Positions 1 to 64,000 of a stretch of DNA of 64,000 nucleotides are shown piece after piece. The stretch's first letter is position 1. Every line of letters begins with the position of its first letter. This stretch comes from Bacteroidales bacterium (lineage in GTDB: Bacteria; Bacteroidota; Bacteroidia; Bacteroidales; UBA932), in assembly GCA_028686425.1 (NCBI GenBank), contig JAQUBZ010000006.1:1-64000 (forward strand), written 5' to 3'. The position numbers were made by a program, and so were the translations under genes. The notes beneath the pieces are model-generated. The model did no database searches. It saw only the letters and a list, made by a program, of their open reading frames with translations, and was not told where the DNA came from.

Positions 1-773
1 ATTTCGATGTTGACAAGATTAAGATTGAAGGTTGGGCTTCTCCTGAAGCATCTGTTGCATACAACAAGAATTTGTCAAACAATCGTGCAAAGACAATGAA
101 GAAGATTATCGCCGACAAGTACAATTTCCCTGAAAACATCTATGATGTTAAAGGAAACGGTGAGTATTGGGTTGATGTCTTGAATTACATTGCTACTTCC
201 GATGATCCTGCAATCCTCGCTTCTAAAGACAAACTTGACAAATTTGTGGCAGACAACGAAGACACCAATCTTGACAAGAAAGAGATTCTTCTCAAGAGGA
301 TTGACAATGGAAAGCCTTACAAAGCAATCTTCGATAAAGTTTATCCGAGATCGAGGTTTACCGATTGTGAGGTGTCATATAAAGTTAAGGGGTATGACAG
401 AGAAGAAGCTATGGTCATCTTTAAGAATGATCCTAAACAATTGTCGGCTGACGAATACGTTCAATTGCTGAATGACGGCGCCGATGCTGCTGTTCTTGCA
501 AAAGCTGTTGAAATCTACCCGAATGATTCCCGCATCAATTCAATTGCTGCTGAAAGAGCTAAAAATGCCGGCAATATCGATGCTGCTTTAAGCTACTATC
601 AAAAAGCAGGCAATTCACCTGAAGCCTACAACAACCAAGGATGCTGCTGGTTACTAAAAGGTAATGCAGAAAAGGCACAAGAGTGCTTCAACAAGGCAAA
701 AGGTCTGGATGTTGCTGAAGGTAATGCAAATGAAGTAAGAAAAGTTGTTCTTAACAATAAATTCTTTAAATAG
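1..773 (+). CDS. OmpA-like / TPR protein, 5' end outside window
   Basis: The reading frame is open from base 3, so the window cuts the gene and only its C-terminal part is present. The first visible residues (FDVDKIKIEGWASPEAS) look like the end of an OmpA-type peptidoglycan-binding domain. The last ~110 residues are alanine-rich helical repeats with TPR spacing (GNIDAALSYYQKAG, then AYNNQGCCWLLKGNAEKA). This domain order is familiar in Bacteroidales cell-envelope proteins, including DUF3868-type proteins near fimbrial genes. The role is probably structural or anchoring in the periplasm; that is inference. A strong terminator follows the stop codon. Confidence 0.7.
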   Translation, partial: FDVDKIKIEGWASPEASVAYNKNLSNNRAKTMKKIIADKYNFPENIYDVKGNGEYWVDVLNYIATSDDPAILASKDKLDKFVADNEDTNLDKKEILLKRIDNGKPYKAIFDKVYPRSRFTDCEVSYKVKGYDREEAMVIFKNDPKQLSADEYVQLLNDGADAAVLAKAVEIYPNDSRINSIAAERAKNAGNIDAALSYYQKAGNSPEAYNNQGCCWLLKGNAEKAQECFNKAKGLDVAEGNANEVRKVVLNNKFFK

Positions 774-796
774 CATTTGATTTTTAAAAGTGATTG

Positions 797-833
797 GAAC
801 TGCCTGTTAAAAAACGGGCAGTTCTTTTTTTTT
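797..833 (+). terminator. Rho-independent terminator of the OmpA/TPR gene
   Basis: A 12-base-pair stem (GAACTGCCTGTT / AACGGGCAGTTC, one G-U pair) with an AAAA loop is followed by nine T residues. It lies 24 bases past the stop codon. Confidence 0.9.
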
Positions 834-861
834 GCAAGGGTGCAATTAATTTCTAACTTTG
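831..861 (+). promoter_or_regulatory. Bacteroidales promoter for tRNA-Leu
   Basis: TTTG at 831-834 and TAACTTTG at 854-861 are 19 bases apart, matching the Bacteroides consensus TTTG-N19-21-TAnnTTTG. The -33 box overlaps the T-tract of the preceding terminator. Confidence 0.8.
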
Positions 862-898
862 CAGTCCGCTTTCAATCTATCGATTAAGCGGTGACCAT

Positions 899-984
899 GC
901 TCAGGTGGTGGAATAGGTAGACACGCAGGACTTAAAATCCTGTGGGCAGCAATGTCCGTACGGGTTCGATTCCCGTCCCGAGCA
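899..984 (+). tRNA. tRNA-Leu (anticodon UAA)
   Basis: An 86-base class II tRNA with a long variable arm. The anticodon loop is CTTAAAA, closed by CAGGA/TCCTG, giving anticodon UAA. The T arm is ACGGG/CCCGT with loop TTCGATT. The acceptor stem 899-905 pairs with 977-983 except for an A-C mismatch (A903 against C979). The discriminator is A984 and CCA is not encoded. Confidence 0.95.
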
Positions 985-986
985 CT

Positions 987-1029
987 TAAAACCCTTTTAG
1001 ATACACCTCTAAAGGGGTTTTTCGTTTTT
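987..1029 (+). terminator. Terminator after tRNA-Leu
   Basis: AAAACCCTTTTAG pairs with CTAAAGGGGTTTT (one G-U pair), followed by T-rich sequence, directly behind the tRNA. Confidence 0.75.
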
Positions 1030-1046
1030 AGAGTAAAGAAATGTGC

Positions 1047-1178
1047 CTAAAACGGAAATAGAGGGGCCCTGCACCAACTTAATGATACAAGGCCCTGAAC
1101 AAATTTGGTTCCTACAACAATCTGGTCGAAATAAACTTGTTTGATTGGCAAATAAAGTGTGTCAGAATTGTTTTTCAT
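1047..1178 (-). pseudogene. Remnant of an ASCH-domain-like gene
   Basis: A 43-codon frame starts at ATG 1178. Its first ~23 residues (MKNNSDTLYLPIKQVYFDQI, then VVGTK) resemble the start of small ASCH-domain proteins, whose usual opening is LPIKxxYFDxIxxGxK followed by TEEYR or EEFR. Here the match stops after GTK and the frame runs into unrelated residues and a stop. A -7 box (TATCTTTG, minus strand, 1205-1212) sits upstream, so the start region of a once functional gene seems preserved. The assignment rests on motif memory, not on a search. The rest of the 985-1268 gap holds only the tRNA terminator. Confidence 0.45.
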
Positions 1179-1268
1179 GGCTTTATAGATTTAATGTATT
1201 TCTACAAAGATACACAAAGTAATTATTCAAGAGCATACTCGGCAATTTGAGAGATAACCGGCTATTAA

Positions 1269-1820
1269 TTACAGTACACATAATCCTGTATTAATCAGCT
1301 CTTTTCTTGTTTCTTCATATCTTATCCTACGTTCTTTCAGGATTGCTCGGAATTCTGCGTTATTCTTTCTACGTTTTGATTGTTCTGCCGCATAATCAAC
1401 TTCATTCTGTCTTATTTTTACTATCATATCCGTCATTGTCGAATGTAAGTTTGATTTCTTCAGCTGACATTCCCAGATTGTAACAACCTTCCATCCCAAA
1501 ACTTCAAGGTACTGGACTGTTGCTTCATCTCTAAGCTGATTATTACGGATTTTTGTTTTCCAGAAATCAATGTTGGATTTCGGAGTGGTGGCAAATCGGC
1601 AACCTCGATGACCGTGCCAGAAACATCCGTTGACAAATATTACCGTCCTATACCGCCTCAATACAATGTCCGGAGTCCCAGGCAATGTATGAACGTTAAG
1701 TCTGTATCTGAAACCAGCCGAATGCAGTGCATGTCTGACTATCATCTCAGGCTTTGTGTTTTTGCCTCTGATATGACTCATACATTGATGACGTTGTTCC
1801 AGTGTCAATATGTCTGACAT
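1269..1820 (-). CDS. vsr: Very short patch repair (Vsr) endonuclease
   Basis: Vsr nicks DNA 5' of the T in T:G mismatches that arise when 5-methylcytosine deaminates, so it normally accompanies a cytosine-5 methyltransferase. Starting at the ATG at 1820 the protein has 183 residues. It shows GTPD (D51 aligns with the catalytic Asp of E. coli Vsr), NGCFWHGHRGC (C66, H69, H71, C74; zinc and active-site region) and WEC further on. Position 64 is Asn where the E. coli enzyme has His. A longer frame to 1862 exists, but MSDIL is the usual family start. The C-terminus is longer than in E. coli Vsr and rich in charged residues. It lies 118 bases downstream of the Sau3AI-like gene, on the same strand. 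Confidence 0.92.
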   Translation of the reverse strand: MSDILTLEQRHQCMSHIRGKNTKPEMIVRHALHSAGFRYRLNVHTLPGTPDIVLRRYRTVIFVNGCFWHGHRGCRFATTPKSNIDFWKTKIRNNQLRDEATVQYLEVLGWKVVTIWECQLKKSNLHSTMTDMIVKIRQNEVDYAAEQSKRRKNNAEFRAILKERRIRYEETRKELINTGLCVL

Positions 1821-1938
1821 AATTAAAGTGTAATAAAAAAACCACCCTTTTTTCAGAATCACCTCAACAAGAAATGTTCAGGATATGGTTGTATGGGTGA
1901 TTAACAATCTCGATGTTAAGTTTGATTCTATAATAAAA

Positions 1939-3366
1939 TTATTCGGTAAATATTCCGTTGTTTTCCAGAATTGACAATATATAACGCCTGTTAAACCAAT
2001 AGCAATATTTTCGTTGCATGGTCCCATTTGCGTCTTCAGTCAAATCATTTGAGTTTTTACCTTTTGGACGAACGTGAGATATATTATTTTCAGTACTTTT
2101 AAGAAAATGCGAAAAATCACCATCAACTATTTTATTTCTGGTGTCATTCCAATATCTTTGGCTTTCCACATAATCAGAAACAGGCATGCCCCAAAAAAAC
2201 ACTTTCTTTAAGATAGGATTCTTGTTCTCCCCCTTCTGAAATACAACAAATAAAAAACGACTGGATATAACACTATACCAATACGAATCTTCCCATACAT
2301 TCTCTTTTATTATCTCCAGATAATTGATGTTTTTAAAAGACATGCTTTCTTTTAACCTACCGTTATTCTCCAGCTGAATGGTCTTCAGAATCACACCGGC
2401 CTTTTCGAATTCGGCAATCTTTTTCGTTTTCACGTCAAGTATCAATCTGGCGACAGAATAAGCGAAATCCTTAGCACTCAGCGAAATATTACGTCCAATC
2501 ATAGCCTGTATCTCTGAAATGGACTTATTATAATACGGTACAAATTTGTTTATGATAGCATCTTCGAACGTTTCGCCTTCTTTGTATTCATTTATCGATT
2601 TGATTGCATTGCTGGATTCTTCTCTTATTTTTTCACATTTTCTAATTATCTCGAATTTTTTCTTCTTATCCAGACTGACATTGATAACTGTGCTATTAAG
2701 GATGGAATCGACAATAATATGATTAAGATAAATGGATTTCAAAGAATATGCACGTTGTTGCGCCTCAGGAGCATTCTTAACAAATTGCTTTCTCAATTCG
2801 GCTCCGGCCGCAGACCCTTTCATACAAGCTCCTAAAAAAAGAGTATCACCTTCAGACAATGTATCAGCTTTTCCATCTCTGATTTTTTTGATGATTATGT
2901 TCCAATCATCAATAATAATCTTTAAATCCTCTTGTGGAAAATCCCAGTATCGGATAATGGAAAAAAACATTTCTTCAGGCTTTAACCCCTGCTCATATAG
3001 ATAAAACATAAGTAGGAGAAATTTGTTTTTTTGCCAGAAAGAGCTGGTTTCAAAAGACGTGGAGCCTTCTTTTTCATAATTGATAATATTCAGAACGAGG
3101 CGCTCTTTCGATACAGTATTTCCGTTGGACAATGTCTTCATAGGAGTGCATTTTAACTCCACTCCAGCTTCAGGAAAATCTGGTTGACTTAAAGAGTTTG
3201 GATGATAATCGAAATGTTTTTCTTCTACTATTTGACCTAAACTTCCTTTACCCGAATGAGTACCAATATTCGGGTACAATTCCGAGATAGACTTGCCTAA
3301 CAGCAGCAGCGCATGACCTAATATAGAATTACGATCAGTCTTATCATATCTACTTTCTGCTATCAT
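1939..3366 (-). CDS. Type II restriction endonuclease, Sau3AI/MutH family
   Basis: This is probably the endonuclease of the island, and GATC is its likely site by family. The N-terminal domain has the MutH/Sau3AI active site with the spacing of MutH: E49, then D63-x6-E70-L-K72 (PDFPEAGVELK). The 475 residues are close to the length of Sau3AI (about 490), which carries a second MutH-like DNA-binding half; MutH alone is about 230. The start codon lies inside the end of the methyltransferase gene (17-base overlap), so the two are probably translationally coupled. The gene is AT-rich compared with its neighbours, which fits acquisition. Site specificity is inferred from family only. Confidence 0.88.
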   Translation of the reverse strand: MIAESRYDKTDRNSILGHALLLLGKSISELYPNIGTHSGKGSLGQIVEEKHFDYHPNSLSQPDFPEAGVELKCTPMKTLSNGNTVSKERLVLNIINYEKEGSTSFETSSFWQKNKFLLLMFYLYEQGLKPEEMFFSIIRYWDFPQEDLKIIIDDWNIIIKKIRDGKADTLSEGDTLFLGACMKGSAAGAELRKQFVKNAPEAQQRAYSLKSIYLNHIIVDSILNSTVINVSLDKKKKFEIIRKCEKIREESSNAIKSINEYKEGETFEDAIINKFVPYYNKSISEIQAMIGRNISLSAKDFAYSVARLILDVKTKKIAEFEKAGVILKTIQLENNGRLKESMSFKNINYLEIIKENVWEDSYWYSVISSRFLFVVFQKGENKNPILKKVFFWGMPVSDYVESQRYWNDTRNKIVDGDFSHFLKSTENNISHVRPKGKNSNDLTEDANGTMQRKYCYWFNRRYILSILENNGIFTE

Positions 3367-4714
3367 GTTTATTTAATAAAACGATTCCTATTCTTGTAAT
3401 AATCTCTGTAACCAAAGCATTCCCCATCAAGAAAGCTCTCCTCATATCAGATGCCTCCTGTGTGTGATTATCCGGGAACATGTTAAGTCTTTCTAATTCG
3501 ATTGGAAGTAGTCTTCGATATCTTCCGTTTGGCGTTTTAATAACATGTTTGAATCGAGACGGGCCACTTCCTCCCTCTCCAGTAATAATTGTCCTCGATG
3601 GTCTGTCCAGATAATCCGGAAACGCCATGCTTCCTTCAGAATATTTATATTCAAATCCTAATGACCTGTTTACTCTACTCTCAGATTTACTTCCTTTCAG
3701 ATATTTCCATTTTTCCAACTCTGAAGGAGAGATGAAATACTCATCAGGCACGATTGATTCATCAACCAGAATATCTCCAAGAGAAATGTGTGCTCCATTA
3801 TATTCTGGAATTGTCTCTATTGTATAGACATTTCTATTTATCATTAAACCGGAATTGTAAAAAAGTCCAGTCTTTATAGAACCGGCGCCAACATTAAAGT
3901 TTGAATAAACATCAGTGACATCACCTTTTATTGTAAACAACCTCGGCTTGATTTCAGTAGCATTTTTTATTGGAAATGCCTTTGCTAAAACACCTTCTTT
4001 CAATACCCAATCGCCACAATCTACATTTTTCTTGATGATATGTGAATCAGAATGATACGCTACAATATATGTTCTTCGTCTTCTTTGTGGCATCCCATAA
4101 TCGGCTGCGTTGATAATTCTCCACTCAACAGAATACCCCAAATCTGACAAAGTAGATAAAATGATGGCGAAATCCCTTCCTCTTTGTGAAGAAGGAGACT
4201 TAAGCAACCGATCCACATTCTCTAAAAAAAGATATTTCGGTTTATGTTTATATTCTTTTAATATTCTGTAAATCTGCCACCATAAGACACCTTTTTTACC
4301 TTCAATACCGCCTGAATTTTTTAATGTCGTCGCAACAGAATAGTCTTGACATGGAAACCCTCCTACCAGAAGATCCGCCTCTGGAATGTCATTTATCGAG
4401 ATAGTGGAAATATCTTGATTAGAGTGACCCTCAACACCAAACCTCTTGCAATAAATCAGTGAGGCATCTTGTTTTTTGGTTGATGGTTCCCATTGATTGT
4501 TCCAGATAGTCTTATATCTAGAAGAAGCCCTCTCCAGTCCGATTCTGAACCCTCCTACACCGGCAAACAATTCAACCACCATAATGTCATCAGAATTCTT
4601 TGTGACAGATGGAGCAGCAAATAAATTTAATAAGCCATAAGTCTCTTTACAATAGGAATTTAACGGTTCAAATAGCATATTATCTTTACTCTGTATATCG
4701 ATTATTTTAGACAT
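3350..4714 (-). CDS. DNA (cytosine-5-)methyltransferase of the Sau3AI-like system
   Basis: This enzyme transfers a methyl group from S-adenosylmethionine to C5 of cytosine, and with a Sau3AI-type nuclease it probably protects GATC. Counted from ATG 4714 it shows motif I (ELFAGVGGFRIG, 48-59), motif IV with the catalytic cysteine (GFPCQDYS, C122), motif VI (ENV, 165-167) and motif VIII (QRRRRTYIV). The frame could start at a TTG six bases upstream, but the ATG is preferred. About 45 residues precede motif I, more than in M.Sau3AI. It is the first gene of the operon, ahead of the nuclease and vsr. Confidence 0.93.
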   Translation of the reverse strand: MSKIIDIQSKDNMLFEPLNSYCKETYGLLNLFAAPSVTKNSDDIMVVELFAGVGGFRIGLERASSRYKTIWNNQWEPSTKKQDASLIYCKRFGVEGHSNQDISTISINDIPEADLLVGGFPCQDYSVATTLKNSGGIEGKKGVLWWQIYRILKEYKHKPKYLFLENVDRLLKSPSSQRGRDFAIILSTLSDLGYSVEWRIINAADYGMPQRRRRTYIVAYHSDSHIIKKNVDCGDWVLKEGVLAKAFPIKNATEIKPRLFTIKGDVTDVYSNFNVGAGSIKTGLFYNSGLMINRNVYTIETIPEYNGAHISLGDILVDESIVPDEYFISPSELEKWKYLKGSKSESRVNRSLGFEYKYSEGSMAFPDYLDRPSRTIITGEGGSGPSRFKHVIKTPNGRYRRLLPIELERLNMFPDNHTQEASDMRRAFLMGNALVTEIITRIGIVLLNKHDSRK

Positions 4715-4735
4715 CTTCAATTAGTATTACTGTCA

Positions 4736-4743
4736 CAAAAGTA
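4736..4743 (-). promoter_or_regulatory. Possible -7 box for the restriction-modification operon
   Basis: On the minus strand this reads TACTTTTG, fitting TAnnTTTG, 22 bases upstream of the methyltransferase ATG. No correctly spaced TTTG was found, so it is a weak candidate. The rest of the 4715-4965 gap is AT-rich and holds only the opposing promoter at 4870-4902. Confidence 0.35.
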
Positions 4744-4869
4744 ATCAATTCTAATCGCAAAAAAAATATTATTATTTCTATCATTTGTGTTTTGAATAAT
4801 CAGTCTCTTTTTGGTACAGGCTCTCAAAGACAAGTAATTTCGCCAAGAGTTGCTCCATACATAATTATC

Positions 4870-4902
4870 TTTGATAGTAGTATTTAGAAATGTATAACTT
4901 TG
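4870..4902 (+). promoter_or_regulatory. Bacteroidales promoter for the small ORF at 4966
   Basis: TTTG (4870-4873) and TAACTTTG (4895-4902) are 21 bases apart, a full consensus match. It supports transcription of the short downstream gene. Confidence 0.75.
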
Positions 4903-4965
4903 CAGAGCGATTGGCCAGTATTGGATGCGTTATTTGAAACACAACATTAAAAAGAATACATTTAT

Positions 4966-5169
4966 ATGAAAACATTTATTTTTTACACCCCTGAGGGATA
5001 TACTTTTCCTCCTGATGAAAATAAAGAAGTTGATAATTGTCAGCTTTTGGGGATAGCATCAGGTAAGGATCTTAATGAAGCAACGAACAATCTCTTAAAT
5101 GAAAATCCATGGATTTTAAAGGTGGGCTTTACTATCAATAAAATAATTTCAAAAAGGATTGTTGAATAG
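4966..5169 (+). CDS. Small hypothetical protein (67 aa)
   Basis: A short frame starting MKTFIFYTPEGYTFPPDEN, with no signal peptide, membrane segment or recognised motif. A consensus promoter lies 64 bases upstream, and the mixed polar and aromatic composition looks like a folded soluble protein rather than a chance frame. It converges on the flavodoxin/ferredoxin gene. A short GC hairpin (5178-5194) lies between the two stop codons but lacks a clear T-tract. Function unknown. Confidence 0.6.
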   Translation: MKTFIFYTPEGYTFPPDENKEVDNCQLLGIASGKDLNEATNNLLNENPWILKVGFTINKIISKRIVE

Positions 5170-5193
5170 TTATCCATATCCGCCGCCTGCGGA

Positions 5194-5940
5194 TTATCTC
5201 TTGAAATAATATTGTCCTTTGCCGAGGGTGGTGGTGCCAAATTGGATGGCGTTGGTGGGGCAGTGATGGTAGCAGGCCATGCACTGGGTACAATGACCCG
5301 TCCATTGAGGTTTGCCATCAACCATTTCTATGTTGTGTAATGGGCAGACTCTGGCACAAAGACCGCAGCCGGTGCACTCTTTTGTGGAGTGGTATTTTTT
5401 ATCCGAAACATTCTTCACAAATCCCGGGCGGATAAGATAAGTCTTGGTAAAAGGGAATAATCCCGCTATCACATCCTTAACTCCTTTTTTACGAGCACGG
5501 ACAGCAGCAATGACAACAGGCAGTTTAGCCCGGGCCGCCTCAATTTTTTTACGTGCACCCTCTTCACTGTCCAGACGAAACCCCGCCATACAGAGATAGG
5601 TTTCAGGCATCTGAAAATAAAACCCGGAATCCAGAATCAGCCCCACCTTGGAGAGCGTCTTTTGGAAACGCTCAAAGGCCCTGCCCATATTATCCCCGCA
5701 AGTACAGGCAAACCAAACATATTCAGGAGTGCCGGTCCATGTCATTTTCAGGACAAAATCCTCCACCAATTGAGGTGCCGCCCACGAATAGATGGGAAAA
5801 ACAAAACCAAGGGTCTCACCTTCCACATTGAAACCGTTATCCTTCACATCAGGAATGAAAATCGGTTTGTCCCCCGTAGCCACTGCCAATTCTTCGGCAA
5901 TCCATCGACTGTTTCCACAGCCCGAAAAATAAAATATCAT
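5194..5940 (-). CDS. EFR1-type flavodoxin/ferredoxin fusion protein
   Basis: This is a cytosolic electron-transfer protein. The N-terminus (MIFYFSGCGNSRWIAEEL) is the FMN-binding loop of a flavodoxin-like domain. The C-terminus has two [4Fe-4S] motifs: CTGCGLCARVCP and CTQCMACYHHCP. At 248 residues it is close to the usual length of EFR1-family ferrodoxins. Redox partners are unknown. It is followed by no gene on the same strand, and the cytochrome operon upstream (stop at 5981) is separated by 40 bases, so co-transcription with it is possible. Confidence 0.88.
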   Translation of the reverse strand: MIFYFSGCGNSRWIAEELAVATGDKPIFIPDVKDNGFNVEGETLGFVFPIYSWAAPQLVEDFVLKMTWTGTPEYVWFACTCGDNMGRAFERFQKTLSKVGLILDSGFYFQMPETYLCMAGFRLDSEEGARKKIEAARAKLPVVIAAVRARKKGVKDVIAGLFPFTKTYLIRPGFVKNVSDKKYHSTKECTGCGLCARVCPLHNIEMVDGKPQWTGHCTQCMACYHHCPTNAIQFGTTTLGKGQYYFKR

Positions 5941-5980
5941 ATCGCACCAATAATTATTACACTCTACACAAGCGGTGATG

Positions 5981-7375
5981 TTACTTTAATTCAGGCTTTT
6001 GGTTAGTATTAGTCAAAGTCTCCCCTTCAAACTTCCCAGTAAGCGTATTCATAAACGAGACCATCGAAGCAACCTCCGAATCAGTGAACTCTATTCCGAG
6101 TTGATAATGCCCCATAGCCCTGACTGCATCTTCAAGTGTGGATTGAGTTGCATCATGGAAGTACGGCCATGTAAGTGCAACATTTCTAAGTCCGGGAACT
6201 TTAAAGCGATGACGGTCCCGCTCAATAGATGTCTCTTTAAAGCGACCATTATCTTCTACTGTAAGTTCAGTGCCTCTGTCGGCAAAGTAGTCATTGACCA
6301 ATCCTATAAGTTCATACGACTGTCCACCGAGAATCACCCCTGTATGACAAGTAGCACATTCATATTTCTTAAATGTCCGATACCCTTCTTTTTCAGCAGG
6401 AGTAATAGCCGAATCATCCCCTTTCAGATAGAGATCAAACCGTGAATCAGGTGTTAACAGTGTCTTTTCATACTCTGCTATGGCATCAGTAATAGTCTCT
6501 TCTGAATATCCATGGGGATAAACTTTTAAGAAAGAAGCTGTAAAAGAGCGATCCTTTAAAAGTCTGATGACTATATCATCAAAAGACTTGTTTGCCATCT
6601 CTACCGGATTAAGCGGAGGTCCCGCAGCTTGAAGTGCCAATGTTGCAGCCCTTCCATCCCAAAACTGAACGAAATTAAACACCGAGTTATATACAGTCGG
6701 AGCATTCACACCGCCAAGTGCCCCTCCTACACCTTCAGAAAAACTATCATTATCCACTCCACCCGTATTCAGCCCATGGCAGGTAGCACATGAAACAGTA
6801 TTATCGGAAGAGAGTCGTGTATCATTATAAAGAGCCTTACCCAAAGCCACCTTATCTGGATCGGTCTTAAGCGCAGCAGGTATAGGCTGTACCGGTTCGT
6901 TGGCAAATTCCGGAGAAGAAAGGCCGAGATTATAGTTTGTGGCACGCTCGCTGACTATCCATTCAAGCAGAATGGATTTTTTAGCAGAGGTAATGGACGA
7001 GCCCCAATGCACCATAGAAAAATTTCGCGGTGGCATCGTCCCATCAATGGTACTTTTTTCAATCTTTGCCATGGCGACCTCTCCTGCCGGTTGTCCGGAA
7101 GAAATCGACATATACACTTCATCCAAATCTATCTGTTTTAACGCCATTTTCGTATCTTCCACCACCATTTTTCCGATTATGGGCCATGTAGAGTAGAATG
7201 GAACCTTGGGAGAAGTACTATGACAAGTCAGGCATCCACCATTGTCAATAATTGTGACAACTTGCTTATTAATAGGAAGTTCTTTAGATGGAGCGGTATT
7301 TACAAGACGATATACCACCACCATCACTACTACGACAGATAGTAGCAAAACAATAATTTGAGTAATTTTTTTCAT
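5981..7375 (-). CDS. Three-haem cytochrome c peroxidase
   Basis: This is probably a membrane-anchored periplasmic enzyme reducing H2O2 with electrons from the quinol/cytochrome chain. From ATG 7375 it has 464 residues: an N-terminal hydrophobic anchor (5-22), a haem-binding domain with CLTCH (48-52), and the di-haem peroxidase domains with CATCH at 196-200 and 340-344. The first haem domain is additional to the classical ~330-residue di-haem enzyme; the typical FWDGRA segment after the second haem is present. A longer frame to 7408 would overlap ccsA, and MKKITQ is a better anchor start. It lies 19 bases behind ccsA, whose product attaches haem to CxxCH proteins. Confidence 0.9.
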   Translation of the reverse strand: MKKITQIIVLLLSVVVVMVVVYRLVNTAPSKELPINKQVVTIIDNGGCLTCHSTSPKVPFYSTWPIIGKMVVEDTKMALKQIDLDEVYMSISSGQPAGEVAMAKIEKSTIDGTMPPRNFSMVHWGSSITSAKKSILLEWIVSERATNYNLGLSSPEFANEPVQPIPAALKTDPDKVALGKALYNDTRLSSDNTVSCATCHGLNTGGVDNDSFSEGVGGALGGVNAPTVYNSVFNFVQFWDGRAATLALQAAGPPLNPVEMANKSFDDIVIRLLKDRSFTASFLKVYPHGYSEETITDAIAEYEKTLLTPDSRFDLYLKGDDSAITPAEKEGYRTFKKYECATCHTGVILGGQSYELIGLVNDYFADRGTELTVEDNGRFKETSIERDRHRFKVPGLRNVALTWPYFHDATQSTLEDAVRAMGHYQLGIEFTDSEVASMVSFMNTLTGKFEGETLTNTNQKPELK

Positions 7376-7394
7376 AGTGTAAATATATAAATTT

Positions 7395-8162
7395 TTAACT
7401 ATAAACATGAACGCTTCCTGCGGCCCAAGGTAAATAATTTACCCCCCACCAACATATTTGTAATGCAGCAAACGAAATCAAAATCAAAATATAAAGCCAA
7501 AAGTCTTTAATACAGCACATCTTGCGCAAATGCAAATATAATCCGAAGAGCATAAAAGTCACCAGAGCCCAAGTCTCCTTGATATCCCAAGTCCAAAAAT
7601 CTCCCCAAGCCTGTTTCGCCCATATTGCACCAAGCAGCATCCCCACCGCAAATAATGACAGTCCGATGGTAACTAATCGATCGATAGACTGAAGGTATGA
7701 TTCCTTACGGAACAACCCCATCACCGCGACCACAGTCGCACACCCCAATAGTGCATAAGAGAACATATAAATCGTTACGTGAGGAATAAACCAAATGCTC
7801 TGCAGCGCAGGCATAAGTACTTGAGAATGAATTTCAGGACGAAAAATATTAATTAAAGCAAATACTGAAGACAGCACGGCAGAAAATGATAAAATCCATT
7901 TGAATTTCCATCGACAGTAAGTTAAAAGTCCCGCAATACTCATAAAGAAAGAGTACCATAGGCGAGTCTCCCCCATAGTACGCAGCGGCGGACAGGCGAT
8001 GGTAATCCAATAACCGATAATGAACACTCCGAAAATAGTCACACCTGTGGAAGTCAACACTATTGCCATTCTTCGTCTATGACTGAAAATCCCACATAGA
8101 GCACCTGCATACCAAAAAATCATTGCGCATATCGCAAATATCCAGAATATACTCCAACTCAT
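7395..8162 (-). CDS. ccsA: Cytochrome c biogenesis protein CcsA (haem handling, system II)
   Basis: CcsA presents haem for attachment to apocytochromes on the periplasmic side. The 255 residues form several membrane helices and contain the tryptophan-rich WWD-type segment (WGDFWTWDIKETWAL) near residues 185-200, with conserved His near the end (SVHVYS). The start overlaps the stop of the upstream membrane gene by 4 bases, typical of translational coupling. The neighbouring peroxidase with three haem motifs is the obvious client. Confidence 0.88.
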   Translation of the reverse strand: MSWSIFWIFAICAMIFWYAGALCGIFSHRRRMAIVLTSTGVTIFGVFIIGYWITIACPPLRTMGETRLWYSFFMSIAGLLTYCRWKFKWILSFSAVLSSVFALINIFRPEIHSQVLMPALQSIWFIPHVTIYMFSYALLGCATVVAVMGLFRKESYLQSIDRLVTIGLSLFAVGMLLGAIWAKQAWGDFWTWDIKETWALVTFMLFGLYLHLRKMCCIKDFWLYILILISFAALQICWWGVNYLPWAAGSVHVYS

Positions 8163-8635
8163 CTCTTAACCTCCTTCAACATCAGACATGCTCCCAAAAG
8201 AGTCATTATAATTCCGGTAATAGTGGTTATGTTCCAAAAAGTCAACACACTCTCATTCTCATCACATCGTCCGAAATACAAAGCAAAAAACACCAGCCAA
8301 AGTCCGGCATGAATCAGCATAAACTCTAAATCTCCATGCACGATTGCCTTCTTCTTCAAAACAGCCGATATTCGCACAGTAAAAGCAGCCGCCATCACCA
8401 GCAAAAACCAAATCATCACAAGTGCAAAAAACCACGAGCGTATAATCACCTCCGACTGTTGTGTATGGCAAAATCCAAGAACAAGAACAGACAGAAGCAT
8501 TGCAGCGAAAGCCGAAATGCAGACAATATGAGAAGACAAAACTCTCTTTTTCCATCCTGCCACACAAAACAACAAAACTCCGATGATTAAATTCACCGGA
8601 AAAGCGAAAAGAGATATATCTTGTATAACCATCAC
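8159..8635 (-). CDS. Integral membrane protein, probable short ResB-like partner of CcsA
   Basis: 158 residues with four or five hydrophobic helices and no soluble domain. Position and overlap with ccsA suggest the ResB/Ccs1 half of system II, but it lacks the large periplasmic domain of standard ResB (usually 400 or more residues). It could be a minimal form, or a separate haem-lyase accessory. A second ATG directly follows the first. The assignment comes from context and topology only. Confidence 0.5.
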   Translation of the reverse strand: MMVIQDISLFAFPVNLIIGVLLFCVAGWKKRVLSSHIVCISAFAAMLLSVLVLGFCHTQQSEVIIRSWFFALVMIWFLLVMAAAFTVRISAVLKKKAIVHGDLEFMLIHAGLWLVFFALYFGRCDENESVLTFWNITTITGIIMTLLGACLMLKEVKR

Positions 8636-8689
8636 CTAATATCTTTAATCTTACTCACATTAAATCCTTTCGATAAGGTAATTTTGTTT

Positions 8690-8697
8690 CAAAGTTA
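8690..8697 (-). promoter_or_regulatory. -7 box of the cytochrome operon
   Basis: On the minus strand this reads TAACTTTG, 55 bases upstream of the first operon gene. No exact TTTG is visible at the right distance. Confidence 0.5.
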
Positions 8698-8806
8698 AAA
8701 AAAATAACATTCATTTCCACCGTAAATAGAAAACTTGGTGCAGAAATATATATAGTCGTCCCGAAAGATATGTCATATTACATATCGGATTGCAGAGCAT
8801 CAAATC

Positions 8807-8839
8807 AAAACTCCCGCGTACGTTGCCGTACCACGGGAG
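8807..8839 (-). terminator. Terminator of the beta-helix protein gene
   Basis: On the minus strand CTCCCG and GTACG arms pair across a GCAA loop (one small bulge), followed by TTTTGATTTG. It lies 25 bases past the stop codon. Confidence 0.55.
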
Positions 8840-8863
8840 TCTTATCTGTATGATCTGATTGTT

Positions 8864-10297
8864 CTATTCCATTGGTGTTGCCTGAGCACCGTATCCAGAT
8901 TCAACGCCGAATAGTTCAACGGCATTGTCGAAGTTGTATCGGTTGCCGAACATCGAGACACGTGTGGTCGAAGTTCCCTGTTTGTTGAGTCCGTGAGCCT
9001 CTCTGTACTGATTGGCAGCAGAATTGGCATCATAGCTCTCTGTTGTCATCACTTTTAGAGAAGCAAATCCTTTAAGATACGGTTGAATAATCACATCTTT
9101 AAGCTTGCTTGACTCAGGAAGTTCGCGGTTGTTTTCGTATTCTTTAAGCATTTCCACTTCATCAAATCGTTTGCCGGGAACATAGAGCCATTTGCCACCG
9201 CTTGTCCCTGCCATCACCAAATCGCCCTTGTTCATAAAGAACAAATTGTCATAAGCAGAACATATCTTGCGTTTGTCTGCCGGAAGATTGGAATCGTCCC
9301 AGCCTGCATCGAGAGCCCCGAAATTGTTGCAGCCGAAAATATTGTTGTGTACATTGTAATCAACTCCGTTGCGGAAACGGTATCCATACCCCATACTCTC
9401 CATCTCTTTGGTTGTAGTCCAAGAGAATAGTACGGTATTGTGATGGAAATCCACTGTTGACTGATGTGCTCCGGTTGACTGATTGAGACCGCCTGTAATC
9501 TCGCAGGAAGCGTAAAGATTGGACACGAATACATTGTTGTAAATCTCCCAATTGCCCCCCATGTTAGACATAATTATGGCGTTGAAAGAGGCATTTAGAA
9601 ACATGCAGTTGCGTACTACAAGTGTTCCCGCAACCTTTCCACCGATAATGCGTATCGTCTTGTTTGGCGCTGCGTTGACAGGCATAATCCTTCCTGTTTC
9701 GCAACCTTCGGGACATCCATAGCGGGGATCTGTCGGATCGGCTTTGGCATATTCGTGAACCAATCCGAGGTCGAAAAAGATACCGTCTATTATTATTTGC
9801 GAACTTTTATCGGAAGTCGCCTCAATCATCAGCAATCCCATTCCGATTGTACCTCTTTGGGCAACTGAAGGTTGCATGCGTGTAATGTACTTTGTGGGAT
9901 TACGCTCTGTAAAATCGTCATTCCAGCCCCCTTCAAGACTTACATATTTCCCTTTTATCTCTATCCAGCCGCGATCCAAAGTTCCGAGATAATTTCCCTG
10001 AGCAATGCGAACCACATCTCCGTTAGAGGCTTTGTCAATGGCTTTCTGAATGTCTTTCATAGGTGTTCCTTTCGAGCCGTCGGCACGAGCGCTCCCTCTG
10101 TCGATACTCACGTAGATGGCGTTGGCACCGGAAAGGGACTTGGCCCTACTTGTGCCGGTATTGCTGCTATTACTCTTATTGTTTGTTACAGATTCGGCAG
10201 CATTCTTCAATTTTTTACCAAGATTGCCCAATTGGGCATTTGCACTGAAATTACATAATGCAATCAGCACCATACTCAATAGAATAATTTTTTTCAT
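8864..10297 (-). CDS. Secreted right-handed beta-helix protein
   Basis: A 477-residue exported protein with signal peptide (MKKIILLSMVLIALCNFSANA). A low-complexity Asn/Ser/Lys/Gly linker covers about residues 25-55. The body has repeated short strands with asparagine turns (IIDGIFFDLG, LVVRNCMFLNASF, WEIYNNVFVSN, VDFHHNTVLFSW, YNVHNNIFGCNNFGA), the pattern of a parallel beta-helix as in DUF1565 and pectate-lyase-like proteins. The opening of the helix (GTPMKDIQKAID then NGDVVRIAQGNY) is the usual DUF1565 entry. No catalytic residues could be assigned, so it may bind or cleave a polysaccharide or be a surface structure. It stands alone between a terminator and a tRNA gene. Confidence 0.75.
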   Translation of the reverse strand: MKKIILLSMVLIALCNFSANAQLGNLGKKLKNAAESVTNNKSNSSNTGTSRAKSLSGANAIYVSIDRGSARADGSKGTPMKDIQKAIDKASNGDVVRIAQGNYLGTLDRGWIEIKGKYVSLEGGWNDDFTERNPTKYITRMQPSVAQRGTIGMGLLMIEATSDKSSQIIIDGIFFDLGLVHEYAKADPTDPRYGCPEGCETGRIMPVNAAPNKTIRIIGGKVAGTLVVRNCMFLNASFNAIIMSNMGGNWEIYNNVFVSNLYASCEITGGLNQSTGAHQSTVDFHHNTVLFSWTTTKEMESMGYGYRFRNGVDYNVHNNIFGCNNFGALDAGWDDSNLPADKRKICSAYDNLFFMNKGDLVMAGTSGGKWLYVPGKRFDEVEMLKEYENNRELPESSKLKDVIIQPYLKGFASLKVMTTESYDANSAANQYREAHGLNKQGTSTTRVSMFGNRYNFDNAVELFGVESGYGAQATPME

Positions 10298-10334
10298 GTT
10301 GTATGTATTACGGATTAATAATCATTTTAAAGTA

Positions 10335-10342
10335 CAAAGCTA
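10335..10342 (-). promoter_or_regulatory. -7 box for the beta-helix gene
   Basis: On the minus strand this reads TAGCTTTG, 38 bases upstream of the ATG. No exact -33 box was found. Confidence 0.5.
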
Positions 10343-10403
10343 TTCAATCCGACTAATCACATCAATAAGTAAATTTACGTATAAATGTATTTTGGTATGG
10401 GCA

Positions 10404-10437
10404 CAAAAAAAATGAACGACTTTTAATCGTTCATTTT
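10404..10437 (-). terminator. Terminator of tRNA-Gly
   Basis: On the minus strand AAAATGAACGA pairs with TCGTTCATTTT over a 7-base loop, running into a tract of eight or more T. It begins directly behind the tRNA. Confidence 0.9.
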
Positions 10438-10438
10438 G

Positions 10439-10511
<73 letters not shown>

Positions 10512-10533
10512 AATTGTTTTGCTTTTGGGACGA

Positions 10534-10564
10534 CAAAGGTAAGAAGATTTTTTATTACTGCAAA
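10534..10564 (-). promoter_or_regulatory. Bacteroidales promoter for tRNA-Gly
   Basis: On the minus strand TTTG (10561-10564) and TACCTTTG (10534-10541) are 19 bases apart, a full consensus match 23 bases before the tRNA. Confidence 0.8.
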
Positions 10565-10582
10565 AAAAACTTACTACAACCT

Positions 10583-11605
10583 CTATATCACTGTCTCAAA
10601 CTCCTTAAGGAATCTTACATCATTTTCAAAGTAGTTTCTCAGGTCTTTTACCTGCCACTTGAGCATTGCAATACGTTCGATACCCATTCCGAAAGCGAAT
10701 CCGCTATATACTTTGCTGTCAATGCCATTGGCTTCAAGGACATTAGGATCGACCATGCCGCATCCCAGGATTTCAAGCCATCCCGTCCCCTTGCAGATAT
10801 TGCATCCCTTTCCCTTGCAGATATTGCAACTTACGTCAACTTCTGCACTCGGCTCCGTAAACGGGAAGTATGACGGTCTCATTCGTATCTGAGTGTGCTC
10901 TCCGAACATTTCCTTTGCAAAGAGGAGGATAGCCTGTTTCAAATCGGCGAAAGAGACATTCTTGTCAACGTACAGACCTTCCACCTGATGGAAGATACAG
11001 TGTGCACGGGCTGAAATCGCTTCATTTCTGAACACTCTTCCGGGACATAACACTCTGATCGGAAGATCCATCTTCTCCATTGATCTTACCTGTACTGAAG
11101 AAGTATGGGTACGAAGCAATATCGGATTATCTCCTGTAGAGATGAAAAATGTATCCTGCATATCACGAGCCGGATGCTCGGGAGGAAAGTTCAAGGCTCC
11201 GAAGACATGCCAGTCATCTTCGATTTCAGGTCCCTCGGCAACTGTATATCCGAATTTCTTGAAAATCGATATAATCTCTTCTCTTGTAATAGATATAGGA
11301 TGGCGTGAACCAAGATCCATCTTGTCACCCGGTTTGGTCAGGTCAAATGATGCTGCACCATCTTCACTATCTTCAAGTGAGTCTCGTAATTGGTCTAATT
11401 TGTCCTGTACTGCGTTTTTAAGAGAGTTTAATTTTTGGCCGAACTCTTTCTTCTGTTCCGGAAGAATGGTCCTGAATTCCTCAAAAAGCTTGGTTACCTC
11501 CCCTTTTTTGCCTAACATTCTTACTCTCAAATCTTCAATATCCTGCTCTTTTTGAGCCTTCATTTCACTCAATGCGGCCAGCAGCTGTTCAATTTTGTCG
11601 TTCAT
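10583..11605 (-). CDS. pheS: Phenylalanine--tRNA ligase alpha subunit
   Basis: The catalytic subunit of the heterotetrameric enzyme that charges tRNA-Phe. The 340 residues have an N-terminal coiled-coil arm (about 1-85), motif 2 (VFRNEAISARAHCIFHQVEG, 191-210; one residue past 20 is not shown) and motif 3 (GFAFGMGIERIAML, 302-315). Between them lies a CxxC-x4-CxxC insertion (C260, C263, C268, C271; NICKGKGC then NICKGTGW) that resembles a zinc-binding knuckle. No pheT is adjacent; alpha and beta genes are often apart in Bacteroidota. Confidence 0.95.
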   Translation of the reverse strand: MNDKIEQLLAALSEMKAQKEQDIEDLRVRMLGKKGEVTKLFEEFRTILPEQKKEFGQKLNSLKNAVQDKLDQLRDSLEDSEDGAASFDLTKPGDKMDLGSRHPISITREEIISIFKKFGYTVAEGPEIEDDWHVFGALNFPPEHPARDMQDTFFISTGDNPILLRTHTSSVQVRSMEKMDLPIRVLCPGRVFRNEAISARAHCIFHQVEGLYVDKNVSFADLKQAILLFAKEMFGEHTQIRMRPSYFPFTEPSAEVDVSCNICKGKGCNICKGTGWLEILGCGMVDPNVLEANGIDSKVYSGFAFGMGIERIAMLKWQVKDLRNYFENDVRFLKEFETVI

Positions 11606-11631
11606 TTGTATTATCTGTTCAAATTAGGATG

Positions 11632-11639
11632 CAAATGTA
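11632..11639 (-). promoter_or_regulatory. -7 box for pheS
   Basis: On the minus strand this reads TACATTTG, 27 bases upstream of the pheS ATG in the short gap behind arcA. Confidence 0.55.
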
Positions 11640-11650
11640 ATAATTATCCT

Positions 11651-12922
11651 CTACCATTCAACTTGTTTTCTGCTAAGAGGCATTGTCATGCACCTTGCAC
11701 CGCCGCCTCCGCGAGGAAGTTCCGACCCTTGTATGGTCACGCAGCATTTGTCATATTTATCAAGACTTTTCTTGTCCTGAATAATATCCCATGCAGGAAT
11801 TATCTCAAACCCATGGTTGTTCATTTCGCGAAGTGTGGCCTGATTGCGTGCATAACTCAGCACTTTGCCCGGAGCGAATGCAAAAAAGTTGGAACCGCTG
11901 TGCCATTGCTCTCTTTCCTGATCCCATTCATCGATCTGCCCTCCGCAAACTACAGGTTCCAGATCCATTCCGAGACGTTTCAAGACCGAAAGAATACTCG
12001 ATACGGTCTTTATTTTGGATACACGACCGTTCTCAATCGTGATATGAACCGTCTGATAATGATTATCTCCCAGAATCAGAGGCTCGAACACCATGCACTT
12101 GTCGCGGTCGAGCAATGTGAACACCATGTCGAGATGAATAAATGACTCGGGAGAATCGGGCAACTGCTGCACTATGACGTGAAATTTGCCTTCAGGATTG
12201 GCCTTGCACAGCCTCATAAGCAGGAGGTCTATCCCCTGAGCGCTGCTTCTAAGTCCGTTGCCGATGAGCAAAATATCATTTCTGGCAATCAGCACGTCCC
12301 CGCCCTCAATAAAAATATCGCGGTTGGTTGGCTGAAAATCGTGGGCATTAATAATGTCGCATGCAAAAGCACCGCTTCCCTTATATATCGCCTCCATAAT
12401 CAGAGACTCTCTCATCCTCACCTTGTTGGCCATCTTGCAGATAAGAGCGTTATTGCCGATTGTCACAGATGAGTCTCGCGTGAAATAGAAGTTATATAAT
12501 GGATACAGCGCATAATATTCGTCTTTCAAAAAGGCTGTAAGAGTATCAATTTTGGCCGGCAGGCCTTCAATCAGAACTTTTACCAGATGCTGCGAATTCA
12601 TCTCCATCAGTGTCTCAAAATAATCCGTAGCCTGCTCGGTAACGCATATCTTACCTATCAGAGACTCTCTCTGCTCCTTATTGTCAAGAACTTTGGCAAG
12701 TAAATCTTTAACCTGATATACAGCAGCCACTTTGGATAAGACACCTTCTATCTGTTCGTACTCCTTTTGAGCAATCGAAAGATTGAGAATATCACTGTAT
12801 AATGCACGCTGAGCCATCTTTGGAGTCATATTTTCAACTTCCGCCCCCGGCGTGTGAAGCAATACGGCATTTAGAGCACCTATCTCCGACTGAACATCTA
12901 TTTTAAGCACTTTATCTCTCAT
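11651..12922 (-). CDS. arcA: Arginine deiminase
   Basis: Hydrolyses L-arginine to citrulline and ammonia. The 423 residues carry the full active-site set: FTRD (D150), EGGD (E206 with D209), H263 and D265 in FIHLD, and the catalytic cysteine near the C-terminus (GGGGARCMTMPL, C411). Length and the terminal CMTMPLxR signature are typical. No ornithine carbamoyltransferase or carbamate kinase gene is next to it, so the full energy-yielding pathway cannot be claimed here. It follows manC after only three bases and is probably the last gene of a yraN-manC-arcA operon. Confidence 0.93.
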   Translation of the reverse strand: MRDKVLKIDVQSEIGALNAVLLHTPGAEVENMTPKMAQRALYSDILNLSIAQKEYEQIEGVLSKVAAVYQVKDLLAKVLDNKEQRESLIGKICVTEQATDYFETLMEMNSQHLVKVLIEGLPAKIDTLTAFLKDEYYALYPLYNFYFTRDSSVTIGNNALICKMANKVRMRESLIMEAIYKGSGAFACDIINAHDFQPTNRDIFIEGGDVLIARNDILLIGNGLRSSAQGIDLLLMRLCKANPEGKFHVIVQQLPDSPESFIHLDMVFTLLDRDKCMVFEPLILGDNHYQTVHITIENGRVSKIKTVSSILSVLKRLGMDLEPVVCGGQIDEWDQEREQWHSGSNFFAFAPGKVLSYARNQATLREMNNHGFEIIPAWDIIQDKKSLDKYDKCCVTIQGSELPRGGGGARCMTMPLSRKQVEW

Positions 12923-12925
12923 AAA

Positions 12926-14029
12926 TTATAAATATTTTGATTTTTCCTTAATTCCAAGGTCGGTGACAATATCTTTGACCGCCTGGTCACTTTTGGGGCA
13001 TACCAAAAGGACATCGTCAGTATCGACAACCATAAAATTGTCAAGATTGCGCACAACCACAAGCTTTTCTTTGTTCTTGACTTGAACTATCGTGTTTGTT
13101 ACGTTGTCAATCATCGCTTCATCGGCTTTTATTATGTTCCCCGACAAATCCTTATTTGGAGAACGCTCATATATCGAACTCCATGTGCCAACATCAGACC
13201 ACCCGAAATTGGAGAGAAACACCCACGCTTTTTTGGTCTTCTCCATCACTCCGTAATCTATGGAAATTGCAGGACAATCGGCATAGACTTTTTGGATAAA
13301 CTGAACCTCTTGCGGTGTATAATAATATTCTTCTCCCCCCTTGAATAACTCTGTCACCTCGGGAAGATATTTCTCCATTTCGTTTTTAATGGCTTTCAGA
13401 TTCCAGATAAACATACCGGAATTCCAGAAAAACTCTCCCGTCTCAAGAAATACTTTGGCCAACTCGGCATTCGGCTTCTCTGTAAATGTCTTAACCGAAT
13501 ATGCAGAGTGTTCGTTTATTATTTTATGATCCCCTTTGTTGATCTGGATGTATCCGTAGTTGGTATCGGCTCTTGTCGGTTTGATACCGACGGTAAAGAG
13601 GTCATTACTCTTTGAGGCGTATTCCAACGCACACGAGATGGTCTCCTGAAAATTGACCTCTCCCGTAATGAAATGGTCGGACGGGGCAACAACTACGGTC
13701 GCATCGGGATTTCTTGCAAGCAACTTATAAGTAGCATACACAATGCACGGAGCAGTATTCCTCTTGTACGGCTCAAGCAGGACATTATCCCTGCTTATTT
13801 GTGGGAGTTGCTTCTTCACAAGATCTTCATATTGCTCTGCCGTAACGACAATTATATTTTCAGCAGGTACAATATTGGCAAATCTCTCAAAAGTGAGTTG
13901 AAGAAAAGACTTGCCAAGATCAAGAATATCTAAAAACTGCTTCGGATAAGCATTTCTGCTCAAAGGCCAGAAACGGCTTCCAACCCCTCCGGCCATGATG
14001 ATACAATAGTTGTTATTATTCATTGTCAA
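12926..14029 (-). CDS. manC: Mannose-1-phosphate guanylyltransferase
   Basis: Makes GDP-mannose from mannose 1-phosphate and GTP, the precursor of GDP-fucose and of mannose in surface glycans. The 367 residues have the nucleotidyltransferase start (IIMAGGVGSRFWPLSR then YPKQF), the PSDH metal site and FGWSDVGTW near residue 280. It has no phosphomannose-isomerase domain. A second ATG two codons in is an alternative start. It is sandwiched between yraN (5 bases) and arcA (3 bases). Confidence 0.93.
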   Translation of the reverse strand: MTMNNNNYCIIMAGGVGSRFWPLSRNAYPKQFLDILDLGKSFLQLTFERFANIVPAENIIVVTAEQYEDLVKKQLPQISRDNVLLEPYKRNTAPCIVYATYKLLARNPDATVVVAPSDHFITGEVNFQETISCALEYASKSNDLFTVGIKPTRADTNYGYIQINKGDHKIINEHSAYSVKTFTEKPNAELAKVFLETGEFFWNSGMFIWNLKAIKNEMEKYLPEVTELFKGGEEYYYTPQEVQFIQKVYADCPAISIDYGVMEKTKKAWVFLSNFGWSDVGTWSSIYERSPNKDLSGNIIKADEAMIDNVTNTIVQVKNKEKLVVVRNLDNFMVVDTDDVLLVCPKSDQAVKDIVTDLGIKEKSKYL

Positions 14030-14034
14030 ATAAA

Positions 14035-14403
14035 TTATATTCCAAACATAGGTATGAAAGCATTGGGAATATATTCCAATTCGTATCTTTCCTTATAAAA
14101 CGTGATTGAAACTATATCGAACCTGACCTCTTTTGTTACCTTGTACTTGAAAATATAGTTTCGCGCCGCCCTGATAAGGTTTAACTGCTTCTTCCTGCCG
14201 ACCTGCTCAAATGGTGAAATCTGTGCAGGAGCCTTGAGCGACTTGACCTCCACAATGTGAAGATACCGTCCGCTCTCCATAATCAGATCTATCTCCCTGT
14301 GGCTCGAATGCCAATTTCTCTCCCTCAAGACAAAACCACGCCTCAATAACCATTCCAAAGCCAAATCTTCCGCACACCTTCCCTGCAAAATCTCTCTGCT
14401 CAT
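14035..14403 (-). CDS. YraN/UPF0102 family endonuclease-like protein
   Basis: A 122-residue cytosolic protein of the YraN family, which has a PD-(D/E)xK nuclease-like fold. Visible residues fit the family: GRCAEDLALEWLLRRGF, REIDLIM (with the Asp) and VEVKS (the ExK part). The biological role is not established, with DNA processing suggested by fold. It is first in a tight three-gene operon. Confidence 0.88.
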   Translation of the reverse strand: MSREILQGRCAEDLALEWLLRRGFVLRERNWHSSHREIDLIMESGRYLHIVEVKSLKAPAQISPFEQVGRKKQLNLIRAARNYIFKYKVTKEVRFDIVSITFYKERYELEYIPNAFIPMFGI

Positions 14404-14420
14404 ATCATCCCTATTTTCTA

Positions 14421-14428
14421 CAAATGTA
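14421..14428 (-). promoter_or_regulatory. -7 box for the yraN-manC-arcA operon
   Basis: On the minus strand this reads TACATTTG, 18 bases upstream of yraN. The rest of the 14404-14587 gap shows no gene or clear hairpin. Confidence 0.5.
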
Positions 14429-14587
14429 GTAATATTTTTCCGGATAAAAAAGAAAGCACAACTTCAATATACGACTTCAGCATACGACACCGGCCTGCGA
14501 CATCGGCAGAAAATATTCGGCACCGCACAAGCAAGACAAAGACAAGGAGAATCCATGCCCGATGCACAATAAATGCAGATCGGAATA

Positions 14588-17023
14588 TCAATCGAAGATA
14601 TAACGCAGACTCAGCTGAACAGAACTTGGTGAGACCCTGTTCCACGTCTCCACCAGTCTCGACCCCCCGACAGTCATGAAATTATAGAGAAGATCCCCAT
14701 TTTCAGAAAAAAATGAATCAGAATGTCTCAAAATATAAGACTCCTTAAAACTGTACTCACGCCCCCATCCGGAACACAACAGACTGCCCACATTGAAAAT
14801 ATCAAACCCGACACGAAGAGTATGCCTCTTCCCTGCCGAATTGATGAAGAAATCCTGGGTAATCCTCACATCAAACCTGTTAGCCCACGGAGACACAACC
14901 CCGTACGGCTCGGCATTCTGCCCCTTGTGACCATTCAAATACCTGTCCTGAGTCACATAATTCCAGAAATCCTCCTTCTGCTCAGCTGCCGAATAAAAGA
15001 GAGCCCCACCATTTTCAGACTCATAAGTATAGCCCTCAAAATCTATATCGCGCTTACTCAAAGGAATAGGCAAAAGAGTACCTATCCTCTCCCCATCCAG
15101 AAGATAAGTATACCTGCCCTGCGGCCCCCCTTTATAAAACAGCGAAACCGTCGTGGCAAAATGTCTCGAATACTCGATACGATAACTTGCAGAAGCCACA
15201 AGAGAATGCGGCATCACAAAAGGATCATACCCCATCACCTGATAATCACCGTCAGAAATCCACGAATTACCATAAGCATACGCGATTCGTGCCGAAAAAC
15301 CATTATCGAAACCCTTCACTATAGAAGCTGTTGCACCATAATAATATCCTCCAAAAGTCCTGTCACTCCCCGGAAAACTCAAATCTCTGGCGTACATGCC
15401 ATCGATTGTACCCACAACCTGCCATGGGAGAATCACATCCACCGCCATCGAAGACTTCCATAGCTGAGGCATCGACAATGCCACATTACAACTTGCAAAA
15501 AATCCCGTACCGCCGCGCACAATCACTTTGCGTGAACCGATCACATCCCAGTTGAAACCTAACCGCGGAGAGAAAACCGAATCATCAAACCTCACACCGG
15601 CCATCATCTTGAAACGGCTGCTCAGAGAGAGCTCGTACTGCAGATATGCTGAAAATTGATTGCGGACGGAACATGGATCGCTGATATATTCATATTGAAC
15701 ACCTGCAAGCAGATTGTGAATACCGGCCATGTATGAGACCTCCTCTGTGACATCGGCCATACAGGCGGCGTTGATCGAAGAATAGCCGGCACGAAAAATA
15801 TTATTAAGTCTCCCTTCCATGAAACGTGAATTCATCTGTGCAGAAACCCCCATGCAGCTGTTGGTTTCATCAGTAATCTGTTTTGAATTGGCGTTTAAAT
15901 AATTGATACTTAAGCTGTTATTGCTATTGATATTCCAGTCCAGGCGTCCAAAAAGCTTCATCCCCGGATTTTTGCTGTTAAAATCCTTAAACACAGACGT
16001 TTGTCGAAAATTATCCATCTCTATGTTGGCGAACAGAAACAATTTGTCTCTGATAATCGCCCCACCCGTACTGGCACCGTAAGTCAGTCCCATCGGCTGT
16101 GTCTGGCTATCGGCATTGGCGATTCCTGCATCGGCAGCATAAGATAGTCCCTGCTGATCGGTCGAACTGCCCGGGCCATGAAAATACGAATACGCCGTAG
16201 CAGTCCATTTGTTGGAGCCAGAACGGGTAACAATATTTACAGCACCGCCTGTAAAACCGCTTTGACGCACATCGAAAGGCGTTGTCGAGATAGAAACATG
16301 CTCAATAGCATCCAATGATAGCTGTGAGCCGTTGGCAGGAAGATTGACACCAGTACCGTAACTGCCGTTGAATGGCATTCCGTTGATAGTCAGACGAGAT
16401 TGTGTCTGATCACCGCCTGAGATATATGCATGATTATCCGAAACGAAAGTTCGCGGAGATAGTTTCAGAACATCATTTATGCTGTGACTGAGTGTCGGGA
16501 GTGTCCCGATAGTATTTTGATCGATTGAAATCCGGTCTGAAAAATGGTCGTTGGCAACTGAAGAATTCGGGGATAAAGCCATTACTGGCGGCTGCGGCTC
16601 ATCCATATCGAAAGAGGCCTCCTGAAAAACTTCATTAATCACATAGTTGTCTCCATGAGCCACATAGATATTTTCCGCCGTTATGGTTCGATATCCAAGC
16701 ATCTGTATCTTAATAGAATACGGTCCGCCGGGAATAACATTCATTATGCAGAATCGTCCCTTGAAATCGGTTGTAGCATAATATCTCACACCGGACGCTT
16801 TGTTTGTCGCGATAATCGAAGCATCAGCAACCGGACCATAGGAATCCTTCATGTAGCCGCTGATTGTTGCAGTAGTAATCTGAGCGTAAATCGAAAACGA
16901 TAGGCACAAAACCACCGCTGTTGAAACAAACTGTCTGATAATCTGAGTGATATTGCTTTGGCAAATGATTCGGTTATTGGTTCCGAATTCATTTTCGATA
17001 TTCTTATTTATAATGATGCCCAT
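14588..17023 (-). CDS. TonB-dependent receptor, CarboxypepD_reg type, short form
   Basis: An outer-membrane transporter of 811 residues. The signal peptide is preceded by ~30 extra residues (hydrophobic core STAVVLCLSFSIYA). Then come a carboxypeptidase-regulatory-like domain (ITTATISGYMKDSYGPVADA, about 50-135), a plug (LPTLSHSINDVLKLSPRTFV; SRLTINGMPFNGSYGTG) and a beta-barrel ending in aromatic RYIFD. The plug segment ISTTPFDVRQSGFTGGAVNIVTR is the same as in the larger receptor at 19334 (given here as a region, residues near 245-270). At 811 residues it is about 280 shorter than that paralogue, mainly in the barrel. It has its own promoter. Substrate unknown. Confidence 0.88.
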   Translation of the reverse strand: MGIIINKNIENEFGTNNRIICQSNITQIIRQFVSTAVVLCLSFSIYAQITTATISGYMKDSYGPVADASIIATNKASGVRYYATTDFKGRFCIMNVIPGGPYSIKIQMLGYRTITAENIYVAHGDNYVINEVFQEASFDMDEPQPPVMALSPNSSVANDHFSDRISIDQNTIGTLPTLSHSINDVLKLSPRTFVSDNHAYISGGDQTQSRLTINGMPFNGSYGTGVNLPANGSQLSLDAIEHVSISTTPFDVRQSGFTGGAVNIVTRSGSNKWTATAYSYFHGPGSSTDQQGLSYAADAGIANADSQTQPMGLTYGASTGGAIIRDKLFLFANIEMDNFRQTSVFKDFNSKNPGMKLFGRLDWNINSNNSLSINYLNANSKQITDETNSCMGVSAQMNSRFMEGRLNNIFRAGYSSINAACMADVTEEVSYMAGIHNLLAGVQYEYISDPCSVRNQFSAYLQYELSLSSRFKMMAGVRFDDSVFSPRLGFNWDVIGSRKVIVRGGTGFFASCNVALSMPQLWKSSMAVDVILPWQVVGTIDGMYARDLSFPGSDRTFGGYYYGATASIVKGFDNGFSARIAYAYGNSWISDGDYQVMGYDPFVMPHSLVASASYRIEYSRHFATTVSLFYKGGPQGRYTYLLDGERIGTLLPIPLSKRDIDFEGYTYESENGGALFYSAAEQKEDFWNYVTQDRYLNGHKGQNAEPYGVVSPWANRFDVRITQDFFINSAGKRHTLRVGFDIFNVGSLLCSGWGREYSFKESYILRHSDSFFSENGDLLYNFMTVGGSRLVETWNRVSPSSVQLSLRYIFD

Positions 17024-17081
17024 AGTTTATCCTATAATGATGATTATTAAAGAATCCATAAAGTCTATAAATAATAATACA

Positions 17082-17111
17082 AAGATAGGAAAATGTCTCG
17101 CCCACCGCAAA
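17082..17111 (-). promoter_or_regulatory. Promoter for the short TonB receptor
   Basis: On the minus strand TTTG (17108-17111) and TATCTTTG (17082-17089) lie 18 bases apart, close to consensus. Confidence 0.6.
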
Positions 17112-17149
17112 AACGTGACCTAAAATAACGCAACTGACCACAACACATA

Positions 17150-17655
17150 TTTGCCGAACATCATGTGCACTGATCATCATAACATCGCCACAGCAAACAT
17201 TATTCCCGAATTTACGTATACGGTAGAATTGGTGTTACTATACTGACGTCTGGCTGATCGGCGATGGTGAGAGAGTGAATTGCTTCTGGCTGATCGGCGG
17301 TTTTGATTGACGGCATTGATTGTCGGCATTGATTGACGGCGATGATTGACGGCGTCGGGGGAGTGACTATCAACGTCTGCAAAGCATTGACTGTCAGAAA
17401 CTTCTGCGAGTATTCGGGCAAGTCAAGGCACTGACTGTCAGGCACTTCTGCGAAGCAGGACGCCACGAGCAATGAAAACTAGCGAAAGAACGTTATTATC
17501 ATTTGTGCATCCAAGCTAAGTGGCGGTGGCTACTGGTGACAACTGATTCAAATGGTGGCAACGATTTCGATGGATGACAGCTGATTGGAGTGGTAGTAAC
17601 GGATTGAATCGGGCATAGGCAGCAGAGCATGGGCAACAGAGCGTAGGCAGGGCGT
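17150..17655. repeat. Non-coding region with degenerate short repeats
   Basis: About 500 bases without a credible gene, built from imperfect short repeats. Examples are GATTGACGGC and variants (five or so copies at 17305-17355), CTGGCTGATCGGCG (twice, 17249-17300), GACTGTCAG with CTTCTGCGA (twice, 17389-17455), and GGCATAGGCAGC / GGGCAACAGAGCGTAGGCAG near 17610-17650. An 86-codon minus-strand frame here consists of the repeats and is not accepted as a gene. It may be slippage-expanded spacer or decayed coding DNA. Confidence 0.5.
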
Positions 17656-17697
17656 AAAAAAAGAAGTTGACCGGAAAGTCAATTGACTTTGAGGTCA
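17656..17697 (-). terminator. Terminator of the TonB/OB-fold lipoprotein operon
   Basis: On the minus strand TGACC pairs with GGTCA and encloses the self-complementary AAAGTCAATTGACTTT. A CTTCTTTTTTT tract follows. It lies 28 bases past the lipoprotein stop. Confidence 0.7.
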
Positions 17698-17725
17698 GCC
17701 TCCTTAATAATTTTACAAATAAAAT

Positions 17726-19324
17726 TTATTTCTTACCTGCGAAGAAACCCATAAGACCTTCTTCTTTCTGATCTTCTACTTTTGCACCTGCATACTGACC
17801 TCTCTGGCAGCAGATAGATATTTCATCACCTGCGGCAAGACCAAGATCTGCAAATTTCTTATCATTTACATGCTTCTTGGTAGAGAAGTTATAAGCGTAT
17901 GTAGATGTCAGACCGTAGATATATACATACCCTGTACCATCTTCAAGATAGAAGTTACCATATACATCACTCTTTATCTCCTTAACTGAACCGGTAAGTC
18001 TATACCATTTATCAGTACTTACGGGAGCCGCAAGAAAAGCGCTTACTGAAATTTCCTGTGAGTGTGACACATGATAAGCAAGACCCACCTGGTCAACCTG
18101 ATCGGCAACTTTAGAACCAAGATAAGCAGAACGGGTACCAATCAAAGTAACCTGATCACCTTCTTTGATGTCGAGAGACGCAAATGATTTGTCGTTCTTT
18201 GCCTGAGGAGTAGCGGTAAGTCCATATACATAAACATAACCTGTGTAGTCCTCAAGATAGAAGTTGCCATAAGTTGCATTTACGACCTGTTTAACTTTAC
18301 CTGAAATCTTATAAAGAGCATTTGCTGAAACTTCTCTTGCAAGGAAGTCGGCAACAGTAAGCTCAACGATATTACCCTCCTGGTTGATTGTAACAGCCAC
18401 TGTAGAAGAGTTTTTGCCACTTGCTGAAGAGAAAGAGACTTCTCCCTTTCTTCCACCGCCCGGATTTTCGGCAATCTGAAGAGCTACAACTGTAGTATCA
18501 GGATTATCTGAATCAATAGCTTTTACCTTTTTGATAGATGTTACACCAATCCACGATTTGTATTCGTCAGGTATGGTAACACCTATTTCAGTACCTTTTA
18601 CAATAAATTTGGCAATTGCTTCACCACCTTTATTGCCTACGCTGATATTTTCATTAACAGCCTTAATTAGAGACTTGGTGATAGAAACAACTTTAACATC
18701 AACAAGTTCGACTGTACTGCCGTAAGTGGTTTTAGGACCTTTTACAGTAACAACGTCACCTGCTTCAATACCAATTTTTGACCAATTGTAGCTGCCTGTT
18801 GCATCTACAGTACCATAAATGTAGATTGAACCTGTACCATCATCAAGGTACCAGTTGCCATAAGTAGTATTGGCAATAGAGGTACAAACACCTTTCACTA
18901 TATAGGACTTGCCGTCAGGGCCTGCAATCACTTCTGCACAAGTAGCTTGAGAAGCTGTTACTTCACCTTGACGCACTATGATATTCTGGATTTTGTCTCC
19001 AACAGAGATGGTGAGAGTTGTCTCTCTTCCTGCCTGAGTGCTTGGAGCCGAGAAAGAAAGTTTGATAGATCCCGGTGTACCTGAAAGCTGACTTACAGTG
19101 AGCCATGAAGGAAGCGGAGATGCATCTGACAAAACAAATGCCCAATTATCGGTAGCATTCAAATCAATGGCAACAGTTCCACCTGAAAGGGGTATGCTTA
19201 CAAATGTCTGAGAGAGCTGAAGCTCTTTCAAAGAGGAGGTCTTATATTCTTCTGTACATCCGACAAAAAGAAGTGCGCAAGCCAGAAGAGATGTGAATAA
19301 ATATTTTAATTTCATAATATTCAT
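17726..19324 (-). CDS. Lipoprotein with BACON domain and three OB-fold-like repeats
   Basis: A surface or periplasmic lipoprotein of 532 residues (lipobox LLFVGC; an alternative ATG three codons later). After an N-terminal BACON domain (about 35-120) it has three repeats, each with a near-identical core: TYGNWYLDDGTGSIYIYG, TYGNFYLEDYTGYVYVYG and VYGNFYLEDGTGYVYIYG. Each is followed by a GDxVTxxGxR-like strand typical of OB folds. A second BACON-like domain sits between repeats one and two. OB folds in such proteins bind nucleic acid or sugar. It lies 9 bases behind a TonB receptor gene and is likely its partner. The nearby nuclease lipoprotein also has OB-fold-like repeats. Confidence 0.75.
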   Translation of the reverse strand: MNIMKLKYLFTSLLACALLFVGCTEEYKTSSLKELQLSQTFVSIPLSGGTVAIDLNATDNWAFVLSDASPLPSWLTVSQLSGTPGSIKLSFSAPSTQAGRETTLTISVGDKIQNIIVRQGEVTASQATCAEVIAGPDGKSYIVKGVCTSIANTTYGNWYLDDGTGSIYIYGTVDATGSYNWSKIGIEAGDVVTVKGPKTTYGSTVELVDVKVVSITKSLIKAVNENISVGNKGGEAIAKFIVKGTEIGVTIPDEYKSWIGVTSIKKVKAIDSDNPDTTVVALQIAENPGGGRKGEVSFSSASGKNSSTVAVTINQEGNIVELTVADFLAREVSANALYKISGKVKQVVNATYGNFYLEDYTGYVYVYGLTATPQAKNDKSFASLDIKEGDQVTLIGTRSAYLGSKVADQVDQVGLAYHVSHSQEISVSAFLAAPVSTDKWYRLTGSVKEIKSDVYGNFYLEDGTGYVYIYGLTSTYAYNFSTKKHVNDKKFADLGLAAGDEISICCQRGQYAGAKVEDQKEEGLMGFFAGKK

Positions 19325-19333
19325 TTATTTAGA

Positions 19334-22300
19334 TTAATTAAACATATATTTAATACCGATCTGCGCATACCAGCACTGACCAATAGCATTGTAGTATGTC
19401 CAAGTCTGGGTATTGCCACTGACTGCAGAAGATGTACTATATACAGGATAACCCTCACCATCAATGTGGTCAACAGCTATGATACGACCTGAATTCAAAT
19501 TCGGATTCATATATTTGCTTACACCCCAAGATGAATTGAACAGATTAAGAACATTCTTAATATCGAAATTAATCTGAAGAGTATTGACAGAGTTGCCTAC
19601 ACGAACTTTAAAATCATGTGAATAACGGAAATCGACTCTGTGAGTCCATGGAGAATATACGCTGTATGCTTCTGCATATTTTCCTTTATTCTTGCTCAAG
19701 TAACTGTCTTTTTCAAGGAAATCCCAGAAACGGTCACGATCGCTTGCAGATACAAATCTGATTTCGTCCTTATCTGCAGGGATGTAGATTACGTCATAGT
19801 TGTAACCGTCACCATTCATGTCGCCATCTGTCATATAAGTGTAATTGTAACCACCTCTCCATGCTTCATAGAAGAAACTGAAATGATTGTTAGAGTTATC
19901 ATTGAGAGTAAGAGATGCAAATGCTCTGTCAGGAGTAACATATTGTGAATTATGAAGAGGAGCATTGTTAGGACCGTCAACAGTAGGAATATATGTGAAT
20001 GCTGAAGAAGCATCTGAACCAGGCATACCTGTAAGTTCTTTAGATACAAGGTGTGTATATGATGCAGTGAAATCGATATTCTTGGTAGGAGACATTCTGA
20101 ACATGATGTTTCCTGAATAACCATAACCTCTGTTGGTGTTGGTAAGAACGAATGCGTCAGTCCCTGTATAGTTGTAGTTTGCAGGATAAAGAGGACGATT
20201 GTCCGGTCCGTTCAATCTTGTAAATCCGTCAACAGGCATAACGTCCCAGTTAGAAAGACATACACCATTGATAGTCTTGTTGAAAATACCTTCAACTGAT
20301 ACACTCATAGGGAATGATGTAGCGAATGCATAATCGACAGCGATAGAAGTCTTCCATACCTGAGGCATCTTGAATGTAGGATCGACAGCCTGAATTGTAG
20401 AAGGTTTAGCACCTGCATCAGAATTGATGTCGATAGGGAACGCCTTAGGATCAATTGAATTGAATTTGGCAATAAGGTCAGGAATATTGGTAATCATCTT
20501 ACCTTCAAATTGTTTCAGCAATTCGGCACCCTGAACTCCATTGACTTTCTTTCCGGTAGTGATGACGGCCTTGTTCTGAACCATATTTGAGTTGGTAGGC
20601 ATGTTTGTGAAGAATACCAATGGAAGACGGCCTGAGAACAGACCTGTACCACCACGTACTTTCAAGCTCTGGTCACCGTTGACATCCCATGTAAAACCTA
20701 TACGCGGAGAGAATGTCAGTTTGCTTGTAGGCCATTTGCCTGTATCGATCGAACGTCCGTTGTAGTCAAGAGCAAGGACTGCATTGTTGGTCATAAGGTC
20801 GCTGTTGTCAAAGAACAGACCGTCGATACGAAGACCATAAGATAATTTGAGGTTATCGGTAGCGCTCCAGTCATCCTGTGCATAGATACCGAGTTTGTGT
20901 GAACGTACACGTGCAGCAGGGTTCATTTCGCCTGCATAACCGTAAGTGATGGCAACAGTTTCAGGAGCAGCACCATTGAGGAAGTCCTGAAGGCTGTTAT
21001 ATCTGTAATAACCTGTACCATTTCTCTGATAAGCATTGTCAGCCATCTGATATTCATAGCTGAGACCTGCAGTAATCTTATGATTACCTGTATAATAGAT
21101 GATATCATCCTTAGCTGTGATAACTGTATTGTGAACAGCGTTGTTCCAAGTAAACAGTTCATAACCTGCAGACATGTAAGGAATATATTTGCCAACCTGT
21201 CCGTTAAGGATATCTATGAATGGGAACGGATCTGATTTTGTACCGCGAACATCGTCAAGCTTTGAGAAAGTAACGAGCAGCTGGTTTGAGAGTTTGTCGC
21301 TCAAACGACTGTTCAAATCCAAAGATGCCGAATGTACGAGGTTGTTCATCGAATACAATGAATTGGCAAAGGACATTGAATATTGTGAAAGACGTCCGTA
21401 AACTGCTCTTGTTCCGCAATCTGAAGAAGAAGCGTTGGTAGGATTCCAAACAGTATTGTTGGTATAGTTGTAACGCAAAGCAAGTTTATGGTTCTTGTTG
21501 ATGTTCCAGTCCAAGCGGGCAAGAATCTTCATATTATTCTGATCTGCAGGGTAATCGGTGTAAGAACCCGGATCGTATCCATATTTTTCCTTCAGGAAAT
21601 TGGAAACTTTTTCCATATCTGCAACGGTAGTGCGTGAGATGTAGTTGTCGGCATCTTCAACACCGTTTGTAGAAGGTCTCCAGCGGTTAACGACTGTAGG
21701 ACTTAATGAGTATTCAAAGTTTGCAAAGAAGAACAGTTTGTTCTTGATGATAGGACCGCCGAGGGTGGCACCGTAAGTAGTGGTACGATCAGTCTGGCGA
21801 GCGCCTGAGATTTCGGAACCGTTTACAGAGTTACCTCTCATGTTCTCATTGCGGTGATAAGCATAAGCACTTCCCTTGAAAGTGTTGGTACCTGACTTGG
21901 TAACAGCGTTTACACCACCGCCGATGAAGTTGGTCTGACGAACATCAAACGGAGAGATTACAACCTGAACCTCTTCGATTGCATCGATAGAGATAGGGTT
22001 GCCGCCACCGGGAAGATTTGAAGACAGACCGAAGTTGTTGTTGAAATTGGCTCCATCGACGGTAAAGTTGGCTGTACGGCCATCAGAACCTGCAAAGCTC
22101 ATTCCGTTTCCTCCGTATGGAGAAAGTTTGGTAATGTCTGTGATAGATCTTGATACTGTAGGAAGATTAGTCATCTGCTTACCGGAGATGTTTGTAACGG
22201 CACCGGTCTTTTCAGTTGCGAACTTAGAAGTTGTAGCAACAATCAGAACTTCATCAAGCTGCTCGGTAGCAGTCTTTAGAACCGCATCGCGTGTAGTACT

Positions 22301-22606
22301 TTCAGCGAGTTGAAGGGTAATGTCTGTGTAACGTACTGTCTGGCAGCCAAGTAGAGAAATTTCTACATTATAAGGGCCACCTGCACGCATACCTTGGATA
22401 GCATATCTCCCTTCAGTGTTTGTAATAGCCCAATACTGAGTCCCTGAAGGGGTATGAACAGCAATAACTGCAGCACCGGCGAGAACTTCACCTTTTTCAT
22501 CGGTTACACGGCCGTTAATTGATGATGTTGTAACCTGTGCATTCATTACAACAGACACCATGATGCCGAAAACCATAAAAACGATTTGTCTAATAGTTTG
22601 TTTCAT
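19334..22606 (-). CDS. TonB-dependent receptor, Oar-like, full length
   Basis: An outer-membrane active transporter of 1090 residues. It has a signal peptide (MKQTIRQIVFMVFGIMVSVV, then MNA), a carboxypeptidase-regulatory-like domain (VTTSSINGRVTDEKGEVLAG, about 25-110), a plug (LPTVSRSITDITKLSPYGGN; TANFTVDGANFNNNFG; VVISPFDVRQTNFIGGGVNA) and a long barrel ending in KYMFN. This is the Oar-like family rather than SusC. It is paired with the OB-fold lipoprotein 9 bases downstream and follows the nuclease lipoprotein. The substrate is not known; nucleic-acid fragments are suggested by the neighbours only. Confidence 0.9.
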   Translation of the reverse strand: MKQTIRQIVFMVFGIMVSVVMNAQVTTSSINGRVTDEKGEVLAGAAVIAVHTPSGTQYWAITNTEGRYAIQGMRAGGPYNVEISLLGCQTVRYTDITLQLAESTTRDAVLKTATEQLDEVLIVATTSKFATEKTGAVTNISGKQMTNLPTVSRSITDITKLSPYGGNGMSFAGSDGRTANFTVDGANFNNNFGLSSNLPGGGNPISIDAIEEVQVVISPFDVRQTNFIGGGVNAVTKSGTNTFKGSAYAYHRNENMRGNSVNGSEISGARQTDRTTTYGATLGGPIIKNKLFFFANFEYSLSPTVVNRWRPSTNGVEDADNYISRTTVADMEKVSNFLKEKYGYDPGSYTDYPADQNNMKILARLDWNINKNHKLALRYNYTNNTVWNPTNASSSDCGTRAVYGRLSQYSMSFANSLYSMNNLVHSASLDLNSRLSDKLSNQLLVTFSKLDDVRGTKSDPFPFIDILNGQVGKYIPYMSAGYELFTWNNAVHNTVITAKDDIIYYTGNHKITAGLSYEYQMADNAYQRNGTGYYRYNSLQDFLNGAAPETVAITYGYAGEMNPAARVRSHKLGIYAQDDWSATDNLKLSYGLRIDGLFFDNSDLMTNNAVLALDYNGRSIDTGKWPTSKLTFSPRIGFTWDVNGDQSLKVRGGTGLFSGRLPLVFFTNMPTNSNMVQNKAVITTGKKVNGVQGAELLKQFEGKMITNIPDLIAKFNSIDPKAFPIDINSDAGAKPSTIQAVDPTFKMPQVWKTSIAVDYAFATSFPMSVSVEGIFNKTINGVCLSNWDVMPVDGFTRLNGPDNRPLYPANYNYTGTDAFVLTNTNRGYGYSGNIMFRMSPTKNIDFTASYTHLVSKELTGMPGSDASSAFTYIPTVDGPNNAPLHNSQYVTPDRAFASLTLNDNSNNHFSFFYEAWRGGYNYTYMTDGDMNGDGYNYDVIYIPADKDEIRFVSASDRDRFWDFLEKDSYLSKNKGKYAEAYSVYSPWTHRVDFRYSHDFKVRVGNSVNTLQINFDIKNVLNLFNSSWGVSKYMNPNLNSGRIIAVDHIDGEGYPVYSTSSAVSGNTQTWTYYNAIGQCWYAQIGIKYMFN

Positions 22607-22640
22607 AAATATTTATAGTTAAAAAAATGATTCAGTTGTA

Positions 22641-22648
22641 CAAAGGTA
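22641..22648 (-). promoter_or_regulatory. -7 box for the Oar-like receptor
   Basis: On the minus strand this reads TACCTTTG, 35 bases upstream of the ATG. No exact -33 box was found. Confidence 0.5.
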
Positions 22649-22723
22649 AAAAAAGCGGACATTATTTCTTTAAAACTCTTGTATTTAGTTATCAACAATG
22701 ATTTAATTTTATAAACAATTGTG

Positions 22724-25465
22724 TTACAATCCCCACGAGGATGGAGAATATGAGGACTCGACTGCCTTCTCTATCTCGTCATCCAGATTGTGGAAAAAGT
22801 TAAACCCGGTCAATGCCTCAATCTCCTTTACGCTTTTTGCATAATATGCAGATATATTGGTATCGGTATATGCTTTATTTTCAAACCAGAAACCGATGGC
22901 AGAATAACCTCCGTTCTGTGAAGCACTCTTGCTGTATTTCAGGACAACCTTGAAATAGGCTTTTGGTATCGCCACATTTTTGCCATCGTTATCTTTCAGA
23001 TACTCTATATTGGTATCTTTTGATGTCTGTGCCACTGCACCGGTCACCACATAAAGCGTATCAGACGAAGAAACCCAGCTTCTGATCTTTCCCTCGAGAC
23101 TTCCCCATATATTGGCATTAAGTGTTGAATTTTGGGCAGTTATGTTTGTAAAATAGAATGTAGCCTTGTTTGCCTCTTCCGTGGCAAGTCTGTCGGCAGA
23201 AGGGAGTTGGTGTCCACGGTCATATCCGCTTACCCCGAAGCTCTTGAAGAGGGCCGCCTGATCTCTCTGTGGCACCTTCGGATCATAATCCCAGCTGTCG
23301 GAGCGGCTGCCGCTTCCCATTATACTTGAATATAGAGGATATGCCACCCATTGTGAAAACCTATTGTCGGCGTCATACCACATTGAGAAACTGCGGACCG
23401 TCTTTCCTGAAAGCTGTGTATCGTGAGATACGTATGCAAATCTCTCTTTCGGAGTAATGGCTGGCAGTTCCAACCAATTCATGACAGCATCAGATTTGAG
23501 GACCTGATATGCTTGCTGTGTGATGATGAGCTTGAGTTCCTTGTCGGTTACGGCCGCATCGGTTGTCGTGAAAGTTATGATCGCAACTCTTGTGGCGGAA
23601 GAACTCGGGTTGTCATTATATGAGATGGTGAGCATCTTGCTCTTGTCGCCGCTTGTCTGAGACACCTTGAAATTGCTGTCTGACGAAGTGGCTGTCCATG
23701 CGACATTTGCAGCGAGATTGACATCAAACTGTCCTGCATCTCCGGTCACGGTTATCGCATTGAACTGCAATGAAAACTTAGGCCCGGTATAGAATCTTGT
23801 CCCGGTGAGGGATGCATAATCCGATTTGTCTGCAATTGAAAGCTGAAATCTTGTACCATGCTTTCCTGCAATACCTTTCAGAGTGCCGCTCCCCTGCGGA
23901 ACCTTGGTATCTCTGAAAACGGCATATTTTGAGGTGAATATATCAAATGTCTCCCCTGTCTTGGATTCTACTCCGATGGAACGGTGTTCTTCTGAAGTGG
24001 CAAATGTCTTGTCAAGATCATCATCTATGACCTGTACGTCTGCAATCGAAACATAGACCGATTCGTATGCTCCGGTGAGGAGCTCCTTGACTGTAATAGA
24101 CTTGGCTGTAACGGCTGCAGTTCCGGTCTTGGCGATATTATCTATAGGAAGTCCGTTGACCTGTATCGGTCCATCCTCATATACGGAGAGTGTCTGCCCT
24201 TTGAGGCTGACCTTGACCTTATCGCCTCTGGCAAAATCAATGTTGTCGGAGGTGCAGTAGAGCTGGATGCCCGTCACACCATCGGAGACCACAATGGTCT
24301 TGGCTGTGGTATAGTTGTTCAATCCCCCGTTTGTATCTCTTCTATAATCACTTATAACAACTCCTTCAATAGCTATATCATCGTTGATTGTAACATCGGA
24401 CCCTTTATATAATGCCCTTACTTCGGCGATGCTCTTGACTTTGGCTCCTTCTCCTCCCACGCTGAAACGACTGCCTGTAAGAGAGGCGACGTCATCAAGT
24501 GACGTGATGCTGATCTGGATGACATCACCGTATCTGGCTGCTACTCCTTTCAGAGTGCCGCTTCCTGTAGGGACTTTCTTATCGTAAAAAGAAGAATATT
24601 TTGAAGAAAAGATTACAAACGTCTCCCCTGTTTTAGCAACAAAATTGATAGAAGTGTGACTATTGGTCGTTGAAAATGTCTTTCCTATATCGGATGCGGC
24701 AATCTGGACATCTTTGACAGCCACATACATGGACTCGAAATTGCCACTTACAAGCTGTGCGGCAGTAATTTCTTTAGGTGTCAATGTTTGTGTGCCTACT
24801 TTTGTGATGGAGTTAAGGGCAATGCCGTTGACCTGAAGAGGACCTTTGTTATAAACAGAGAGTGTCTGTCCTGTAAGGTTGACCTCGACTTCATCTCCTA
24901 TGGCGAAAGCGGTATTGTTTTCGGCGCAGAAGAGCTGGATGCCTGCTGTTTCGTCTTGAATGACAATCGCCTTTTGTGATGTATAGTTGTTCAGTCCGCC
25001 ATTGTCGGTATGTCTGTAATTACTTACAACGGTCCCTTTGACCAAAACATTACCGGTAACTTTCACATCCGTTCCTTTATATAATGCACGAACTGTGGAT
25101 ATAGAGGTGTATGCCGGTGCAGACTGACCTGCCTGCTGCACCGCAACGCTCTGTGTAAGTTGCTGTGATGATACTTTTATTATAGCCGTACGTGGTGAGT
25201 CCGAGGTGTTGGCGGAAGCCGTTACAGAGAAACTTCCGTTGTTGGAGCCTGATAAAGGAGATATTTCTATCCATGCTCCGTTTTCAACCGATACAGACCA
25301 TGTCGAATTGGCGGTCACCGAGATGGAGGAACTTCCCCCCTCTTCATTGAAGGATATACTGCCTTGGTCGAGCTTGAGAATTTTTTCCTCTTTAGGAGTT
25401 TTTTCACATGCACTTAATATGAATAAAACTAAAAAAATTGGGTACAGAATTCTTAAATTCTTCAT
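22724..25465 (-). CDS. Surface lipoprotein: BACON, two OB-fold (DUF5689-like) repeats, BACON, DRGH nuclease domain
   Basis: A 913-residue lipoprotein, counted from ATG 25465 (lipobox FILSAC, C20; a frame to 25507 would remove the signal peptide from the N-terminus). The order is BACON (about 25-110), two ~215-residue repeats, a second BACON (about 575-660) and a C-terminal DNA/RNA non-specific endonuclease domain. The repeats share STVRALYKGTDV / AEVRALYKGSDV, NGGLNNYT and GSGTLKG. The nuclease domain has SGYDRGHQLPSADR, with the DRGH catalytic His, and the metal-binding Asn region NITAQNSTLNANIWG. It probably degrades DNA or RNA outside the cell or in the periplasm. It lies upstream of a TonB receptor and an OB-fold lipoprotein on the same strand. 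Confidence 0.88.
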   Translation of the reverse strand: MKNLRILYPIFLVLFILSACEKTPKEEKILKLDQGSISFNEEGGSSSISVTANSTWSVSVENGAWIEISPLSGSNNGSFSVTASANTSDSPRTAIIKVSSQQLTQSVAVQQAGQSAPAYTSISTVRALYKGTDVKVTGNVLVKGTVVSNYRHTDNGGLNNYTSQKAIVIQDETAGIQLFCAENNTAFAIGDEVEVNLTGQTLSVYNKGPLQVNGIALNSITKVGTQTLTPKEITAAQLVSGNFESMYVAVKDVQIAASDIGKTFSTTNSHTSINFVAKTGETFVIFSSKYSSFYDKKVPTGSGTLKGVAARYGDVIQISITSLDDVASLTGSRFSVGGEGAKVKSIAEVRALYKGSDVTINDDIAIEGVVISDYRRDTNGGLNNYTTAKTIVVSDGVTGIQLYCTSDNIDFARGDKVKVSLKGQTLSVYEDGPIQVNGLPIDNIAKTGTAAVTAKSITVKELLTGAYESVYVSIADVQVIDDDLDKTFATSEEHRSIGVESKTGETFDIFTSKYAVFRDTKVPQGSGTLKGIAGKHGTRFQLSIADKSDYASLTGTRFYTGPKFSLQFNAITVTGDAGQFDVNLAANVAWTATSSDSNFKVSQTSGDKSKMLTISYNDNPSSSATRVAIITFTTTDAAVTDKELKLIITQQAYQVLKSDAVMNWLELPAITPKERFAYVSHDTQLSGKTVRSFSMWYDADNRFSQWVAYPLYSSIMGSGSRSDSWDYDPKVPQRDQAALFKSFGVSGYDRGHQLPSADRLATEEANKATFYFTNITAQNSTLNANIWGSLEGKIRSWVSSSDTLYVVTGAVAQTSKDTNIEYLKDNDGKNVAIPKAYFKVVLKYSKSASQNGGYSAIGFWFENKAYTDTNISAYYAKSVKEIEALTGFNFFHNLDDEIEKAVESSYSPSSWGL

Positions 25466-25504
25466 TATCACGTATTTTAGTATAAAAGGGTGTCTTTTAT
25501 CCGG

Positions 25505-25512
25505 CAAAAATA
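25505..25512 (-). promoter_or_regulatory. -7 box for the nuclease lipoprotein
   Basis: On the minus strand this reads TATTTTTG, 40 bases upstream of the chosen ATG (25465). The longer start at 25507 would fall inside this box, which supports the shorter start. Confidence 0.5.
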
Positions 25513-25543
25513 GACATAATTTTTTATATACGATAAAAAATCA

Positions 25544-25551
25544 TACCTTTG
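25544..25551 (+). promoter_or_regulatory. -7 box for the metK leader
   Basis: TACCTTTG fits TAnnTTTG and lies about 12 bases before the riboswitch. The -33 region is T-rich without an exact TTTG. Transcription from here would give a leader of about 125 bases. Confidence 0.6.
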
Positions 25552-25562
25552 CGCCGTTATTG

Positions 25563-25618
25563 TTGTGGATTGATTTGACTGCTTGCTACCACATAAAAAA
25601 AATGCTAAAACGAATCAT
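25563..25618 (+). promoter_or_regulatory. SAM-II riboswitch aptamer upstream of metK
   Basis: The leader matches the SAM-II pattern: stem P1 (TGTGG 25564-25568 with CCACA 25589-25593), loop segment TGATTTGAC followed by GCTTGC (25581-25586), an A-rich linker, and the conserved GCTAAA (25604-25609). A 3' segment CGAATC (25611-25616) can pair with GATTTG (25572-25577), one G-U pair, consistent with the H-type pseudoknot of this class. The downstream gene makes S-adenosylmethionine, so feedback control fits. SAM-II is best known from Alphaproteobacteria and is also reported in Bacteroidota. A covariance-model search was not possible here. Confidence 0.85.
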
Positions 25619-25638
25619 ATCGGGTATCCCTCATTGTC

Positions 25639-25670
25639 AAATCTATCCATGGCTATGGTTAGATTTTTTT
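25639..25670 (+). terminator. Conditional terminator between the SAM-II aptamer and metK
   Basis: AAATCTA-T-CCAT pairs with ATGG-T-TAGATTT around a GGCT loop (one T-T mismatch), running into seven T, 13 bases before the metK ATG. Its 5' arm with the bases before it (25636-25650) is complementary to the aptamer strand 25565-25579, so formation of this hairpin and of the alternative pairing exclude each other. Confidence 0.8.
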
Positions 25671-25683
25671 AAATTTTAAGATT

Positions 25684-26919
25684 ATGTCATATTTATTTAC
25701 ATCAGAATCTGTTTCTGAAGGGCATCCGGACAAGGTTGCCGACCAGATATCAGATGCGGTTTTAGACGATTTCCTTCGCCAGGATCCGGACTCGAGAGTA
25801 GCATGCGAAACTTTTGTCAGTACAGGATTGGTTGTCATTGGAGGAGAGGTAACTTCACATGATGCATACGTTGATATTCAAACTATTGCAAGAAACACTA
25901 TCAGGCGTATAGGTTATACAAAGAGCGAATATCGGTTTGATGCCGACTCGTGCGCCGTACTATCTGCACTGCATGAGCAGTCTGCAGATATAGCCATGGG
26001 GGTCAATCAGGCAGAACAGGGGGCCGGAGACCAGGGAATGATGTTCGGTTATGCTTGTACTGATACAGAAGACTATATGCCTTTGCCGTTGACACTTGCC
26101 CATATTGCACTGATCGAGCTTGCCAAGATAAGGAGAGAGAATCCCTCTCCGATGCCTTACCTTAGACCTGACGCCAAAAGCCAGTTCACCATCGAGTATG
26201 ACGGCAACAACGTACCTGTCAGAGTTCACACTATCGTCATATCAACTCAGCACGATGAGGATGTAAGCCAGCCCGAAATCAGAGAGGATGTCAAGAATAT
26301 TCTGATTCCTCGCATTGTCAAGCGTCTTTCTCCTGCAAATGCCGCACTTTTCAAGGAAGATTATATTCTTCATGTCAATCCTACCGGGAAATTTGTAATC
26401 GGAGGACCTCACGGTGATACAGGTCTTACAGGAAGAAAGATCATTGTTGATACATACGGCGGCAAGGGAGCCCACGGAGGCGGAGCATTTTCAGGAAAAG
26501 ATCCGAGCAAAGTCGATCGCTCTGCAGCCTACGCAGCTCGTTATATTGCCAAAAACATGGTAGCTGCGGGGATTGCAAAAGAGATGCTTGTACAAGTTGC
26601 CTACGCCATCGGTGTTGCAAAGCCGGTGAGTATCTTCGTCAACACATACGGCACATCACAAGTCGATAAAAGTGATGGTGAGATTGCCGCTGTTATCGGT
26701 AAAATATTCGATCTGAGGCCTGCTTCAATTATCGAGAAATTCGGGCTCAAAAATCCGATTTACGAGACAACAGCCGCGTATGGTCATATAGGAAGGGATC
26801 CTTTTGAAAAAGAAGTCGAGCTTATACGTGACGGCCAAACCGTCCGCAGGAAGATACAGTTCTTCGGCTGGGAAAAACTCGATGCGATAGATCTCTGTAA
26901 GAAAACTTTCGGCAAATAG
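25684..26919 (+). CDS. metK: S-adenosylmethionine synthetase
   Basis: Makes S-adenosylmethionine from methionine and ATP in the cytosol. The 411 residues show the three-domain family motifs: GHPDKVADQ (13-21), [12 protein letters not shown], and [20 protein letters not shown] with the phosphate-binding loop and conserved Lys/Asp. Expression is probably under the SAM-II riboswitch and terminator directly upstream. Its stop codon abuts the stop of the convergent lipoprotein gene with no base between. Confidence 0.97.
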
Positions 26920-27318
26920 CTACATGCCCGAAATCAACCACTGTTTCTCCACCTTTGAAAGTGTGAGTTTCTTGGTTATCGGACGCTGTGCACTCGGAGA
27001 GTAGATTTCGTATTCTACATAAGCCTCATCGGGGAGACTTTCATTGTCAATCTTTGTGATTTTGAATGTCGTCTGCTTTGAGGCTTCTGTTATCTTGTTC
27101 ATCAGCTGCTCATCCGTAATCTCCCTGTCTGCTATGGTCATCTCGAGTATTTCAGACAACTCTTTTGTACAGAAAGTATAAGTTGTGGGATAGTCCATCT
27201 GAAAATATGATGTAAGAAATCCGTTGACAGCCTCTTCTATCTTCGTCCGACTGTTATCGCAAGATGACAATCCGAGGCTCAATGCCGCGATTGTCAGAAT
27301 AAATAATACTTTTCTCAT
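26920..27318 (-). CDS. Small lipoprotein of unknown function (133 aa)
   Basis: Starting at ATG 27318 (MRKVLFILTIAALSLG) the protein has a clear lipobox (LGLSSC), then a ~110-residue soluble domain of alternating helix and strand that resembles small NTF2-like or DUF4878-type lipoproteins. That likeness is tentative. An upstream start at 27339 would overlap mutS2 and bury the signal peptide. It lies 10 bases behind mutS2 and is probably co-transcribed. Its stop abuts that of metK. Confidence 0.7.
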   Translation of the reverse strand: MRKVLFILTIAALSLGLSSCDNSRTKIEEAVNGFLTSYFQMDYPTTYTFCTKELSEILEMTIADREITDEQLMNKITEASKQTTFKITKIDNESLPDEAYVEYEIYSPSAQRPITKKLTLSKVEKQWLISGM

Positions 27319-27328
27319 GTTATGATGT

Positions 27329-29821
27329 TCAATTGTCAAAATATATTACGGTGATTCCGGCGCCTCCCATCTCAACTGATTCGTCTTTGAAGGAAGAGAC
27401 TCCCGGTATTGTTTTGATGTATTTTCTGATTTCTTCTCTCAAAATTCCGTTTCCCTTGCCATGCAATATCTTTACTTCCCCAATCCCAACCATGAGTGCA
27501 TCGTCTATAAATCTTGTCACTATCTCAAGGGCATCATTCAATCTCTCGCCACGGATATCGAGACTTGGAGTGAAATTGAGCCTCCTCTCCGAAATAGAAG
27601 AAGAGTCAAAGCTGACAGAGGTCTTATTGCTCTTAACTTTTTCCTTATACTGCTGAGAAGAGATCCGCTCCACCTTGTCCGGTGTCATCTTGCTTATGAT
27701 GCTGCCGATGGAGACCGAAATATTTTTAGAGGAGATTTGAGTTATCTCTCCCACAAGGTCTCCCCCTTTCACCTTCACTTTATCTCCCACCTTCAAAGGC
27801 TCTTCCTTTTCTATTCTTTCTTCTGAAAATGTACTCTTGACTATCGGAGTGCCTGCTCTTTTTTCCTTGCGCTCCTTCTCTCTCTGCTTGCGGGCCACAA
27901 TCCGCTCCATCTTTTCGGCTATCCTGCGGTCTGTCTCATCCTCTTTCTCCCTTGAGAGCTCCTTCTTGTACTCTTCGAGTTCTTTACGAGCGGTCTTGGT
28001 CTTTTCCTTTTCAGCCTGTGCCTCGCGTATCTCGCGGATAGTCTGCTCCACCTTTTTGTTGGATTGCTCAAGTATCTCGGCAGCCTCTTTCTTTGCCTCA
28101 TCTATAATGCTCTTCTTCAAGGCCTTGATGTCGGCAAGCTCTTTCTGGTATTTATCCGTTATATTTTCAAGAGTTTTGTCCGTGCTCTTGATCCTTGCAA
28201 GCTTTTCATCCAGCGCCCGCTTATTTTTAGCAATCTTCCTGAGATTACGTTCAATGCTTACATATTCGCTCCCGGCACGCTCTTCCGCCCCCTTGACTAT
28301 CTCCTCCGGGAGCCCGATCTTGCGGGCAAGCTCAAAGGCGAACGAGTTGCCGGGCAGACCTATTTCAAGCTGGAAAAGGGGTCTGATATTGGCCACGTCA
28401 AAGAGCATGGCTCCATTGATTACCCCGGAACTATTGTTTGCGTAGAGCTTGAGGTTGGTATAGTGAGTGGTAATCACACCGTATGCCCCCAGAGAGTCGA
28501 GTTTGGCAAGAACGGCCTCCGCGATCGCTCCTCCTGCCGCAGGCTCAGTACCGCTTCCAAATTCGTCTATCAGCACGAGTGATGAAGATGTGGCATTGGT
28601 GACGATGTATTTCATGTTGTTGAGATGAGAACTATATGTGCTCAAGTCATTTTCAAGAGATTGATCATCACCTATATCAATAAATATCTCATCGAAGACC
28701 AACAATTCGGAAATCTCGGAAGTAGGGATAAGCATACCCCACTGAAACATATACTGAAGTAGTCCTACAGTCTTCAGACAGACCGATTTTCCTCCCGCGT
28801 TAGGGCCGGATATTAACAGTATGTGCTTATTCTTGTTGAGATACATATTGAGAGGCACTATCTCCTTATGCTCTTTTTTCAGAGTAGATTCAAGCAGAGG
28901 GTGACGCGCCTTTCTCAGCGACATCTCACCCGTTTGGGAAATTATCGGCATACCTGCAATCATATCGAGAGCTACCATCGCCTTTGCTCTGATAAAATCT
29001 ATCTCTCCCAAATATTCGGCAGCAACTATCAGATCCGGCAGATATGGTCTCAGAAAGTCTGTAAATTCGACCAAAATACGGAGTATTTCGCGCTGTTCGT
29101 CAAACTGTAGCTCTCTTACCTGATTATTCAGTTCGATTACCTCCACAGGCTCCACAAAAGCCGTTTTCCCGCTTGACGATTCATCATATATAAATCCCGG
29201 CAGCTTCTTTTTGTTGGCTGCAAGTACAGGAATCAGGATTCGGCCGTCGCGCACTGAAACAGCCGCATCTTCCTCGACAATCCCATCACCCTGCGCCTTT
29301 TTCAGAATAACAGCTATTCGTTTGGAGATGGCTCCCTCCTTCTCTTTCAAAGCACGTCTTATGGTCTGAAGCTCCGGTGAGGCGGTGTCCTTTATCTCTC
29401 CATATTTGTCGATAATCACATCTATCCTGCGACCCACTTCGGGATAGAGATTGATAGGTTCGGAAAGCTTCCTCAAATTGGGGTAAAGGTCATCTTTACA
29501 CCCTTTGAAAAATTGAAGTATCTGACGGAGCGTATCAAGTGTAGTACGCAATTTGCCGAGCGAAACCACATCAATGTATGATGACTGTACAGAGAGGGGA
29601 AGCAGGAAATTTTTGCAGTCGATATATCCTGTCGAAGGAAACGAATCTTCAAACATACAGATAAGACGCATCTCATCTGTGAGATTCAATCTGTGCCCTA
29701 TTTCGGCAGCATCAGTGGAAAACTGTTCCTGCTGAACTTTGGATATGGCATATTGGGTCAGACATTTATTGGTTATCAAAGTCCTGACCTTGTCGAAACC
29801 TATTTTTTGTTCTAATATCAC
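27329..29821 (-). CDS. mutS2: MutS2 family ATPase/endonuclease
   Basis: MutS2 lacks the mismatch-recognition domain of MutS; in studied bacteria it suppresses recombination or acts on collided ribosomes. The 830 residues have core/lever domains, Walker A GPNAGGKS (339-346), Walker B (VLIDEFGSGTEP), a long charged coiled coil (about 520-650), a KOW-like strand region (KVGDKVKVKGGDLVGEI) and a C-terminal Smr domain (LDIRGERLNDAL; HGKGNGILREEIRKYI). Its ATG overlaps the cdaA stop by 4 bases. Confidence 0.95.
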   Translation of the reverse strand: MILEQKIGFDKVRTLITNKCLTQYAISKVQQEQFSTDAAEIGHRLNLTDEMRLICMFEDSFPSTGYIDCKNFLLPLSVQSSYIDVVSLGKLRTTLDTLRQILQFFKGCKDDLYPNLRKLSEPINLYPEVGRRIDVIIDKYGEIKDTASPELQTIRRALKEKEGAISKRIAVILKKAQGDGIVEEDAAVSVRDGRILIPVLAANKKKLPGFIYDESSSGKTAFVEPVEVIELNNQVRELQFDEQREILRILVEFTDFLRPYLPDLIVAAEYLGEIDFIRAKAMVALDMIAGMPIISQTGEMSLRKARHPLLESTLKKEHKEIVPLNMYLNKNKHILLISGPNAGGKSVCLKTVGLLQYMFQWGMLIPTSEISELLVFDEIFIDIGDDQSLENDLSTYSSHLNNMKYIVTNATSSSLVLIDEFGSGTEPAAGGAIAEAVLAKLDSLGAYGVITTHYTNLKLYANNSSGVINGAMLFDVANIRPLFQLEIGLPGNSFAFELARKIGLPEEIVKGAEERAGSEYVSIERNLRKIAKNKRALDEKLARIKSTDKTLENITDKYQKELADIKALKKSIIDEAKKEAAEILEQSNKKVEQTIREIREAQAEKEKTKTARKELEEYKKELSREKEDETDRRIAEKMERIVARKQREKERKEKRAGTPIVKSTFSEERIEKEEPLKVGDKVKVKGGDLVGEITQISSKNISVSIGSIISKMTPDKVERISSQQYKEKVKSNKTSVSFDSSSISERRLNFTPSLDIRGERLNDALEIVTRFIDDALMVGIGEVKILHGKGNGILREEIRKYIKTIPGVSSFKDESVEMGGAGITVIYFDN

Positions 29822-30600
29822 TTGTAGGAATTTTCTATTGCAAGGCGCAATTCTGTTATGCTGTTCATCTTCTTAAGTTCTCCGGCCGAAACATACGAAA
29901 TCTCTCCCGTCTCTTCCGACACCACCACTGCTGTAGCATCTGTAGATTCGGTAATCCCGATAGCTGCTCTATGGCGCATCCCGAATCGCGGAGGTATATT
30001 TATATTGTCAGAAATGGGAAGGGTACAACGTGCTGCAAGTATTTTGTCCTGACTGATAATCATTGCCCCATCGTGCAGCGGAGTGTTTTTAAAAAAGATG
30101 TTTTCAATCAGACGCCTGTTGATCCTGGCGTCTATCTCATCTCCTGTCTCAATAATATTTTCAAGGGAAGAATTATGCCTGAGCACAATCAACGCCCCCG
30201 TTTTAGTCTCCGCCATTTTGCGGCATGCCCCGGTCAGCTCTTCAAGCACTTCGGCTGTTATCCCCGGCTCATTTGTCTTTCCGAACAACCGTTTGAGCAA
30301 GGTGCTTCTCCCCGTCGAGACATATTTTGTCCCTATGTGTAAGAGAAATCGACGGATTTCCTGCTGAAAAATCACAATCAGGGCTATAACTCCCACTCCG
30401 AGCACCTGCCCCATTATCAGGGATAGCAATTTCATATTCAGAGCCCTGACGATTATCCATATTACATACAGAAAAATAATACCGTAAAAGATACTCATGG
30501 CGGTCGTGCCCCTGATCAACCGTATTATTTCATAAATAAGGAACCCCACCAGAAGTACGTCGAGTATATCTATAAAAGTGATGTGTACAAAATCAAACAT
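29818..30600 (-). CDS. cdaA: Diadenylate cyclase (c-di-AMP synthase)
   Basis: Condenses two ATP into c-di-AMP, a second messenger for osmotic and envelope balance. The 260 residues start with three membrane helices (about 10-27, 36-52, 61-78), followed by a DAC domain with DGA (177-179) and RHR (209-211), both required for catalysis. It overlaps mutS2 by 4 bases. The order CdaA then MutS2 suggests coupled expression but no known functional link. Confidence 0.94.
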   Translation of the reverse strand: MFDFVHITFIDILDVLLVGFLIYEIIRLIRGTTAMSIFYGIIFLYVIWIIVRALNMKLLSLIMGQVLGVGVIALIVIFQQEIRRFLLHIGTKYVSTGRSTLLKRLFGKTNEPGITAEVLEELTGACRKMAETKTGALIVLRHNSSLENIIETGDEIDARINRRLIENIFFKNTPLHDGAMIISQDKILAARCTLPISDNINIPPRFGMRHRAAIGITESTDATAVVVSEETGEISYVSAGELKKMNSITELRLAIENSYK

Positions 30601-30605
30601 ATCTA

Positions 30606-30613
30606 CAAAGGTA
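30606..30613 (-). promoter_or_regulatory. -7 box for cdaA-mutS2
   Basis: On the minus strand this reads TACCTTTG, only 6 bases from the annotated cdaA ATG, so the transcript would have a very short leader or be leaderless. Confidence 0.45.
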
Positions 30614-30627
30614 ACTAACTTTTTTTA

Positions 30628-30635
30628 TAATTTTG
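30628..30635 (+). promoter_or_regulatory. -7 box for comF
   Basis: TAATTTTG fits TAnnTTTG, 18 bases before the chosen comF start and 14 bases from the divergent cdaA box. It argues against the longer comF frame starting at 30578. Confidence 0.5.
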
Positions 30636-30652
30636 AGCAAAATATAATTGAC

Positions 30653-31390
30653 ATGATGAGTTGGATTGTGGAGTTGGATTATTATCTGAAAGCATTGCGG
30701 GATTTATTCTTTCCCCGCAAGTGTATTGTCTGTAAAGAGTCTTTATCGGTGTATGAGCATAATATCTGTCTTAAATGCTATGCAGATGTACCTTTAACCT
30801 ATTTTTGGAGATGGAGTGGAAACCCTGCCGAAGAACGGATGTGGAAAAGGGTACCGATAGAGAAAGGGGCATCCATGTTTTATTACAGAAATACAGACGG
30901 ATATTCCCATATTGTACATAAAATAAAATATGAAGGCCGCCGCAGATTCGGAAAGGAGGTTGGAAAAATCTTCGGGGAATACCTTGGCGGCAGCGGAAGG
31001 TTTGCCGATATAGATGCCATTATTCCGGTCCCTCTGCATTTAATAAGAGAGTGGAAAAGAGGTTATAATCAGGCTGAAATAATTTCCGAAGGGATAAGAG
31101 AGGGTATTTCGGTCTATTCTGAAAACAGATTGATTGTAGTGCCCAACCTACTAAAACGTACCAGATATACAAAAACCCAGACACGTCTGTCGGGAGAGGC
31201 AAAAGATAAAAATGTGAAAAATGCCTTCAGCATCAACCATGCAGTTGCCGCAAGATTAAAGGCTGAAGGCATCAATCATATACTTGTCGTGGACGATGTA
31301 CTAACTTCCGGTTCCACTCTCGAAGAGTGTGTCTCCCCTCTACTGCCCTATTTCAAGGTAAGCATAGCCACACTTGGGTTTGTCGAGTGA
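30653..31390 (+). CDS. comF: ComF family phosphoribosyltransferase-like protein
   Basis: ComF proteins act in handling of incoming single-stranded DNA in competent bacteria; in others the role is unclear. From ATG 30653 (MMSWIVEL) the protein has 245 residues. It has an N-terminal zinc ribbon (CIVC ... CLKC), then a type I phosphoribosyltransferase fold with IPVPLH, RGYNQAE and the PRPP loop VVDDVLTSGSTLEE. The longer frame from 30578 would overlap cdaA and its promoter. The stop abuts that of the deacylase fusion. Confidence 0.9.
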   Translation: MMSWIVELDYYLKALRDLFFPRKCIVCKESLSVYEHNICLKCYADVPLTYFWRWSGNPAEERMWKRVPIEKGASMFYYRNTDGYSHIVHKIKYEGRRRFGKEVGKIFGEYLGGSGRFADIDAIIPVPLHLIREWKRGYNQAEIISEGIREGISVYSENRLIVVPNLLKRTRYTKTQTRLSGEAKDKNVKNAFSINHAVAARLKAEGINHILVVDDVLTSGSTLEECVSPLLPYFKVSIATLGFVE

Positions 31391-34021
31391 TTAATAGATA
31401 AAGTGGTAGTATAATACATTATCAAACGCTTCAAGAGGTCTGGTTCCGCTATATCCATTGCAGATAGTAGTAAATCCGTATTTTTCCTTAGGATTGAAAG
31501 TCATAGTGCTTGAAAGTCCGTAAGCCGAGCCTGTATGTCCTTTCAATTTGACTTCAGGAACCCATGAACCGTCCATGGATCTCAAGGCAAATCCGTAAAA
31601 TGTATTTACGACATCTGTCGTGGTATGTCTGCTCTGCATTAGTCTGGAGCTTGATTCGGAAATAATCTTTACCCCATTGGAAGTGCCGTAATTCATGTGC
31701 ATAATCATGTAGCGTGCAAGATCGACAGCACTTATCTTCATGCCGCCTGTAGGTGAAAACAACGCTGCATCATATCCGATTACATAATCGTCAAAGGACT
31801 TTGCAACAGGATAGTATGCCTGAGGATTGTGTTTGAATTGAGCTGCTTTCTTATCATACGAATACAGTGGCACGAAAAGATTGCTGTCCAGATCATTGAC
31901 ATTCAGGCTGGCATTCAGTCCGAGAGGATCGATGATATGCTTTTTGACATACTTGTCATATCTCTCTCCCGAAATCTTCTCTACAACTGCTCCGAGCAGA
32001 TTGAAGTTCAAGTTGCAGTATCTGTAACCGCTGCCCGGACGATAATCACTGTAGCATTTGTCGGAATTCTTGTTTGTTGCAGGATTGATTCTGTCAATAG
32101 TCTTGTATGTCTGCGAGTCGTTGATTGATGAGGTATGGCTCAACAGCATATCAAGAGTAATCTTGTCATTCGGGAAATGAGGATTTCTTATCTTGAAGCC
32201 AAGAATATCACCAACCTCTTGATCAAGAGAGAGTTTACCAGCCTCAACCAATTGCATGATTGAAGTTGCGCAGAAAGATTTTGAAATAGATGCTATTCTG
32301 AAAATATCTTTTTCGCCAAAGACACTCTTCCCTTCAAGATCTCTCTTGCCGAAAGCTCCCTGATAGATTACCTTGTTGTCTTTTACAACAGCGACAGCTA
32401 CACCTATTGCTCCATGCTCCTTCATTGCTCTTTGAATATGGCTTGCGAGAATTGCCGGATCTTTTGACGCATTATGCTTTCTGACAGGAACTCCCGCCAA
32501 AACGCCATTATATTTGCTGTCCTGTACGGCTATCTTGCCATTGATAATCACATATTTCATCCCTGTTGCCATAAGGTCCGATTGCATATAAGTAGAATTG
32601 GCCTTGAACTCTTCAGGCTTGAATACGATTACATCTGCAAAATATCCCTCACGGATAAATCCGCGTTTCTCAATGCCGTAAGTCTCGGCAACTTTGCCGG
32701 AGCTTCTATAGATCATATCCTGAAATGAGATGATTTTGTGTTTGAAGACATATTCCTGCAATTTGAGCGGATATGTTCCGGTGGCTCTCGGATGTGAGCC
32801 GAAAGAGCCGTCAGTACCTGTCATAACCCAAGGTTTTGCCATAAATCGGCGCATATCCTTTTCGTTAATCACAAATGTGTTGACAGAAGGGGTGCCGAGT
32901 TTCAACATTTCAACGACAGCATCGACTTCCGATACGGAAAGCATTTTAGCAATCTCTTTCAAAGTCTTACCCTCAAACTTTGATTCGTTGTCCTTAGATA
33001 TGAGTACTGATTTCGCTCCGTTGCGACTACTGATATTTGCTTTAACAGCCTCTTTGATAAGTGCAAGAGTATCAGGATTTTCAAGTCTTCTGAGCATATC
33101 TTTTCTACCGCCGAGTTCTGCCCATCTCGGCAACATGGATGCAGAGAGGCTTGTATTGGTGGCCACATAAGGATACTGGTCAGCGGTGATATAAAGTCCG
33201 TCTTTTTGAGCCTGCTCAATCAAATCTATAATCTGCTGTGCCTTGCCCCAGAATCCTACAGAAGCCTTGATGTGAGAAATATTCACCTGAACACCGGCTT
33301 CCTTGCCGATTCTGATGGCTTCTCTGATGGAACTGTCGAGACCCGGAGCATTTGAACCTTCACTTCTTATATGAGATGTATAAATCCCCTCTTTGGCAGA
33401 CATTGCCTTTGACAACTCAATAACTTCTTCAGTTGTCGAGAAACTGCCGGGAGAGTAATACAACCCTGTTGACATACCGAAAGCGCCCTCATCCATTGCA
33501 TCAGAAAGTATCTGCTGCATCTTTGCCATCTCTTCAGAAGTAACTTTACGATTATGATCCTTGCCCAAGACTTTTGTTCGTATAGATCCCTGCCCTGCAA
33601 AAAATCCGCAGTTGGTTCCGATTCCCTGTTTCTCCATTTTTGCAAATGTTTCGCTTAATGGGAGAGGACTCGAACCGCATACTCCGCAAAGGACGGTTGT
33701 AACCCCTTGCTGTAGCATGTTTTCATTGGAATTGGTCTCTTTCTTTATCAAAGCTCTATTTGAATGAGAATGAGGATCTATAAATCCGGGGGCAACCACA
33801 TAACCGGTTGCATCGATTATCTTATCGGCGCTCTTGCCGGAGCAGTCACCTATAAAGACAATTTTGTCATTGGAAATCATAATATCGACCTTGACAGGCT
33901 TATTCATCGAACCGTCATAGACCTGACCTCCTCTGATGATGATGGAAGCAGTGTTTTCAGCTGTTAATGGCACAAACATCAATAGTGATAGCGCCAGAGT
34001 CAACAAAAAGTGTTTTTTCAT
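31391..34021 (-). CDS. Fusion of N-acyl-D-amino-acid deacylase and class C beta-lactamase/DD-peptidase domain
   Basis: An exported 876-residue two-enzyme protein (signal peptide MKKHFLLTLALSLLMFVPLT, then A). Residues ~25-510 are an amidohydrolase of the D-aminoacylase family: HSH (H84, H86), C115 in CGVCG, H217, H250 and D404 in TGTDGSFGSHPRATG. Family members release D-amino acids from N-acyl forms. Residues ~520-876 are a serine hydrolase of the beta-lactamase/DD-peptidase/esterase family with S578-x-x-K581, Y668-C-N670 and H829-T-G831. Both active sites look complete. It is the last gene of a SusCD locus that has no glycosidase. Joint action on D-amino-acid peptides such as peptidoglycan fragments is inference. 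Confidence 0.9.
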   Translation of the reverse strand: MKKHFLLTLALSLLMFVPLTAENTASIIIRGGQVYDGSMNKPVKVDIMISNDKIVFIGDCSGKSADKIIDATGYVVAPGFIDPHSHSNRALIKKETNSNENMLQQGVTTVLCGVCGSSPLPLSETFAKMEKQGIGTNCGFFAGQGSIRTKVLGKDHNRKVTSEEMAKMQQILSDAMDEGAFGMSTGLYYSPGSFSTTEEVIELSKAMSAKEGIYTSHIRSEGSNAPGLDSSIREAIRIGKEAGVQVNISHIKASVGFWGKAQQIIDLIEQAQKDGLYITADQYPYVATNTSLSASMLPRWAELGGRKDMLRRLENPDTLALIKEAVKANISSRNGAKSVLISKDNESKFEGKTLKEIAKMLSVSEVDAVVEMLKLGTPSVNTFVINEKDMRRFMAKPWVMTGTDGSFGSHPRATGTYPLKLQEYVFKHKIISFQDMIYRSSGKVAETYGIEKRGFIREGYFADVIVFKPEEFKANSTYMQSDLMATGMKYVIINGKIAVQDSKYNGVLAGVPVRKHNASKDPAILASHIQRAMKEHGAIGVAVAVVKDNKVIYQGAFGKRDLEGKSVFGEKDIFRIASISKSFCATSIMQLVEAGKLSLDQEVGDILGFKIRNPHFPNDKITLDMLLSHTSSINDSQTYKTIDRINPATNKNSDKCYSDYRPGSGYRYCNLNFNLLGAVVEKISGERYDKYVKKHIIDPLGLNASLNVNDLDSNLFVPLYSYDKKAAQFKHNPQAYYPVAKSFDDYVIGYDAALFSPTGGMKISAVDLARYMIMHMNYGTSNGVKIISESSSRLMQSRHTTTDVVNTFYGFALRSMDGSWVPEVKLKGHTGSAYGLSSTMTFNPKEKYGFTTICNGYSGTRPLEAFDNVLYYHFIY

Positions 34022-34062
34022 TTAAGTATAATGTAATTAGTGTATATGTTCAATTTATACTG

Positions 34063-35388
34063 CTATTTGGCAGACAATATCTCCTCTACCGTAATCCACT
34101 TGCCATCAGTGTGCTTCCAACGATAATTCAGTACAAATTTCTCAAGATTCCAATCATAATAGCTCTTTGCATCAGGATCAGCCTCAAAAGAAGCAGGAGT
34201 GTTATTGGCCTTACCTTTATCTGTAATCAGGACATATTCGATGTCATAATGAGATTTGTCATCGGTAGGTACAATCTTCACCCTGACATATTTGTTATTG
34301 TATGTGGTACTTGTACCGGTAGCTCCCGCACCTGCAATGGTTGCATTTGTGGCAATCTGCATCTCCACCATGTCTTTTTCATAACTTACCATATCCTTGT
34401 CAACCGAATAAGCGCCTGTTCTACTGTTGGAAGCTGATGCAACGGTCATCTTACTCCCGTAAGATTTATCATATTCGTTTTTGAGTTCAATCTTCACAAA
34501 TAACGTCTTATACTCTTCGTCGGCTACAAATGCACTCTCCGGAGAGAGTGTCAAAGGGAGATAATAAGTATTTCTGAAGTCCATCTTGTCGGCATAATAC
34601 TCAAGAGTGACTTCACCTTTGCTGACCTCGCTCTTATAAACGATATTGTCGGATGTGATTTTAAAAGCATCCTGTGGCAGAATCGTCTCTTTCGGATATA
34701 TATCTTTCATTGCAGCCTCATCGTATGCAACGTTTATTTTGTATTCTCCCAAAGGAACTCCAAATGCGGCGATTTCGTACTTGTCGGTATTGTTTGCTGC
34801 ACCGTAAACAACTTTTCTGCCTACCGGAGCAACTCCATCCTTGTTTGCGAAGAAATAAAATCGAGGAGTGTCCAATTTTACGGCATACAAGGCCGTTGTA
34901 TATGTTACATCTGAATGCAAAGAGTATTTGGAAGTAGATGCAAGCTTGAACGGAATTACATATTTTTTAGAGGGATCGGTGCATTTTTGGGCAATGACAT
35001 TTGGATAAAATGTAATGTTTATCATCGATTCAACATTCCCGACCTCGATAACAACATTGTTACTATTGAGTTTGTAGCACTCTGCAGGGAGTGCGACTGC
35101 CTGTCCTGAGTACAGTTGTGTAATATCTGCATTGTATTGATCTATCAGAGAGTTATCAATGGAGTATGTCACCGTAAAGGCCTCTTTCTGATTGGCAGGT
35201 CTCAATCCTGAGCAATATACTGCAAGTAATCCGTCAACACTCTCTCCCGTAGCCCACACATTGTTGGAAGAGAAACCGTGAAGAGGAATATATACCTGTG
35301 GTGCATCGTTGTCAAGCCATACGTTCTTGGTACACCCTGATAGGCACAAAGAACAGATTGTTATTATTATAATTAATGACTTTTTCAT
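34063..35388 (-). CDS. DUF1735 (BT_3987-like) surface lipoprotein
   Basis: A 441-residue lipoprotein (lipobox LCLSGC) with two copies of a beta-sandwich that look like DUF1735: residues ~30-170, and ~175-300 starting RFYFFANKDG. Such proteins are frequently encoded after SusCD pairs and are thought to bind substrate at the cell surface. The C-terminal ~130 residues form a further beta-rich domain ending in YRWKHTDGKWITVEE. It lies 33 bases behind SusD and 41 bases before the deacylase fusion. Confidence 0.8.
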   Translation of the reverse strand: MKKSLIIIITICSLCLSGCTKNVWLDNDAPQVYIPLHGFSSNNVWATGESVDGLLAVYCSGLRPANQKEAFTVTYSIDNSLIDQYNADITQLYSGQAVALPAECYKLNSNNVVIEVGNVESMINITFYPNVIAQKCTDPSKKYVIPFKLASTSKYSLHSDVTYTTALYAVKLDTPRFYFFANKDGVAPVGRKVVYGAANNTDKYEIAAFGVPLGEYKINVAYDEAAMKDIYPKETILPQDAFKITSDNIVYKSEVSKGEVTLEYYADKMDFRNTYYLPLTLSPESAFVADEEYKTLFVKIELKNEYDKSYGSKMTVASASNSRTGAYSVDKDMVSYEKDMVEMQIATNATIAGAGATGTSTTYNNKYVRVKIVPTDDKSHYDIEYVLITDKGKANNTPASFEADPDAKSYYDWNLEKFVLNYRWKHTDGKWITVEEILSAK

Positions 35389-35421
35389 AAACGTAGAATT
35401 ATAAATTTTTAATTAAAGAAA

Positions 35422-37284
35422 CTACCATCCGGGGTTCTGTTTTAACGCACCGGCGTATTTTACAAGTTCCGAATATGGGATAGGCCACCAATACATACAA
35501 TCTCTCCAAACCCTGTCTTCCACTTTTTCAACTTCGTATGTAAATCCTACAGGTCTGTTCTTTGAATCGAATCCGGTAGGGGTAATTACGATTCCGTGAA
35601 TAGGTTCACCTAATTTCTCCCCCTCTTTCCATCTTCTTAGATCATAAAATCTGTGCCCTTCAAAACAAAGTTCTATCTGACGTTCATGTTTGATCACCTC
35701 TCTCATCTCGTCCTGAGTCAGACCTTTCGCAATGGCAGGCATCTTAACCCTTGCACGAATCGCATCAATTGCACCTTTGGCAGTATTGATTCCGTCAATT
35801 CTCAACTCTCCGTTGGGATCGACAACTTCAGGTCCGTAAGCCTCATTCATCGCCTCTGCGTAATTCAACACAAGCTCTGCAAATCTGAAAGCCACGCGAC
35901 CACGGCTCGGGGTGGTATAATTACCTGACACATTGGAATATACACTTTCGGAAAGGAATTTCCTGAAATAATATCCGGTCTTGGTGGAATTGGGAAGAGT
36001 TCTGTCTCTGTGTACACCACCCTCATAAGTATCTATGTAATAGGCTTTTGATGATGAAGTACCCCACAAATATCCATTGTAGTTGATTGAAGCATAGAAA
36101 CGTGGGTCTCTGTTTGCATAGGGATCTTTGGCATGTGCAGGATTGGTCCAATCAAAAGGAACAGCCTTGGCTTTGCTCCCCGAACCTGTTACAACTTCAA
36201 ATGCATCGACCATCTCCTGAGTAGGATTGGTATAGCCGTAACATCCGTCAACACCGGCAGGAAGGTTATAATATTCATTCTGACGTGAATATGTCGTAGT
36301 CTTACCTGTTGCAAATATTGTCTCCTTATTGGCCAGATTGGCTGCCAGATGGACAACGTTGTTGTATGTACCTGTATTCGAGAATGGTCTTGTATATTTG
36401 GTAACGGGAGTAAGTCCGTAAAATTCGTTGGCATTGATCGCTTCGCGAGCGGCATCCGCTGCAGCCACCCATCTGTTTACATCACCAACCGTGTTTTTAG
36501 GACTTCCGAAAGATTCAAAATCTCCCTGATACAGAGGACTTGCATAATAGAGAAGCAGACGAGACTTTAACGCCATTGCAGCTGTTGCATTGGCTCTGTG
36601 CCAATTGGCTTCATCCCACAATAGAGGAAGAGAATCAATTGCGCTGTTGCAGTCTTTAAGAATCTGTGCGACACATTCGTCCATTGTATTTCTCGGTCTC
36701 TTAAGATCACCATCAAACTCTTCAACGGAGGTTGAAATGGGAAACGACCCGTAATCCCTAAGCAACTGAAACTGCAAAAATGCTCTCCAGAAATAAGCCT
36801 GTCCCTTAAAATATGTTCTGTCATATCTTCTTGTCGGGTCATCAATATCATCGATAAGTACCGAATGATCCACATTTTCAAGGAATGTATTGACTTTTCT
36901 GATACCGAGATATGCGTTAAACCATGGTTGCCTCCAATATCTTGTAGAAGTCCACGGGCCTCCATACAATCTGGTCGGAACTCTTGTAGGGTTCCAGACA
37001 CCATTGGTAAAGTTCTGAACTGCTGCAGTAGAGACTGAGTGTTCAGCTTCATCGGTAGCTGATGCCAACATGCCATATCCGTTGACGTCATTTACATACG
37101 GAGCCATGATGTTATCAGCATATACTGCTTCAAGCACCCCTTTGGTATATTTGTAATTACCCCATACATCGTCTGCCGAACGTGCAGCGTCAGGTGGCCA
37201 CGGCTCAAGGAACGGACGTGAACACGAAACTGAAACACAGGCTAAAATACCCAAAATAATACCATTAATATATAATTTCTTCAT
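35422..37284 (-). CDS. RagB/SusD family lipoprotein (second pair)
   Basis: A substrate-capturing lid of the SusC transporter, 620 residues. It has a lipobox (CVSVSC), an N-terminal region with TPR-like helices (FKGQAYFWRAFLQFQLLRDYG) and the C-terminal family end KHERQIELCFEGHRFYDLRR, then PSPIPYSE-like WWPIPYSELVKYAG and QNPGW. The stop of SusC is 3 bases upstream. It differs in sequence from the other SusD at 40443, so the two pairs likely take different ligands. Confidence 0.93.
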   Translation of the reverse strand: MKKLYINGIILGILACVSVSCSRPFLEPWPPDAARSADDVWGNYKYTKGVLEAVYADNIMAPYVNDVNGYGMLASATDEAEHSVSTAAVQNFTNGVWNPTRVPTRLYGGPWTSTRYWRQPWFNAYLGIRKVNTFLENVDHSVLIDDIDDPTRRYDRTYFKGQAYFWRAFLQFQLLRDYGSFPISTSVEEFDGDLKRPRNTMDECVAQILKDCNSAIDSLPLLWDEANWHRANATAAMALKSRLLLYYASPLYQGDFESFGSPKNTVGDVNRWVAAADAAREAINANEFYGLTPVTKYTRPFSNTGTYNNVVHLAANLANKETIFATGKTTTYSRQNEYYNLPAGVDGCYGYTNPTQEMVDAFEVVTGSGSKAKAVPFDWTNPAHAKDPYANRDPRFYASINYNGYLWGTSSSKAYYIDTYEGGVHRDRTLPNSTKTGYYFRKFLSESVYSNVSGNYTTPSRGRVAFRFAELVLNYAEAMNEAYGPEVVDPNGELRIDGINTAKGAIDAIRARVKMPAIAKGLTQDEMREVIKHERQIELCFEGHRFYDLRRWKEGEKLGEPIHGIVITPTGFDSKNRPVGFTYEVEKVEDRVWRDCMYWWPIPYSELVKYAGALKQNPGW

Positions 37285-37287
37285 GGT

Positions 37288-40200
37288 TTAAAATGTTAAG
37301 TTAATTCCTAAATTAAATACTCGTACCTGCGGGTATCTTGAAGTACCGGCAGCAACATCTTCCGGATCATATCCGAGTTTGCTTACGTATGACCATGTAT
37401 ATGCATTGTATGCATTAAGATAGACTCTGATTCCGCTTACTTGAGACTTCTTCAACAACTTTTCGGGAATTGAATAGCCGAGTTCGGCATTTTTCAGTCT
37501 TAAATAAGAACCATCATACATCCAAAATGTAGAGGCTCTCCAATTGTTATCATTAGAAAGAGTGGTTAGACGAGGATAAGTAGCTGTAGCATAATTATTT
37601 GAACCGTCATCATTCATACGATAGCGGCCAAGTGCCACCTCGGTTATACCTCCATTATCGTAGAAGGCTCTGAAAGAGTCTCCGTTAAGATAATTGGACT
37701 TGCAACTGACACCTTGGAAGAGCAGAGAGAGGTCAAATCCTTTATATGCAAAGTTAAAATCAAGAGCAAAAGACATCCTGTAGTCAAGACCGTCTCCGAT
37801 GGCGGTAAGGTCATTGGAGTCAATAATATTATCTCCATTAAGATCTTTGTATTTGATATCGCCCGGCTGATAAGGACCGAATGTCTGTGTAGGACTGTTG
37901 TTTACATCATCCCAATCCTTGAACAGACCGAGAGAAATATAACCGTAATCCTGTCTTACCCTTCGTCCTGTCTCGAGAAGATTGTCATACTCTTTGTAAG
38001 GTTCCGCCATTGCGATGATTTCACTATCCCACCAATTGAAGAAACCATTGACGGAATATCTGAAATCCCCGATATGGTCATTCCATCCCAAACTGAATTC
38101 GACACCCGATGTATTGACGATACCCTCATTGCCTATAGGAAGTCTGTTATCCATCAAACCTATGATCCAAGGGGTTGAGCCGACACCTACAGTGTATATA
38201 TCGTATCTGTGATCTTTCCAATATTCGGCTGTAAAATTCAAACGATGGTTCAGCAAAGTCCCTTCCAAAGCCACATTCAGCATACGCGATTTTTCAACCG
38301 TTACGTTAGGATTATCGAAACGACCTTCACGCACGGTGATTGCACTTGTCAGAGATGTTCCGAAATATTGTTGTCCTGAAGAAGTCCACCATCTCTGTCT
38401 TGCAGGGTATCTTTCATCATTACCGTTTACATCTTCAAATGCATAGCTTCCGTTACCGACAATACCGAAAGATCCTCTCAATTTCAAATAATCGAGCCAT
38501 CCTCCTGTCCCTTTCATGAAATCTTCGCCTGAAATAATCCACGCAGCGCCAACTGCAGGGTAGAAAAGACGGCGATTGTTGGTATCATAGAAGCGATCAC
38601 TCCCCATGTAACTCCCTGTGACATCGATAAAATATTTGTTGTTATATGAGTAATTTGCATAAAACGCATAATTCTGATATTTCATATCGGACTGGTTATT
38701 TTGTCTGAACTCGGTAGTCTGCTGATTGTAAAGCAACATGGCATTGACCCCGTGCTTACCAAATTCTCTATTGTATTTGATATTGGCATCAAGGCCGTTA
38801 TATCTGTCCACATCGTAATATCCCGAAGTAGCAAGAGATGTTTCCTGTCCGAATGACGTATATTTGTTGGTGCCATCGGCGAGTTTGCTGTACTGCCACA
38901 CAAGAAAGTTTCTCGACTTTTCAACTCTGTACAAGTTATATCCGTCCATATAGTACGAAGCCTCGACAGAGAGTCCTTTTGTGATAAACTCACTCAAGTC
39001 TGCCTTAGCCTTGGCTGTCACCTGATAATATCTTCTGGTATTCTCATTGTAACCGCTGTATGAAAGATAACCGAGCGGGTTATTTTTGTACAACGAGTTA
39101 CCACCGAGCATCAGAATCTCCTTGTTCAATGTAGGTTCAATACCTTTAAAAGAGATCGGATATGCATTTGAAGGAGTCATCAGGGCCTGAAGTATATCGG
39201 CAGTTGCGATACTCGGGTATCTTCTATCCTCGATACGTCCTGCAACATCGGCGGATACTGTCAGCCAATCGGTAACATTGACATCTATATTGGACCTCAG
39301 ATTATACTTGTTATAACTGATATTTGTGCTGAAATCCGCATTCTCGTTAGTGTGGGCAAACAACCCATCCTGACTATTATAGGCAAGAGCCACAAAATAT
39401 CTTACAATCTTGTTGCCTCCTCTCATGGTAAGAGAGGCTTTTTTCTGATAAGCGTAATTCTTTATAAATTCGTCATAGAAATTGACATTCGGATGAGTCA
39501 GAGGGCTGGCTCCACTTTTGTACAATGCCAGATCTTCATCCGAATAAGTATTTTCCAACCCATCATTGTGTCTTGCCTCATTATAAAGTGAAGCATAATT
39601 ATAGGCATCTAAATAGTGTGGAAGATTGGTCGGAGTCACAATACCGGAGCTGATATCCAAGTCGACGGTGCGCCTGTTAAGTTGTCCCCTTTTTGTGTTG
39701 ACAAGAATAACTCCGTTGGCTGCCCTCATTCCGTACAAAGCAGTGGCGGAAACATCTTTCAACACACTGAACGATTCTATTTCAGAAGCATCCAATTCTG
39801 AAAAATTTCTTTCAAATCCATCGACTATTATCAAGGGATTGGGAGAGCCTCCCACCGTCATTGCGTTATATGCTCCGTCGTACAAGGTTCTGGTGCCTCT
39901 TACCATTATTGTTGCTTCATCAAATCCGGGAAGCCCTGCGAGCTGCCTGATATACAGACCCGATACACGTCCTGCCAGAGCATTGCCCAATGACATCACG
40001 GGGCTTTTTCTCAACTGTTCATTATGAGTTGTAGCCACAGATCCCGTAATGCTACGCTGACGGTCCGTCCTCCAAGGCATATTGACATAATCGCCAACTC
40101 CTTGTCCGGCAACTGCATCTTTCATTATGATTTGCAAGTATCCGTCAGAAGTTACCTGCTGAAATACCTCCTGAAAATAATCTGCATTGAATACGAGTAC

Positions 40201-40428
40201 AGCTCCTTTTTTAGGAACGGTGATTTCAAAATCACCGAGTTCGTCCGTTTCGGCATCTATAAATGAGTCCTGCACGGTGACGGTAACACCCATCAATGGC
40301 AGACCTTTGTCGCTCTTGACATTACCGTGTATGGTAATATCCTTATCCTGAGTCTTTTGTGCACTTGCAATCTGAACACTCAGGAACAAGGCAAAAATCA
40401 ATAATATGTATTTGTATGTATGTTTCAT
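37288..40428 (-). CDS. SusC/RagA family TonB-linked receptor (second, without STN)
   Basis: An outer-membrane transporter of 1046 residues from ATG 40428. A Shine-Dalgarno-like AAGGAG six bases before this ATG decides the start; the frame to 40449 would overlap the SusD stop. After the signal peptide it has a carboxypeptidase-regulatory-like domain (ITIHGNVKSDKGLPLMGV), then a plug with the SusC hallmark (LIIVDGFERNFSELDASEIE, SVLKDVSATALYGMRAANG), then the barrel. It lacks the N-terminal STN domain of its partner locus gene at 42290, so only the latter is likely to signal to FecR. Confidence 0.94.
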   Translation of the reverse strand: MKHTYKYILLIFALFLSVQIASAQKTQDKDITIHGNVKSDKGLPLMGVTVTVQDSFIDAETDELGDFEITVPKKGAVLVFNADYFQEVFQQVTSDGYLQIIMKDAVAGQGVGDYVNMPWRTDRQRSITGSVATTHNEQLRKSPVMSLGNALAGRVSGLYIRQLAGLPGFDEATIMVRGTRTLYDGAYNAMTVGGSPNPLIIVDGFERNFSELDASEIESFSVLKDVSATALYGMRAANGVILVNTKRGQLNRRTVDLDISSGIVTPTNLPHYLDAYNYASLYNEARHNDGLENTYSDEDLALYKSGASPLTHPNVNFYDEFIKNYAYQKKASLTMRGGNKIVRYFVALAYNSQDGLFAHTNENADFSTNISYNKYNLRSNIDVNVTDWLTVSADVAGRIEDRRYPSIATADILQALMTPSNAYPISFKGIEPTLNKEILMLGGNSLYKNNPLGYLSYSGYNENTRRYYQVTAKAKADLSEFITKGLSVEASYYMDGYNLYRVEKSRNFLVWQYSKLADGTNKYTSFGQETSLATSGYYDVDRYNGLDANIKYNREFGKHGVNAMLLYNQQTTEFRQNNQSDMKYQNYAFYANYSYNNKYFIDVTGSYMGSDRFYDTNNRRLFYPAVGAAWIISGEDFMKGTGGWLDYLKLRGSFGIVGNGSYAFEDVNGNDERYPARQRWWTSSGQQYFGTSLTSAITVREGRFDNPNVTVEKSRMLNVALEGTLLNHRLNFTAEYWKDHRYDIYTVGVGSTPWIIGLMDNRLPIGNEGIVNTSGVEFSLGWNDHIGDFRYSVNGFFNWWDSEIIAMAEPYKEYDNLLETGRRVRQDYGYISLGLFKDWDDVNNSPTQTFGPYQPGDIKYKDLNGDNIIDSNDLTAIGDGLDYRMSFALDFNFAYKGFDLSLLFQGVSCKSNYLNGDSFRAFYDNGGITEVALGRYRMNDDGSNNYATATYPRLTTLSNDNNWRASTFWMYDGSYLRLKNAELGYSIPEKLLKKSQVSGIRVYLNAYNAYTWSYVSKLGYDPEDVAAGTSRYPQVRVFNLGINLTF

Positions 40429-40442
40429 GATTGTCTCCTTTT

Positions 40443-42278
40443 TTACCATCCCGGATTTTGTTCTATTCCCAAATTATAAACCTCATCCTGAGGAATCGGA
40501 TACAGGTACATCCTCTTAGGGTCAAAATATCTCTCTTCCACTTTCTTTTTGGTATAAGTGTAAGTCGAGCCTGATTTGACTACATCAACACCGTACAATG
40601 TACCGTTGATAAGTTCTTCACCTTTCTTCCACCTGAGAATATCATAGAAGTACTGATCTTCAAATGCAAGTTCAATTGTCCTTTCATTTTGGATTTTTTC
40701 TCTTGCAGCCTCTTTGGACATCCCCGCCGCAAAAGCAGGCATACCGTTAGGAAGAACGGGGAAGTCGGGGTTTTCACTCCTTTCAACCTTTACATAATAG
40801 AATGGATCGGACTCTCCGCCAATCTCTTTGTTTTCAGGACAAATTAATCTTCCCCTCAATGTATTGATTGCATCGATTGCAGTCATCGGTGTTCCGCTGC
40901 TCAACCCGTAGGTGTCGGGGCCGAAAGCTTCATTCATTGCTTCTGCATAATTCAGATAGATTTCACCGAGGCGGATATAATATGAAGACAATTTGGAACT
41001 GCCCGGATTCTTGTTATCCTTGCACTCCCTCGGCCAGAATTTTCTCAAATAATAACCTGTCTTTGAGAAAAGGTGATTCTTGGGATCGATGTCCGGTCCG
41101 TATTCCGTACCGTCTCTCCATGTCCCAATTTGTCTCTTAATCCAGAAACGTCCATTATATAATACAGTATAATAAAATCTCGGATCGCGGTTCTTGTATA
41201 TATTGTCCACGTGATTCCGGTTGTTCCAGTCGAACTCTTCAGTTCCTATCGCAACACCCTTTGAATCATATTTTATAACCTCAAAGCGATCGACGAAGTT
41301 CTGTGAAGGGTTGTTGCTTGCATATCCCCAGAACTGGTCTCCTGGAGTAGCCTGTTCGTATCTTATCAATTGTGAATTGAACGTCAAATCGTTGGCAGAT
41401 ATTTTATTATAAACGATGATTTCGCTTACTCTGTCACATTGGTATCTCATGAAGATGTTCTGCCAATCTTTTGAAAGTACATGCAATTGTGTCTCGTCAC
41501 AGTAGTCAATAAGCTCTTTGGAAGCCTGTGCCGCTTTAATCCATTTTTGTTGATTGTTGCCAGGATTGTTCAAAGGACTTGCCGCAAAGAGCAACACTCT
41601 CGACCTCAAAGCCATTGTCCACGCTTTTGTTGCCCTTCCTATATTGTCGTCATCCCACTTGTCGGGCAACACTTCCTGAGCAGCATCAAGATTTTCACAT
41701 ATAAAGTCAACAACTTCATCAACCGAAGATCTCGGAATTTTCATATCCGACTCAAGTGTCAGAACTTCTTTAACGATAGGAACTGCTCCATAACGTTTGA
41801 TAAGTTCGTAATAGTAATATGCCAGCATAAACTGAACCTCACCTTTCATCGTCACTTTTCTCCCTTCAGGTTCGTTGTTGAAATTTTTCATATTGTCCAA
41901 AAACATATAAGCCCTGCGGATCTGCGTATAACAAGCTCCCCATCTGTCAATTTCGGCAGAGGCGGAATTATGCTTCCAATTGCCTGAATTGAATGCGCGG
42001 TTTGTAGCTCCGTATGTTGCCGAATAGTCCGACATATCTGTAGCAGACTCAAGAAATCCATAGTATCCTCCAAACTTACCATCACCTGTCCATGTAGGCG
42101 ACATATAATAATAGAGTAGGTCCATATACCTGTTAGCCCTCAAATAATCCTCAAATATATATTCTTTGGGCTGCTCCGAACTTGGTGCCTGGTTGAGAAA
42201 CTCCTCACAAGAAACACTCGCAAGCAAAGTTGCAACAAGCATAAACGAGAGTAAAAATTTATTTGTTATCTGTTTCAT
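40443..42278 (-). CDS. RagB/SusD family lipoprotein (first pair)
   Basis: The lipoprotein partner of the STN-bearing SusC, 611 residues. It has a lipobox (LLASVSC), EFLNQAPSSEQ after it, family helices (MLAYYYYELIKRYGAVPIV) and the conserved end (NERTIELAFEDQYFYDILRW; YLYPIPQDEVY; QNPGW). It starts 11 bases behind its SusC, and its stop is 14 bases from the next SusC start. Confidence 0.93.
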   Translation of the reverse strand: MKQITNKFLLSFMLVATLLASVSCEEFLNQAPSSEQPKEYIFEDYLRANRYMDLLYYYMSPTWTGDGKFGGYYGFLESATDMSDYSATYGATNRAFNSGNWKHNSASAEIDRWGACYTQIRRAYMFLDNMKNFNNEPEGRKVTMKGEVQFMLAYYYYELIKRYGAVPIVKEVLTLESDMKIPRSSVDEVVDFICENLDAAQEVLPDKWDDDNIGRATKAWTMALRSRVLLFAASPLNNPGNNQQKWIKAAQASKELIDYCDETQLHVLSKDWQNIFMRYQCDRVSEIIVYNKISANDLTFNSQLIRYEQATPGDQFWGYASNNPSQNFVDRFEVIKYDSKGVAIGTEEFDWNNRNHVDNIYKNRDPRFYYTVLYNGRFWIKRQIGTWRDGTEYGPDIDPKNHLFSKTGYYLRKFWPRECKDNKNPGSSKLSSYYIRLGEIYLNYAEAMNEAFGPDTYGLSSGTPMTAIDAINTLRGRLICPENKEIGGESDPFYYVKVERSENPDFPVLPNGMPAFAAGMSKEAAREKIQNERTIELAFEDQYFYDILRWKKGEELINGTLYGVDVVKSGSTYTYTKKKVEERYFDPKRMYLYPIPQDEVYNLGIEQNPGW

Positions 42279-42289
42279 AATTCAAACCT

Positions 42290-45200
42290 TTAAAATGTTA
42301 AGTTCACTCCAAAACTATATCCCTTGGTCTGTGGATAAATAGAACCTGTTGAACCGGTAGGTGTTTCAGGGTCAACCACTTTAAGTTTGTCCCATGTCAG
42401 CAGGTTTACACCGCTGACGTATAATCTCAACCCTTTGACAGATGCCTTTTTGCCGAAATGGAAAGTATATGAAAATTCAATATTCTTCAAGCGCAAATAA
42501 GGATTGTTTTTCTGGAAAAAAGTATTTCGAGTATGGTTCTGACTCGTTCCGCCGATATGCAGTGCCGGATATGTTGCAGTTTCAGCAGTTTCGGCGGTCC
42601 ATCTTCCGAGATGAATATCCTGAACACGGCCTCTGTTGTAAAATTCATACATCAAGTAATTGGAAATGAATACACTGCTCTGAGCTGCACCTTGGAAGAG
42701 CACGTCAAGAGCGAAATTTTTGTATGAAACGTCAAATGAAAGGCCGAAAGTCATCTGTGGAATTTTTGGAAATCCTATGGGAACCTTGTCATAATCATTG
42801 ATTTCACCGTCACCATTATAGTCAAGATACTTGAAATCACCCGGAATAGGGGGATCTCCCACACGATGTACGGGAGAATTGTCGATTTCTGCCTGATCTT
42901 TGAAAAATCCGAGTACTACAAATCCGTACTGCTGTCCAATCGGATTACCCTCTTCTTTCTGCCACCAAAGCTTGTCTGCCGGTTCATCTTTATAGACAAC
43001 TTCATTACGTACATAAGTAAAGTTGCCTCTTACATTGAATGAGAAGTCTTTTCCTATATTTTGCGAATAGCCGGCCTCAACTTCCCATCCGTTTTTCTTG
43101 GTTTTACCTATGTTCATATCGGAAACTCCTATACCGAGGATGCCCGGAATCGAATTAGGAGCCATCAGAATGCCTTCACGATTTTCAAAGAAACGGTCAA
43201 CGGTTAAAGAAACCTTATGATTGAACAGAGACAAATCCAAGCCCACATTTGACTGATAAGCCGTCTCCCATGTAGCGTATGGATTGGCAATGACAGGTTC
43301 GGTAGAGTAACCGAGCGAAGATCCTACATCAAGGCCGAATCTTGAATAGCTTGTGGTTCCGGTAGTCCATTTACCGTCTTTATAGATAAAGCGGATATTG
43401 GCATAATCGTTACCGGTTACACCGTATGAGGCTCTTACCTTGAAAATATCTATGATATTCTGATTTTTCATGAAGTTTTCATTGTGAATATTCCATCCGA
43501 CAGATATTGACGGAAACAAACCGAATCTTCTGCCAGGGGCAAAGTTTTCGGAACCACGATATGCGGCATTTGCCTCAACATAGTAAAGCTGTTTGTACGA
43601 ATAGTTGGCTCTGCCGATGAAGCTGACCGAATTGTATGGAACGCTTGTTCCTGTTCTGTAGTCGGAGATGTTGGCGATGCCAGTAATCGACACATTATGG
43701 TTTTTGAATTGTCTCTTCCAGCTGATATTTGCCTCTCCATAGACCTTTCTCGTAGAAGAGATAGAGCTTGATGATGTACCGAAGAATGCAGGTTCAAGAA
43801 ACGATTCGTATCTGTCCTCTCTTCCCGGCTGTGAAATCAGGTGGAATGTGGATTGTGTTTCAGACCATGCCTTTTCATTACCGAAGTTGCTATCGTATGC
43901 TGCACGAACCGAAGCCTTCAGCCCTTTTACCAACTTATTGAAATCGTATGATAATTTGACAGAGGTGGTAATGGTATTATTTTTAGTTCTCGAATTACCT
44001 CTTGTATTCAACAGATACATCGGATTGCTTGCCGGAAAATCGGTAGTACCGGTATATGATCCGTCAGGATTGGTTGCCGGCATAATCCATGACGGGATTC
44101 TGTTCATATACATAAAAATCTCATTATCCTCTTTAGGCTGGCTTCTGTCTGTCAATCCGCCGCCAAGGTCAATTGATATGGTAAAATCGTTTGTCAGCAA
44201 TATATCGACATTCGATCTGAATGTATAACGTTCATAAGAGAATTTAGGGTCATAAATACGTCCCTGTTGTGTCTTCAACTGTCCACCCTGGTACATATAG
44301 GTTCCTGAAAGAAAATAGCGGACCGTCTTGGAGCCGCCTCTTATACTCAGGGAATTATTATTTTGAGTAGAAAAATCTTTCATCATAAGACCATACCAAT
44401 CGGTATCGGGATATCGGTAAGGGTCATCCTGCAATTTATAGTGCATCAACTCCTCTTCCGAATAAAGCGGTTCATTTCCGTCATTTACCAGAGCCTCATT
44501 ATACAACTTAAGACTTTCGTAAGAATTCAGGTAATCAGGATACCTTGTAGGCTGATTAAGAGTGACTGAAGAGTTGAACGAAATGCTCATCTGCCCCTCT
44601 TTTCCTCTCTTGGTGGTAAGGAGTACCACTCCGTTGGCTGCTTTTGAACCGTAAACCGCCGTAGCGGCAGCATCCTTCAAAATGGAGAAAGACTCCACTT
44701 CACTCGGATCGATTCTCAAAAATTGAGACTGATTGCGTTCAACACCATCTATTACATATAAAGGTTCGGCATTGTTCCATGTACCGGCACCTCTGACATA
44801 GATTGTGGACTGGTCGTCTCCAGGTTTACCGCTGCTCTGCATGGTAACCAAGCCCGGAATACGTCCTGCAATGGAGTTGGAGATATTGGCAACGGGAGAT
44901 TTCATGATTTCTTCCGCCTTGACAGTGGAAACTGCCGAAGACATGGTGATTTTCTTCTGTTCGCCGAAACCGACTATCACAACCTCTTCCATCATCTGGG
45001 TTTCAGGTCTCATCACATAATCGATAACTCCTCTTTTTCCTATCTCAAGAGATTCCGTCTTATAACCAAGGAAACTGAAAGTCAGATGTGTTGCCTTTGC
45101 AGGGACATCAATCGAATAATTACCGTCGGCATCTGTTATCGAACCGACCGTTGTGCCTGTAACGAATACATCGACAAACGGAAAGGGTTCCCCTCTCTCG

Positions 45201-45604
45201 TCCAATACCCTGCCGGTTATTTTGGATTTTTGGACGGTTTGAGCCGCCTGTGCCGACTCTTTCTCCGCCTTTGTAAATAAAATTACCTGTTTTCCTTTCA
45301 GCTCATACTGAATGTCTGTATTCCTGAAAAGAACATTTAATGTCTTTGAAAGAGATTCCCTTTTCACTTCGATGGAAACTTTTTTTGAGACATCGACAAA
45401 TGTGGCAGAATAGATAAAAGCATATCCTGTCTGCTTTTCAATTTCCGAAATAGCTGTCCTGATTGATACATTTTTCAGTGAAAGACTAACGAGGGTATTC
45501 TGTTGAGCATACATGGAGCTGCCCATACACAAACACATAAGCAGGGATAATATCCCGGCCCTAAACCCGTCTTTCCATAAAAAATGGCAGTGTCGTTTTT
45601 TCAT
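42290..45604 (-). CDS. SusC/RagA family TonB-linked receptor with N-terminal STN signalling domain
   Basis: An outer-membrane transporter of 1104 residues. After the signal peptide comes an STN domain (about 36-112; LVSLSLKNVSIRTAISEIEK). A carboxypeptidase-regulatory-like domain follows (ITGRVLDERGEPFPFVDVFV), then a plug with PLYVIDGVERNQSQF and SILKDAAATAVYGSKAANG, then the barrel. STN domains in such receptors contact a FecR-type anti-sigma factor, and fecR with its sigma gene sits directly upstream, so substrate binding probably induces this locus. Confidence 0.95.
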   Translation of the reverse strand: MKKRHCHFLWKDGFRAGILSLLMCLCMGSSMYAQQNTLVSLSLKNVSIRTAISEIEKQTGYAFIYSATFVDVSKKVSIEVKRESLSKTLNVLFRNTDIQYELKGKQVILFTKAEKESAQAAQTVQKSKITGRVLDERGEPFPFVDVFVTGTTVGSITDADGNYSIDVPAKATHLTFSFLGYKTESLEIGKRGVIDYVMRPETQMMEEVVIVGFGEQKKITMSSAVSTVKAEEIMKSPVANISNSIAGRIPGLVTMQSSGKPGDDQSTIYVRGAGTWNNAEPLYVIDGVERNQSQFLRIDPSEVESFSILKDAAATAVYGSKAANGVVLLTTKRGKEGQMSISFNSSVTLNQPTRYPDYLNSYESLKLYNEALVNDGNEPLYSEEELMHYKLQDDPYRYPDTDWYGLMMKDFSTQNNNSLSIRGGSKTVRYFLSGTYMYQGGQLKTQQGRIYDPKFSYERYTFRSNVDILLTNDFTISIDLGGGLTDRSQPKEDNEIFMYMNRIPSWIMPATNPDGSYTGTTDFPASNPMYLLNTRGNSRTKNNTITTSVKLSYDFNKLVKGLKASVRAAYDSNFGNEKAWSETQSTFHLISQPGREDRYESFLEPAFFGTSSSSISSTRKVYGEANISWKRQFKNHNVSITGIANISDYRTGTSVPYNSVSFIGRANYSYKQLYYVEANAAYRGSENFAPGRRFGLFPSISVGWNIHNENFMKNQNIIDIFKVRASYGVTGNDYANIRFIYKDGKWTTGTTSYSRFGLDVGSSLGYSTEPVIANPYATWETAYQSNVGLDLSLFNHKVSLTVDRFFENREGILMAPNSIPGILGIGVSDMNIGKTKKNGWEVEAGYSQNIGKDFSFNVRGNFTYVRNEVVYKDEPADKLWWQKEEGNPIGQQYGFVVLGFFKDQAEIDNSPVHRVGDPPIPGDFKYLDYNGDGEINDYDKVPIGFPKIPQMTFGLSFDVSYKNFALDVLFQGAAQSSVFISNYLMYEFYNRGRVQDIHLGRWTAETAETATYPALHIGGTSQNHTRNTFFQKNNPYLRLKNIEFSYTFHFGKKASVKGLRLYVSGVNLLTWDKLKVVDPETPTGSTGSIYPQTKGYSFGVNLTF

Positions 45605-45670
45605 ATTGGTATTTAGATTAATTGACTATTGTTTAGAATACATTTGTCATTATCTAAACCCTAAAAAAAC

Positions 45671-46687
45671 TTAAAGACTTAAATAAATTTGCCCTTTACT
45701 GTTTCTTTTGTGATGTATTTCCATCGATTTACAGAAAATATCGAGGATATTGTCGAGAGAAAGATTGCTCAAATTGCCCGTAAATGAAAATTTATTTATT
45801 TTCCTGTCTGAAACGACAAATTCCACCATGTAGTAATCTTCAATTTTTTCGAGAACATATTCCATTTCCTTTTCTCTGAAATCAAACCAATTGTTCACAA
45901 AATTATCGGATTGATAGAACGACTCAGGAATGGGCGCTGTTGAATACTGCATCAGACTGTCTATTGTAATAGACTCTCCCTCAACCATCTGCACATCATT
46001 ACCAATGATATTGAGTGCAGGTATGTCAATACTTACGCTGCCTTGCGTAAGAGTAAGGTCGAAACTCTTTGCCTCGTAGTCGGAATGGACATAAAACGAT
46101 GTGCCGGTAACCGTCACTATAATATTATTGTCCGTCCTGATGTGCATCGGCAGAGACGGATTCCTGACAACATCAAAATATGTCTCCCCCTTTATGTACA
46201 AATCCCTGTCGGTTTCACCGTAATTTTCAGACACATACACTGTTGTATTTTCATTGAGAAACACACGCGAATTATCGGGCAGTCTGTAGAACAATGTCTC
46301 CTGAGAGTCATTCGAAATCACGGAATAACTCATCATATTGAATGTCATTTTCTCTATAACAGGCTTATTGTCAATATATTGATGATACAAAACAAAAAAT
46401 AGTGCGATAGCGGCTGCCACTCCGGCAAGAGATATACCGAATCTTGCGAATATTTTTCTCCCCCTCTTCTCTCTATTGAGATATTTTACGGCAAACAGAT
46501 TATATTCAGTTGCTTCCTGTACACTCTCTTTGTCATCAACCATCGCAGTAATCATGGTCATATCGTTATACAAACGATAATAATAATCACTGTTGGCTTT
46601 TGAACGGGACATCCACTTCTGCAAGGCAACACGTTCAGATGGAGAGGCTTCTCCCTGAATACATCTTATGATAGTTTCTTTTTTCAT
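45671..46687 (-). CDS. FecR-type anti-sigma factor
   Basis: An inner-membrane regulator of 338 residues. It has a short cytoplasmic N-terminal sigma-binding part (to ~80), one membrane helix (about 86-104; LAGVAAAIALFFVLYHQYI), a periplasmic FecR domain (RLPDNSRVFLNENTTVYVSE; VTVTGTSFYVHSDY) and a C-terminal STN-like/DUF4974 region (KFSFTGNLSNLSLDNILDIF) that would meet the STN domain of SusC. It lies 44 bases behind the sigma gene. Confidence 0.93.
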   Translation of the reverse strand: MKKETIIRCIQGEASPSERVALQKWMSRSKANSDYYYRLYNDMTMITAMVDDKESVQEATEYNLFAVKYLNREKRGRKIFARFGISLAGVAAAIALFFVLYHQYIDNKPVIEKMTFNMMSYSVISNDSQETLFYRLPDNSRVFLNENTTVYVSENYGETDRDLYIKGETYFDVVRNPSLPMHIRTDNNIIVTVTGTSFYVHSDYEAKSFDLTLTQGSVSIDIPALNIIGNDVQMVEGESITIDSLMQYSTAPIPESFYQSDNFVNNWFDFREKEMEYVLEKIEDYYMVEFVVSDRKINKFSFTGNLSNLSLDNILDIFCKSMEIHHKRNSKGQIYLSL

Positions 46688-46731
46688 TTAATATACAGAA
46701 TACAAATAAACAAGCCCGATTACTAAAAAAT

Positions 46732-47265
46732 TTACAGCAAAGACTCCACTTTTTTTCTAAGAATTCTCAATGCCACCATCATTCTATACTCCACTGTCTT
46801 GACATTGATATTCAATTTTTGTGCTATCTGCTTGTTCGTCAATTGGTTTTTTTTCTTTAACAAAAATACTTCCTGCTGTTTTACGGGCAATTGGGCAACA
46901 TATTCGGCCACTTTACGCCAATAGTCATTTTCAAACATATTCTGCATATACTCACTGTCAAGAGCTTTGCAACTGTCCTCAAACTCCCTGGAGATTTTCT
47001 TTTTTCTCAAATAATTTATCGAATTGTTTCTTGCTATACGCAATACATAAGACTTGCACCCCTTCTCGGGATAGAGTTTTTCTCTTGAACTCCACAATGC
47101 GAAGAAAGATTCCTGTGCAATATCTCTTGCATCCTCACCTGAAAAGACATACCCCCGGACAAAGGAGAATACAGGCTTAAAAAAAACTGTATAAAATTTT
47201 TTAAAAGCTTCCGTATCCCCCTCTTTTATCCTTTTGGTAAGTTCTATTTCAGCTTGATCGATCAT
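46732..47265 (-). CDS. ECF-type RNA polymerase sigma factor (Bacteroidales SusCD regulator type)
   Basis: A 177-residue sigma factor. Region 2 has FSGEDARDIAQESFFALW, and region 4 is LPVKQQEVFLLKKKNQLTNK, then QIAQKLNINVKTVEYRM as the helix-turn-helix. Region 3 is absent, as in ECF factors. Paired with FecR and an STN-type SusC, it should activate the locus on substrate sensing. It begins 33 bases after the S46 peptidase stop, so read-through from the upstream operon is possible. No consensus promoter was seen in that gap. Confidence 0.94.
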   Translation of the reverse strand: MIDQAEIELTKRIKEGDTEAFKKFYTVFFKPVFSFVRGYVFSGEDARDIAQESFFALWSSREKLYPEKGCKSYVLRIARNNSINYLRKKKISREFEDSCKALDSEYMQNMFENDYWRKVAEYVAQLPVKQQEVFLLKKKNQLTNKQIAQKLNINVKTVEYRMMVALRILRKKVESLL

Positions 47266-47298
47266 TATGTAATAACACTACAACAATGTCAAAAGCAG

Positions 47299-49464
47299 TT
47301 ATTCACTAAAAATTTCATCAATAATATAATTCATGCCGGCATATTTGTCGAGAATCCACATCACATAACGAATATCGACACAAATACATTTGTTCATTCC
47401 GGTATCGAAATATGTATCTCCGGCCAGCGACTCTTTGTTACCGTCAAAAGCCAATCCCACCAACTCTCCTTTACCGTTCATTACGGGGCTTCCCGAATTT
47501 CCGCCGGTAATATCATTGTCGGTGATAAAGTTGACTGTCATATTGCCTGTGCTCTTATCTGCCCATTTCCCCCAATCTGCCTTCTGATACAACTCTATCA
47601 ATTCAGGCTTAAGATTGAAAATATATTCATCGGGGTTGTATTTTTCCAGAATCCCCCTCGCAGTACTCTTTTCAAGACGAATGACACCGTCGTTGGGATA
47701 AAGAGGACCTACTGTTCCGTACGTCAGCCGCATCGTAGAGTTGGCATCCGGATATTGAGGTATATTTTTGTCCAATCGCATGAAATACAACGCATCCTTG
47801 TAAAGTTTCTCAAGGTGATCGATACTGACCCCTTTTTCCAACTCTTTTTTGGTCTGATTGAAATCCAGCATCCTTGTGGACCATTTCACTTTAATCAGCG
47901 GATCTTCCGTGTATTCGGCAAGAGTGTGTTTTTCGGAGATAAACTTGTTCAAAGACTCTTCACTTCTGAAGATGGAACTGTTCCAAATATTTTCAGCCAC
48001 TTTATAGGTGTCGCCATCATATTTTTTATACATATCCATCAGAAAATCGCCCCAGAAAGAGGTGTCCACGTGTGCATAGAACTGTCTCAGGGCAAGATCC
48101 ATCAGATCTTTTTCGACATTCAGGTCTATTTCCGAAAGGGCTCCGGCAAGTTGGGACATGAATGTCTTGTTGTCCGAAAGGACAAAAGGTCCGGCCGATT
48201 TCTTGGCTGCCTCCTTTGCAAAACGGTCCGTAGTATTGAGCACTTTGGCCATTCTCATACCTCTGACCATGGTTTCGCGGTAATAGCCGATTTGAGCCTC
48301 AATCGGAGAGATTTCTTCATATTTGGTCTTAAGATCCTTTAAAAGTGTCCCCCATTTGGCCTTGCGTTCAGGATCCGCATCAATCCACTGCTGTAACTCT
48401 TTCTCCTGAACTCTCTTTTTATCCGCAACCTTGAATCTGCCATAGCAATAGACTTCCCCTTCGCGAATTTCCTGAACATTGGTAAGGCCGAAATAGTAAT
48501 CTGCATATTTGAGTCTGTATTTCGGATCTTTGTTCATCCAACCGTCAATCACCTTCATCTGCTCTTTCTCCATAGTTGCCTGAATAGGGTTGGCTACTTT
48601 TTCGATAAATGAGACATTGTAAGATGAAGCGTATCTGTTGGTACGGCCGGGATAGCCCATTACCATTGTAAAATCTCCGGTGTTCACCCCTTCAGTCGAA
48701 ACCTTGAGAATCCTTTTCGGATGCAAAGGCACATTTTGAGGAGAATAACTTGCAGGAGAGCCGTCAGGAGCGGTATAAATTCTGTAAATGGCAAAATCCC
48801 CCTTATGCTGAGGCCACTCCCAATTATCCACTTCGGCTCCATAAGAAGCAATGCATACAGGAGGGGCGGCTACAAGTCTTACATCTTTATATACCTCATA
48901 CAAAGCCATATAATACTTATTTCCACTCCACATTGAGGCACAGGATACTTCTCCCTGCCCCAAATATTTTTGTTGATATCTGCCTTCAATGATGCTATAC
49001 ACCTTGCGCATACCGAATACTTTTCCTTCAGGTTTGATGGAATCTTTCAGAATCTGAACTTCATGGGTCACATCAATCACTTTTTTAAGGAAATATATTC
49101 CATCTCCCTTAACGGGAAGCTCTTGTGAACGGTTCATAGCCCAAAATCCGTCTTCAAGATAATTATGTTCGGGAGTACTCAGCGAATGAACGTCCGAATA
49201 GGCACAGTGGTGATTGGTAATCATCAATCCGTCATGGGAAATCATACTTCCGGAGCATCCGAAAGCGAGAGATACGACAGCATCGCTTATCGAACTTGCG
49301 TTCTCGTCATACAGTACATTCGCATCCAATTGTAATCCTTTTTCCTGCATTTTAACAGCTAAACCTTTCTCTATCAAGTTTACAAGCCACATGCCCTCAT
49401 CGGCAGTCATCATGGCGGGAGCAAAAAGGATAAGCCCGGCCATGAGCATTGATTTTAATTTCAT
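47299..49464 (-). CDS. S46 family dipeptidyl-peptidase, DPP7-like
   Basis: A secreted serine exopeptidase of 721 residues that removes dipeptides from peptide N-termini. It has a signal peptide (MKLKSMLMAGLILFAPAMMT), the catalytic His region ITNHHCAYSD (H85 by family numbering) and the catalytic Ser (TGGNSGSPV, S657). The residue 18 after the serine is Gly675 (FDGN). At the equivalent position P. gingivalis DPP7 has Gly and DPP11 has Arg (FDRN), so a preference for hydrophobic rather than acidic P1 residues is expected. The start codon shares one base with the stop of the Fe-S gene (TAATG). Confidence 0.9.
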   Translation of the reverse strand: MKLKSMLMAGLILFAPAMMTADEGMWLVNLIEKGLAVKMQEKGLQLDANVLYDENASSISDAVVSLAFGCSGSMISHDGLMITNHHCAYSDVHSLSTPEHNYLEDGFWAMNRSQELPVKGDGIYFLKKVIDVTHEVQILKDSIKPEGKVFGMRKVYSIIEGRYQQKYLGQGEVSCASMWSGNKYYMALYEVYKDVRLVAAPPVCIASYGAEVDNWEWPQHKGDFAIYRIYTAPDGSPASYSPQNVPLHPKRILKVSTEGVNTGDFTMVMGYPGRTNRYASSYNVSFIEKVANPIQATMEKEQMKVIDGWMNKDPKYRLKYADYYFGLTNVQEIREGEVYCYGRFKVADKKRVQEKELQQWIDADPERKAKWGTLLKDLKTKYEEISPIEAQIGYYRETMVRGMRMAKVLNTTDRFAKEAAKKSAGPFVLSDNKTFMSQLAGALSEIDLNVEKDLMDLALRQFYAHVDTSFWGDFLMDMYKKYDGDTYKVAENIWNSSIFRSEESLNKFISEKHTLAEYTEDPLIKVKWSTRMLDFNQTKKELEKGVSIDHLEKLYKDALYFMRLDKNIPQYPDANSTMRLTYGTVGPLYPNDGVIRLEKSTARGILEKYNPDEYIFNLKPELIELYQKADWGKWADKSTGNMTVNFITDNDITGGNSGSPVMNGKGELVGLAFDGNKESLAGDTYFDTGMNKCICVDIRYVMWILDKYAGMNYIIDEIFSE

Positions 49465-51428
49465 TATCTGACAGGTTTGATTGTTCCTACTTTATCAAAA
49501 TTGAAACGGGCGGATTCTTCTTTACTGCCATCCTTGTAGGATATGTTCCATACAGGCTTGTTAATCTCTTTAAGAAGTTTCTCTCCATTTGTTATATTCT
49601 TGGCATATTTGATTTGGATTGCAGGCACATTATCCTCATTTAGCACAAGATACGTACCTATAACCCCATCCTGCTGTAACATCAGATTGCTCAGGAACGG
49701 AATATTTCTCATTATTATCGGTTTCTCGTAATTCTGATCTGCAAATTCCATAATCTCCATCGGCTGACCCGCATATTTGTCGATATTTTGCTTATATTCA
49801 GCCTCGAAAGTCTTAAACATCTTCTCAAGATAAGGGCGCATAGCCATGAACGACTCCCCTTTTTCGAGTTTCACAAATTCAAAGTCGCAAGGTATCTCTT
49901 TGGCCTCTCCACCTGCAACAGGCATCATAAGCACATCTTTTTCTACTATTTCTTCAAAGAAATCTTCGGTATAGCTCTCTTCCGGGTGCATATATATACG
50001 GACAATAAGAGGACATGCATATTCGGTCTCAATACCATAGATACGTTTGTCGGTATTGCGCAACTGAAGGCCGAGATAGTTCGGATCCATCTTGTCATAC
50101 ATCTTTTCGGTACGGATGGTAATAATCTTCACGCTGTCCACACCTGCTTCCGGAGAGCCGACCCTGAATGTTGTAGGGACAAAAATGGCCTTATTAATGG
50201 CCTCCACATCAGTTTGTGCAGGGTTATAAGTAACCACGGCTGCATGTCTCTTTACAAAAGTTTTTACACCATATACGCCGGGAACTCTTTCAAGTTTAGC
50301 TTTGAAAGCCATTGAGCTTCCATAACATTTGACAGAGGTAAGACCTGTAAGTTCAGCCTTTTCCAATACGGTTTCAGGAGCAAGCTGCTCTGTATTCCAT
50401 GTCAGGTCAATTGTAGGAAGTTCCGTCTTGTTACCGAGATAAAGGGCAATAAAGAACAGAACCACAACAATAATTGCAGGCAGATATTTTCCGCATTTGC
50501 ATTTGGTAATGGTCAAAGCTTCCTGTTTACATGCCGCAACACACTCTCCGCACAAGGTGCAATCCACATCCTTTACTTTTCCCACTTTTGAGATTTCTAT
50601 ATGATGAGGACACCTCTTCTCGCACATTCCGCAATTGTTGCATTTGTCTTCATTTTTGACAACAGTGAGCATCTGAGGATTAAGTTTGGGATGTTTGCCG
50701 GTGAGAATCTCCAAAAGATACCCCATAATGCATGCAGCTGCAAGCAGATAAAGCCATGGAACATTGATTCCGACAAGTGTAAGTATCACGAATATCAATA
50801 CAAGTCCCACAAACCACAAAGTAAATTTAAAGATGTTACTTGCAGCTCCGAGCGGACAAATATATTTGCACCAGAACATATCCACGAGTAGTGAACCGAG
50901 CACCAATACTCCGATTGCCGTCACTGCCATCCAGATGGTCAATTCGCCTTTAAAGCCGGTAGCAACAGCGTAATAAGGGTCAAAATTCTTGCAGAACAAC
51001 TCGCTTGACGACAAAGTCATGTAAAAGATAAAAAACAAGAGTGCATATTTGATGATTCTCAACACTTTATCGGCAACAGAGCCGCTCTTTATACGGATAG
51101 CGGTTATTTTCAGTTTGCGTCTGAGGCGGTAGAACAGCTCATTGACAAGTCCAAGGGGACAGATATATCCGCAGAATAATTTGCCGAAAAGTATTACTCC
51201 CAATGCAAGCACACCTCCCATCATAATCTGAACCATTGTCATACTGCAGGCCATAGAGCCGTTTACGAGATAAGTTGCAAGGGTTTCAAGACCTCCCATA
51301 GGGCAATATGCTTCAGGGTCAGATGTTTTAGTACCGAATACTTTGGTAAGGAAGATAATAATCATGATAAGTACCCCCCATTGAAGGAGGTGCTTCATCC
51401 AATTCTTTTTGATTGAATTACATTTCAT
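49464..51428 (-). CDS. Membrane 4Fe-4S protein of the NapH/CcoG type with a degenerate HMA-like domain
   Basis: A 654-residue inner-membrane redox protein. Its N-terminal helices carry two FCGYICPLG / FWCKYICPLG motifs (C86/C90; near 185-191). Two [4Fe-4S] motifs follow (CNNCGMCEKRCP, 261-272; CTLCGECVAACK, 288-299). After another helix, residues ~357-420 resemble a heavy-metal-associated domain in which the CxxC is CxxS (C366, S369). The last ~230 residues form an unassigned soluble domain. In related proteins such cores pass electrons across the membrane. Here it is enclosed by two exported peptidases, an unusual context. Confidence 0.8.
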   Translation of the reverse strand: MKCNSIKKNWMKHLLQWGVLIMIIIFLTKVFGTKTSDPEAYCPMGGLETLATYLVNGSMACSMTMVQIMMGGVLALGVILFGKLFCGYICPLGLVNELFYRLRRKLKITAIRIKSGSVADKVLRIIKYALLFFIFYMTLSSSELFCKNFDPYYAVATGFKGELTIWMAVTAIGVLVLGSLLVDMFWCKYICPLGAASNIFKFTLWFVGLVLIFVILTLVGINVPWLYLLAAACIMGYLLEILTGKHPKLNPQMLTVVKNEDKCNNCGMCEKRCPHHIEISKVGKVKDVDCTLCGECVAACKQEALTITKCKCGKYLPAIIVVVLFFIALYLGNKTELPTIDLTWNTEQLAPETVLEKAELTGLTSVKCYGSSMAFKAKLERVPGVYGVKTFVKRHAAVVTYNPAQTDVEAINKAIFVPTTFRVGSPEAGVDSVKIITIRTEKMYDKMDPNYLGLQLRNTDKRIYGIETEYACPLIVRIYMHPEESYTEDFFEEIVEKDVLMMPVAGGEAKEIPCDFEFVKLEKGESFMAMRPYLEKMFKTFEAEYKQNIDKYAGQPMEIMEFADQNYEKPIIMRNIPFLSNLMLQQDGVIGTYLVLNEDNVPAIQIKYAKNITNGEKLLKEINKPVWNISYKDGSKEESARFNFDKVGTIKPVR

Positions 51429-51435
51429 AGATCAG

Positions 51436-54276
51436 TTATTTGTTTTGTTTATATTTTTCTGAAAATACTCCGGTAAATTTGTAGTTCTTCAGTAACATTT
51501 GTGCTGCCTTCTGAACCTGTGCGGCATTTACCGATTTGATGAGTTCGAGATCATCTTCCCTGAGATCCTCGCCCCTGAGGTAAAGATCCATAACTTTCTT
51601 CTGCCAATACGAAACAGCCTTGATGCGGGTATTCTGTGTTTCGGCATTTGCCTTGATCATATATTTCAAGGTTTCACCCATTTCCTGTTGTGTAGGTCCT
51701 GTTGCGGCAAGATCTTCCACCCCTTTCTGAACTTCGGCAAGAAGTATATCCACCATTTTCGGATTGGTCTCAAAATCGACTGTAATATCGTAATATCCTC
51801 CATAATAGCTGATTATCTCTTCAGATACTCCGACATGGTATGTCCCGCCCTTTTCTTCACGTATGGAAGCTAAATATCTCCTGCTCAAAATGCTTTTCAA
51901 ATAGCTGAGAATCATGTTGTTTTCAGCGGTATATTTCATGTCGCCATGATAAATGCAGAATACAAAGGATTTCGGAATATCTCTCTCTTTCCCTTCTCTG
52001 ATAAAATCGATGTTCTTCTGATCATACCTGCAAACGGTTTTATGCTCTTTAGCTTTGCCCTTTGAGGTTGGAAGAGAACCTATGTACTTCTCAACCATCT
52101 GTTGAACTTCCTCTTTAGGCATCGTTCCGGAGATAAAGAATATATAATCTTTCATGTTGCCGAACTGTTTGTCAAAGATTGCACGAGCTGCATCGACTGT
52201 GATTCTGTCGCAGGTGGCAATATCGACACTTGTCTCCCAAGGGTGATACCCGTATAGTGCTCGTGAACATGTATCGAGGTATTTTTCGCGTTCGGAAGTC
52301 TTATTCTCAAGGCTCGATCTTATTCTGCCTACAAATGTATTGAATTCTTTCTCGCCGAAATTAGGCTCGGTGACGTAGAGATACAACATCGAAAGCATCT
52401 GTTCAAATTCTTTTGCAGAAGAATTTCCCGACACGGAACCGTATCTTCTTTTGATGCTTATTGCATTTCTGAAATCGTTTTTGTTGAACACTTTCTTTAT
52501 GTCTGTCTGCCTGTAATCTCTCACACCCATTCTCCCCAGATATTCATCGACAAGCATAACCTCCTGTATATCATTATGAAGAGAATATCCTGCCTTATTC
52601 CTTCCTGTAAGCATCATATCCATATTTTTCTGAGAATCGGCAGTCGGAGTCCACACTATCTTTATTCCGTTGGACAGTGTCCACTCTTCTGAACCGAAAT
52701 AGCCGAGTTGCTTTGTTTTAGTGATTTTACTGCCGGCAAGATTGTCTATTTTCAGCCCTGAAGCATCTTTGGTTTTGAGAGAGAATGGTCCGACATTGCT
52801 CTTTTGAACCTCTTCGATAGCGGCAAGCGACTGCTCGACAGAAGGGGCTATACTCTTCTTATCATCATTCATCGAATAGATTACAATTTTCTCGGCATTC
52901 GTAATCATATAAGGTACTAAATCATTTACATCTTCAAGAGTTATCGAATCATATATTTCGCGATAGATCTTCTGCTGTTCAAAAGGGTCCATATAAGGGA
53001 CACCGGCAGTGAAGTGATTGATATAGGATTCGACAAACATATTGTTTGTAATATCATCCTCCTTTACATCAATGTGCATTCTGTATTTTTTGTAGTACTG
53101 TGCTTTTGAAATCTCAAACTCTTCTTCAGTGAAACCATATTGTTCAACTCTCTTAAATTCCGTAAAAATGGCTTTCAGATTATCTATGAGCTTGTTTTCA
53201 TCTTTAGGAGTTGTGGTAATCAGAGTAGTATTGCGACATTGTGACAATGCTCCGTTGACGGCAACGGCCGATTTTAAAGGGTATTCGTCACAATCCTTGA
53301 TAAGTTCAAATCTGTTTGACAATATATTTGTAAAAATGCTCCTTGCAAACTGCTGTTTGTACGATGAGCTTTTTTTCAATTCCTCCTGCGAAGGATAAGG
53401 CTGTTTGAGAAGCACCTTGGTGGTGACGTATGCTATTTCGGAGTCGGTGGTGACGGCCACAATCGGCTCTTTCTGATACGGAATGTCATAAAATTCCTTT
53501 TTTGCCCCATTCTCCACTTTCGGCAAATCGGACAAAATCCTCTTTACTTTGGCCTCCATCTTATTGACATCGAAATCTCCCACTATAATAACAGCCTGCA
53601 TATCAGGTCTATACCATTTATGATAGAAGTCAATCAAGGTCTGACGCTCAAAATTGTTGATGATGTTGAAATCCCCTATGACTGTCCTGTGGGAATATTT
53701 AGAGCCGAGATATGCCAGCGAATCCTGTTTGTCCTGCATACGGGAACGAGGATCGTCTCCCCTGCGCCACTCTTCGCGGATTACACCTCTTTCAGCCTCA
53801 ATCTGATCCGGTTCGCACAAGATGTAGTATGACCAGTCGTGCAAAATCAGAATCACCGAATCGACAAAACTGTCTCTCGTCAGAGGGATGTTGGACATAT
53901 TATACACAGTCCTCAGACGTGATGTATAGGCATTGACATTTGCACCGAATTTGACACCGTTTTTGGAGAGGTAATTAAGCATCTCCTTGTCAGGAAAATG
54001 TTTAAGCCCGTTAAAAGCCAGATGCTCAAGAAAATGAGCGAGACCGTTCTGGTTATCTTCCTCCTGCATCGCCCCCACATTGTTGGCAATGAAGAAATCG
54101 GCCCTGTTCTTGGGGTTTTCATTGTGACGTATATAATAAGTCAACCCGTTTTCAAGGGTTCCCACCCTGACCTGAGGATCAAGCGGAATAATTTCGGGAT
54201 AGGATGCGTTCTGACAAAAAACAGAACTTGTCGCAAATAATAGGAACAGCGACAACACTAAGGATAGTTTTTTCAT
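51436..54276 (-). CDS. M16 family zinc metalloprotease (pitrilysin/PqqL-like), exported
   Basis: A 946-residue double-unit M16 peptidase with signal peptide (MKKLSLVLSLFLLFATSSVF, then C). The active half has the inverted zinc motif HFLEH (H81, E84, H85), with a third ligand expected in EAERGVIREEW near residue 160. The C-terminal half resembles a second, inactive M16 unit. The family includes periplasmic peptidases that finish degradation of imported peptides. Gaps of 17 and 7 bases to its neighbours support an operon. Confidence 0.92.
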   Translation of the reverse strand: MKKLSLVLSLFLLFATSSVFCQNASYPEIIPLDPQVRVGTLENGLTYYIRHNENPKNRADFFIANNVGAMQEEDNQNGLAHFLEHLAFNGLKHFPDKEMLNYLSKNGVKFGANVNAYTSRLRTVYNMSNIPLTRDSFVDSVILILHDWSYYILCEPDQIEAERGVIREEWRRGDDPRSRMQDKQDSLAYLGSKYSHRTVIGDFNIINNFERQTLIDFYHKWYRPDMQAVIIVGDFDVNKMEAKVKRILSDLPKVENGAKKEFYDIPYQKEPIVAVTTDSEIAYVTTKVLLKQPYPSQEELKKSSSYKQQFARSIFTNILSNRFELIKDCDEYPLKSAVAVNGALSQCRNTTLITTTPKDENKLIDNLKAIFTEFKRVEQYGFTEEEFEISKAQYYKKYRMHIDVKEDDITNNMFVESYINHFTAGVPYMDPFEQQKIYREIYDSITLEDVNDLVPYMITNAEKIVIYSMNDDKKSIAPSVEQSLAAIEEVQKSNVGPFSLKTKDASGLKIDNLAGSKITKTKQLGYFGSEEWTLSNGIKIVWTPTADSQKNMDMMLTGRNKAGYSLHNDIQEVMLVDEYLGRMGVRDYRQTDIKKVFNKNDFRNAISIKRRYGSVSGNSSAKEFEQMLSMLYLYVTEPNFGEKEFNTFVGRIRSSLENKTSEREKYLDTCSRALYGYHPWETSVDIATCDRITVDAARAIFDKQFGNMKDYIFFISGTMPKEEVQQMVEKYIGSLPTSKGKAKEHKTVCRYDQKNIDFIREGKERDIPKSFVFCIYHGDMKYTAENNMILSYLKSILSRRYLASIREEKGGTYHVGVSEEIISYYGGYYDITVDFETNPKMVDILLAEVQKGVEDLAATGPTQQEMGETLKYMIKANAETQNTRIKAVSYWQKKVMDLYLRGEDLREDDLELIKSVNAAQVQKAAQMLLKNYKFTGVFSEKYKQNK

Positions 54277-54293
54277 ATTTTATAAATTGCTCG

Positions 54294-55901
54294 TTAAAAC
54301 GAAATGCCTGTTGTAAAAGTGACGGAATGATGCATATTACCTTTCAAATATACAATGTTCAGTCCATCAATAAATTTATAATCTACGTCAACATAGCCTG
54401 TTATCCCTTTCTTAAAGAAATGGGAATATCTGAATCCGGCATTTGCATTGATTCTACCTGCCGTAAGAAATTCAAACTCTCTCTGCAAAGCTGTCTCCAT
54501 AGTTTTGGGGACTTTCTGTGTGGTAACGGGGGCGTAAGTACCATCATTAAACATGGTTCCCGTCCCGAAGCCATACCCTCCGCCAAGTCTGAATCCGTAT
54601 ATCTGTTTATCTTTTATTATATTATAATTTCCCGATAAATAGCCTATTACACTCAAAATATCCTGTTTCCTATAGAAAGGATAGATAGATGTTGTAAGAT
54701 CTCTGTAAAAGGCATCTGCACCGGCTTTAAGGACAATTTCAGGGCAATATGACCTTATGCCCAGATTGGCCGTATATTCGAGATTGCCGACAATAGTGGC
54801 TCTATCGCACACTTCGTTATTGCCGAAGTAGCTGATAGTCTGTTTGCCGTCCTGATAGTTAATTCTATATATGTTTTCGTTATTGGAAAGCTGTCTGTAT
54901 GAGGCTGCAATCTTTACAATATGCTGTGATGTCGTGTTGCTGAAAGAAAGATGACCCGAGTAGTCAAGCTCCATCCCGTTATCTTCCAGATAGACAATGG
55001 TTGACTGAGACCTCTTACCATAATATCCGTTTCTTGACTTGTAGGTAAATTCGTTGAAGAAATGCACTTCAGGTGAAATCTTGAAATCAAGCTGAAGTGA
55101 ACCTCCCTGAAATTTACTCACACTCGGAATGTTGGAAGCAAGATCGGTATAACCTTGTTCCGCAGACTGTTCACGTTTTCCGTAAAACGCTCCGAAATCA
55201 ATCAGATAGTCATAAAACTTATCTGTGGTTCCGTAAATGTTGAAATAGAGACTTTCGACATATCTCTTGTATAGGTAGTTAAGCCCGATATTGACCACAT
55301 TGCCCAACTGATAGCTCAATCCTGCGGTTACAGTCATATTCAACAAGCCGTTGGAATGACGAATATCTCTTGCCTTGGAGTAGTTGCCGCTTGTATAATC
55401 AATCTTGCCACCGATACGAAATCCTTTGGCAACATCCACACCTACGCCTCCGACGAGATGATACATTTCCTTTGTCTTACGACCGTATGTTGTATCGGAC
55501 ATTTCAACAATATTAAAGGACGAGAAATAGGGGTCGATAAAGACCGAACCCCCCATTTCCTGCCCTCTGAAATAATCATAAGAGAGTTTCCCGTAGAGAA
55601 ATACATTTTCTCCGAGACGGGAAAATGACTCTGTCATTGCACCGATATCATAACTATTGCCGGATTGATGATAATTGACAAAACCGCCATTGCCTTTGTT
55701 GAAAGCTGCTTCAAATATTGAAGTATTTTGGACGGGGATATTGCATAATCCCGAAGCATTATTACTTGTCAACCAGCCATTGGAATTCTTGATAAAATCA
55801 AAATTATAATAGTTTTTATCCGATGACTGAGCTTTCAGAGTGTATGAACACACACCCAAAAGCAATAACATCCATCCAACTCTAATTACATATCGTTTCA
55901 T
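54294..55901 (-). CDS. DUF6850-type outer-membrane beta-barrel protein
   Basis: A 535-residue exported protein (signal VGWMLLLLGVCSYTLKAQ) dominated by alternating aromatic beta strands and ending in F (TFTTGISF), as barrels do. The DUF6850 assignment rests on overall pattern and on its place beside a DUF4876 protein and a TonB receptor. It may be a pore or accessory of the receptor. Function unknown. Confidence 0.7.
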   Translation of the reverse strand: MKRYVIRVGWMLLLLGVCSYTLKAQSSDKNYYNFDFIKNSNGWLTSNNASGLCNIPVQNTSIFEAAFNKGNGGFVNYHQSGNSYDIGAMTESFSRLGENVFLYGKLSYDYFRGQEMGGSVFIDPYFSSFNIVEMSDTTYGRKTKEMYHLVGGVGVDVAKGFRIGGKIDYTSGNYSKARDIRHSNGLLNMTVTAGLSYQLGNVVNIGLNYLYKRYVESLYFNIYGTTDKFYDYLIDFGAFYGKREQSAEQGYTDLASNIPSVSKFQGGSLQLDFKISPEVHFFNEFTYKSRNGYYGKRSQSTIVYLEDNGMELDYSGHLSFSNTTSQHIVKIAASYRQLSNNENIYRINYQDGKQTISYFGNNEVCDRATIVGNLEYTANLGIRSYCPEIVLKAGADAFYRDLTTSIYPFYRKQDILSVIGYLSGNYNIIKDKQIYGFRLGGGYGFGTGTMFNDGTYAPVTTQKVPKTMETALQREFEFLTAGRINANAGFRYSHFFKKGITGYVDVDYKFIDGLNIVYLKGNMHHSVTFTTGISF

Positions 55902-55907
55902 GATTGT

Positions 55908-57251
55908 TTATTTTCTTAATGCTGCCTGTTTGCGCATGTGATAATCGTTTGTAGAATTGTTGGTATCCATGAAGATGATGACTGCACCGTTCTTGATTGA
56001 AGCTTCTGCATCGAGTCCGCTCGGATCTGTAGTACCACCCTCAACATCTGATGTACCGAGGCTGTATCCTGAGACAAGTTTACCCGTATTTCCTGGATAA
56101 GCTTCGGTAGCTGCCTTGTCAATGTTACGATATATCGAATAACCTTTGTTATTTATAAATGGAATATTACCTGCATCAACCTCTGCAATAAGACGTTTCT
56201 GATTGTTTGTCGCACCTATCTTGAATCCCTCGACAGCATCGATAACCCAATCGGTAGGAACCCATTTACGTTTCATGACAGCAAGGTTGTTGTATAAGTT
56301 TTCATTTGAAGTATCTTCAAAGAACGATTGAGGAGTAACACCGTCCGGGGTGATGAAAATAAAGAATGCAGGGCTTGCCACCGATGTTGTCCAACCATTG
56401 CCACTACCATATTTGTAAGCTTTCAAATATTGAGAGGTAGGTATTTTTTCTGATGGTACCGGATACCACGAAGTATTATTGTAACCACTTTCAGGATCAT
56501 AACACGGATAGTATGAAGCATCGCTCAAATCGACTGAATTGACATAAGTCTGAGTGTTGTCGATTGCACCGGCAATAACGACTACTACTTGTGAATAGGG
56601 TTTCAGAATAGGAGCATTTGTGCCAAATGACCAATAGCCGTGACCTGCAGGAACTTTGTGCTGACTTTCGTATGAAAGGACACCATTAACATAGTCATTG
56701 TTTGTGCCGCTTGAATTATATGGCAGAGGAATGGCAATACAGAGATTCTTCAAGTCGGCATCAATCGGAGAGTTGTTATAAAGTACCATGTATTTGTCAT
56801 ACGCAAAAGAGCCTGAGCCGTCATTCTTAGGGCAGCCTCCGATATATACCTCTTTGATGATGATTTGTTTGGCTTCGGATTCAATCATAGTGACATTGAC
56901 AGGCAGAGGATTCTTCTCCCAATCTTTAGTTACGGTTACACCCGATTTGATTCCGTTAAACGAAACAGCCGTACCGGCACTTGCTCTTGTTTCAAAAGCA
57001 GAAATATCGTACATGCCGGCAACTACAGCAAGAACTGCTGTACCGTTTGCATCGGTTACGCTTGAATATTCCATTTCATTGGTGGTATTTTTGGCGGTAA
57101 CGGTCACACCGGCAACAGCCGTAAATTCACTTCCGACAGGGTACTCAAGAGATACAGTCACATTGTAAGTCTTGTAAGGATCGTCTTTATGACAAGAGCA
57201 TAAAGTCAGGGCTACAAGAGCACAAAATAGGATTGTCAGTAATTTTTTCAT
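55908..57251 (-). CDS. DUF4876-type lipoprotein
   Basis: A 447-residue lipoprotein (lipobox LTLCSC). The first ~100 residues form a carboxypeptidase-regulatory-like beta domain (VAGVTVTAKNTTNEMEYSSV). The rest contains a lamin-tail-like core (IIIKEVYIGGCPKNDGSGSF; YDKYMVLYNNSPIDADLKNL). This fits DUF4876. It is encoded between a TonB receptor and a barrel protein and may be a surface ligand-binding partner. Function unknown. Confidence 0.72.
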   Translation of the reverse strand: MKKLLTILFCALVALTLCSCHKDDPYKTYNVTVSLEYPVGSEFTAVAGVTVTAKNTTNEMEYSSVTDANGTAVLAVVAGMYDISAFETRASAGTAVSFNGIKSGVTVTKDWEKNPLPVNVTMIESEAKQIIIKEVYIGGCPKNDGSGSFAYDKYMVLYNNSPIDADLKNLCIAIPLPYNSSGTNNDYVNGVLSYESQHKVPAGHGYWSFGTNAPILKPYSQVVVVIAGAIDNTQTYVNSVDLSDASYYPCYDPESGYNNTSWYPVPSEKIPTSQYLKAYKYGSGNGWTTSVASPAFFIFITPDGVTPQSFFEDTSNENLYNNLAVMKRKWVPTDWVIDAVEGFKIGATNNQKRLIAEVDAGNIPFINNKGYSIYRNIDKAATEAYPGNTGKLVSGYSLGTSDVEGGTTDPSGLDAEASIKNGAVIIFMDTNNSTNDYHMRKQAALRK

Positions 57252-57277
57252 GATAAAATGTTTATTGTATTAGTAAA

Positions 57278-60217
57278 TTATATTTTCAGTCGTAAAGTCA
57301 GTCCGTAATAGAATCGTGGAATATACTCGGAATAAAAGAGAGATGTCTCCAGATCGGCTTGTGAGGAGTGATATTTGGCTGTAGTATTAAAGAAGTTGTT
57401 GGCATAGAAAGACAAGGATGCAATCTTGCCGATTTCTTTGGTAACACTGATACTTGCGCTAAAATATGGGGAAATAACATTTCCTCTGAAATAATAATTG
57501 CTAGAAGTTTTTTTAACTAACTGGTTCAACTCCGAAAAGAGTTTAGGGTCATTATCCTTGGCCCATATAAATTTCTCGAGGAAAGGAATCTTCGTATCAG
57601 GATCACTGAAAGTCGAATAATACAGTGGATACTTGGCCGCAAAAGTATAAATGTCGTTGAATTCTGTTCCGATAGGCAGATTGTTATCTTTTCCGATAGG
57701 ATATACTATCTGACCTCCACTATATTCCGATATATTGTGAGTGTATGTATATAAAGCACTTTCAACTCTCAATGAGAATATCAGACGTGCTTTTGGAATA
57801 TGTGTGGTAAAAGTAACGTTGTTGCGAACTCTGGCAGACTCGCTTCCATTGCTTGTCATGTTGTCGGATCCCACATAATATCCTACATACTGATAAGGGG
57901 TAACCCCGTCTGACATAGTCACTGCATTAGGATAATTGCTATTGATAACTTCGGAATATCCTCTGTAATGGTAATAGGTACCGTCAATCCTTATGGAAGT
58001 CATAATCGGTTTGATCTGTCCGAAATCAATCACCCATTCGATACCTTTTCTTACAGCAGGAATAGGCTCGTTCACCATTGTGGTCTGACTGACAAACATA
58101 TTCTTATCCTTATATTCCAATATCCGGTCGGCAATCGCTCCGGTCTTGTCTTTTACCGTGACAACGCCGCTCTTTTGATCTATCTCATAAATTCTGTTGG
58201 CAGACGGAATAGGGCACGATTCGAGGTTACGCTGATCAGTCCACTTATAGGTAAACGGAGTATAAGTCTGGAGTGAAGTATAAGCATTAAGTGTTTTATT
58301 ATAGTATGCTGATAATGAAACTTTCACACCGGCAACATCTGCCTCTATTCCAATTTCCGACTGCTGACCTTTCTGCCAACGCAGATCAGGATTGTACTCA
58401 ATAGTCTTTGGTAAAATATAATAGGCATAATATGCAGAACCGTCAGCAGTTGTAGCCGGAGCAAACACTTGCACTTGATAGTAGCTCGGTGCCGGATACA
58501 AGACACTGAATGATGGCAGTTTGACAGCCACACCCCAACTCGCCCTTGCAGACAACTCTCTCAACACGCGGCTTTTATTGTATCTGAAGATGTTGTATTT
58601 GGCATTGAATCTGGGAGAGAGACTGTTGACAGTGCCATAACCCGAATTGTTAATCATGGTCCATTCGGAACGGATGCCACCGATCAGATTGAGAGATGTA
58701 GTTCCGATGGGAATAGTGATGTTGTCCTCTGCATAAGCTGCAATATTGTTGATAAACGGAACTTCGTTGTAAGGATATGGTCTCCAGTCAGGAGCGAGCG
58801 AAAGATCCTCATAATAAGCCCCTTCCCCAAGATTTCCACTCCCTGTATAGTTGATTCCGAGCTTCACTTTATTGATTATCGAACCGAAATCGTGTGCCCA
58901 ATTGACTTTCAAATGTATATTGTAATCCAGCGGCTTGTTATCGACAAACTTTTTTTCATACCAATAGCCTGCAGGTCTCAAAATAACTTCCGCATCAGGA
59001 TTCACGCTGTATGGTGTGGAAACGAAATACCCTTCGGTCATACCGTGAAGAGAGGAAGTCGATCCTGCACTTGATTTATTTGTATTTTCAGTACTCATCT
59101 GATTGGAATATACGATGGAGCCGGTCAGTTCGACATTTGTAATCCATTGCTTGTTGAGCAGCCAATTGAGAGAGAAGTTTCCCCTGATGGTATTGTCCTT
59201 GACCTTCTTGTAAGTATCTTTAAATGCGTCTGGGTCGGCCATGTCGTTATAACCTCCGAGGTTTCCTGTAACACCGGCTGAAAATTTGACCGGCTGGTCT
59301 CCGGACATAAAGGTATTGGAATAAATGGCCGACAGATTGTTTCTGTCGTAGGTGGTATATGGAGAGGCGAGCTGCGCTATAGACTTTGTCCTCTCGGCGC
59401 TGATGTTCAGAACCCCCGTCTTCCCTCCGAGGTCAATACCTTTGCTGATAGAATATTGTTTTGTATTCGGACTCATCGAAATTGTGGCCATCAGCGGAGT
59501 TTTTCCTTTCTTGGTATTGATCTTGACTATACCGTTTGTCATATCTCCGTGTTCTACAGAAGGAACACCTGTAATTACTTCGATAGACTCCACATTGGAA
59601 GAGGCCACATTCTTGGTGGAAGCCCCCTGAGTCTCCGAAAATGAAGAGTTGTTTGAAAGACGTATCCCGTCCACCTCGACTGCAGTGCCGAAAGAAGATA
59701 AACTCTTCTCGTTGGAACGTATTTCAATCCTTTGAAGAGCTCCGTCCGTCAAATTGGAAGATTTGAGAGACTGACCTCCGGGAAGAAGGGATGTAATATC
59801 GGCAACACTCACCACCTGCATGTGTTCAAGGGCAGTTCTGTCGATTGTTCGGCTCGTAGTTGCACTATTGACATTCTCTTTGGCCGTCACGACTGCGCTT
59901 GTCAATGTAAGGTCATCCTCTTCCAAATAAAATTTGGTATTGGTTATATCCTTTGTGACATCTATTTCAAAATCCCTTGAGGCATAGCCCAGACAGGATA
60001 TTTCGACTTTTGTTTTTCCCTTGGAAACTCCTTTGATTACAAATTCTCCCTTTTCATTCGCCACGGCCCACAACTCCTTATCTGTCATGACAACTGTGGC
60101 AAATTCTACCGGATCATTTGTTCCCTTTATCAGGACTTTTCCTGAAAACACATATTTCTGAGAAAAAGCAGAAATAGACAAAAACAACAGGACAATCGTC
60201 AAGGTTAAGTGTTTCAT
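57278..60217 (-). CDS. TonB-dependent receptor partnered with DUF4876/DUF6850 proteins
   Basis: An outer-membrane transporter of 979 residues. It has a signal peptide (MKHLTLTIVLLFLSISAFSQ), a carboxypeptidase-regulatory-like domain (VFSGKVLIKGTNDPVEFATV), a plug (GTAVEVDGIRLSNNSSFSET; VESIEVITGVPSVEHGDMTN) and a barrel ending in LTLRLKI. It lacks SusC hallmarks. It lies 11 bases behind a BACON lipoprotein and 26 bases before DUF4876. The substrate is unknown; the downstream peptidases suggest peptides. Confidence 0.9.
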   Translation of the reverse strand: MKHLTLTIVLLFLSISAFSQKYVFSGKVLIKGTNDPVEFATVVMTDKELWAVANEKGEFVIKGVSKGKTKVEISCLGYASRDFEIDVTKDITNTKFYLEEDDLTLTSAVVTAKENVNSATTSRTIDRTALEHMQVVSVADITSLLPGGQSLKSSNLTDGALQRIEIRSNEKSLSSFGTAVEVDGIRLSNNSSFSETQGASTKNVASSNVESIEVITGVPSVEHGDMTNGIVKINTKKGKTPLMATISMSPNTKQYSISKGIDLGGKTGVLNISAERTKSIAQLASPYTTYDRNNLSAIYSNTFMSGDQPVKFSAGVTGNLGGYNDMADPDAFKDTYKKVKDNTIRGNFSLNWLLNKQWITNVELTGSIVYSNQMSTENTNKSSAGSTSSLHGMTEGYFVSTPYSVNPDAEVILRPAGYWYEKKFVDNKPLDYNIHLKVNWAHDFGSIINKVKLGINYTGSGNLGEGAYYEDLSLAPDWRPYPYNEVPFINNIAAYAEDNITIPIGTTSLNLIGGIRSEWTMINNSGYGTVNSLSPRFNAKYNIFRYNKSRVLRELSARASWGVAVKLPSFSVLYPAPSYYQVQVFAPATTADGSAYYAYYILPKTIEYNPDLRWQKGQQSEIGIEADVAGVKVSLSAYYNKTLNAYTSLQTYTPFTYKWTDQRNLESCPIPSANRIYEIDQKSGVVTVKDKTGAIADRILEYKDKNMFVSQTTMVNEPIPAVRKGIEWVIDFGQIKPIMTSIRIDGTYYHYRGYSEVINSNYPNAVTMSDGVTPYQYVGYYVGSDNMTSNGSESARVRNNVTFTTHIPKARLIFSLRVESALYTYTHNISEYSGGQIVYPIGKDNNLPIGTEFNDIYTFAAKYPLYYSTFSDPDTKIPFLEKFIWAKDNDPKLFSELNQLVKKTSSNYYFRGNVISPYFSASISVTKEIGKIASLSFYANNFFNTTAKYHSSQADLETSLFYSEYIPRFYYGLTLRLKI

Positions 60218-60228
60218 TGTATCTTAGT

Positions 60229-60834
60229 TTAATGGCTTAACTGATTAATGGTAAATTGCGCTTTCACACTGCTGTCATCCTTCAAGGCCAGAGTTACGGC
60301 AAACTGCCTGTTGAGATCGGTCGTATTTTGAGGGATAATCACAAAAAGAGTTGCATTATTATCGCCGGATGCGGGAGAGACTGAAATCACAGGAGATATT
60401 TCAGCCACTGTCCATGACCTGTTGGAATAAACCGAAATATTAAGTCCTCCTCCATCTGCAACAGCCGTAAATTCACTCTGTGCAACATAAATAAAAGGCA
60501 CTGCAGCCTGAGTAATGACTGTCTTGGCTGTGGCGGAAGCCTCTTCTCCCTTTGCCGTATATGTCACTCTTATTGATTGAGTATCAATAGATTCATTCTT
60601 AGAAACAACTATTTTCACCACTTCGCCGCCAACACCCGATGAGGGAGTTATTTTCACATTGTCACAATCACAACTTGCAGTCCATGATACGTTTGAGGTA
60701 ACGATAACAGATATTGAACCACCGATATAATCCATTTCGGAAGTCAATACATCAACACTGATAGCAGGGGTTACCACTTTATGGCAGGAAACGAAAACCA
60801 TAGCTGCAATAATTAATAGCGAGATTCTTTTCAT
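60229..60834 (-). CDS. Lipoprotein with two BACON domains
   Basis: A 201-residue lipoprotein (lipobox AMVFVSC) consisting of two BACON beta-sandwiches. The first is about 30-110 (SNVSWTASCDCDNVKITPSS), the second about 115-201 (SNRSWTVAEISPVISVSPAS, INQLSH at the end). BACON domains usually tether or space surface enzymes and binding proteins. It is the first gene of the long peptidase/TonB operon. Confidence 0.85.
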   Translation of the reverse strand: MKRISLLIIAAMVFVSCHKVVTPAISVDVLTSEMDYIGGSISVIVTSNVSWTASCDCDNVKITPSSGVGGEVVKIVVSKNESIDTQSIRVTYTAKGEEASATAKTVITQAAVPFIYVAQSEFTAVADGGGLNISVYSNRSWTVAEISPVISVSPASGDNNATLFVIIPQNTTDLNRQFAVTLALKDDSSVKAQFTINQLSH

Positions 60835-60880
60835 ATAAGTAATTTTATTAAAAATAGCACAATTATTGCTTTACAGCCTA

Positions 60881-60888
60881 CAAAGGTA
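60881..60888 (-). promoter_or_regulatory. -7 box of the BACON/TonB/peptidase operon
   Basis: On the minus strand this reads TACCTTTG, 47 bases upstream of the ATG. It faces a divergent box only 11 bases away. Confidence 0.5.
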
Positions 60889-60899
60889 CATTTTTTTTA

Positions 60900-60907
60900 T
60901 AACTTTG
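60900..60907 (+). promoter_or_regulatory. -7 box for the small BACON lipoprotein
   Basis: TAACTTTG lies 18 bases upstream of ATG 60926. It also shows that the longer frame from 60866 is not translated from its first ATG. Confidence 0.55.
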
Positions 60908-60925
60908 CCACATATTAAATACCTG

Positions 60926-61276
60926 ATGAAGAAAATACCTGCATTTTTTGCCTCAACTATTCTCGTTTTGGTTGCAATCGCACAGTTTACCTCCTGCGAA
61001 AAATACGTATTGCCCGAACTCGATGTAAGTGAAGACACTTTATTGTTTAGTAAAAAGGCTCAATTTCAGACAATTAACATAGTTACTAATGTTTCGTGGG
61101 CTTTGGAGGCTCCCGTACTTGAGACATGGCTCAACTGCTCGCCAATCTTCGGAGAAGGCGACTCGATTGTAACTGTAACTGTTCAGGAGAATACCGGCGA
61201 AATGCGAACCGCTGACGTTTCCATATTTTCCGAGACCATCAAAAGAAAGCTCGTAATTATACAGGACAGCATTTAG
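60926..61276 (+). CDS. Small lipoprotein with one BACON domain
   Basis: From ATG 60926 (MKKIPAFFASTILVLVAIAQ) it has 116 residues: lipobox (AQFTSC), then a single BACON domain (TNVSWALEAPVLETWLNCSP; VTVQENTGEMRTADVSIFSE). It is divergent from the operon that starts with a two-BACON lipoprotein and may have arisen with it by duplication. No enzymatic part is present. Its end overlaps a winged-helix remnant on the other strand. Confidence 0.75.
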   Translation: MKKIPAFFASTILVLVAIAQFTSCEKYVLPELDVSEDTLLFSKKAQFQTINIVTNVSWALEAPVLETWLNCSPIFGEGDSIVTVTVQENTGEMRTADVSIFSETIKRKLVIIQDSI

Positions 61277-61406
61277 ATACAATTTTCCAATGCCCGTTCT
61301 TGTCTGACCCGACACGGACAATGAGACCTTTTTCAACCAAAAGTTTAATACCTCGCGCTACAGTAATGCGCGATTGGGATTGACCGACTTTCCGCACGGC
61401 GCAATA
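61257..61406 (-). pseudogene. C-terminal remnant of a winged-helix (AAA_4-type) protein
   Basis: A 49-codon frame without a start reads VGQSQSRITVARGIKLLVEK, then GLIVRVGSDKNGHWKIV. This is the pattern of the C-terminal winged helix in Bacteroidota ATP-binding AAA_4 (COG2865-like) proteins, which usually ends in GLIERVGSxKxGxWKV. A stop codon precedes it in frame and the rest of the gene is missing. The remnant overlaps the end of the neighbouring lipoprotein gene by 20 bases. Confidence 0.6.
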
Positions 61407-61413
61407 TTATAAC

Positions 61414-61457
61414 AAAATTCCTCAAACTTCACAAATTACGTAAGTTTGAGGAATTTT
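61414..61457. terminator. Bidirectional terminator
   Basis: AAAATTCCTCAAACTT and AAGTTTGAGGAATTTT form a perfect 16-base-pair stem around a 12-base loop, with T-rich flanks in both directions. It lies between the converging BACON lipoprotein and SIS genes. Confidence 0.88.
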
Positions 61458-61509
61458 ATTTTCGTTTATTCTTCTGTCAGTCTCTTTCTGTTATGAAATC
61501 TGCAGATTA

Positions 61510-62271
61510 TTATAGTCCTACAACTCTTCTCTTGTATTCTTTGATACAGGCATCAAGTCTTTCGTGAGCCGTGGTGTCACCCGGAACATTGTGTGAAGGG
61601 TGAATGTAAAGTTTCACTCCGCGGTCTGCAAGGATTTCTGCAACAGTGCAGATAGTCATCCATACTGTTGTGATGAAAGCAACTGTAGAGATAGGACCGA
61701 TCTTGTCCTGATGTCCTTTCAAATCGACTGAAGCATCAACGAGAGGGCAGCATGAGTCAACTACGTAATCTGCTATCTGAAACAGATTCTTTCCCCCCGA
61801 ATGGCGAGGTTTCTTGTCGCCTGTCTGGGCAGCCGAACCAAACACAATGACCTTCATGCCACGTTTTTTGGCTTCAAGGGCTACATCGATATTGACGGCA
61901 TTTATACCGGTATGAGAGAAAAGCCATAACACATCTCTCTTATCGAAATTCCAGCTTTTCATGATTGCCTGACCGTAACCTTCTGTCCTTTCAAGGAAAA
62001 GGAACTGATCGATACCCATTTCACCGGTGATATGGGTGAAAAATGTCAATGGAAGCTCACATAGCGGGTGAAATCCTACGAAACCACCGATACGCGGATA
62101 CATTTCTTCAATAGGAAGGTTTGCGTGACCGCAACCGAAAGTGTGTACCCAGCGACCTGCCTGGATAGTGTCTGCCATTACCTCTGCAACTTTCTTGATG
62201 TTCTCCATCTGAGTTGCATCAATTGTGTTCATAACGCTCTGGGCGTTTTTTAACCATTCTTGTGCTAACAT
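61510..62271 (-). CDS. SIS-domain sugar isomerase-like protein (UPF0309 type)
   Basis: A 253-residue cytosolic protein with the SIS fold that binds phosphosugars. Visible are WVHTFGCGHANLPIEEMYPR near residues 41-60, FSHTGINAVNIDVALEAKKR (sugar-phosphate loop) and VIVFGSAAQ. UPF0309-family members have this length; their reaction is not established. It lies 68 bases behind the GH18 gene, so amino-sugar metabolism is a reasonable guess. Confidence 0.82.
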   Translation of the reverse strand: MLAQEWLKNAQSVMNTIDATQMENIKKVAEVMADTIQAGRWVHTFGCGHANLPIEEMYPRIGGFVGFHPLCELPLTFFTHITGEMGIDQFLFLERTEGYGQAIMKSWNFDKRDVLWLFSHTGINAVNIDVALEAKKRGMKVIVFGSAAQTGDKKPRHSGGKNLFQIADYVVDSCCPLVDASVDLKGHQDKIGPISTVAFITTVWMTICTVAEILADRGVKLYIHPSHNVPGDTTAHERLDACIKEYKRRVVGL

Positions 62272-62339
62272 TTTAAATATTTTTGTGCATTCGGGAGTTG
62301 AAAGACGAGCTGTCTATCTGCCCCGTAAATGCTGTTTTT

Positions 62340-63482
62340 CTATTTTTTCATCACAGCTTCCCACACCGCCTTGCGCAATGTCCCCTTTGCATCGTCTCCG
62401 TCATATTCCCAGCACATCATACCCTTGAGTCCCAACCCGTTGGCCCATGTCCCTTTGAGGGTGATACTCTGCTGATTGTCATATCCGCAATAAAACTTCC
62501 CGTCAGCGATGGTAGTAACGTATGGAACCGAAGCGGCATTATCCCAATTATCTGTCTTATATACAGCCTGATCCATAGTGAGAATCTTTTTATAGCTTAT
62601 TGCCGTGGGACTCTTGCTGAATGAACGGCGTCCGTAGAACGGGATTCCCAATACGATTTTGTCCGGAGGGACTCCTGCCGAGGTATAATTGGCGACAGCT
62701 CTTACGCAATCGTAGTAGGCGTTTGCCGAACGAAGTGCCGAGTGATGGTGCGGCTGTTCATCCATATCGTAAGTCATGACATTGACGTAATCCACGTATG
62801 GATTCACCCCTGCTATATCTATGTACCTCATTCCTGTGGATACAGATTTCTTGTCCATAACATATCCGGCATACGTAAGCAGATACTTGGTACCGAGGGT
62901 TGCCCTCAACTGCTTCATCAGCAATACGTGATTCTCGACATCCACTGCCGGATCGCAAGCGTGTCCGCTCCACGAAAGTCCCGGAAATTCCCAATCTATA
63001 TCTATTCCGTCTATTCCCCACTCTTCGATAAATGCAAGACAATCTTTTGCAAATGCCTTCCTTCCCTCATCCGTCTTTGCCATTGCCGAAAATCCTCCCC
63101 CCTGGCTGTTATCCGCATTTGAAACCAAATGTGTAAACGAGAGCAGTACCTTCAAGTCCGGATTGACATGTTTGAGATCTACTATACTCTTGAAGCGGGA
63201 TTCTTTTCCCTGAAGCTTAAATCCCTGATATACATTGTTACTCACATACAACTCCGCAAATGCGTAATTGATGTGTGTTATGAGCTTTGGGTCGGGAATT
63301 GTTGTTCCGTAATATGTTACATAGTGGATAGCCACTTTCCCGGCAACTCTTTCTGCAGGGACGTAAGGTTTTTCCTCCTCAGGTTTATCTTTTTCCGGAA
63401 CGTACGGGTCTTTCCCACAGCTTTGAATAATCACAATTAGCAAAACGGCTGTAAGAAGTGTATATAAAGTGTTACGTCTCAT
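62340..63482 (-). CDS. Glycoside hydrolase family 18 lipoprotein (chitinase-like)
   Basis: A 380-residue lipoprotein from ATG 63482 (lipobox IIQSC, C22), with a Pro/Glu/Lys linker at 25-43. The TIM barrel has the GH18 catalytic motif DGIDIDWE (158-165, E165 the acid) and the typical LSFTHLV and MTYDMDEQPHHHSALR strands. It should cleave beta-1,4-linked N-acetylglucosamine in chitin-type oligomers or N-glycans. The consensus promoter at 63507-63537 rules out the longer frame to 63518. Confidence 0.92.
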   Translation of the reverse strand: MRRNTLYTLLTAVLLIVIIQSCGKDPYVPEKDKPEEEKPYVPAERVAGKVAIHYVTYYGTTIPDPKLITHINYAFAELYVSNNVYQGFKLQGKESRFKSIVDLKHVNPDLKVLLSFTHLVSNADNSQGGGFSAMAKTDEGRKAFAKDCLAFIEEWGIDGIDIDWEFPGLSWSGHACDPAVDVENHVLLMKQLRATLGTKYLLTYAGYVMDKKSVSTGMRYIDIAGVNPYVDYVNVMTYDMDEQPHHHSALRSANAYYDCVRAVANYTSAGVPPDKIVLGIPFYGRRSFSKSPTAISYKKILTMDQAVYKTDNWDNAASVPYVTTIADGKFYCGYDNQQSITLKGTWANGLGLKGMMCWEYDGDDAKGTLRKAVWEAVMKK

Positions 63483-63506
63483 TGAAAAAGGTTTGATTTG
63501 AGGGTG

Positions 63507-63537
63507 CAAAGATACCATTAATTGAAAGTATTACAAA
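63507..63537 (-). promoter_or_regulatory. Bacteroidales promoter for the GH18 gene
   Basis: On the minus strand TTTG (63534-63537) and TATCTTTG (63507-63514) are 19 bases apart, a full consensus match. The -33 box touches the stop codon of the upstream gene. Confidence 0.8.
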
Positions 63538-63969
63538 TTAATTCTGTTTACGTGGTTTGGGAGGAGCAGTGCGGGCATCCATGCGCTTATCCCTCTTCTT
63601 CTTCTCCTTTCCATAAGTGGATTTGAGATATTTTGCCCATTGTTTCTCTGAAAATATTTTCTGATAGGCTCTATCGATTCCGTCAAGCCACTTATCCGAA
63701 ACGACTATATACGACTCCTGATTGCTGGCCCCCGACTTCTTTACATTCTCCATCTCTTCAAGCATGGCAGCCATATCGTGCTGCAGCACCGAATCCACCA
63801 AAAACACCTGATAGTCTTCAAGTTCAAGAAGAAGCATCAGTTTGTCCGCCTCCTTTGCGGCCATGTCGGGAATATCGGGCGGCCCCTGAGAAGCCGGATT
63901 TTGAGCCGTCATCTGAAATACATTGAATAAGACGGTGCATACTAAACATGATAGTCTGAAATATTTCAT
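63538..63969 (-). CDS. Small secreted helical protein (DUF4890/Spy-like)
   Basis: 143 residues with a signal peptide (LSCLVCTVLFNVFQMTAQ), a helical middle with regular Leu/Met/Glu spacing and a strongly basic, Pro-rich end (KEKKKRDKRMDARTAPPKPR). The helical region, with SEKQWAKYLK, resembles DUF4890/LTxxQ-type periplasmic stress proteins. That likeness is tentative. Confidence 0.6.
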   Translation of the reverse strand: MKYFRLSCLVCTVLFNVFQMTAQNPASQGPPDIPDMAAKEADKLMLLLELEDYQVFLVDSVLQHDMAAMLEEMENVKKSGASNQESYIVVSDKWLDGIDRAYQKIFSEKQWAKYLKSTYGKEKKKRDKRMDARTAPPKPRKQN

Positions 63970-63992
63970 ATTCGATTCTTTTGTTCAAATCA

Positions 63993-64000
63993 CAAATATA
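63993..64000 (-). promoter_or_regulatory. -7 box at the window edge for the Spy-like gene
   Basis: On the minus strand this reads TATATTTG, 24 bases upstream of the ATG. Its -33 box would be outside the window. Confidence 0.4.

Follow-up and report, generated by a model that had tools for sequence, protein, structure and literature searches.

Extracellular DNA and RNA are plentiful in gut and environmental habitats, and to our knowledge hardly anything is known of how nucleic acids pass across the outer membrane of Bacteroidota. We found no description of a Bacteroides nucleic-acid utilization locus in the open-access literature. Natural transformation of Riemerella anatipestifer requires both the gene for a DUF5689 protein (RA0C_RS04920) and the adjacent gene for a CarboxypepD_reg barrel (RA0C_RS04915) (PMC8459023); it is also reduced in tonBA and tonBB mutants, the tonBB effect perhaps arising via iron (PMC8383284). 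Flavobacterium johnsoniae encodes two outer-membrane nucleases, EndA1 and EndA2, which are induced under phosphate scarcity (PMC8115612).

The window analyzed here is a stretch of 64,000 nucleotides from the genome of a Bacteroidales bacterium (assembly GCA_028686425.1, contig JAQUBZ010000006.1, positions 1 to 64,000). An initial annotation read one of its loci as a nucleic-acid scavenging system and called such TonB-dependent systems not well described. That judgement is fair where scavenging is concerned, but a related form of DNA uptake is already known from Riemerella; the tie to the DUF5689/outer-membrane barrel pair needed for Riemerella transformation was overlooked and is the most useful addition to that annotation. 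Within the scavenging reading itself, the nucleic-acid theme, the co-occurrence of the genes and the OB folds hold up, while the role of the second receptor, OAR2, as a dependable importer does not.

Layout of the locus and its encoded proteins

The minus strand carries all four genes of the locus, NUC, OAR1, OBL and OAR2, each of them intact (Table 1), so that the nuclease lipoprotein, the two TonB receptors and the OB lipoprotein noticed initially are all present. Only 9 bp separate OAR1 from OBL, and the two probably share one transcript because of this short distance. The gap between OBL and OAR2 is about 700 bp, with a promoter match just upstream of OAR2. Across the window there were five matches to the Bacteroidetes-type promoter versus 0.86 expected; in a sigma-70 scan, promoter-like sites were no more frequent than chance. 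The OBL-OAR2 gap also holds imperfect tandem repeats of 13 bp resembling TGATTGACGGCAT (17255-17355). Elsewhere in the window, a single reading frame (31391-34021) encodes an amidohydrolase part and, after it, a part of the beta-lactamase family. The region 35422-60217 encodes a lipoprotein of the SusD family, three more TonB receptors and two peptidases (S46 and M16), a set that may serve peptide use.

Table 1. Features of the locus and its flank in the window.
Feature	Position	Strand	Details
NUC, lipoprotein nuclease, 913 aa	22724..25465	-	BACON - DUF5689 - DUF5689 - BACON-like - Endonuclease_NS
DUF5689 repeat 1 of NUC, predicted OB-type fold	24455..25126	-	model pLDDT 90
DUF5689 repeat 2 of NUC	23783..24454	-	52% identity to repeat 1
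OAR1, Oar-like TonB-dependent receptor	19334..22606	-	CarboxypepD_reg and OMP_b-brl_4 barrel (Pfam), plug-like region
OBL, lipoprotein	17726..19324	-	BACON-OB-BACON-OB-OB
OAR2, shorter Oar-like paralogue	14588..17023	-	CarboxypepD_reg + weaker OMP_b-brl_4 match
Bacteroidetes-type promoter match TTTG-N20-TATCTTTG, upstream of OAR2	17080..17111	-	motif scan
metK, conserved flank marking the cluster site in relatives (context)	25684..26919	+	locus comparison

NUC carries the lipobox ILSAC in its N-terminal region and matches DUF5689 (1.3e-63, whole protein), Endonuclease_NS (4.8e-45) and two BACON domains in Pfam. Both main families were assigned well above their cut-offs, with 154 bits against a curated 23 for Endonuclease_NS (PF01223) and 215 bits against 28.6, in two stretches, for DUF5689 (PF18942). 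The DRGH nuclease domain of the initial annotation is thereby identified as Endonuclease_NS with its catalytic residues intact: the motif reads DRGHQLPSADR, and every one of the 36 homologues from the examined loci retains the RGH catalytic histidine, along with the downstream N and E positions. By sequence, the nearest solved structures are those of Anabaena NucA (2o3b, the best at 6e-24), EXOG and Serratia nuclease. Cutting of nucleic acids is a well-supported prediction from the sequence of NUC, and its lipobox suggests that the protein is exposed at the cell surface. NUC was the sole match of its kind in a search of the window's genome. A phage origin was set aside, as the phage matches listed covered only the nuclease end.

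The two repeats of NUC that were first described as OB folds are its DUF5689 units. The top Foldseek matches of the DUF5689 model were Teb1, the HIN domains of IFI16/p204, an Oxytricha telomere protein, RADX and RPA, with E values of about 3e-4 to 1e-2 and TM scores mostly of 0.2-0.4; some of these look-alikes (Teb1, HIN-200) are tandem OB proteins. Structure comparison shows the N-terminal half of the model, residues 2-120, to be an OB fold, which aligns with those of LysRS, RPA, MCM10 and HIN at Z scores of about 9-11 in VIA-align. The C-terminal half is OB-like by Foldseek only, in tandem alignments, beside a sub-threshold tRNA_anti-codon sequence match in one homologue.

OBL has a lipobox-like N-terminus, three OB-like repeats and two BACON domains; the BACON domains of NUC and OBL, which resemble those of glycoside hydrolases, extend the parts list first drawn up. 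Repeat 1 of OBL (residues 122-216) likewise falls among OB folds by structure comparison (Z 11.1 and rmsd 2.1 over 88 residues against the Teb1 OB fold in VIA-align). OB-type sequence matches of OBL were weak, to RMI2 in Pfam (1.3e-6, below the cut-off) and, by profile, to archaeal RPA32 (E 0.02). A Foldseek search with the whole of OBL gave mostly multi-domain Ig-like chains at TM < 0.35, a poor result owing to the uncertain domain orientation of the model (pTM 0.42), and was dropped for single-domain VIA-align. An OB fold alone is no proof of nucleic-acid binding. Such binding by the DUF5689 and OBL units is reasonably supported by the structure models, whose matches favor nucleic-acid binders over the sugar binders that the initial annotation had raised as the opposing case. 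DUF5689, so far without known function, thus likely gains a nucleic-acid-binding OB-type fold.

OAR1 scored 49.7 bits against TIGR04056 (NCBIfam cut-off 368), which places it outside the SusC/SusD (RagA/RagB) group, and a domain search of OBL gave no SusD match. A score of 59.6 bits against a curated 475 likewise gave no assignment to the M949_1556 family lipoproteins (NF052645). OAR2 lacks several long stretches of OAR1 and scores lower against the receptor domains found there. In the relatives L074, L077, L078, L079 and L103 the gene occupying the OAR2 position is reduced in size, and four of them have lost most of the plug. The initial annotation counted OAR2 among the importers, but these comparisons do not support it as a dependable second one; probably it is a paralogue in decay or put to a new use, outside the core system. 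The genes at this position possibly represent a receptor turning into something else.

Two gene arrangements in the family

NUC, OAR1 and OBL lie together beside metK in six Bacteroidales assemblies (L002-L007) recovered by related-locus search and blastp, and the linkage is kept in many genomes of the family. Among 119 genomes sampled from this family, relatives of NUC were present in 59, OAR1 in 86 and OBL in 51; HMMs were used to annotate the loci over up to 20 kb. The nuclease occurs in two forms. In form A, the window's type, DUF5689 is fused to the nuclease, and the gene order is permuted in L085 and L086. Form B is an operon for an OB/DUF5689 lipoprotein, a BACON-nuclease, an EEP nuclease (PF19580, 3.7e-113), a CarboxypepD_reg outer-membrane protein and a DUF5689 lipoprotein. 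In the g2 genomes (L105, L106), OAR1-OBL adjoins the form-B nuclease operon. Locus L091 carries three adjacent related genes (8835-13141, about 450-470 aa each) between OAR1-OBL and the nuclease operon; the single one read resembles an AAA-type ATPase.

Each of the 20 fused nucleases in the 119 genomes has OAR1 no more than 20 kb away, and for 15 the distance is within 1 kb, simple synteny counts that are inflated because much of the synteny is common descent (for genome G357 the position of OAR1 was taken from the locus annotation). The clustering of NUC with OAR1 is not due to chance. Among the 46 separate nucleases, 33 sit with the EEP gene and the form-B receptor and 13 have no form-B receptor beside them; Endonuclease_NS genes of the latter kind mostly stood alone where inspected. 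A neighborhood comparison had been proposed as a check on the scavenging reading, and receptor and nuclease do co-occur in other genomes, in two alternative architectures. Form A (20 of 119 genomes) and form B (46 of 119) were never found in one genome, with a naive P of 1.8e-5 overall and a P of 0.011 within three mixed genera, both of which ignore descent. This lack of overlap suggests that the two forms functionally replace each other. In five loci of one genus (L004, L005, L007, L080, L081), 5'-nucleotidase genes follow the triad; the window's own locus has no 5'-nucleotidase neighbor.

Beyond the family, 296 genomes from across the phylum were searched with the form-B receptor profile, and 46 gave a match. 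EEP, receptor and DUF5689 occurred together in 14 of the 16 neighborhoods read; of the other two, L150 has receptor and DUF5689, and L149 the receptor without EEP or DUF5689 by these HMMs. From its domains and gene order, the Riemerella pair appears to correspond to this EEP-receptor-DUF5689 core of the phylum. In the window's genome, neither the form-B receptor profile nor a form-B-type receptor from the family (at E 1e-60) found a match, and OAR1 is of a different type from the DUF5689-linked receptor of the Riemerella-type pair.

A scavenging model and its alternatives

We give an even chance to the locus being a cell-surface nucleic-acid acquisition system with TonB-dependent import and a mainly nutritional role. 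NUC, lipid-anchored to the outer membrane, would grip DNA or RNA via its two DUF5689 units and cut it with its nuclease domain. OBL, with its three OB-like units, would form a complex with OAR1 and hold the fragments at the receptor's mouth, in the fashion of SusD and SusC, and OAR1 would take oligonucleotides into the periplasm on TonB energy. Phosphatases and 5'-nucleotidases would then complete the digestion, and as this would end at nucleosides and phosphate, the main benefit would be nutritional. Import of nucleic acids through OAR1 is the weakest link of the model. OAR1 is commoner than the nuclease (86 versus 59 of 119 genomes) and often lies beside metK without an adjacent nuclease, for example in L088 and L093, so it may transport a different substrate. 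In addition, the literature found on DUF5689 function concerns DNA uptake for transformation only, not nutrition, which counts against scavenging. More broadly, we suggest tentatively, and with somewhat less than even confidence, that TonB machines specific to Bacteroidota feed on nucleic-acid fragments, OB-fold lipoproteins at the surface capturing and cutting DNA/RNA and Oar-like receptors importing it, with DUF5689 as a capture module common to the phylum's transformation machinery.

Natural transformation itself, the leading alternative, is a less likely role for the locus. DUF5689 would in that case capture DNA, the nuclease would nick or trim it, as EndA of pneumococcus does, and a TonB-energized barrel would pass it to the periplasm for ComEC, DprA and RecA. 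Such a role would fit the essential DUF5689 and CarboxypepD_reg barrel genes of Riemerella and the lower transformation of its tonBA and tonBB mutants, the occurrence across the phylum of a receptor-DUF5689 pair that in most cases has an EEP gene alongside, and the presence of ComEC- and DprA-type genes in the window's genome. However, OAR1 differs in type from the receptor of the conserved pair, which is unmatched in that genome. The ComEC-type genes of the family fall into a full-length class (about 700 aa) and a short class (about 350-500 aa); the window's genome has a ComEC-like frame of about 373-381 aa (G000:C35, L114:1576-2697), and the frames sampled in its genus, of about 356-385 aa, are of the short class only. 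As short frames are common in the family and may be active, they are not taken as decisive proof against transformation. The fusion of a nuclease to the DNA-gripping part suggests that the captured molecule is destroyed, and a surface nuclease with neighboring 5'-nucleotidases suits digestion better. Scavenging is favored over transformation, given the fused capture module, the 5'-nucleotidases and the retention of the locus with a short ComEC (in 13 of the 20 fused-NUC genomes the ComEC frame is below 400 aa).

It is quite unlikely that NUC only clears extracellular DNA, such as that of biofilm matrix, neutrophil traps or phage, without import and with the Oar-like gene as an unrelated neighbor. 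OAR1-OBL without an adjacent nuclease (L088, L093) would agree with mere clearance, as would the other Endonuclease_NS genes inspected across the order, most of which stand alone, but the several arrangements, the two receptor partners and the mutual exclusion of forms A and B are hard to explain without import. Highly improbable is descent alone, with NUC inserted once beside a metK-linked OAR1-OBL that imports other cargo and with OB-like repeats for general adhesion: the metK flank conserved across the family and the glycoside hydrolase-like BACON domains speak for it, but the permutation in g196, the 15-kb separation in g193 and the form-B adjacency in g2 need several independent events, and the structure matches are to nucleic-acid OB folds.

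Comparison with known systems

The locus supplies named, testable candidate genes for nucleic-acid uptake in Bacteroidota and suggests that DNA uptake for transformation and nutrient scavenging may have parts in common in the phylum. Like SusC/SusD systems, it combines a TonB-dependent receptor, a lipoprotein gene just downstream and an enzyme lipoprotein; unlike them, its lipoprotein is of the BACON/OB and not the SusD kind, its receptor is Oar-like (OMP_b-brl_4) and its enzyme is a nuclease. NUC has the same catalytic domain as Serratia nuclease, Anabaena NucA and EXOG/EndoG, with RGH, N and E intact, but here this domain forms the C-terminal region of a lipoprotein that also contains BACON and DUF5689 units. 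F. johnsoniae EndA1 and EndA2, in contrast, belong to another nuclease family (pf04231) and are listed as orphan genes (PMC8115612). Unlike the sampled phylum loci with the Riemerella gene order, whose barrel type is unmatched in the window's genome, the locus uses an Oar-like receptor. It does share with the Riemerella pair (PMC8459023) an exported DUF5689 protein beside a CarboxypepD_reg outer-membrane barrel; the Riemerella protein has DUF5017 as well, and its description mentions no nuclease domain, whereas in NUC the nuclease is fused to DUF5689.

Follow-up and report, generated by a model that had tools for sequence, protein, structure and literature searches.

A double SusCD operon ending in a D-aminoacylase/S12 peptidase-type fusion in a gut-type Bacteroidales genome: a candidate uptake locus for D-residue-containing peptides

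Results

Gene content of the locus

The stretch of DNA analyzed here (the window, 64 kb in full) belongs to the genome of a gut-type member of the Bacteroidales (2.22 Mb in 51 contigs, 92% complete). It contains an operon of eight minus-strand genes with intergenic gaps of at most 66 bp and one 7-bp overlap (Table 1). The gene set of the original prediction, comprising an ECF sigma factor, a FecR protein, two SusCD pairs, a DUF1735 lipoprotein and one fused enzyme, was recovered base-exact, and only the STN-type SusC, which had been counted besides the two pairs, has to be reassigned: it is present, but it is SusC1 itself, and the locus has two SusCs in total. The two adjacent SusC/RagA and SusD/RagB pairs (TIGR04056 over the cut-off, PF07980) identify a SusCD uptake locus. 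As had been claimed, no carbohydrate-active enzyme, the hallmark of a polysaccharide utilization locus, was found within 31391-47265. The nearest glycosidase seen in the window is a GH18 lipoprotein (62340-63518) 15 kb past the locus, which is adjoined by a SIS-domain protein (61510-62271). Elsewhere in the window (1269-4720), a Vsr endonuclease, a MutH-domain (restriction-type) endonuclease and a C5 cytosine methyltransferase are encoded consecutively near a tRNA-Leu gene, likely as a restriction-modification set. The PDB matches of SusC and SusD gave no substrate discrimination, and the DUF1735 protein had no PDB relatives at E 0.01.

Table 1. Features of the locus, with positions in the window
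Feature	Position	Strand	Evidence
ECF sigma factor (Bacteroidales sigma-70 family 1, TIGR02985)	46732..47265	-	131 bits vs cut-off 126; Sigma70_r2/r4_2
FecR-type anti-sigma factor	45671..46687	-	PF04773 + PF16344 (FecR, FecR_C)
SusC1, SusC/RagA TonB-dependent transporter with N-terminal STN domain	42290..45604	-	PF07660; TIGR04056 932 bits
SusD1, SusD/RagB surface lipoprotein lid	40443..42278	-	PF07980, PF14322
SusC2, second SusC/RagA transporter, without STN	37288..40449	-	TIGR04056 755 bits
SusD2, second SusD/RagB lipoprotein	35422..37284	-	orthologs 59-73% in 12/399 family genomes
DUF1735 (BT_3987-like N) lipoprotein, presumed surface-binding	34063..35388	-	PF08522; kept after SusD2 in relatives
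Fusion, N part (residues 1-515): signal peptide + D-aminoacylase-type amidohydrolase, subtype V Cys/His/His site	32477..34021	-	
Fusion, C part (residues 516-876): S12 serine peptidase-type domain, SxxK / YxN / HTG	31391..32476	-	
Inserted segment between ComF (ends 31390) and S46 peptidase (ends 47299)	31391..47298		

The operon as a single insertion

In six relatives of the same genus (G146, G136, G126, G115, G542, and G503), the stops of an S46 peptidase gene and of a convergent comF gene are located ∼2 bp apart, and in the window 15.9 kb sit precisely between these two stops. Because S46 and ComF abut in the relatives that lack the locus, the eight-gene segment represents one insertion at this site, which carried all eight operon genes jointly. 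The base composition of the segment is ordinary, and no mobile gene, repeat or target-site duplication was seen at its junctions. The upstream S46 dipeptidyl peptidase was considered as evidence for a peptide substrate and rejected, since its adjacency to ComF is ancestral in relatives without the locus.

Architecture and active sites of the fusion enzyme

The enzyme is encoded by a single open frame of 876 amino acids, with a signal peptide without lipobox, an amidohydrolase domain at residues ∼24-515 (PF07969/PF01979) and a domain of the S12 beta-lactamase fold at ∼524-875 (PF00144, 184 bits). Both active sites had been described as complete, and the alignments agree, as the metal and catalytic residues and the S12 motifs are all intact. 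In the N half, H84/H86, C115, H217, H250 and D404 are unchanging across the three full-length fused proteins aligned and correspond to His67/His69, Cys96, His220, His250 and Asp366 of the subtype V site of AfDam (1m7j), and the AfDam carboxylate anchors Lys252, Tyr283 and Arg377 are likewise found as K252, Y283 and R412. The Ser289 anchor is N289 in the fusion and S or G in the fused relatives, at a place where a one-residue alignment shift is possible. Regarding the AfDam pocket, Phe191, Met254 and Met346 are replaced by Y188, S254 and V384, and Leu298 falls in a region that is not alignable.

In the whole-chain model (pLDDT 74, with weak C-terminal loops), the N domain matches D-aminoacylase, N-acyl-D-Glu deacylase and OngB at Z ∼47, while the next group is at Z 34. 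OngB is tied with the D-aminoacylases (Z 47.2 vs 47.5 and 46.9). However, of the residues that characterize OngB, Ser292 and Gln298 (PMC12017989), the first is T290 in the fusion, Thr as in D-aminoacylases, and the region of the second is not alignable; furthermore, position 188 is Tyr, not Ala.

The motifs SxxK, YxN and HxG of S12 and other penicillin-recognizing enzymes are present as S578xxK581, Y668xN670 and H829TG831, and they are invariant in the same three fused proteins. Modeled alone (pLDDT 81), the S12 half has Pab87 (2qmi) as its top structural match (Z 35.9), followed by esterases, the R61 DD-peptidase and alkaline D-peptidase (Z 33-34); esterases and beta-lactamases are thus also neighbors in fold, with Z just 2-4 below Pab87. 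The profile ranking is similar, with Pab87 at 133 bits, the R61 DD-carboxypeptidase at 118, alkaline D-peptidase at 115 and class C beta-lactamases at ∼51, and Pab87 is the best match by sequence, profile and structure. The fusion lacks both marks of the CubicO protease (Pab87) subfamily: YRYCN replaces FFYLN, and the chain stops after the S12 domain, without a lipocalin domain. Pab87 prefers D-Ala-anilide over L-Ala-anilide and removes D-Ala from muropeptides, and its gene lies near D-aminoacylase and dipeptide ABC transporter genes in Pyrococcus abyssi (PMC2651629). The nearest solved relatives of the S12 half are D-specific, although the fold includes esterases too, and the fusion enzyme is likely to be specific for D-residues.

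Relatives of the N half

Among 80 GTDB proteins related to the N half (36-46% identical), none is fused to an S12 half. Their 75 same-strand close neighbors include M14 peptidases (9/75), dicarboxylate/glutamate symporters (8/75) and mandelate-racemase-type proteins (4/75). Three of these last four exceed the NCBIfam cut-off for DgcA and one further neighbor exceeds that for DgcN. A tblastn search located DgcA, an N-acetyl-D-Glu racemase, in 19 of the 80 loci and DgcN in 20; both are taken here as D-glutamate enzymes on the strength of their NCBIfam names. Sphingomonas mali (L110) encodes an S12 protein, the deacylase and the symporter in three successive genes. The relatives in D-glutamate operons are only ∼36-42% identical, and most carry Asp where the fusion has its metal ligand Cys115. 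Over the 31 aligned N-half relatives, Asp occupies this column in 26 (counted by eye), and these proteins could possibly represent a separate metal-site subtype. Other fusions also occur in this family, to an S9 prolyl-oligopeptidase domain in Acidobacteria (L051 1-3615) and to an FmdA/AmdA (acetamidase/formamidase) domain in Gemmatimonadota (L061 8918-11497). DgcN and DgcA, which stand beside the deacylase in D-glutamate (Dgc) operons, are absent from the locus in the window, and no DgcA was found over the cut-off in the source genome, where the best DgcA-like match reached 211 bits vs 400.

Fusion and double-SusCD cassette in the family

The fusion gene was found in 5 of 399 family genomes. 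A joint MAFFT alignment, with many N-half and few C-half homologs, misplaced the C halves, and for this reason a smaller set and a C-only set were used. The fused forms make up one clade whichever half the tree is built from (support 0.99 and 1.00), and therefore the fusion arose once. In three genomes (G126, G503, and G115) it adjoins a same-strand M14 carboxypeptidase and a SusCD pair, and an AAT-family (penicillin-acylase-like) Ntn-hydrolase was seen near it in G126 and G503. Its G141 counterpart comes after a SusCD pair, and M14, AAT and C1-type peptidase genes follow ∼15-25 kb further on. The corresponding M14/sigma/FecR/SusCD/AAT set of the source genome is on another contig, without the fusion. 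In G115 the reading frame of the fusion gene (L041 2095-4239) is interrupted within the S12 half, by assembly error or decay. We also observed a 788-aa frame with two tandem S12 domains (G104:C11:13426-15561) and BPL_N-type proteins, two of them with a PPC domain, recurring beside peptidase/SusCD loci (L149 13824-16434, L180 3-1229, and L141 7649-9007).

The SusC1-SusD1-SusC2-SusD2 cassette is present in 12 of the 399 genomes, the source genome included (SusD2 59-73% identical), and DUF1735 is next after SusD2 wherever the contig or stretch extends. The slot that follows holds an M64 peptidase in L168, and an M28 peptidase in L173 and L178. In L170 it is occupied by a DUF285/leucine-rich lipoprotein, and in the remaining cases it has small or unrelated genes or the contig ends. 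This comparison of neighborhoods revealed no glycosidase among the neighbors read beside the 12 close cassettes, the likely partners being scanned with Pfam and the others judged by their sequence starts. In G212, a distantly related double SusCD (33-43%) is followed by genes that, by their sequence starts only, read as GH3, GH2 and GH5. G141 carries the cassette and the fusion on separate contigs, and each occurs without the other elsewhere. The two are separable modules, each otherwise accompanied by peptidases or amidases, joined so far only in the source genome.

Discussion

We have described an operon in which two tandem SusCD importers precede a single enzyme that joins a D-aminoacylase-type domain and an S12 domain. 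The prediction of a peptide or amide substrate rather than a glycan is now well supported, as the relatives of the cassette carry an M28 peptidase twice, an M64 peptidase once, and a non-enzyme or nothing as the enzyme, and the other fused proteins adjoin SusCD pairs, M14 carboxypeptidases and an AAT/penicillin-acylase-like Ntn-hydrolase. The prediction of D-residues fares differently for the enzyme and for the whole layout. It holds for the enzyme, with its N-half relatives in DgcA/DgcN operons and its C half nearest to the D-peptide-specific Pab87, but not for the layout, because the fusion and the cassette are separable and the cassette is found elsewhere with peptidases without known D-preference; their union here is no ground for calling the importer D-specific.

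Taking together the peptidase company of the cassette and of the fusion and the kinship to the D-glutamate operons and to Pab87, the reading as a D-residue peptide locus is the best explanation. We therefore favor, with some reserve, an uptake operon under sigma/anti-sigma control for D-residue-containing peptides or N-acylated amino acids. The stronger proposal, a D-peptide utilization locus in which a dedicated SusCD importer and a bifunctional trim-and-release enzyme form a non-glycan counterpart of a polysaccharide utilization locus, is put forward tentatively and has somewhat less than an even chance. The substrate may be a peptidoglycan stem peptide, another D-peptide or an N-acyl-D-amino acid; an origin from peptidoglycan is plausible. 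Several observations speak against the favored reading: the fusion and the cassette occur apart, DUF1735 is otherwise a mark of glycan loci, the distant double SusCD of G212 precedes likely glycosidases, the D-glutamate-operon relatives are distant and mostly without the metal Cys, esterases and beta-lactamases are close to the S12 half in fold, and no DgcA over the cut-off was found in the source genome.

According to the protein families, the uptake would be inducible through the sigma/FecR/STN set, with a ligand in SusC1 signaling by way of the STN domain and FecR to the ECF sigma factor. Capture and import of the substrate would fall to the DUF1735 lipoprotein together with both SusCD lids. 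In the periplasm, where the signal peptide without lipobox would place the fusion, the S12 domain could strip terminal D-residues, as Pab87 does from muropeptides and D-Ala-anilide, and the D-aminoacylase domain could next cleave N-acyl-D-amino acid or X-D-Xaa amide bonds, freeing the D-amino acid. With both activities on one chain, trimming would be coupled to release.

It could be argued that the operon takes up peptides or protein fragments in general, the cassette importing L-peptides and the fusion being one of several interchangeable enzymes, which clears the minority that contains D-residues. SusCD peptide importers are known (RagAB), the cassette ends elsewhere in M28 (L173, L178), in M64 (L168), in a non-enzyme or in nothing, and the fusion is accompanied elsewhere by different SusCDs. 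We nevertheless consider this explanation rather unlikely, as both halves of the operon's sole enzyme are of D-type and its gene came in with the other seven between S46 and ComF. Less probable still is a role with glycans, glycopeptides or amino-sugar acids, either through an OngB-like de-N-acetylase or through the import of N-glycans or glycopeptides with glycosidases encoded elsewhere. The structural tie of the N domain with OngB, the GH18 gene in the window and the likely glycosidases after the distant double SusCD of G212 would fit it, as would DUF1735, which has been reported almost solely from glycan-directed loci carrying GH18 and GH92 (PMC11216935). However, the fusion has Thr290 for the Ser292 specific to OngB and Tyr for Ala at position 188, the neighbors read of the 12 close cassettes include no glycosidase, and peptidases, amidases and D-Glu enzymes are the families encoded nearby.

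Finally, detoxification or self-protection, in which the enzyme would destroy D-residue antibiotics or beta-lactams entering via SusCD, seems very improbable to us. The S12 fold is common to class C beta-lactamases and to ClbP, which cleaves N-acyl-D-Asn prodrugs, but the class C profile scores far below those of the D-peptidases, the HTG motif is as in DD-peptidases, the relatives lie in catabolic D-glutamate operons, and two importers with their own regulator suggest nutrition.

A glycan is the usual default assignment for SusCD loci. The parts of the present locus are known and their combination is new. In the literature, we found no paper linking N-acyl-D-amino-acid deacylase with SusD, nor any linking D-aminoacylase with beta-lactamase and Bacteroidetes. 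A conserved double-SusCD cassette with a peptidase-type enzyme slot, here filled by a D-aminoacylase/D-peptidase-type fusion, is a candidate for D-amino-acid peptide nutrition in gut Bacteroidales and a possible route for recycling the cell-wall peptides of other bacteria.

Several known systems resemble parts of this locus. AfDam (1m7j) and the N-acyl-D-Glu deacylase BbDam (3gip) share with the fusion the fold, the subtype V metal site, the catalytic Asp and the Lys/Tyr/Arg anchors, but they are 25-30% identical, have no S12 domain attached, and differ at the pocket residues and at the Ser289 anchor. The GlcNAc1A deacetylase OngB (9kb1; PMC12017989) has the same fold and metal site, while the fusion departs from it at the diagnostic Ser and its locus is without oxidative-chitin genes. 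The proteobacterial D-glutamate operons (DgcN, DgcA) contain relatives of the N domain, in some cases (L086, L094, and L128) an S12 relative, and peptidase and glutamate-symporter neighbors; in contrast to the locus described here, most of these N-domain relatives have Asp for the metal Cys, and an inner-membrane symporter is present, with no SusCD seen beside most of the operons. In the Pab87 region, an S12 D-peptide-specific peptidase gene likewise lies near genes for a D-aminoacylase and a dipeptide transporter, and processing of bacterial cell-wall debris has been proposed for Pab87 (PMC2651629). However, these are separate genes with an ABC transporter, and Pab87 is a cytoplasmic octamer with a lipocalin domain, whereas the locus in the window has one secreted fused chain, SusCD importers and sigma/FecR control. 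These importers and regulators, with their SusC/RagA and SusD/RagB pairs, ECF sigma/FecR proteins and DUF1735 lipoprotein, are those of RagAB and other SusCD loci of Bacteroidota, from which the present locus differs in having, in place of a CAZyme, a D-aminoacylase/S12 fusion as its enzyme behind two tandem SusCD pairs.
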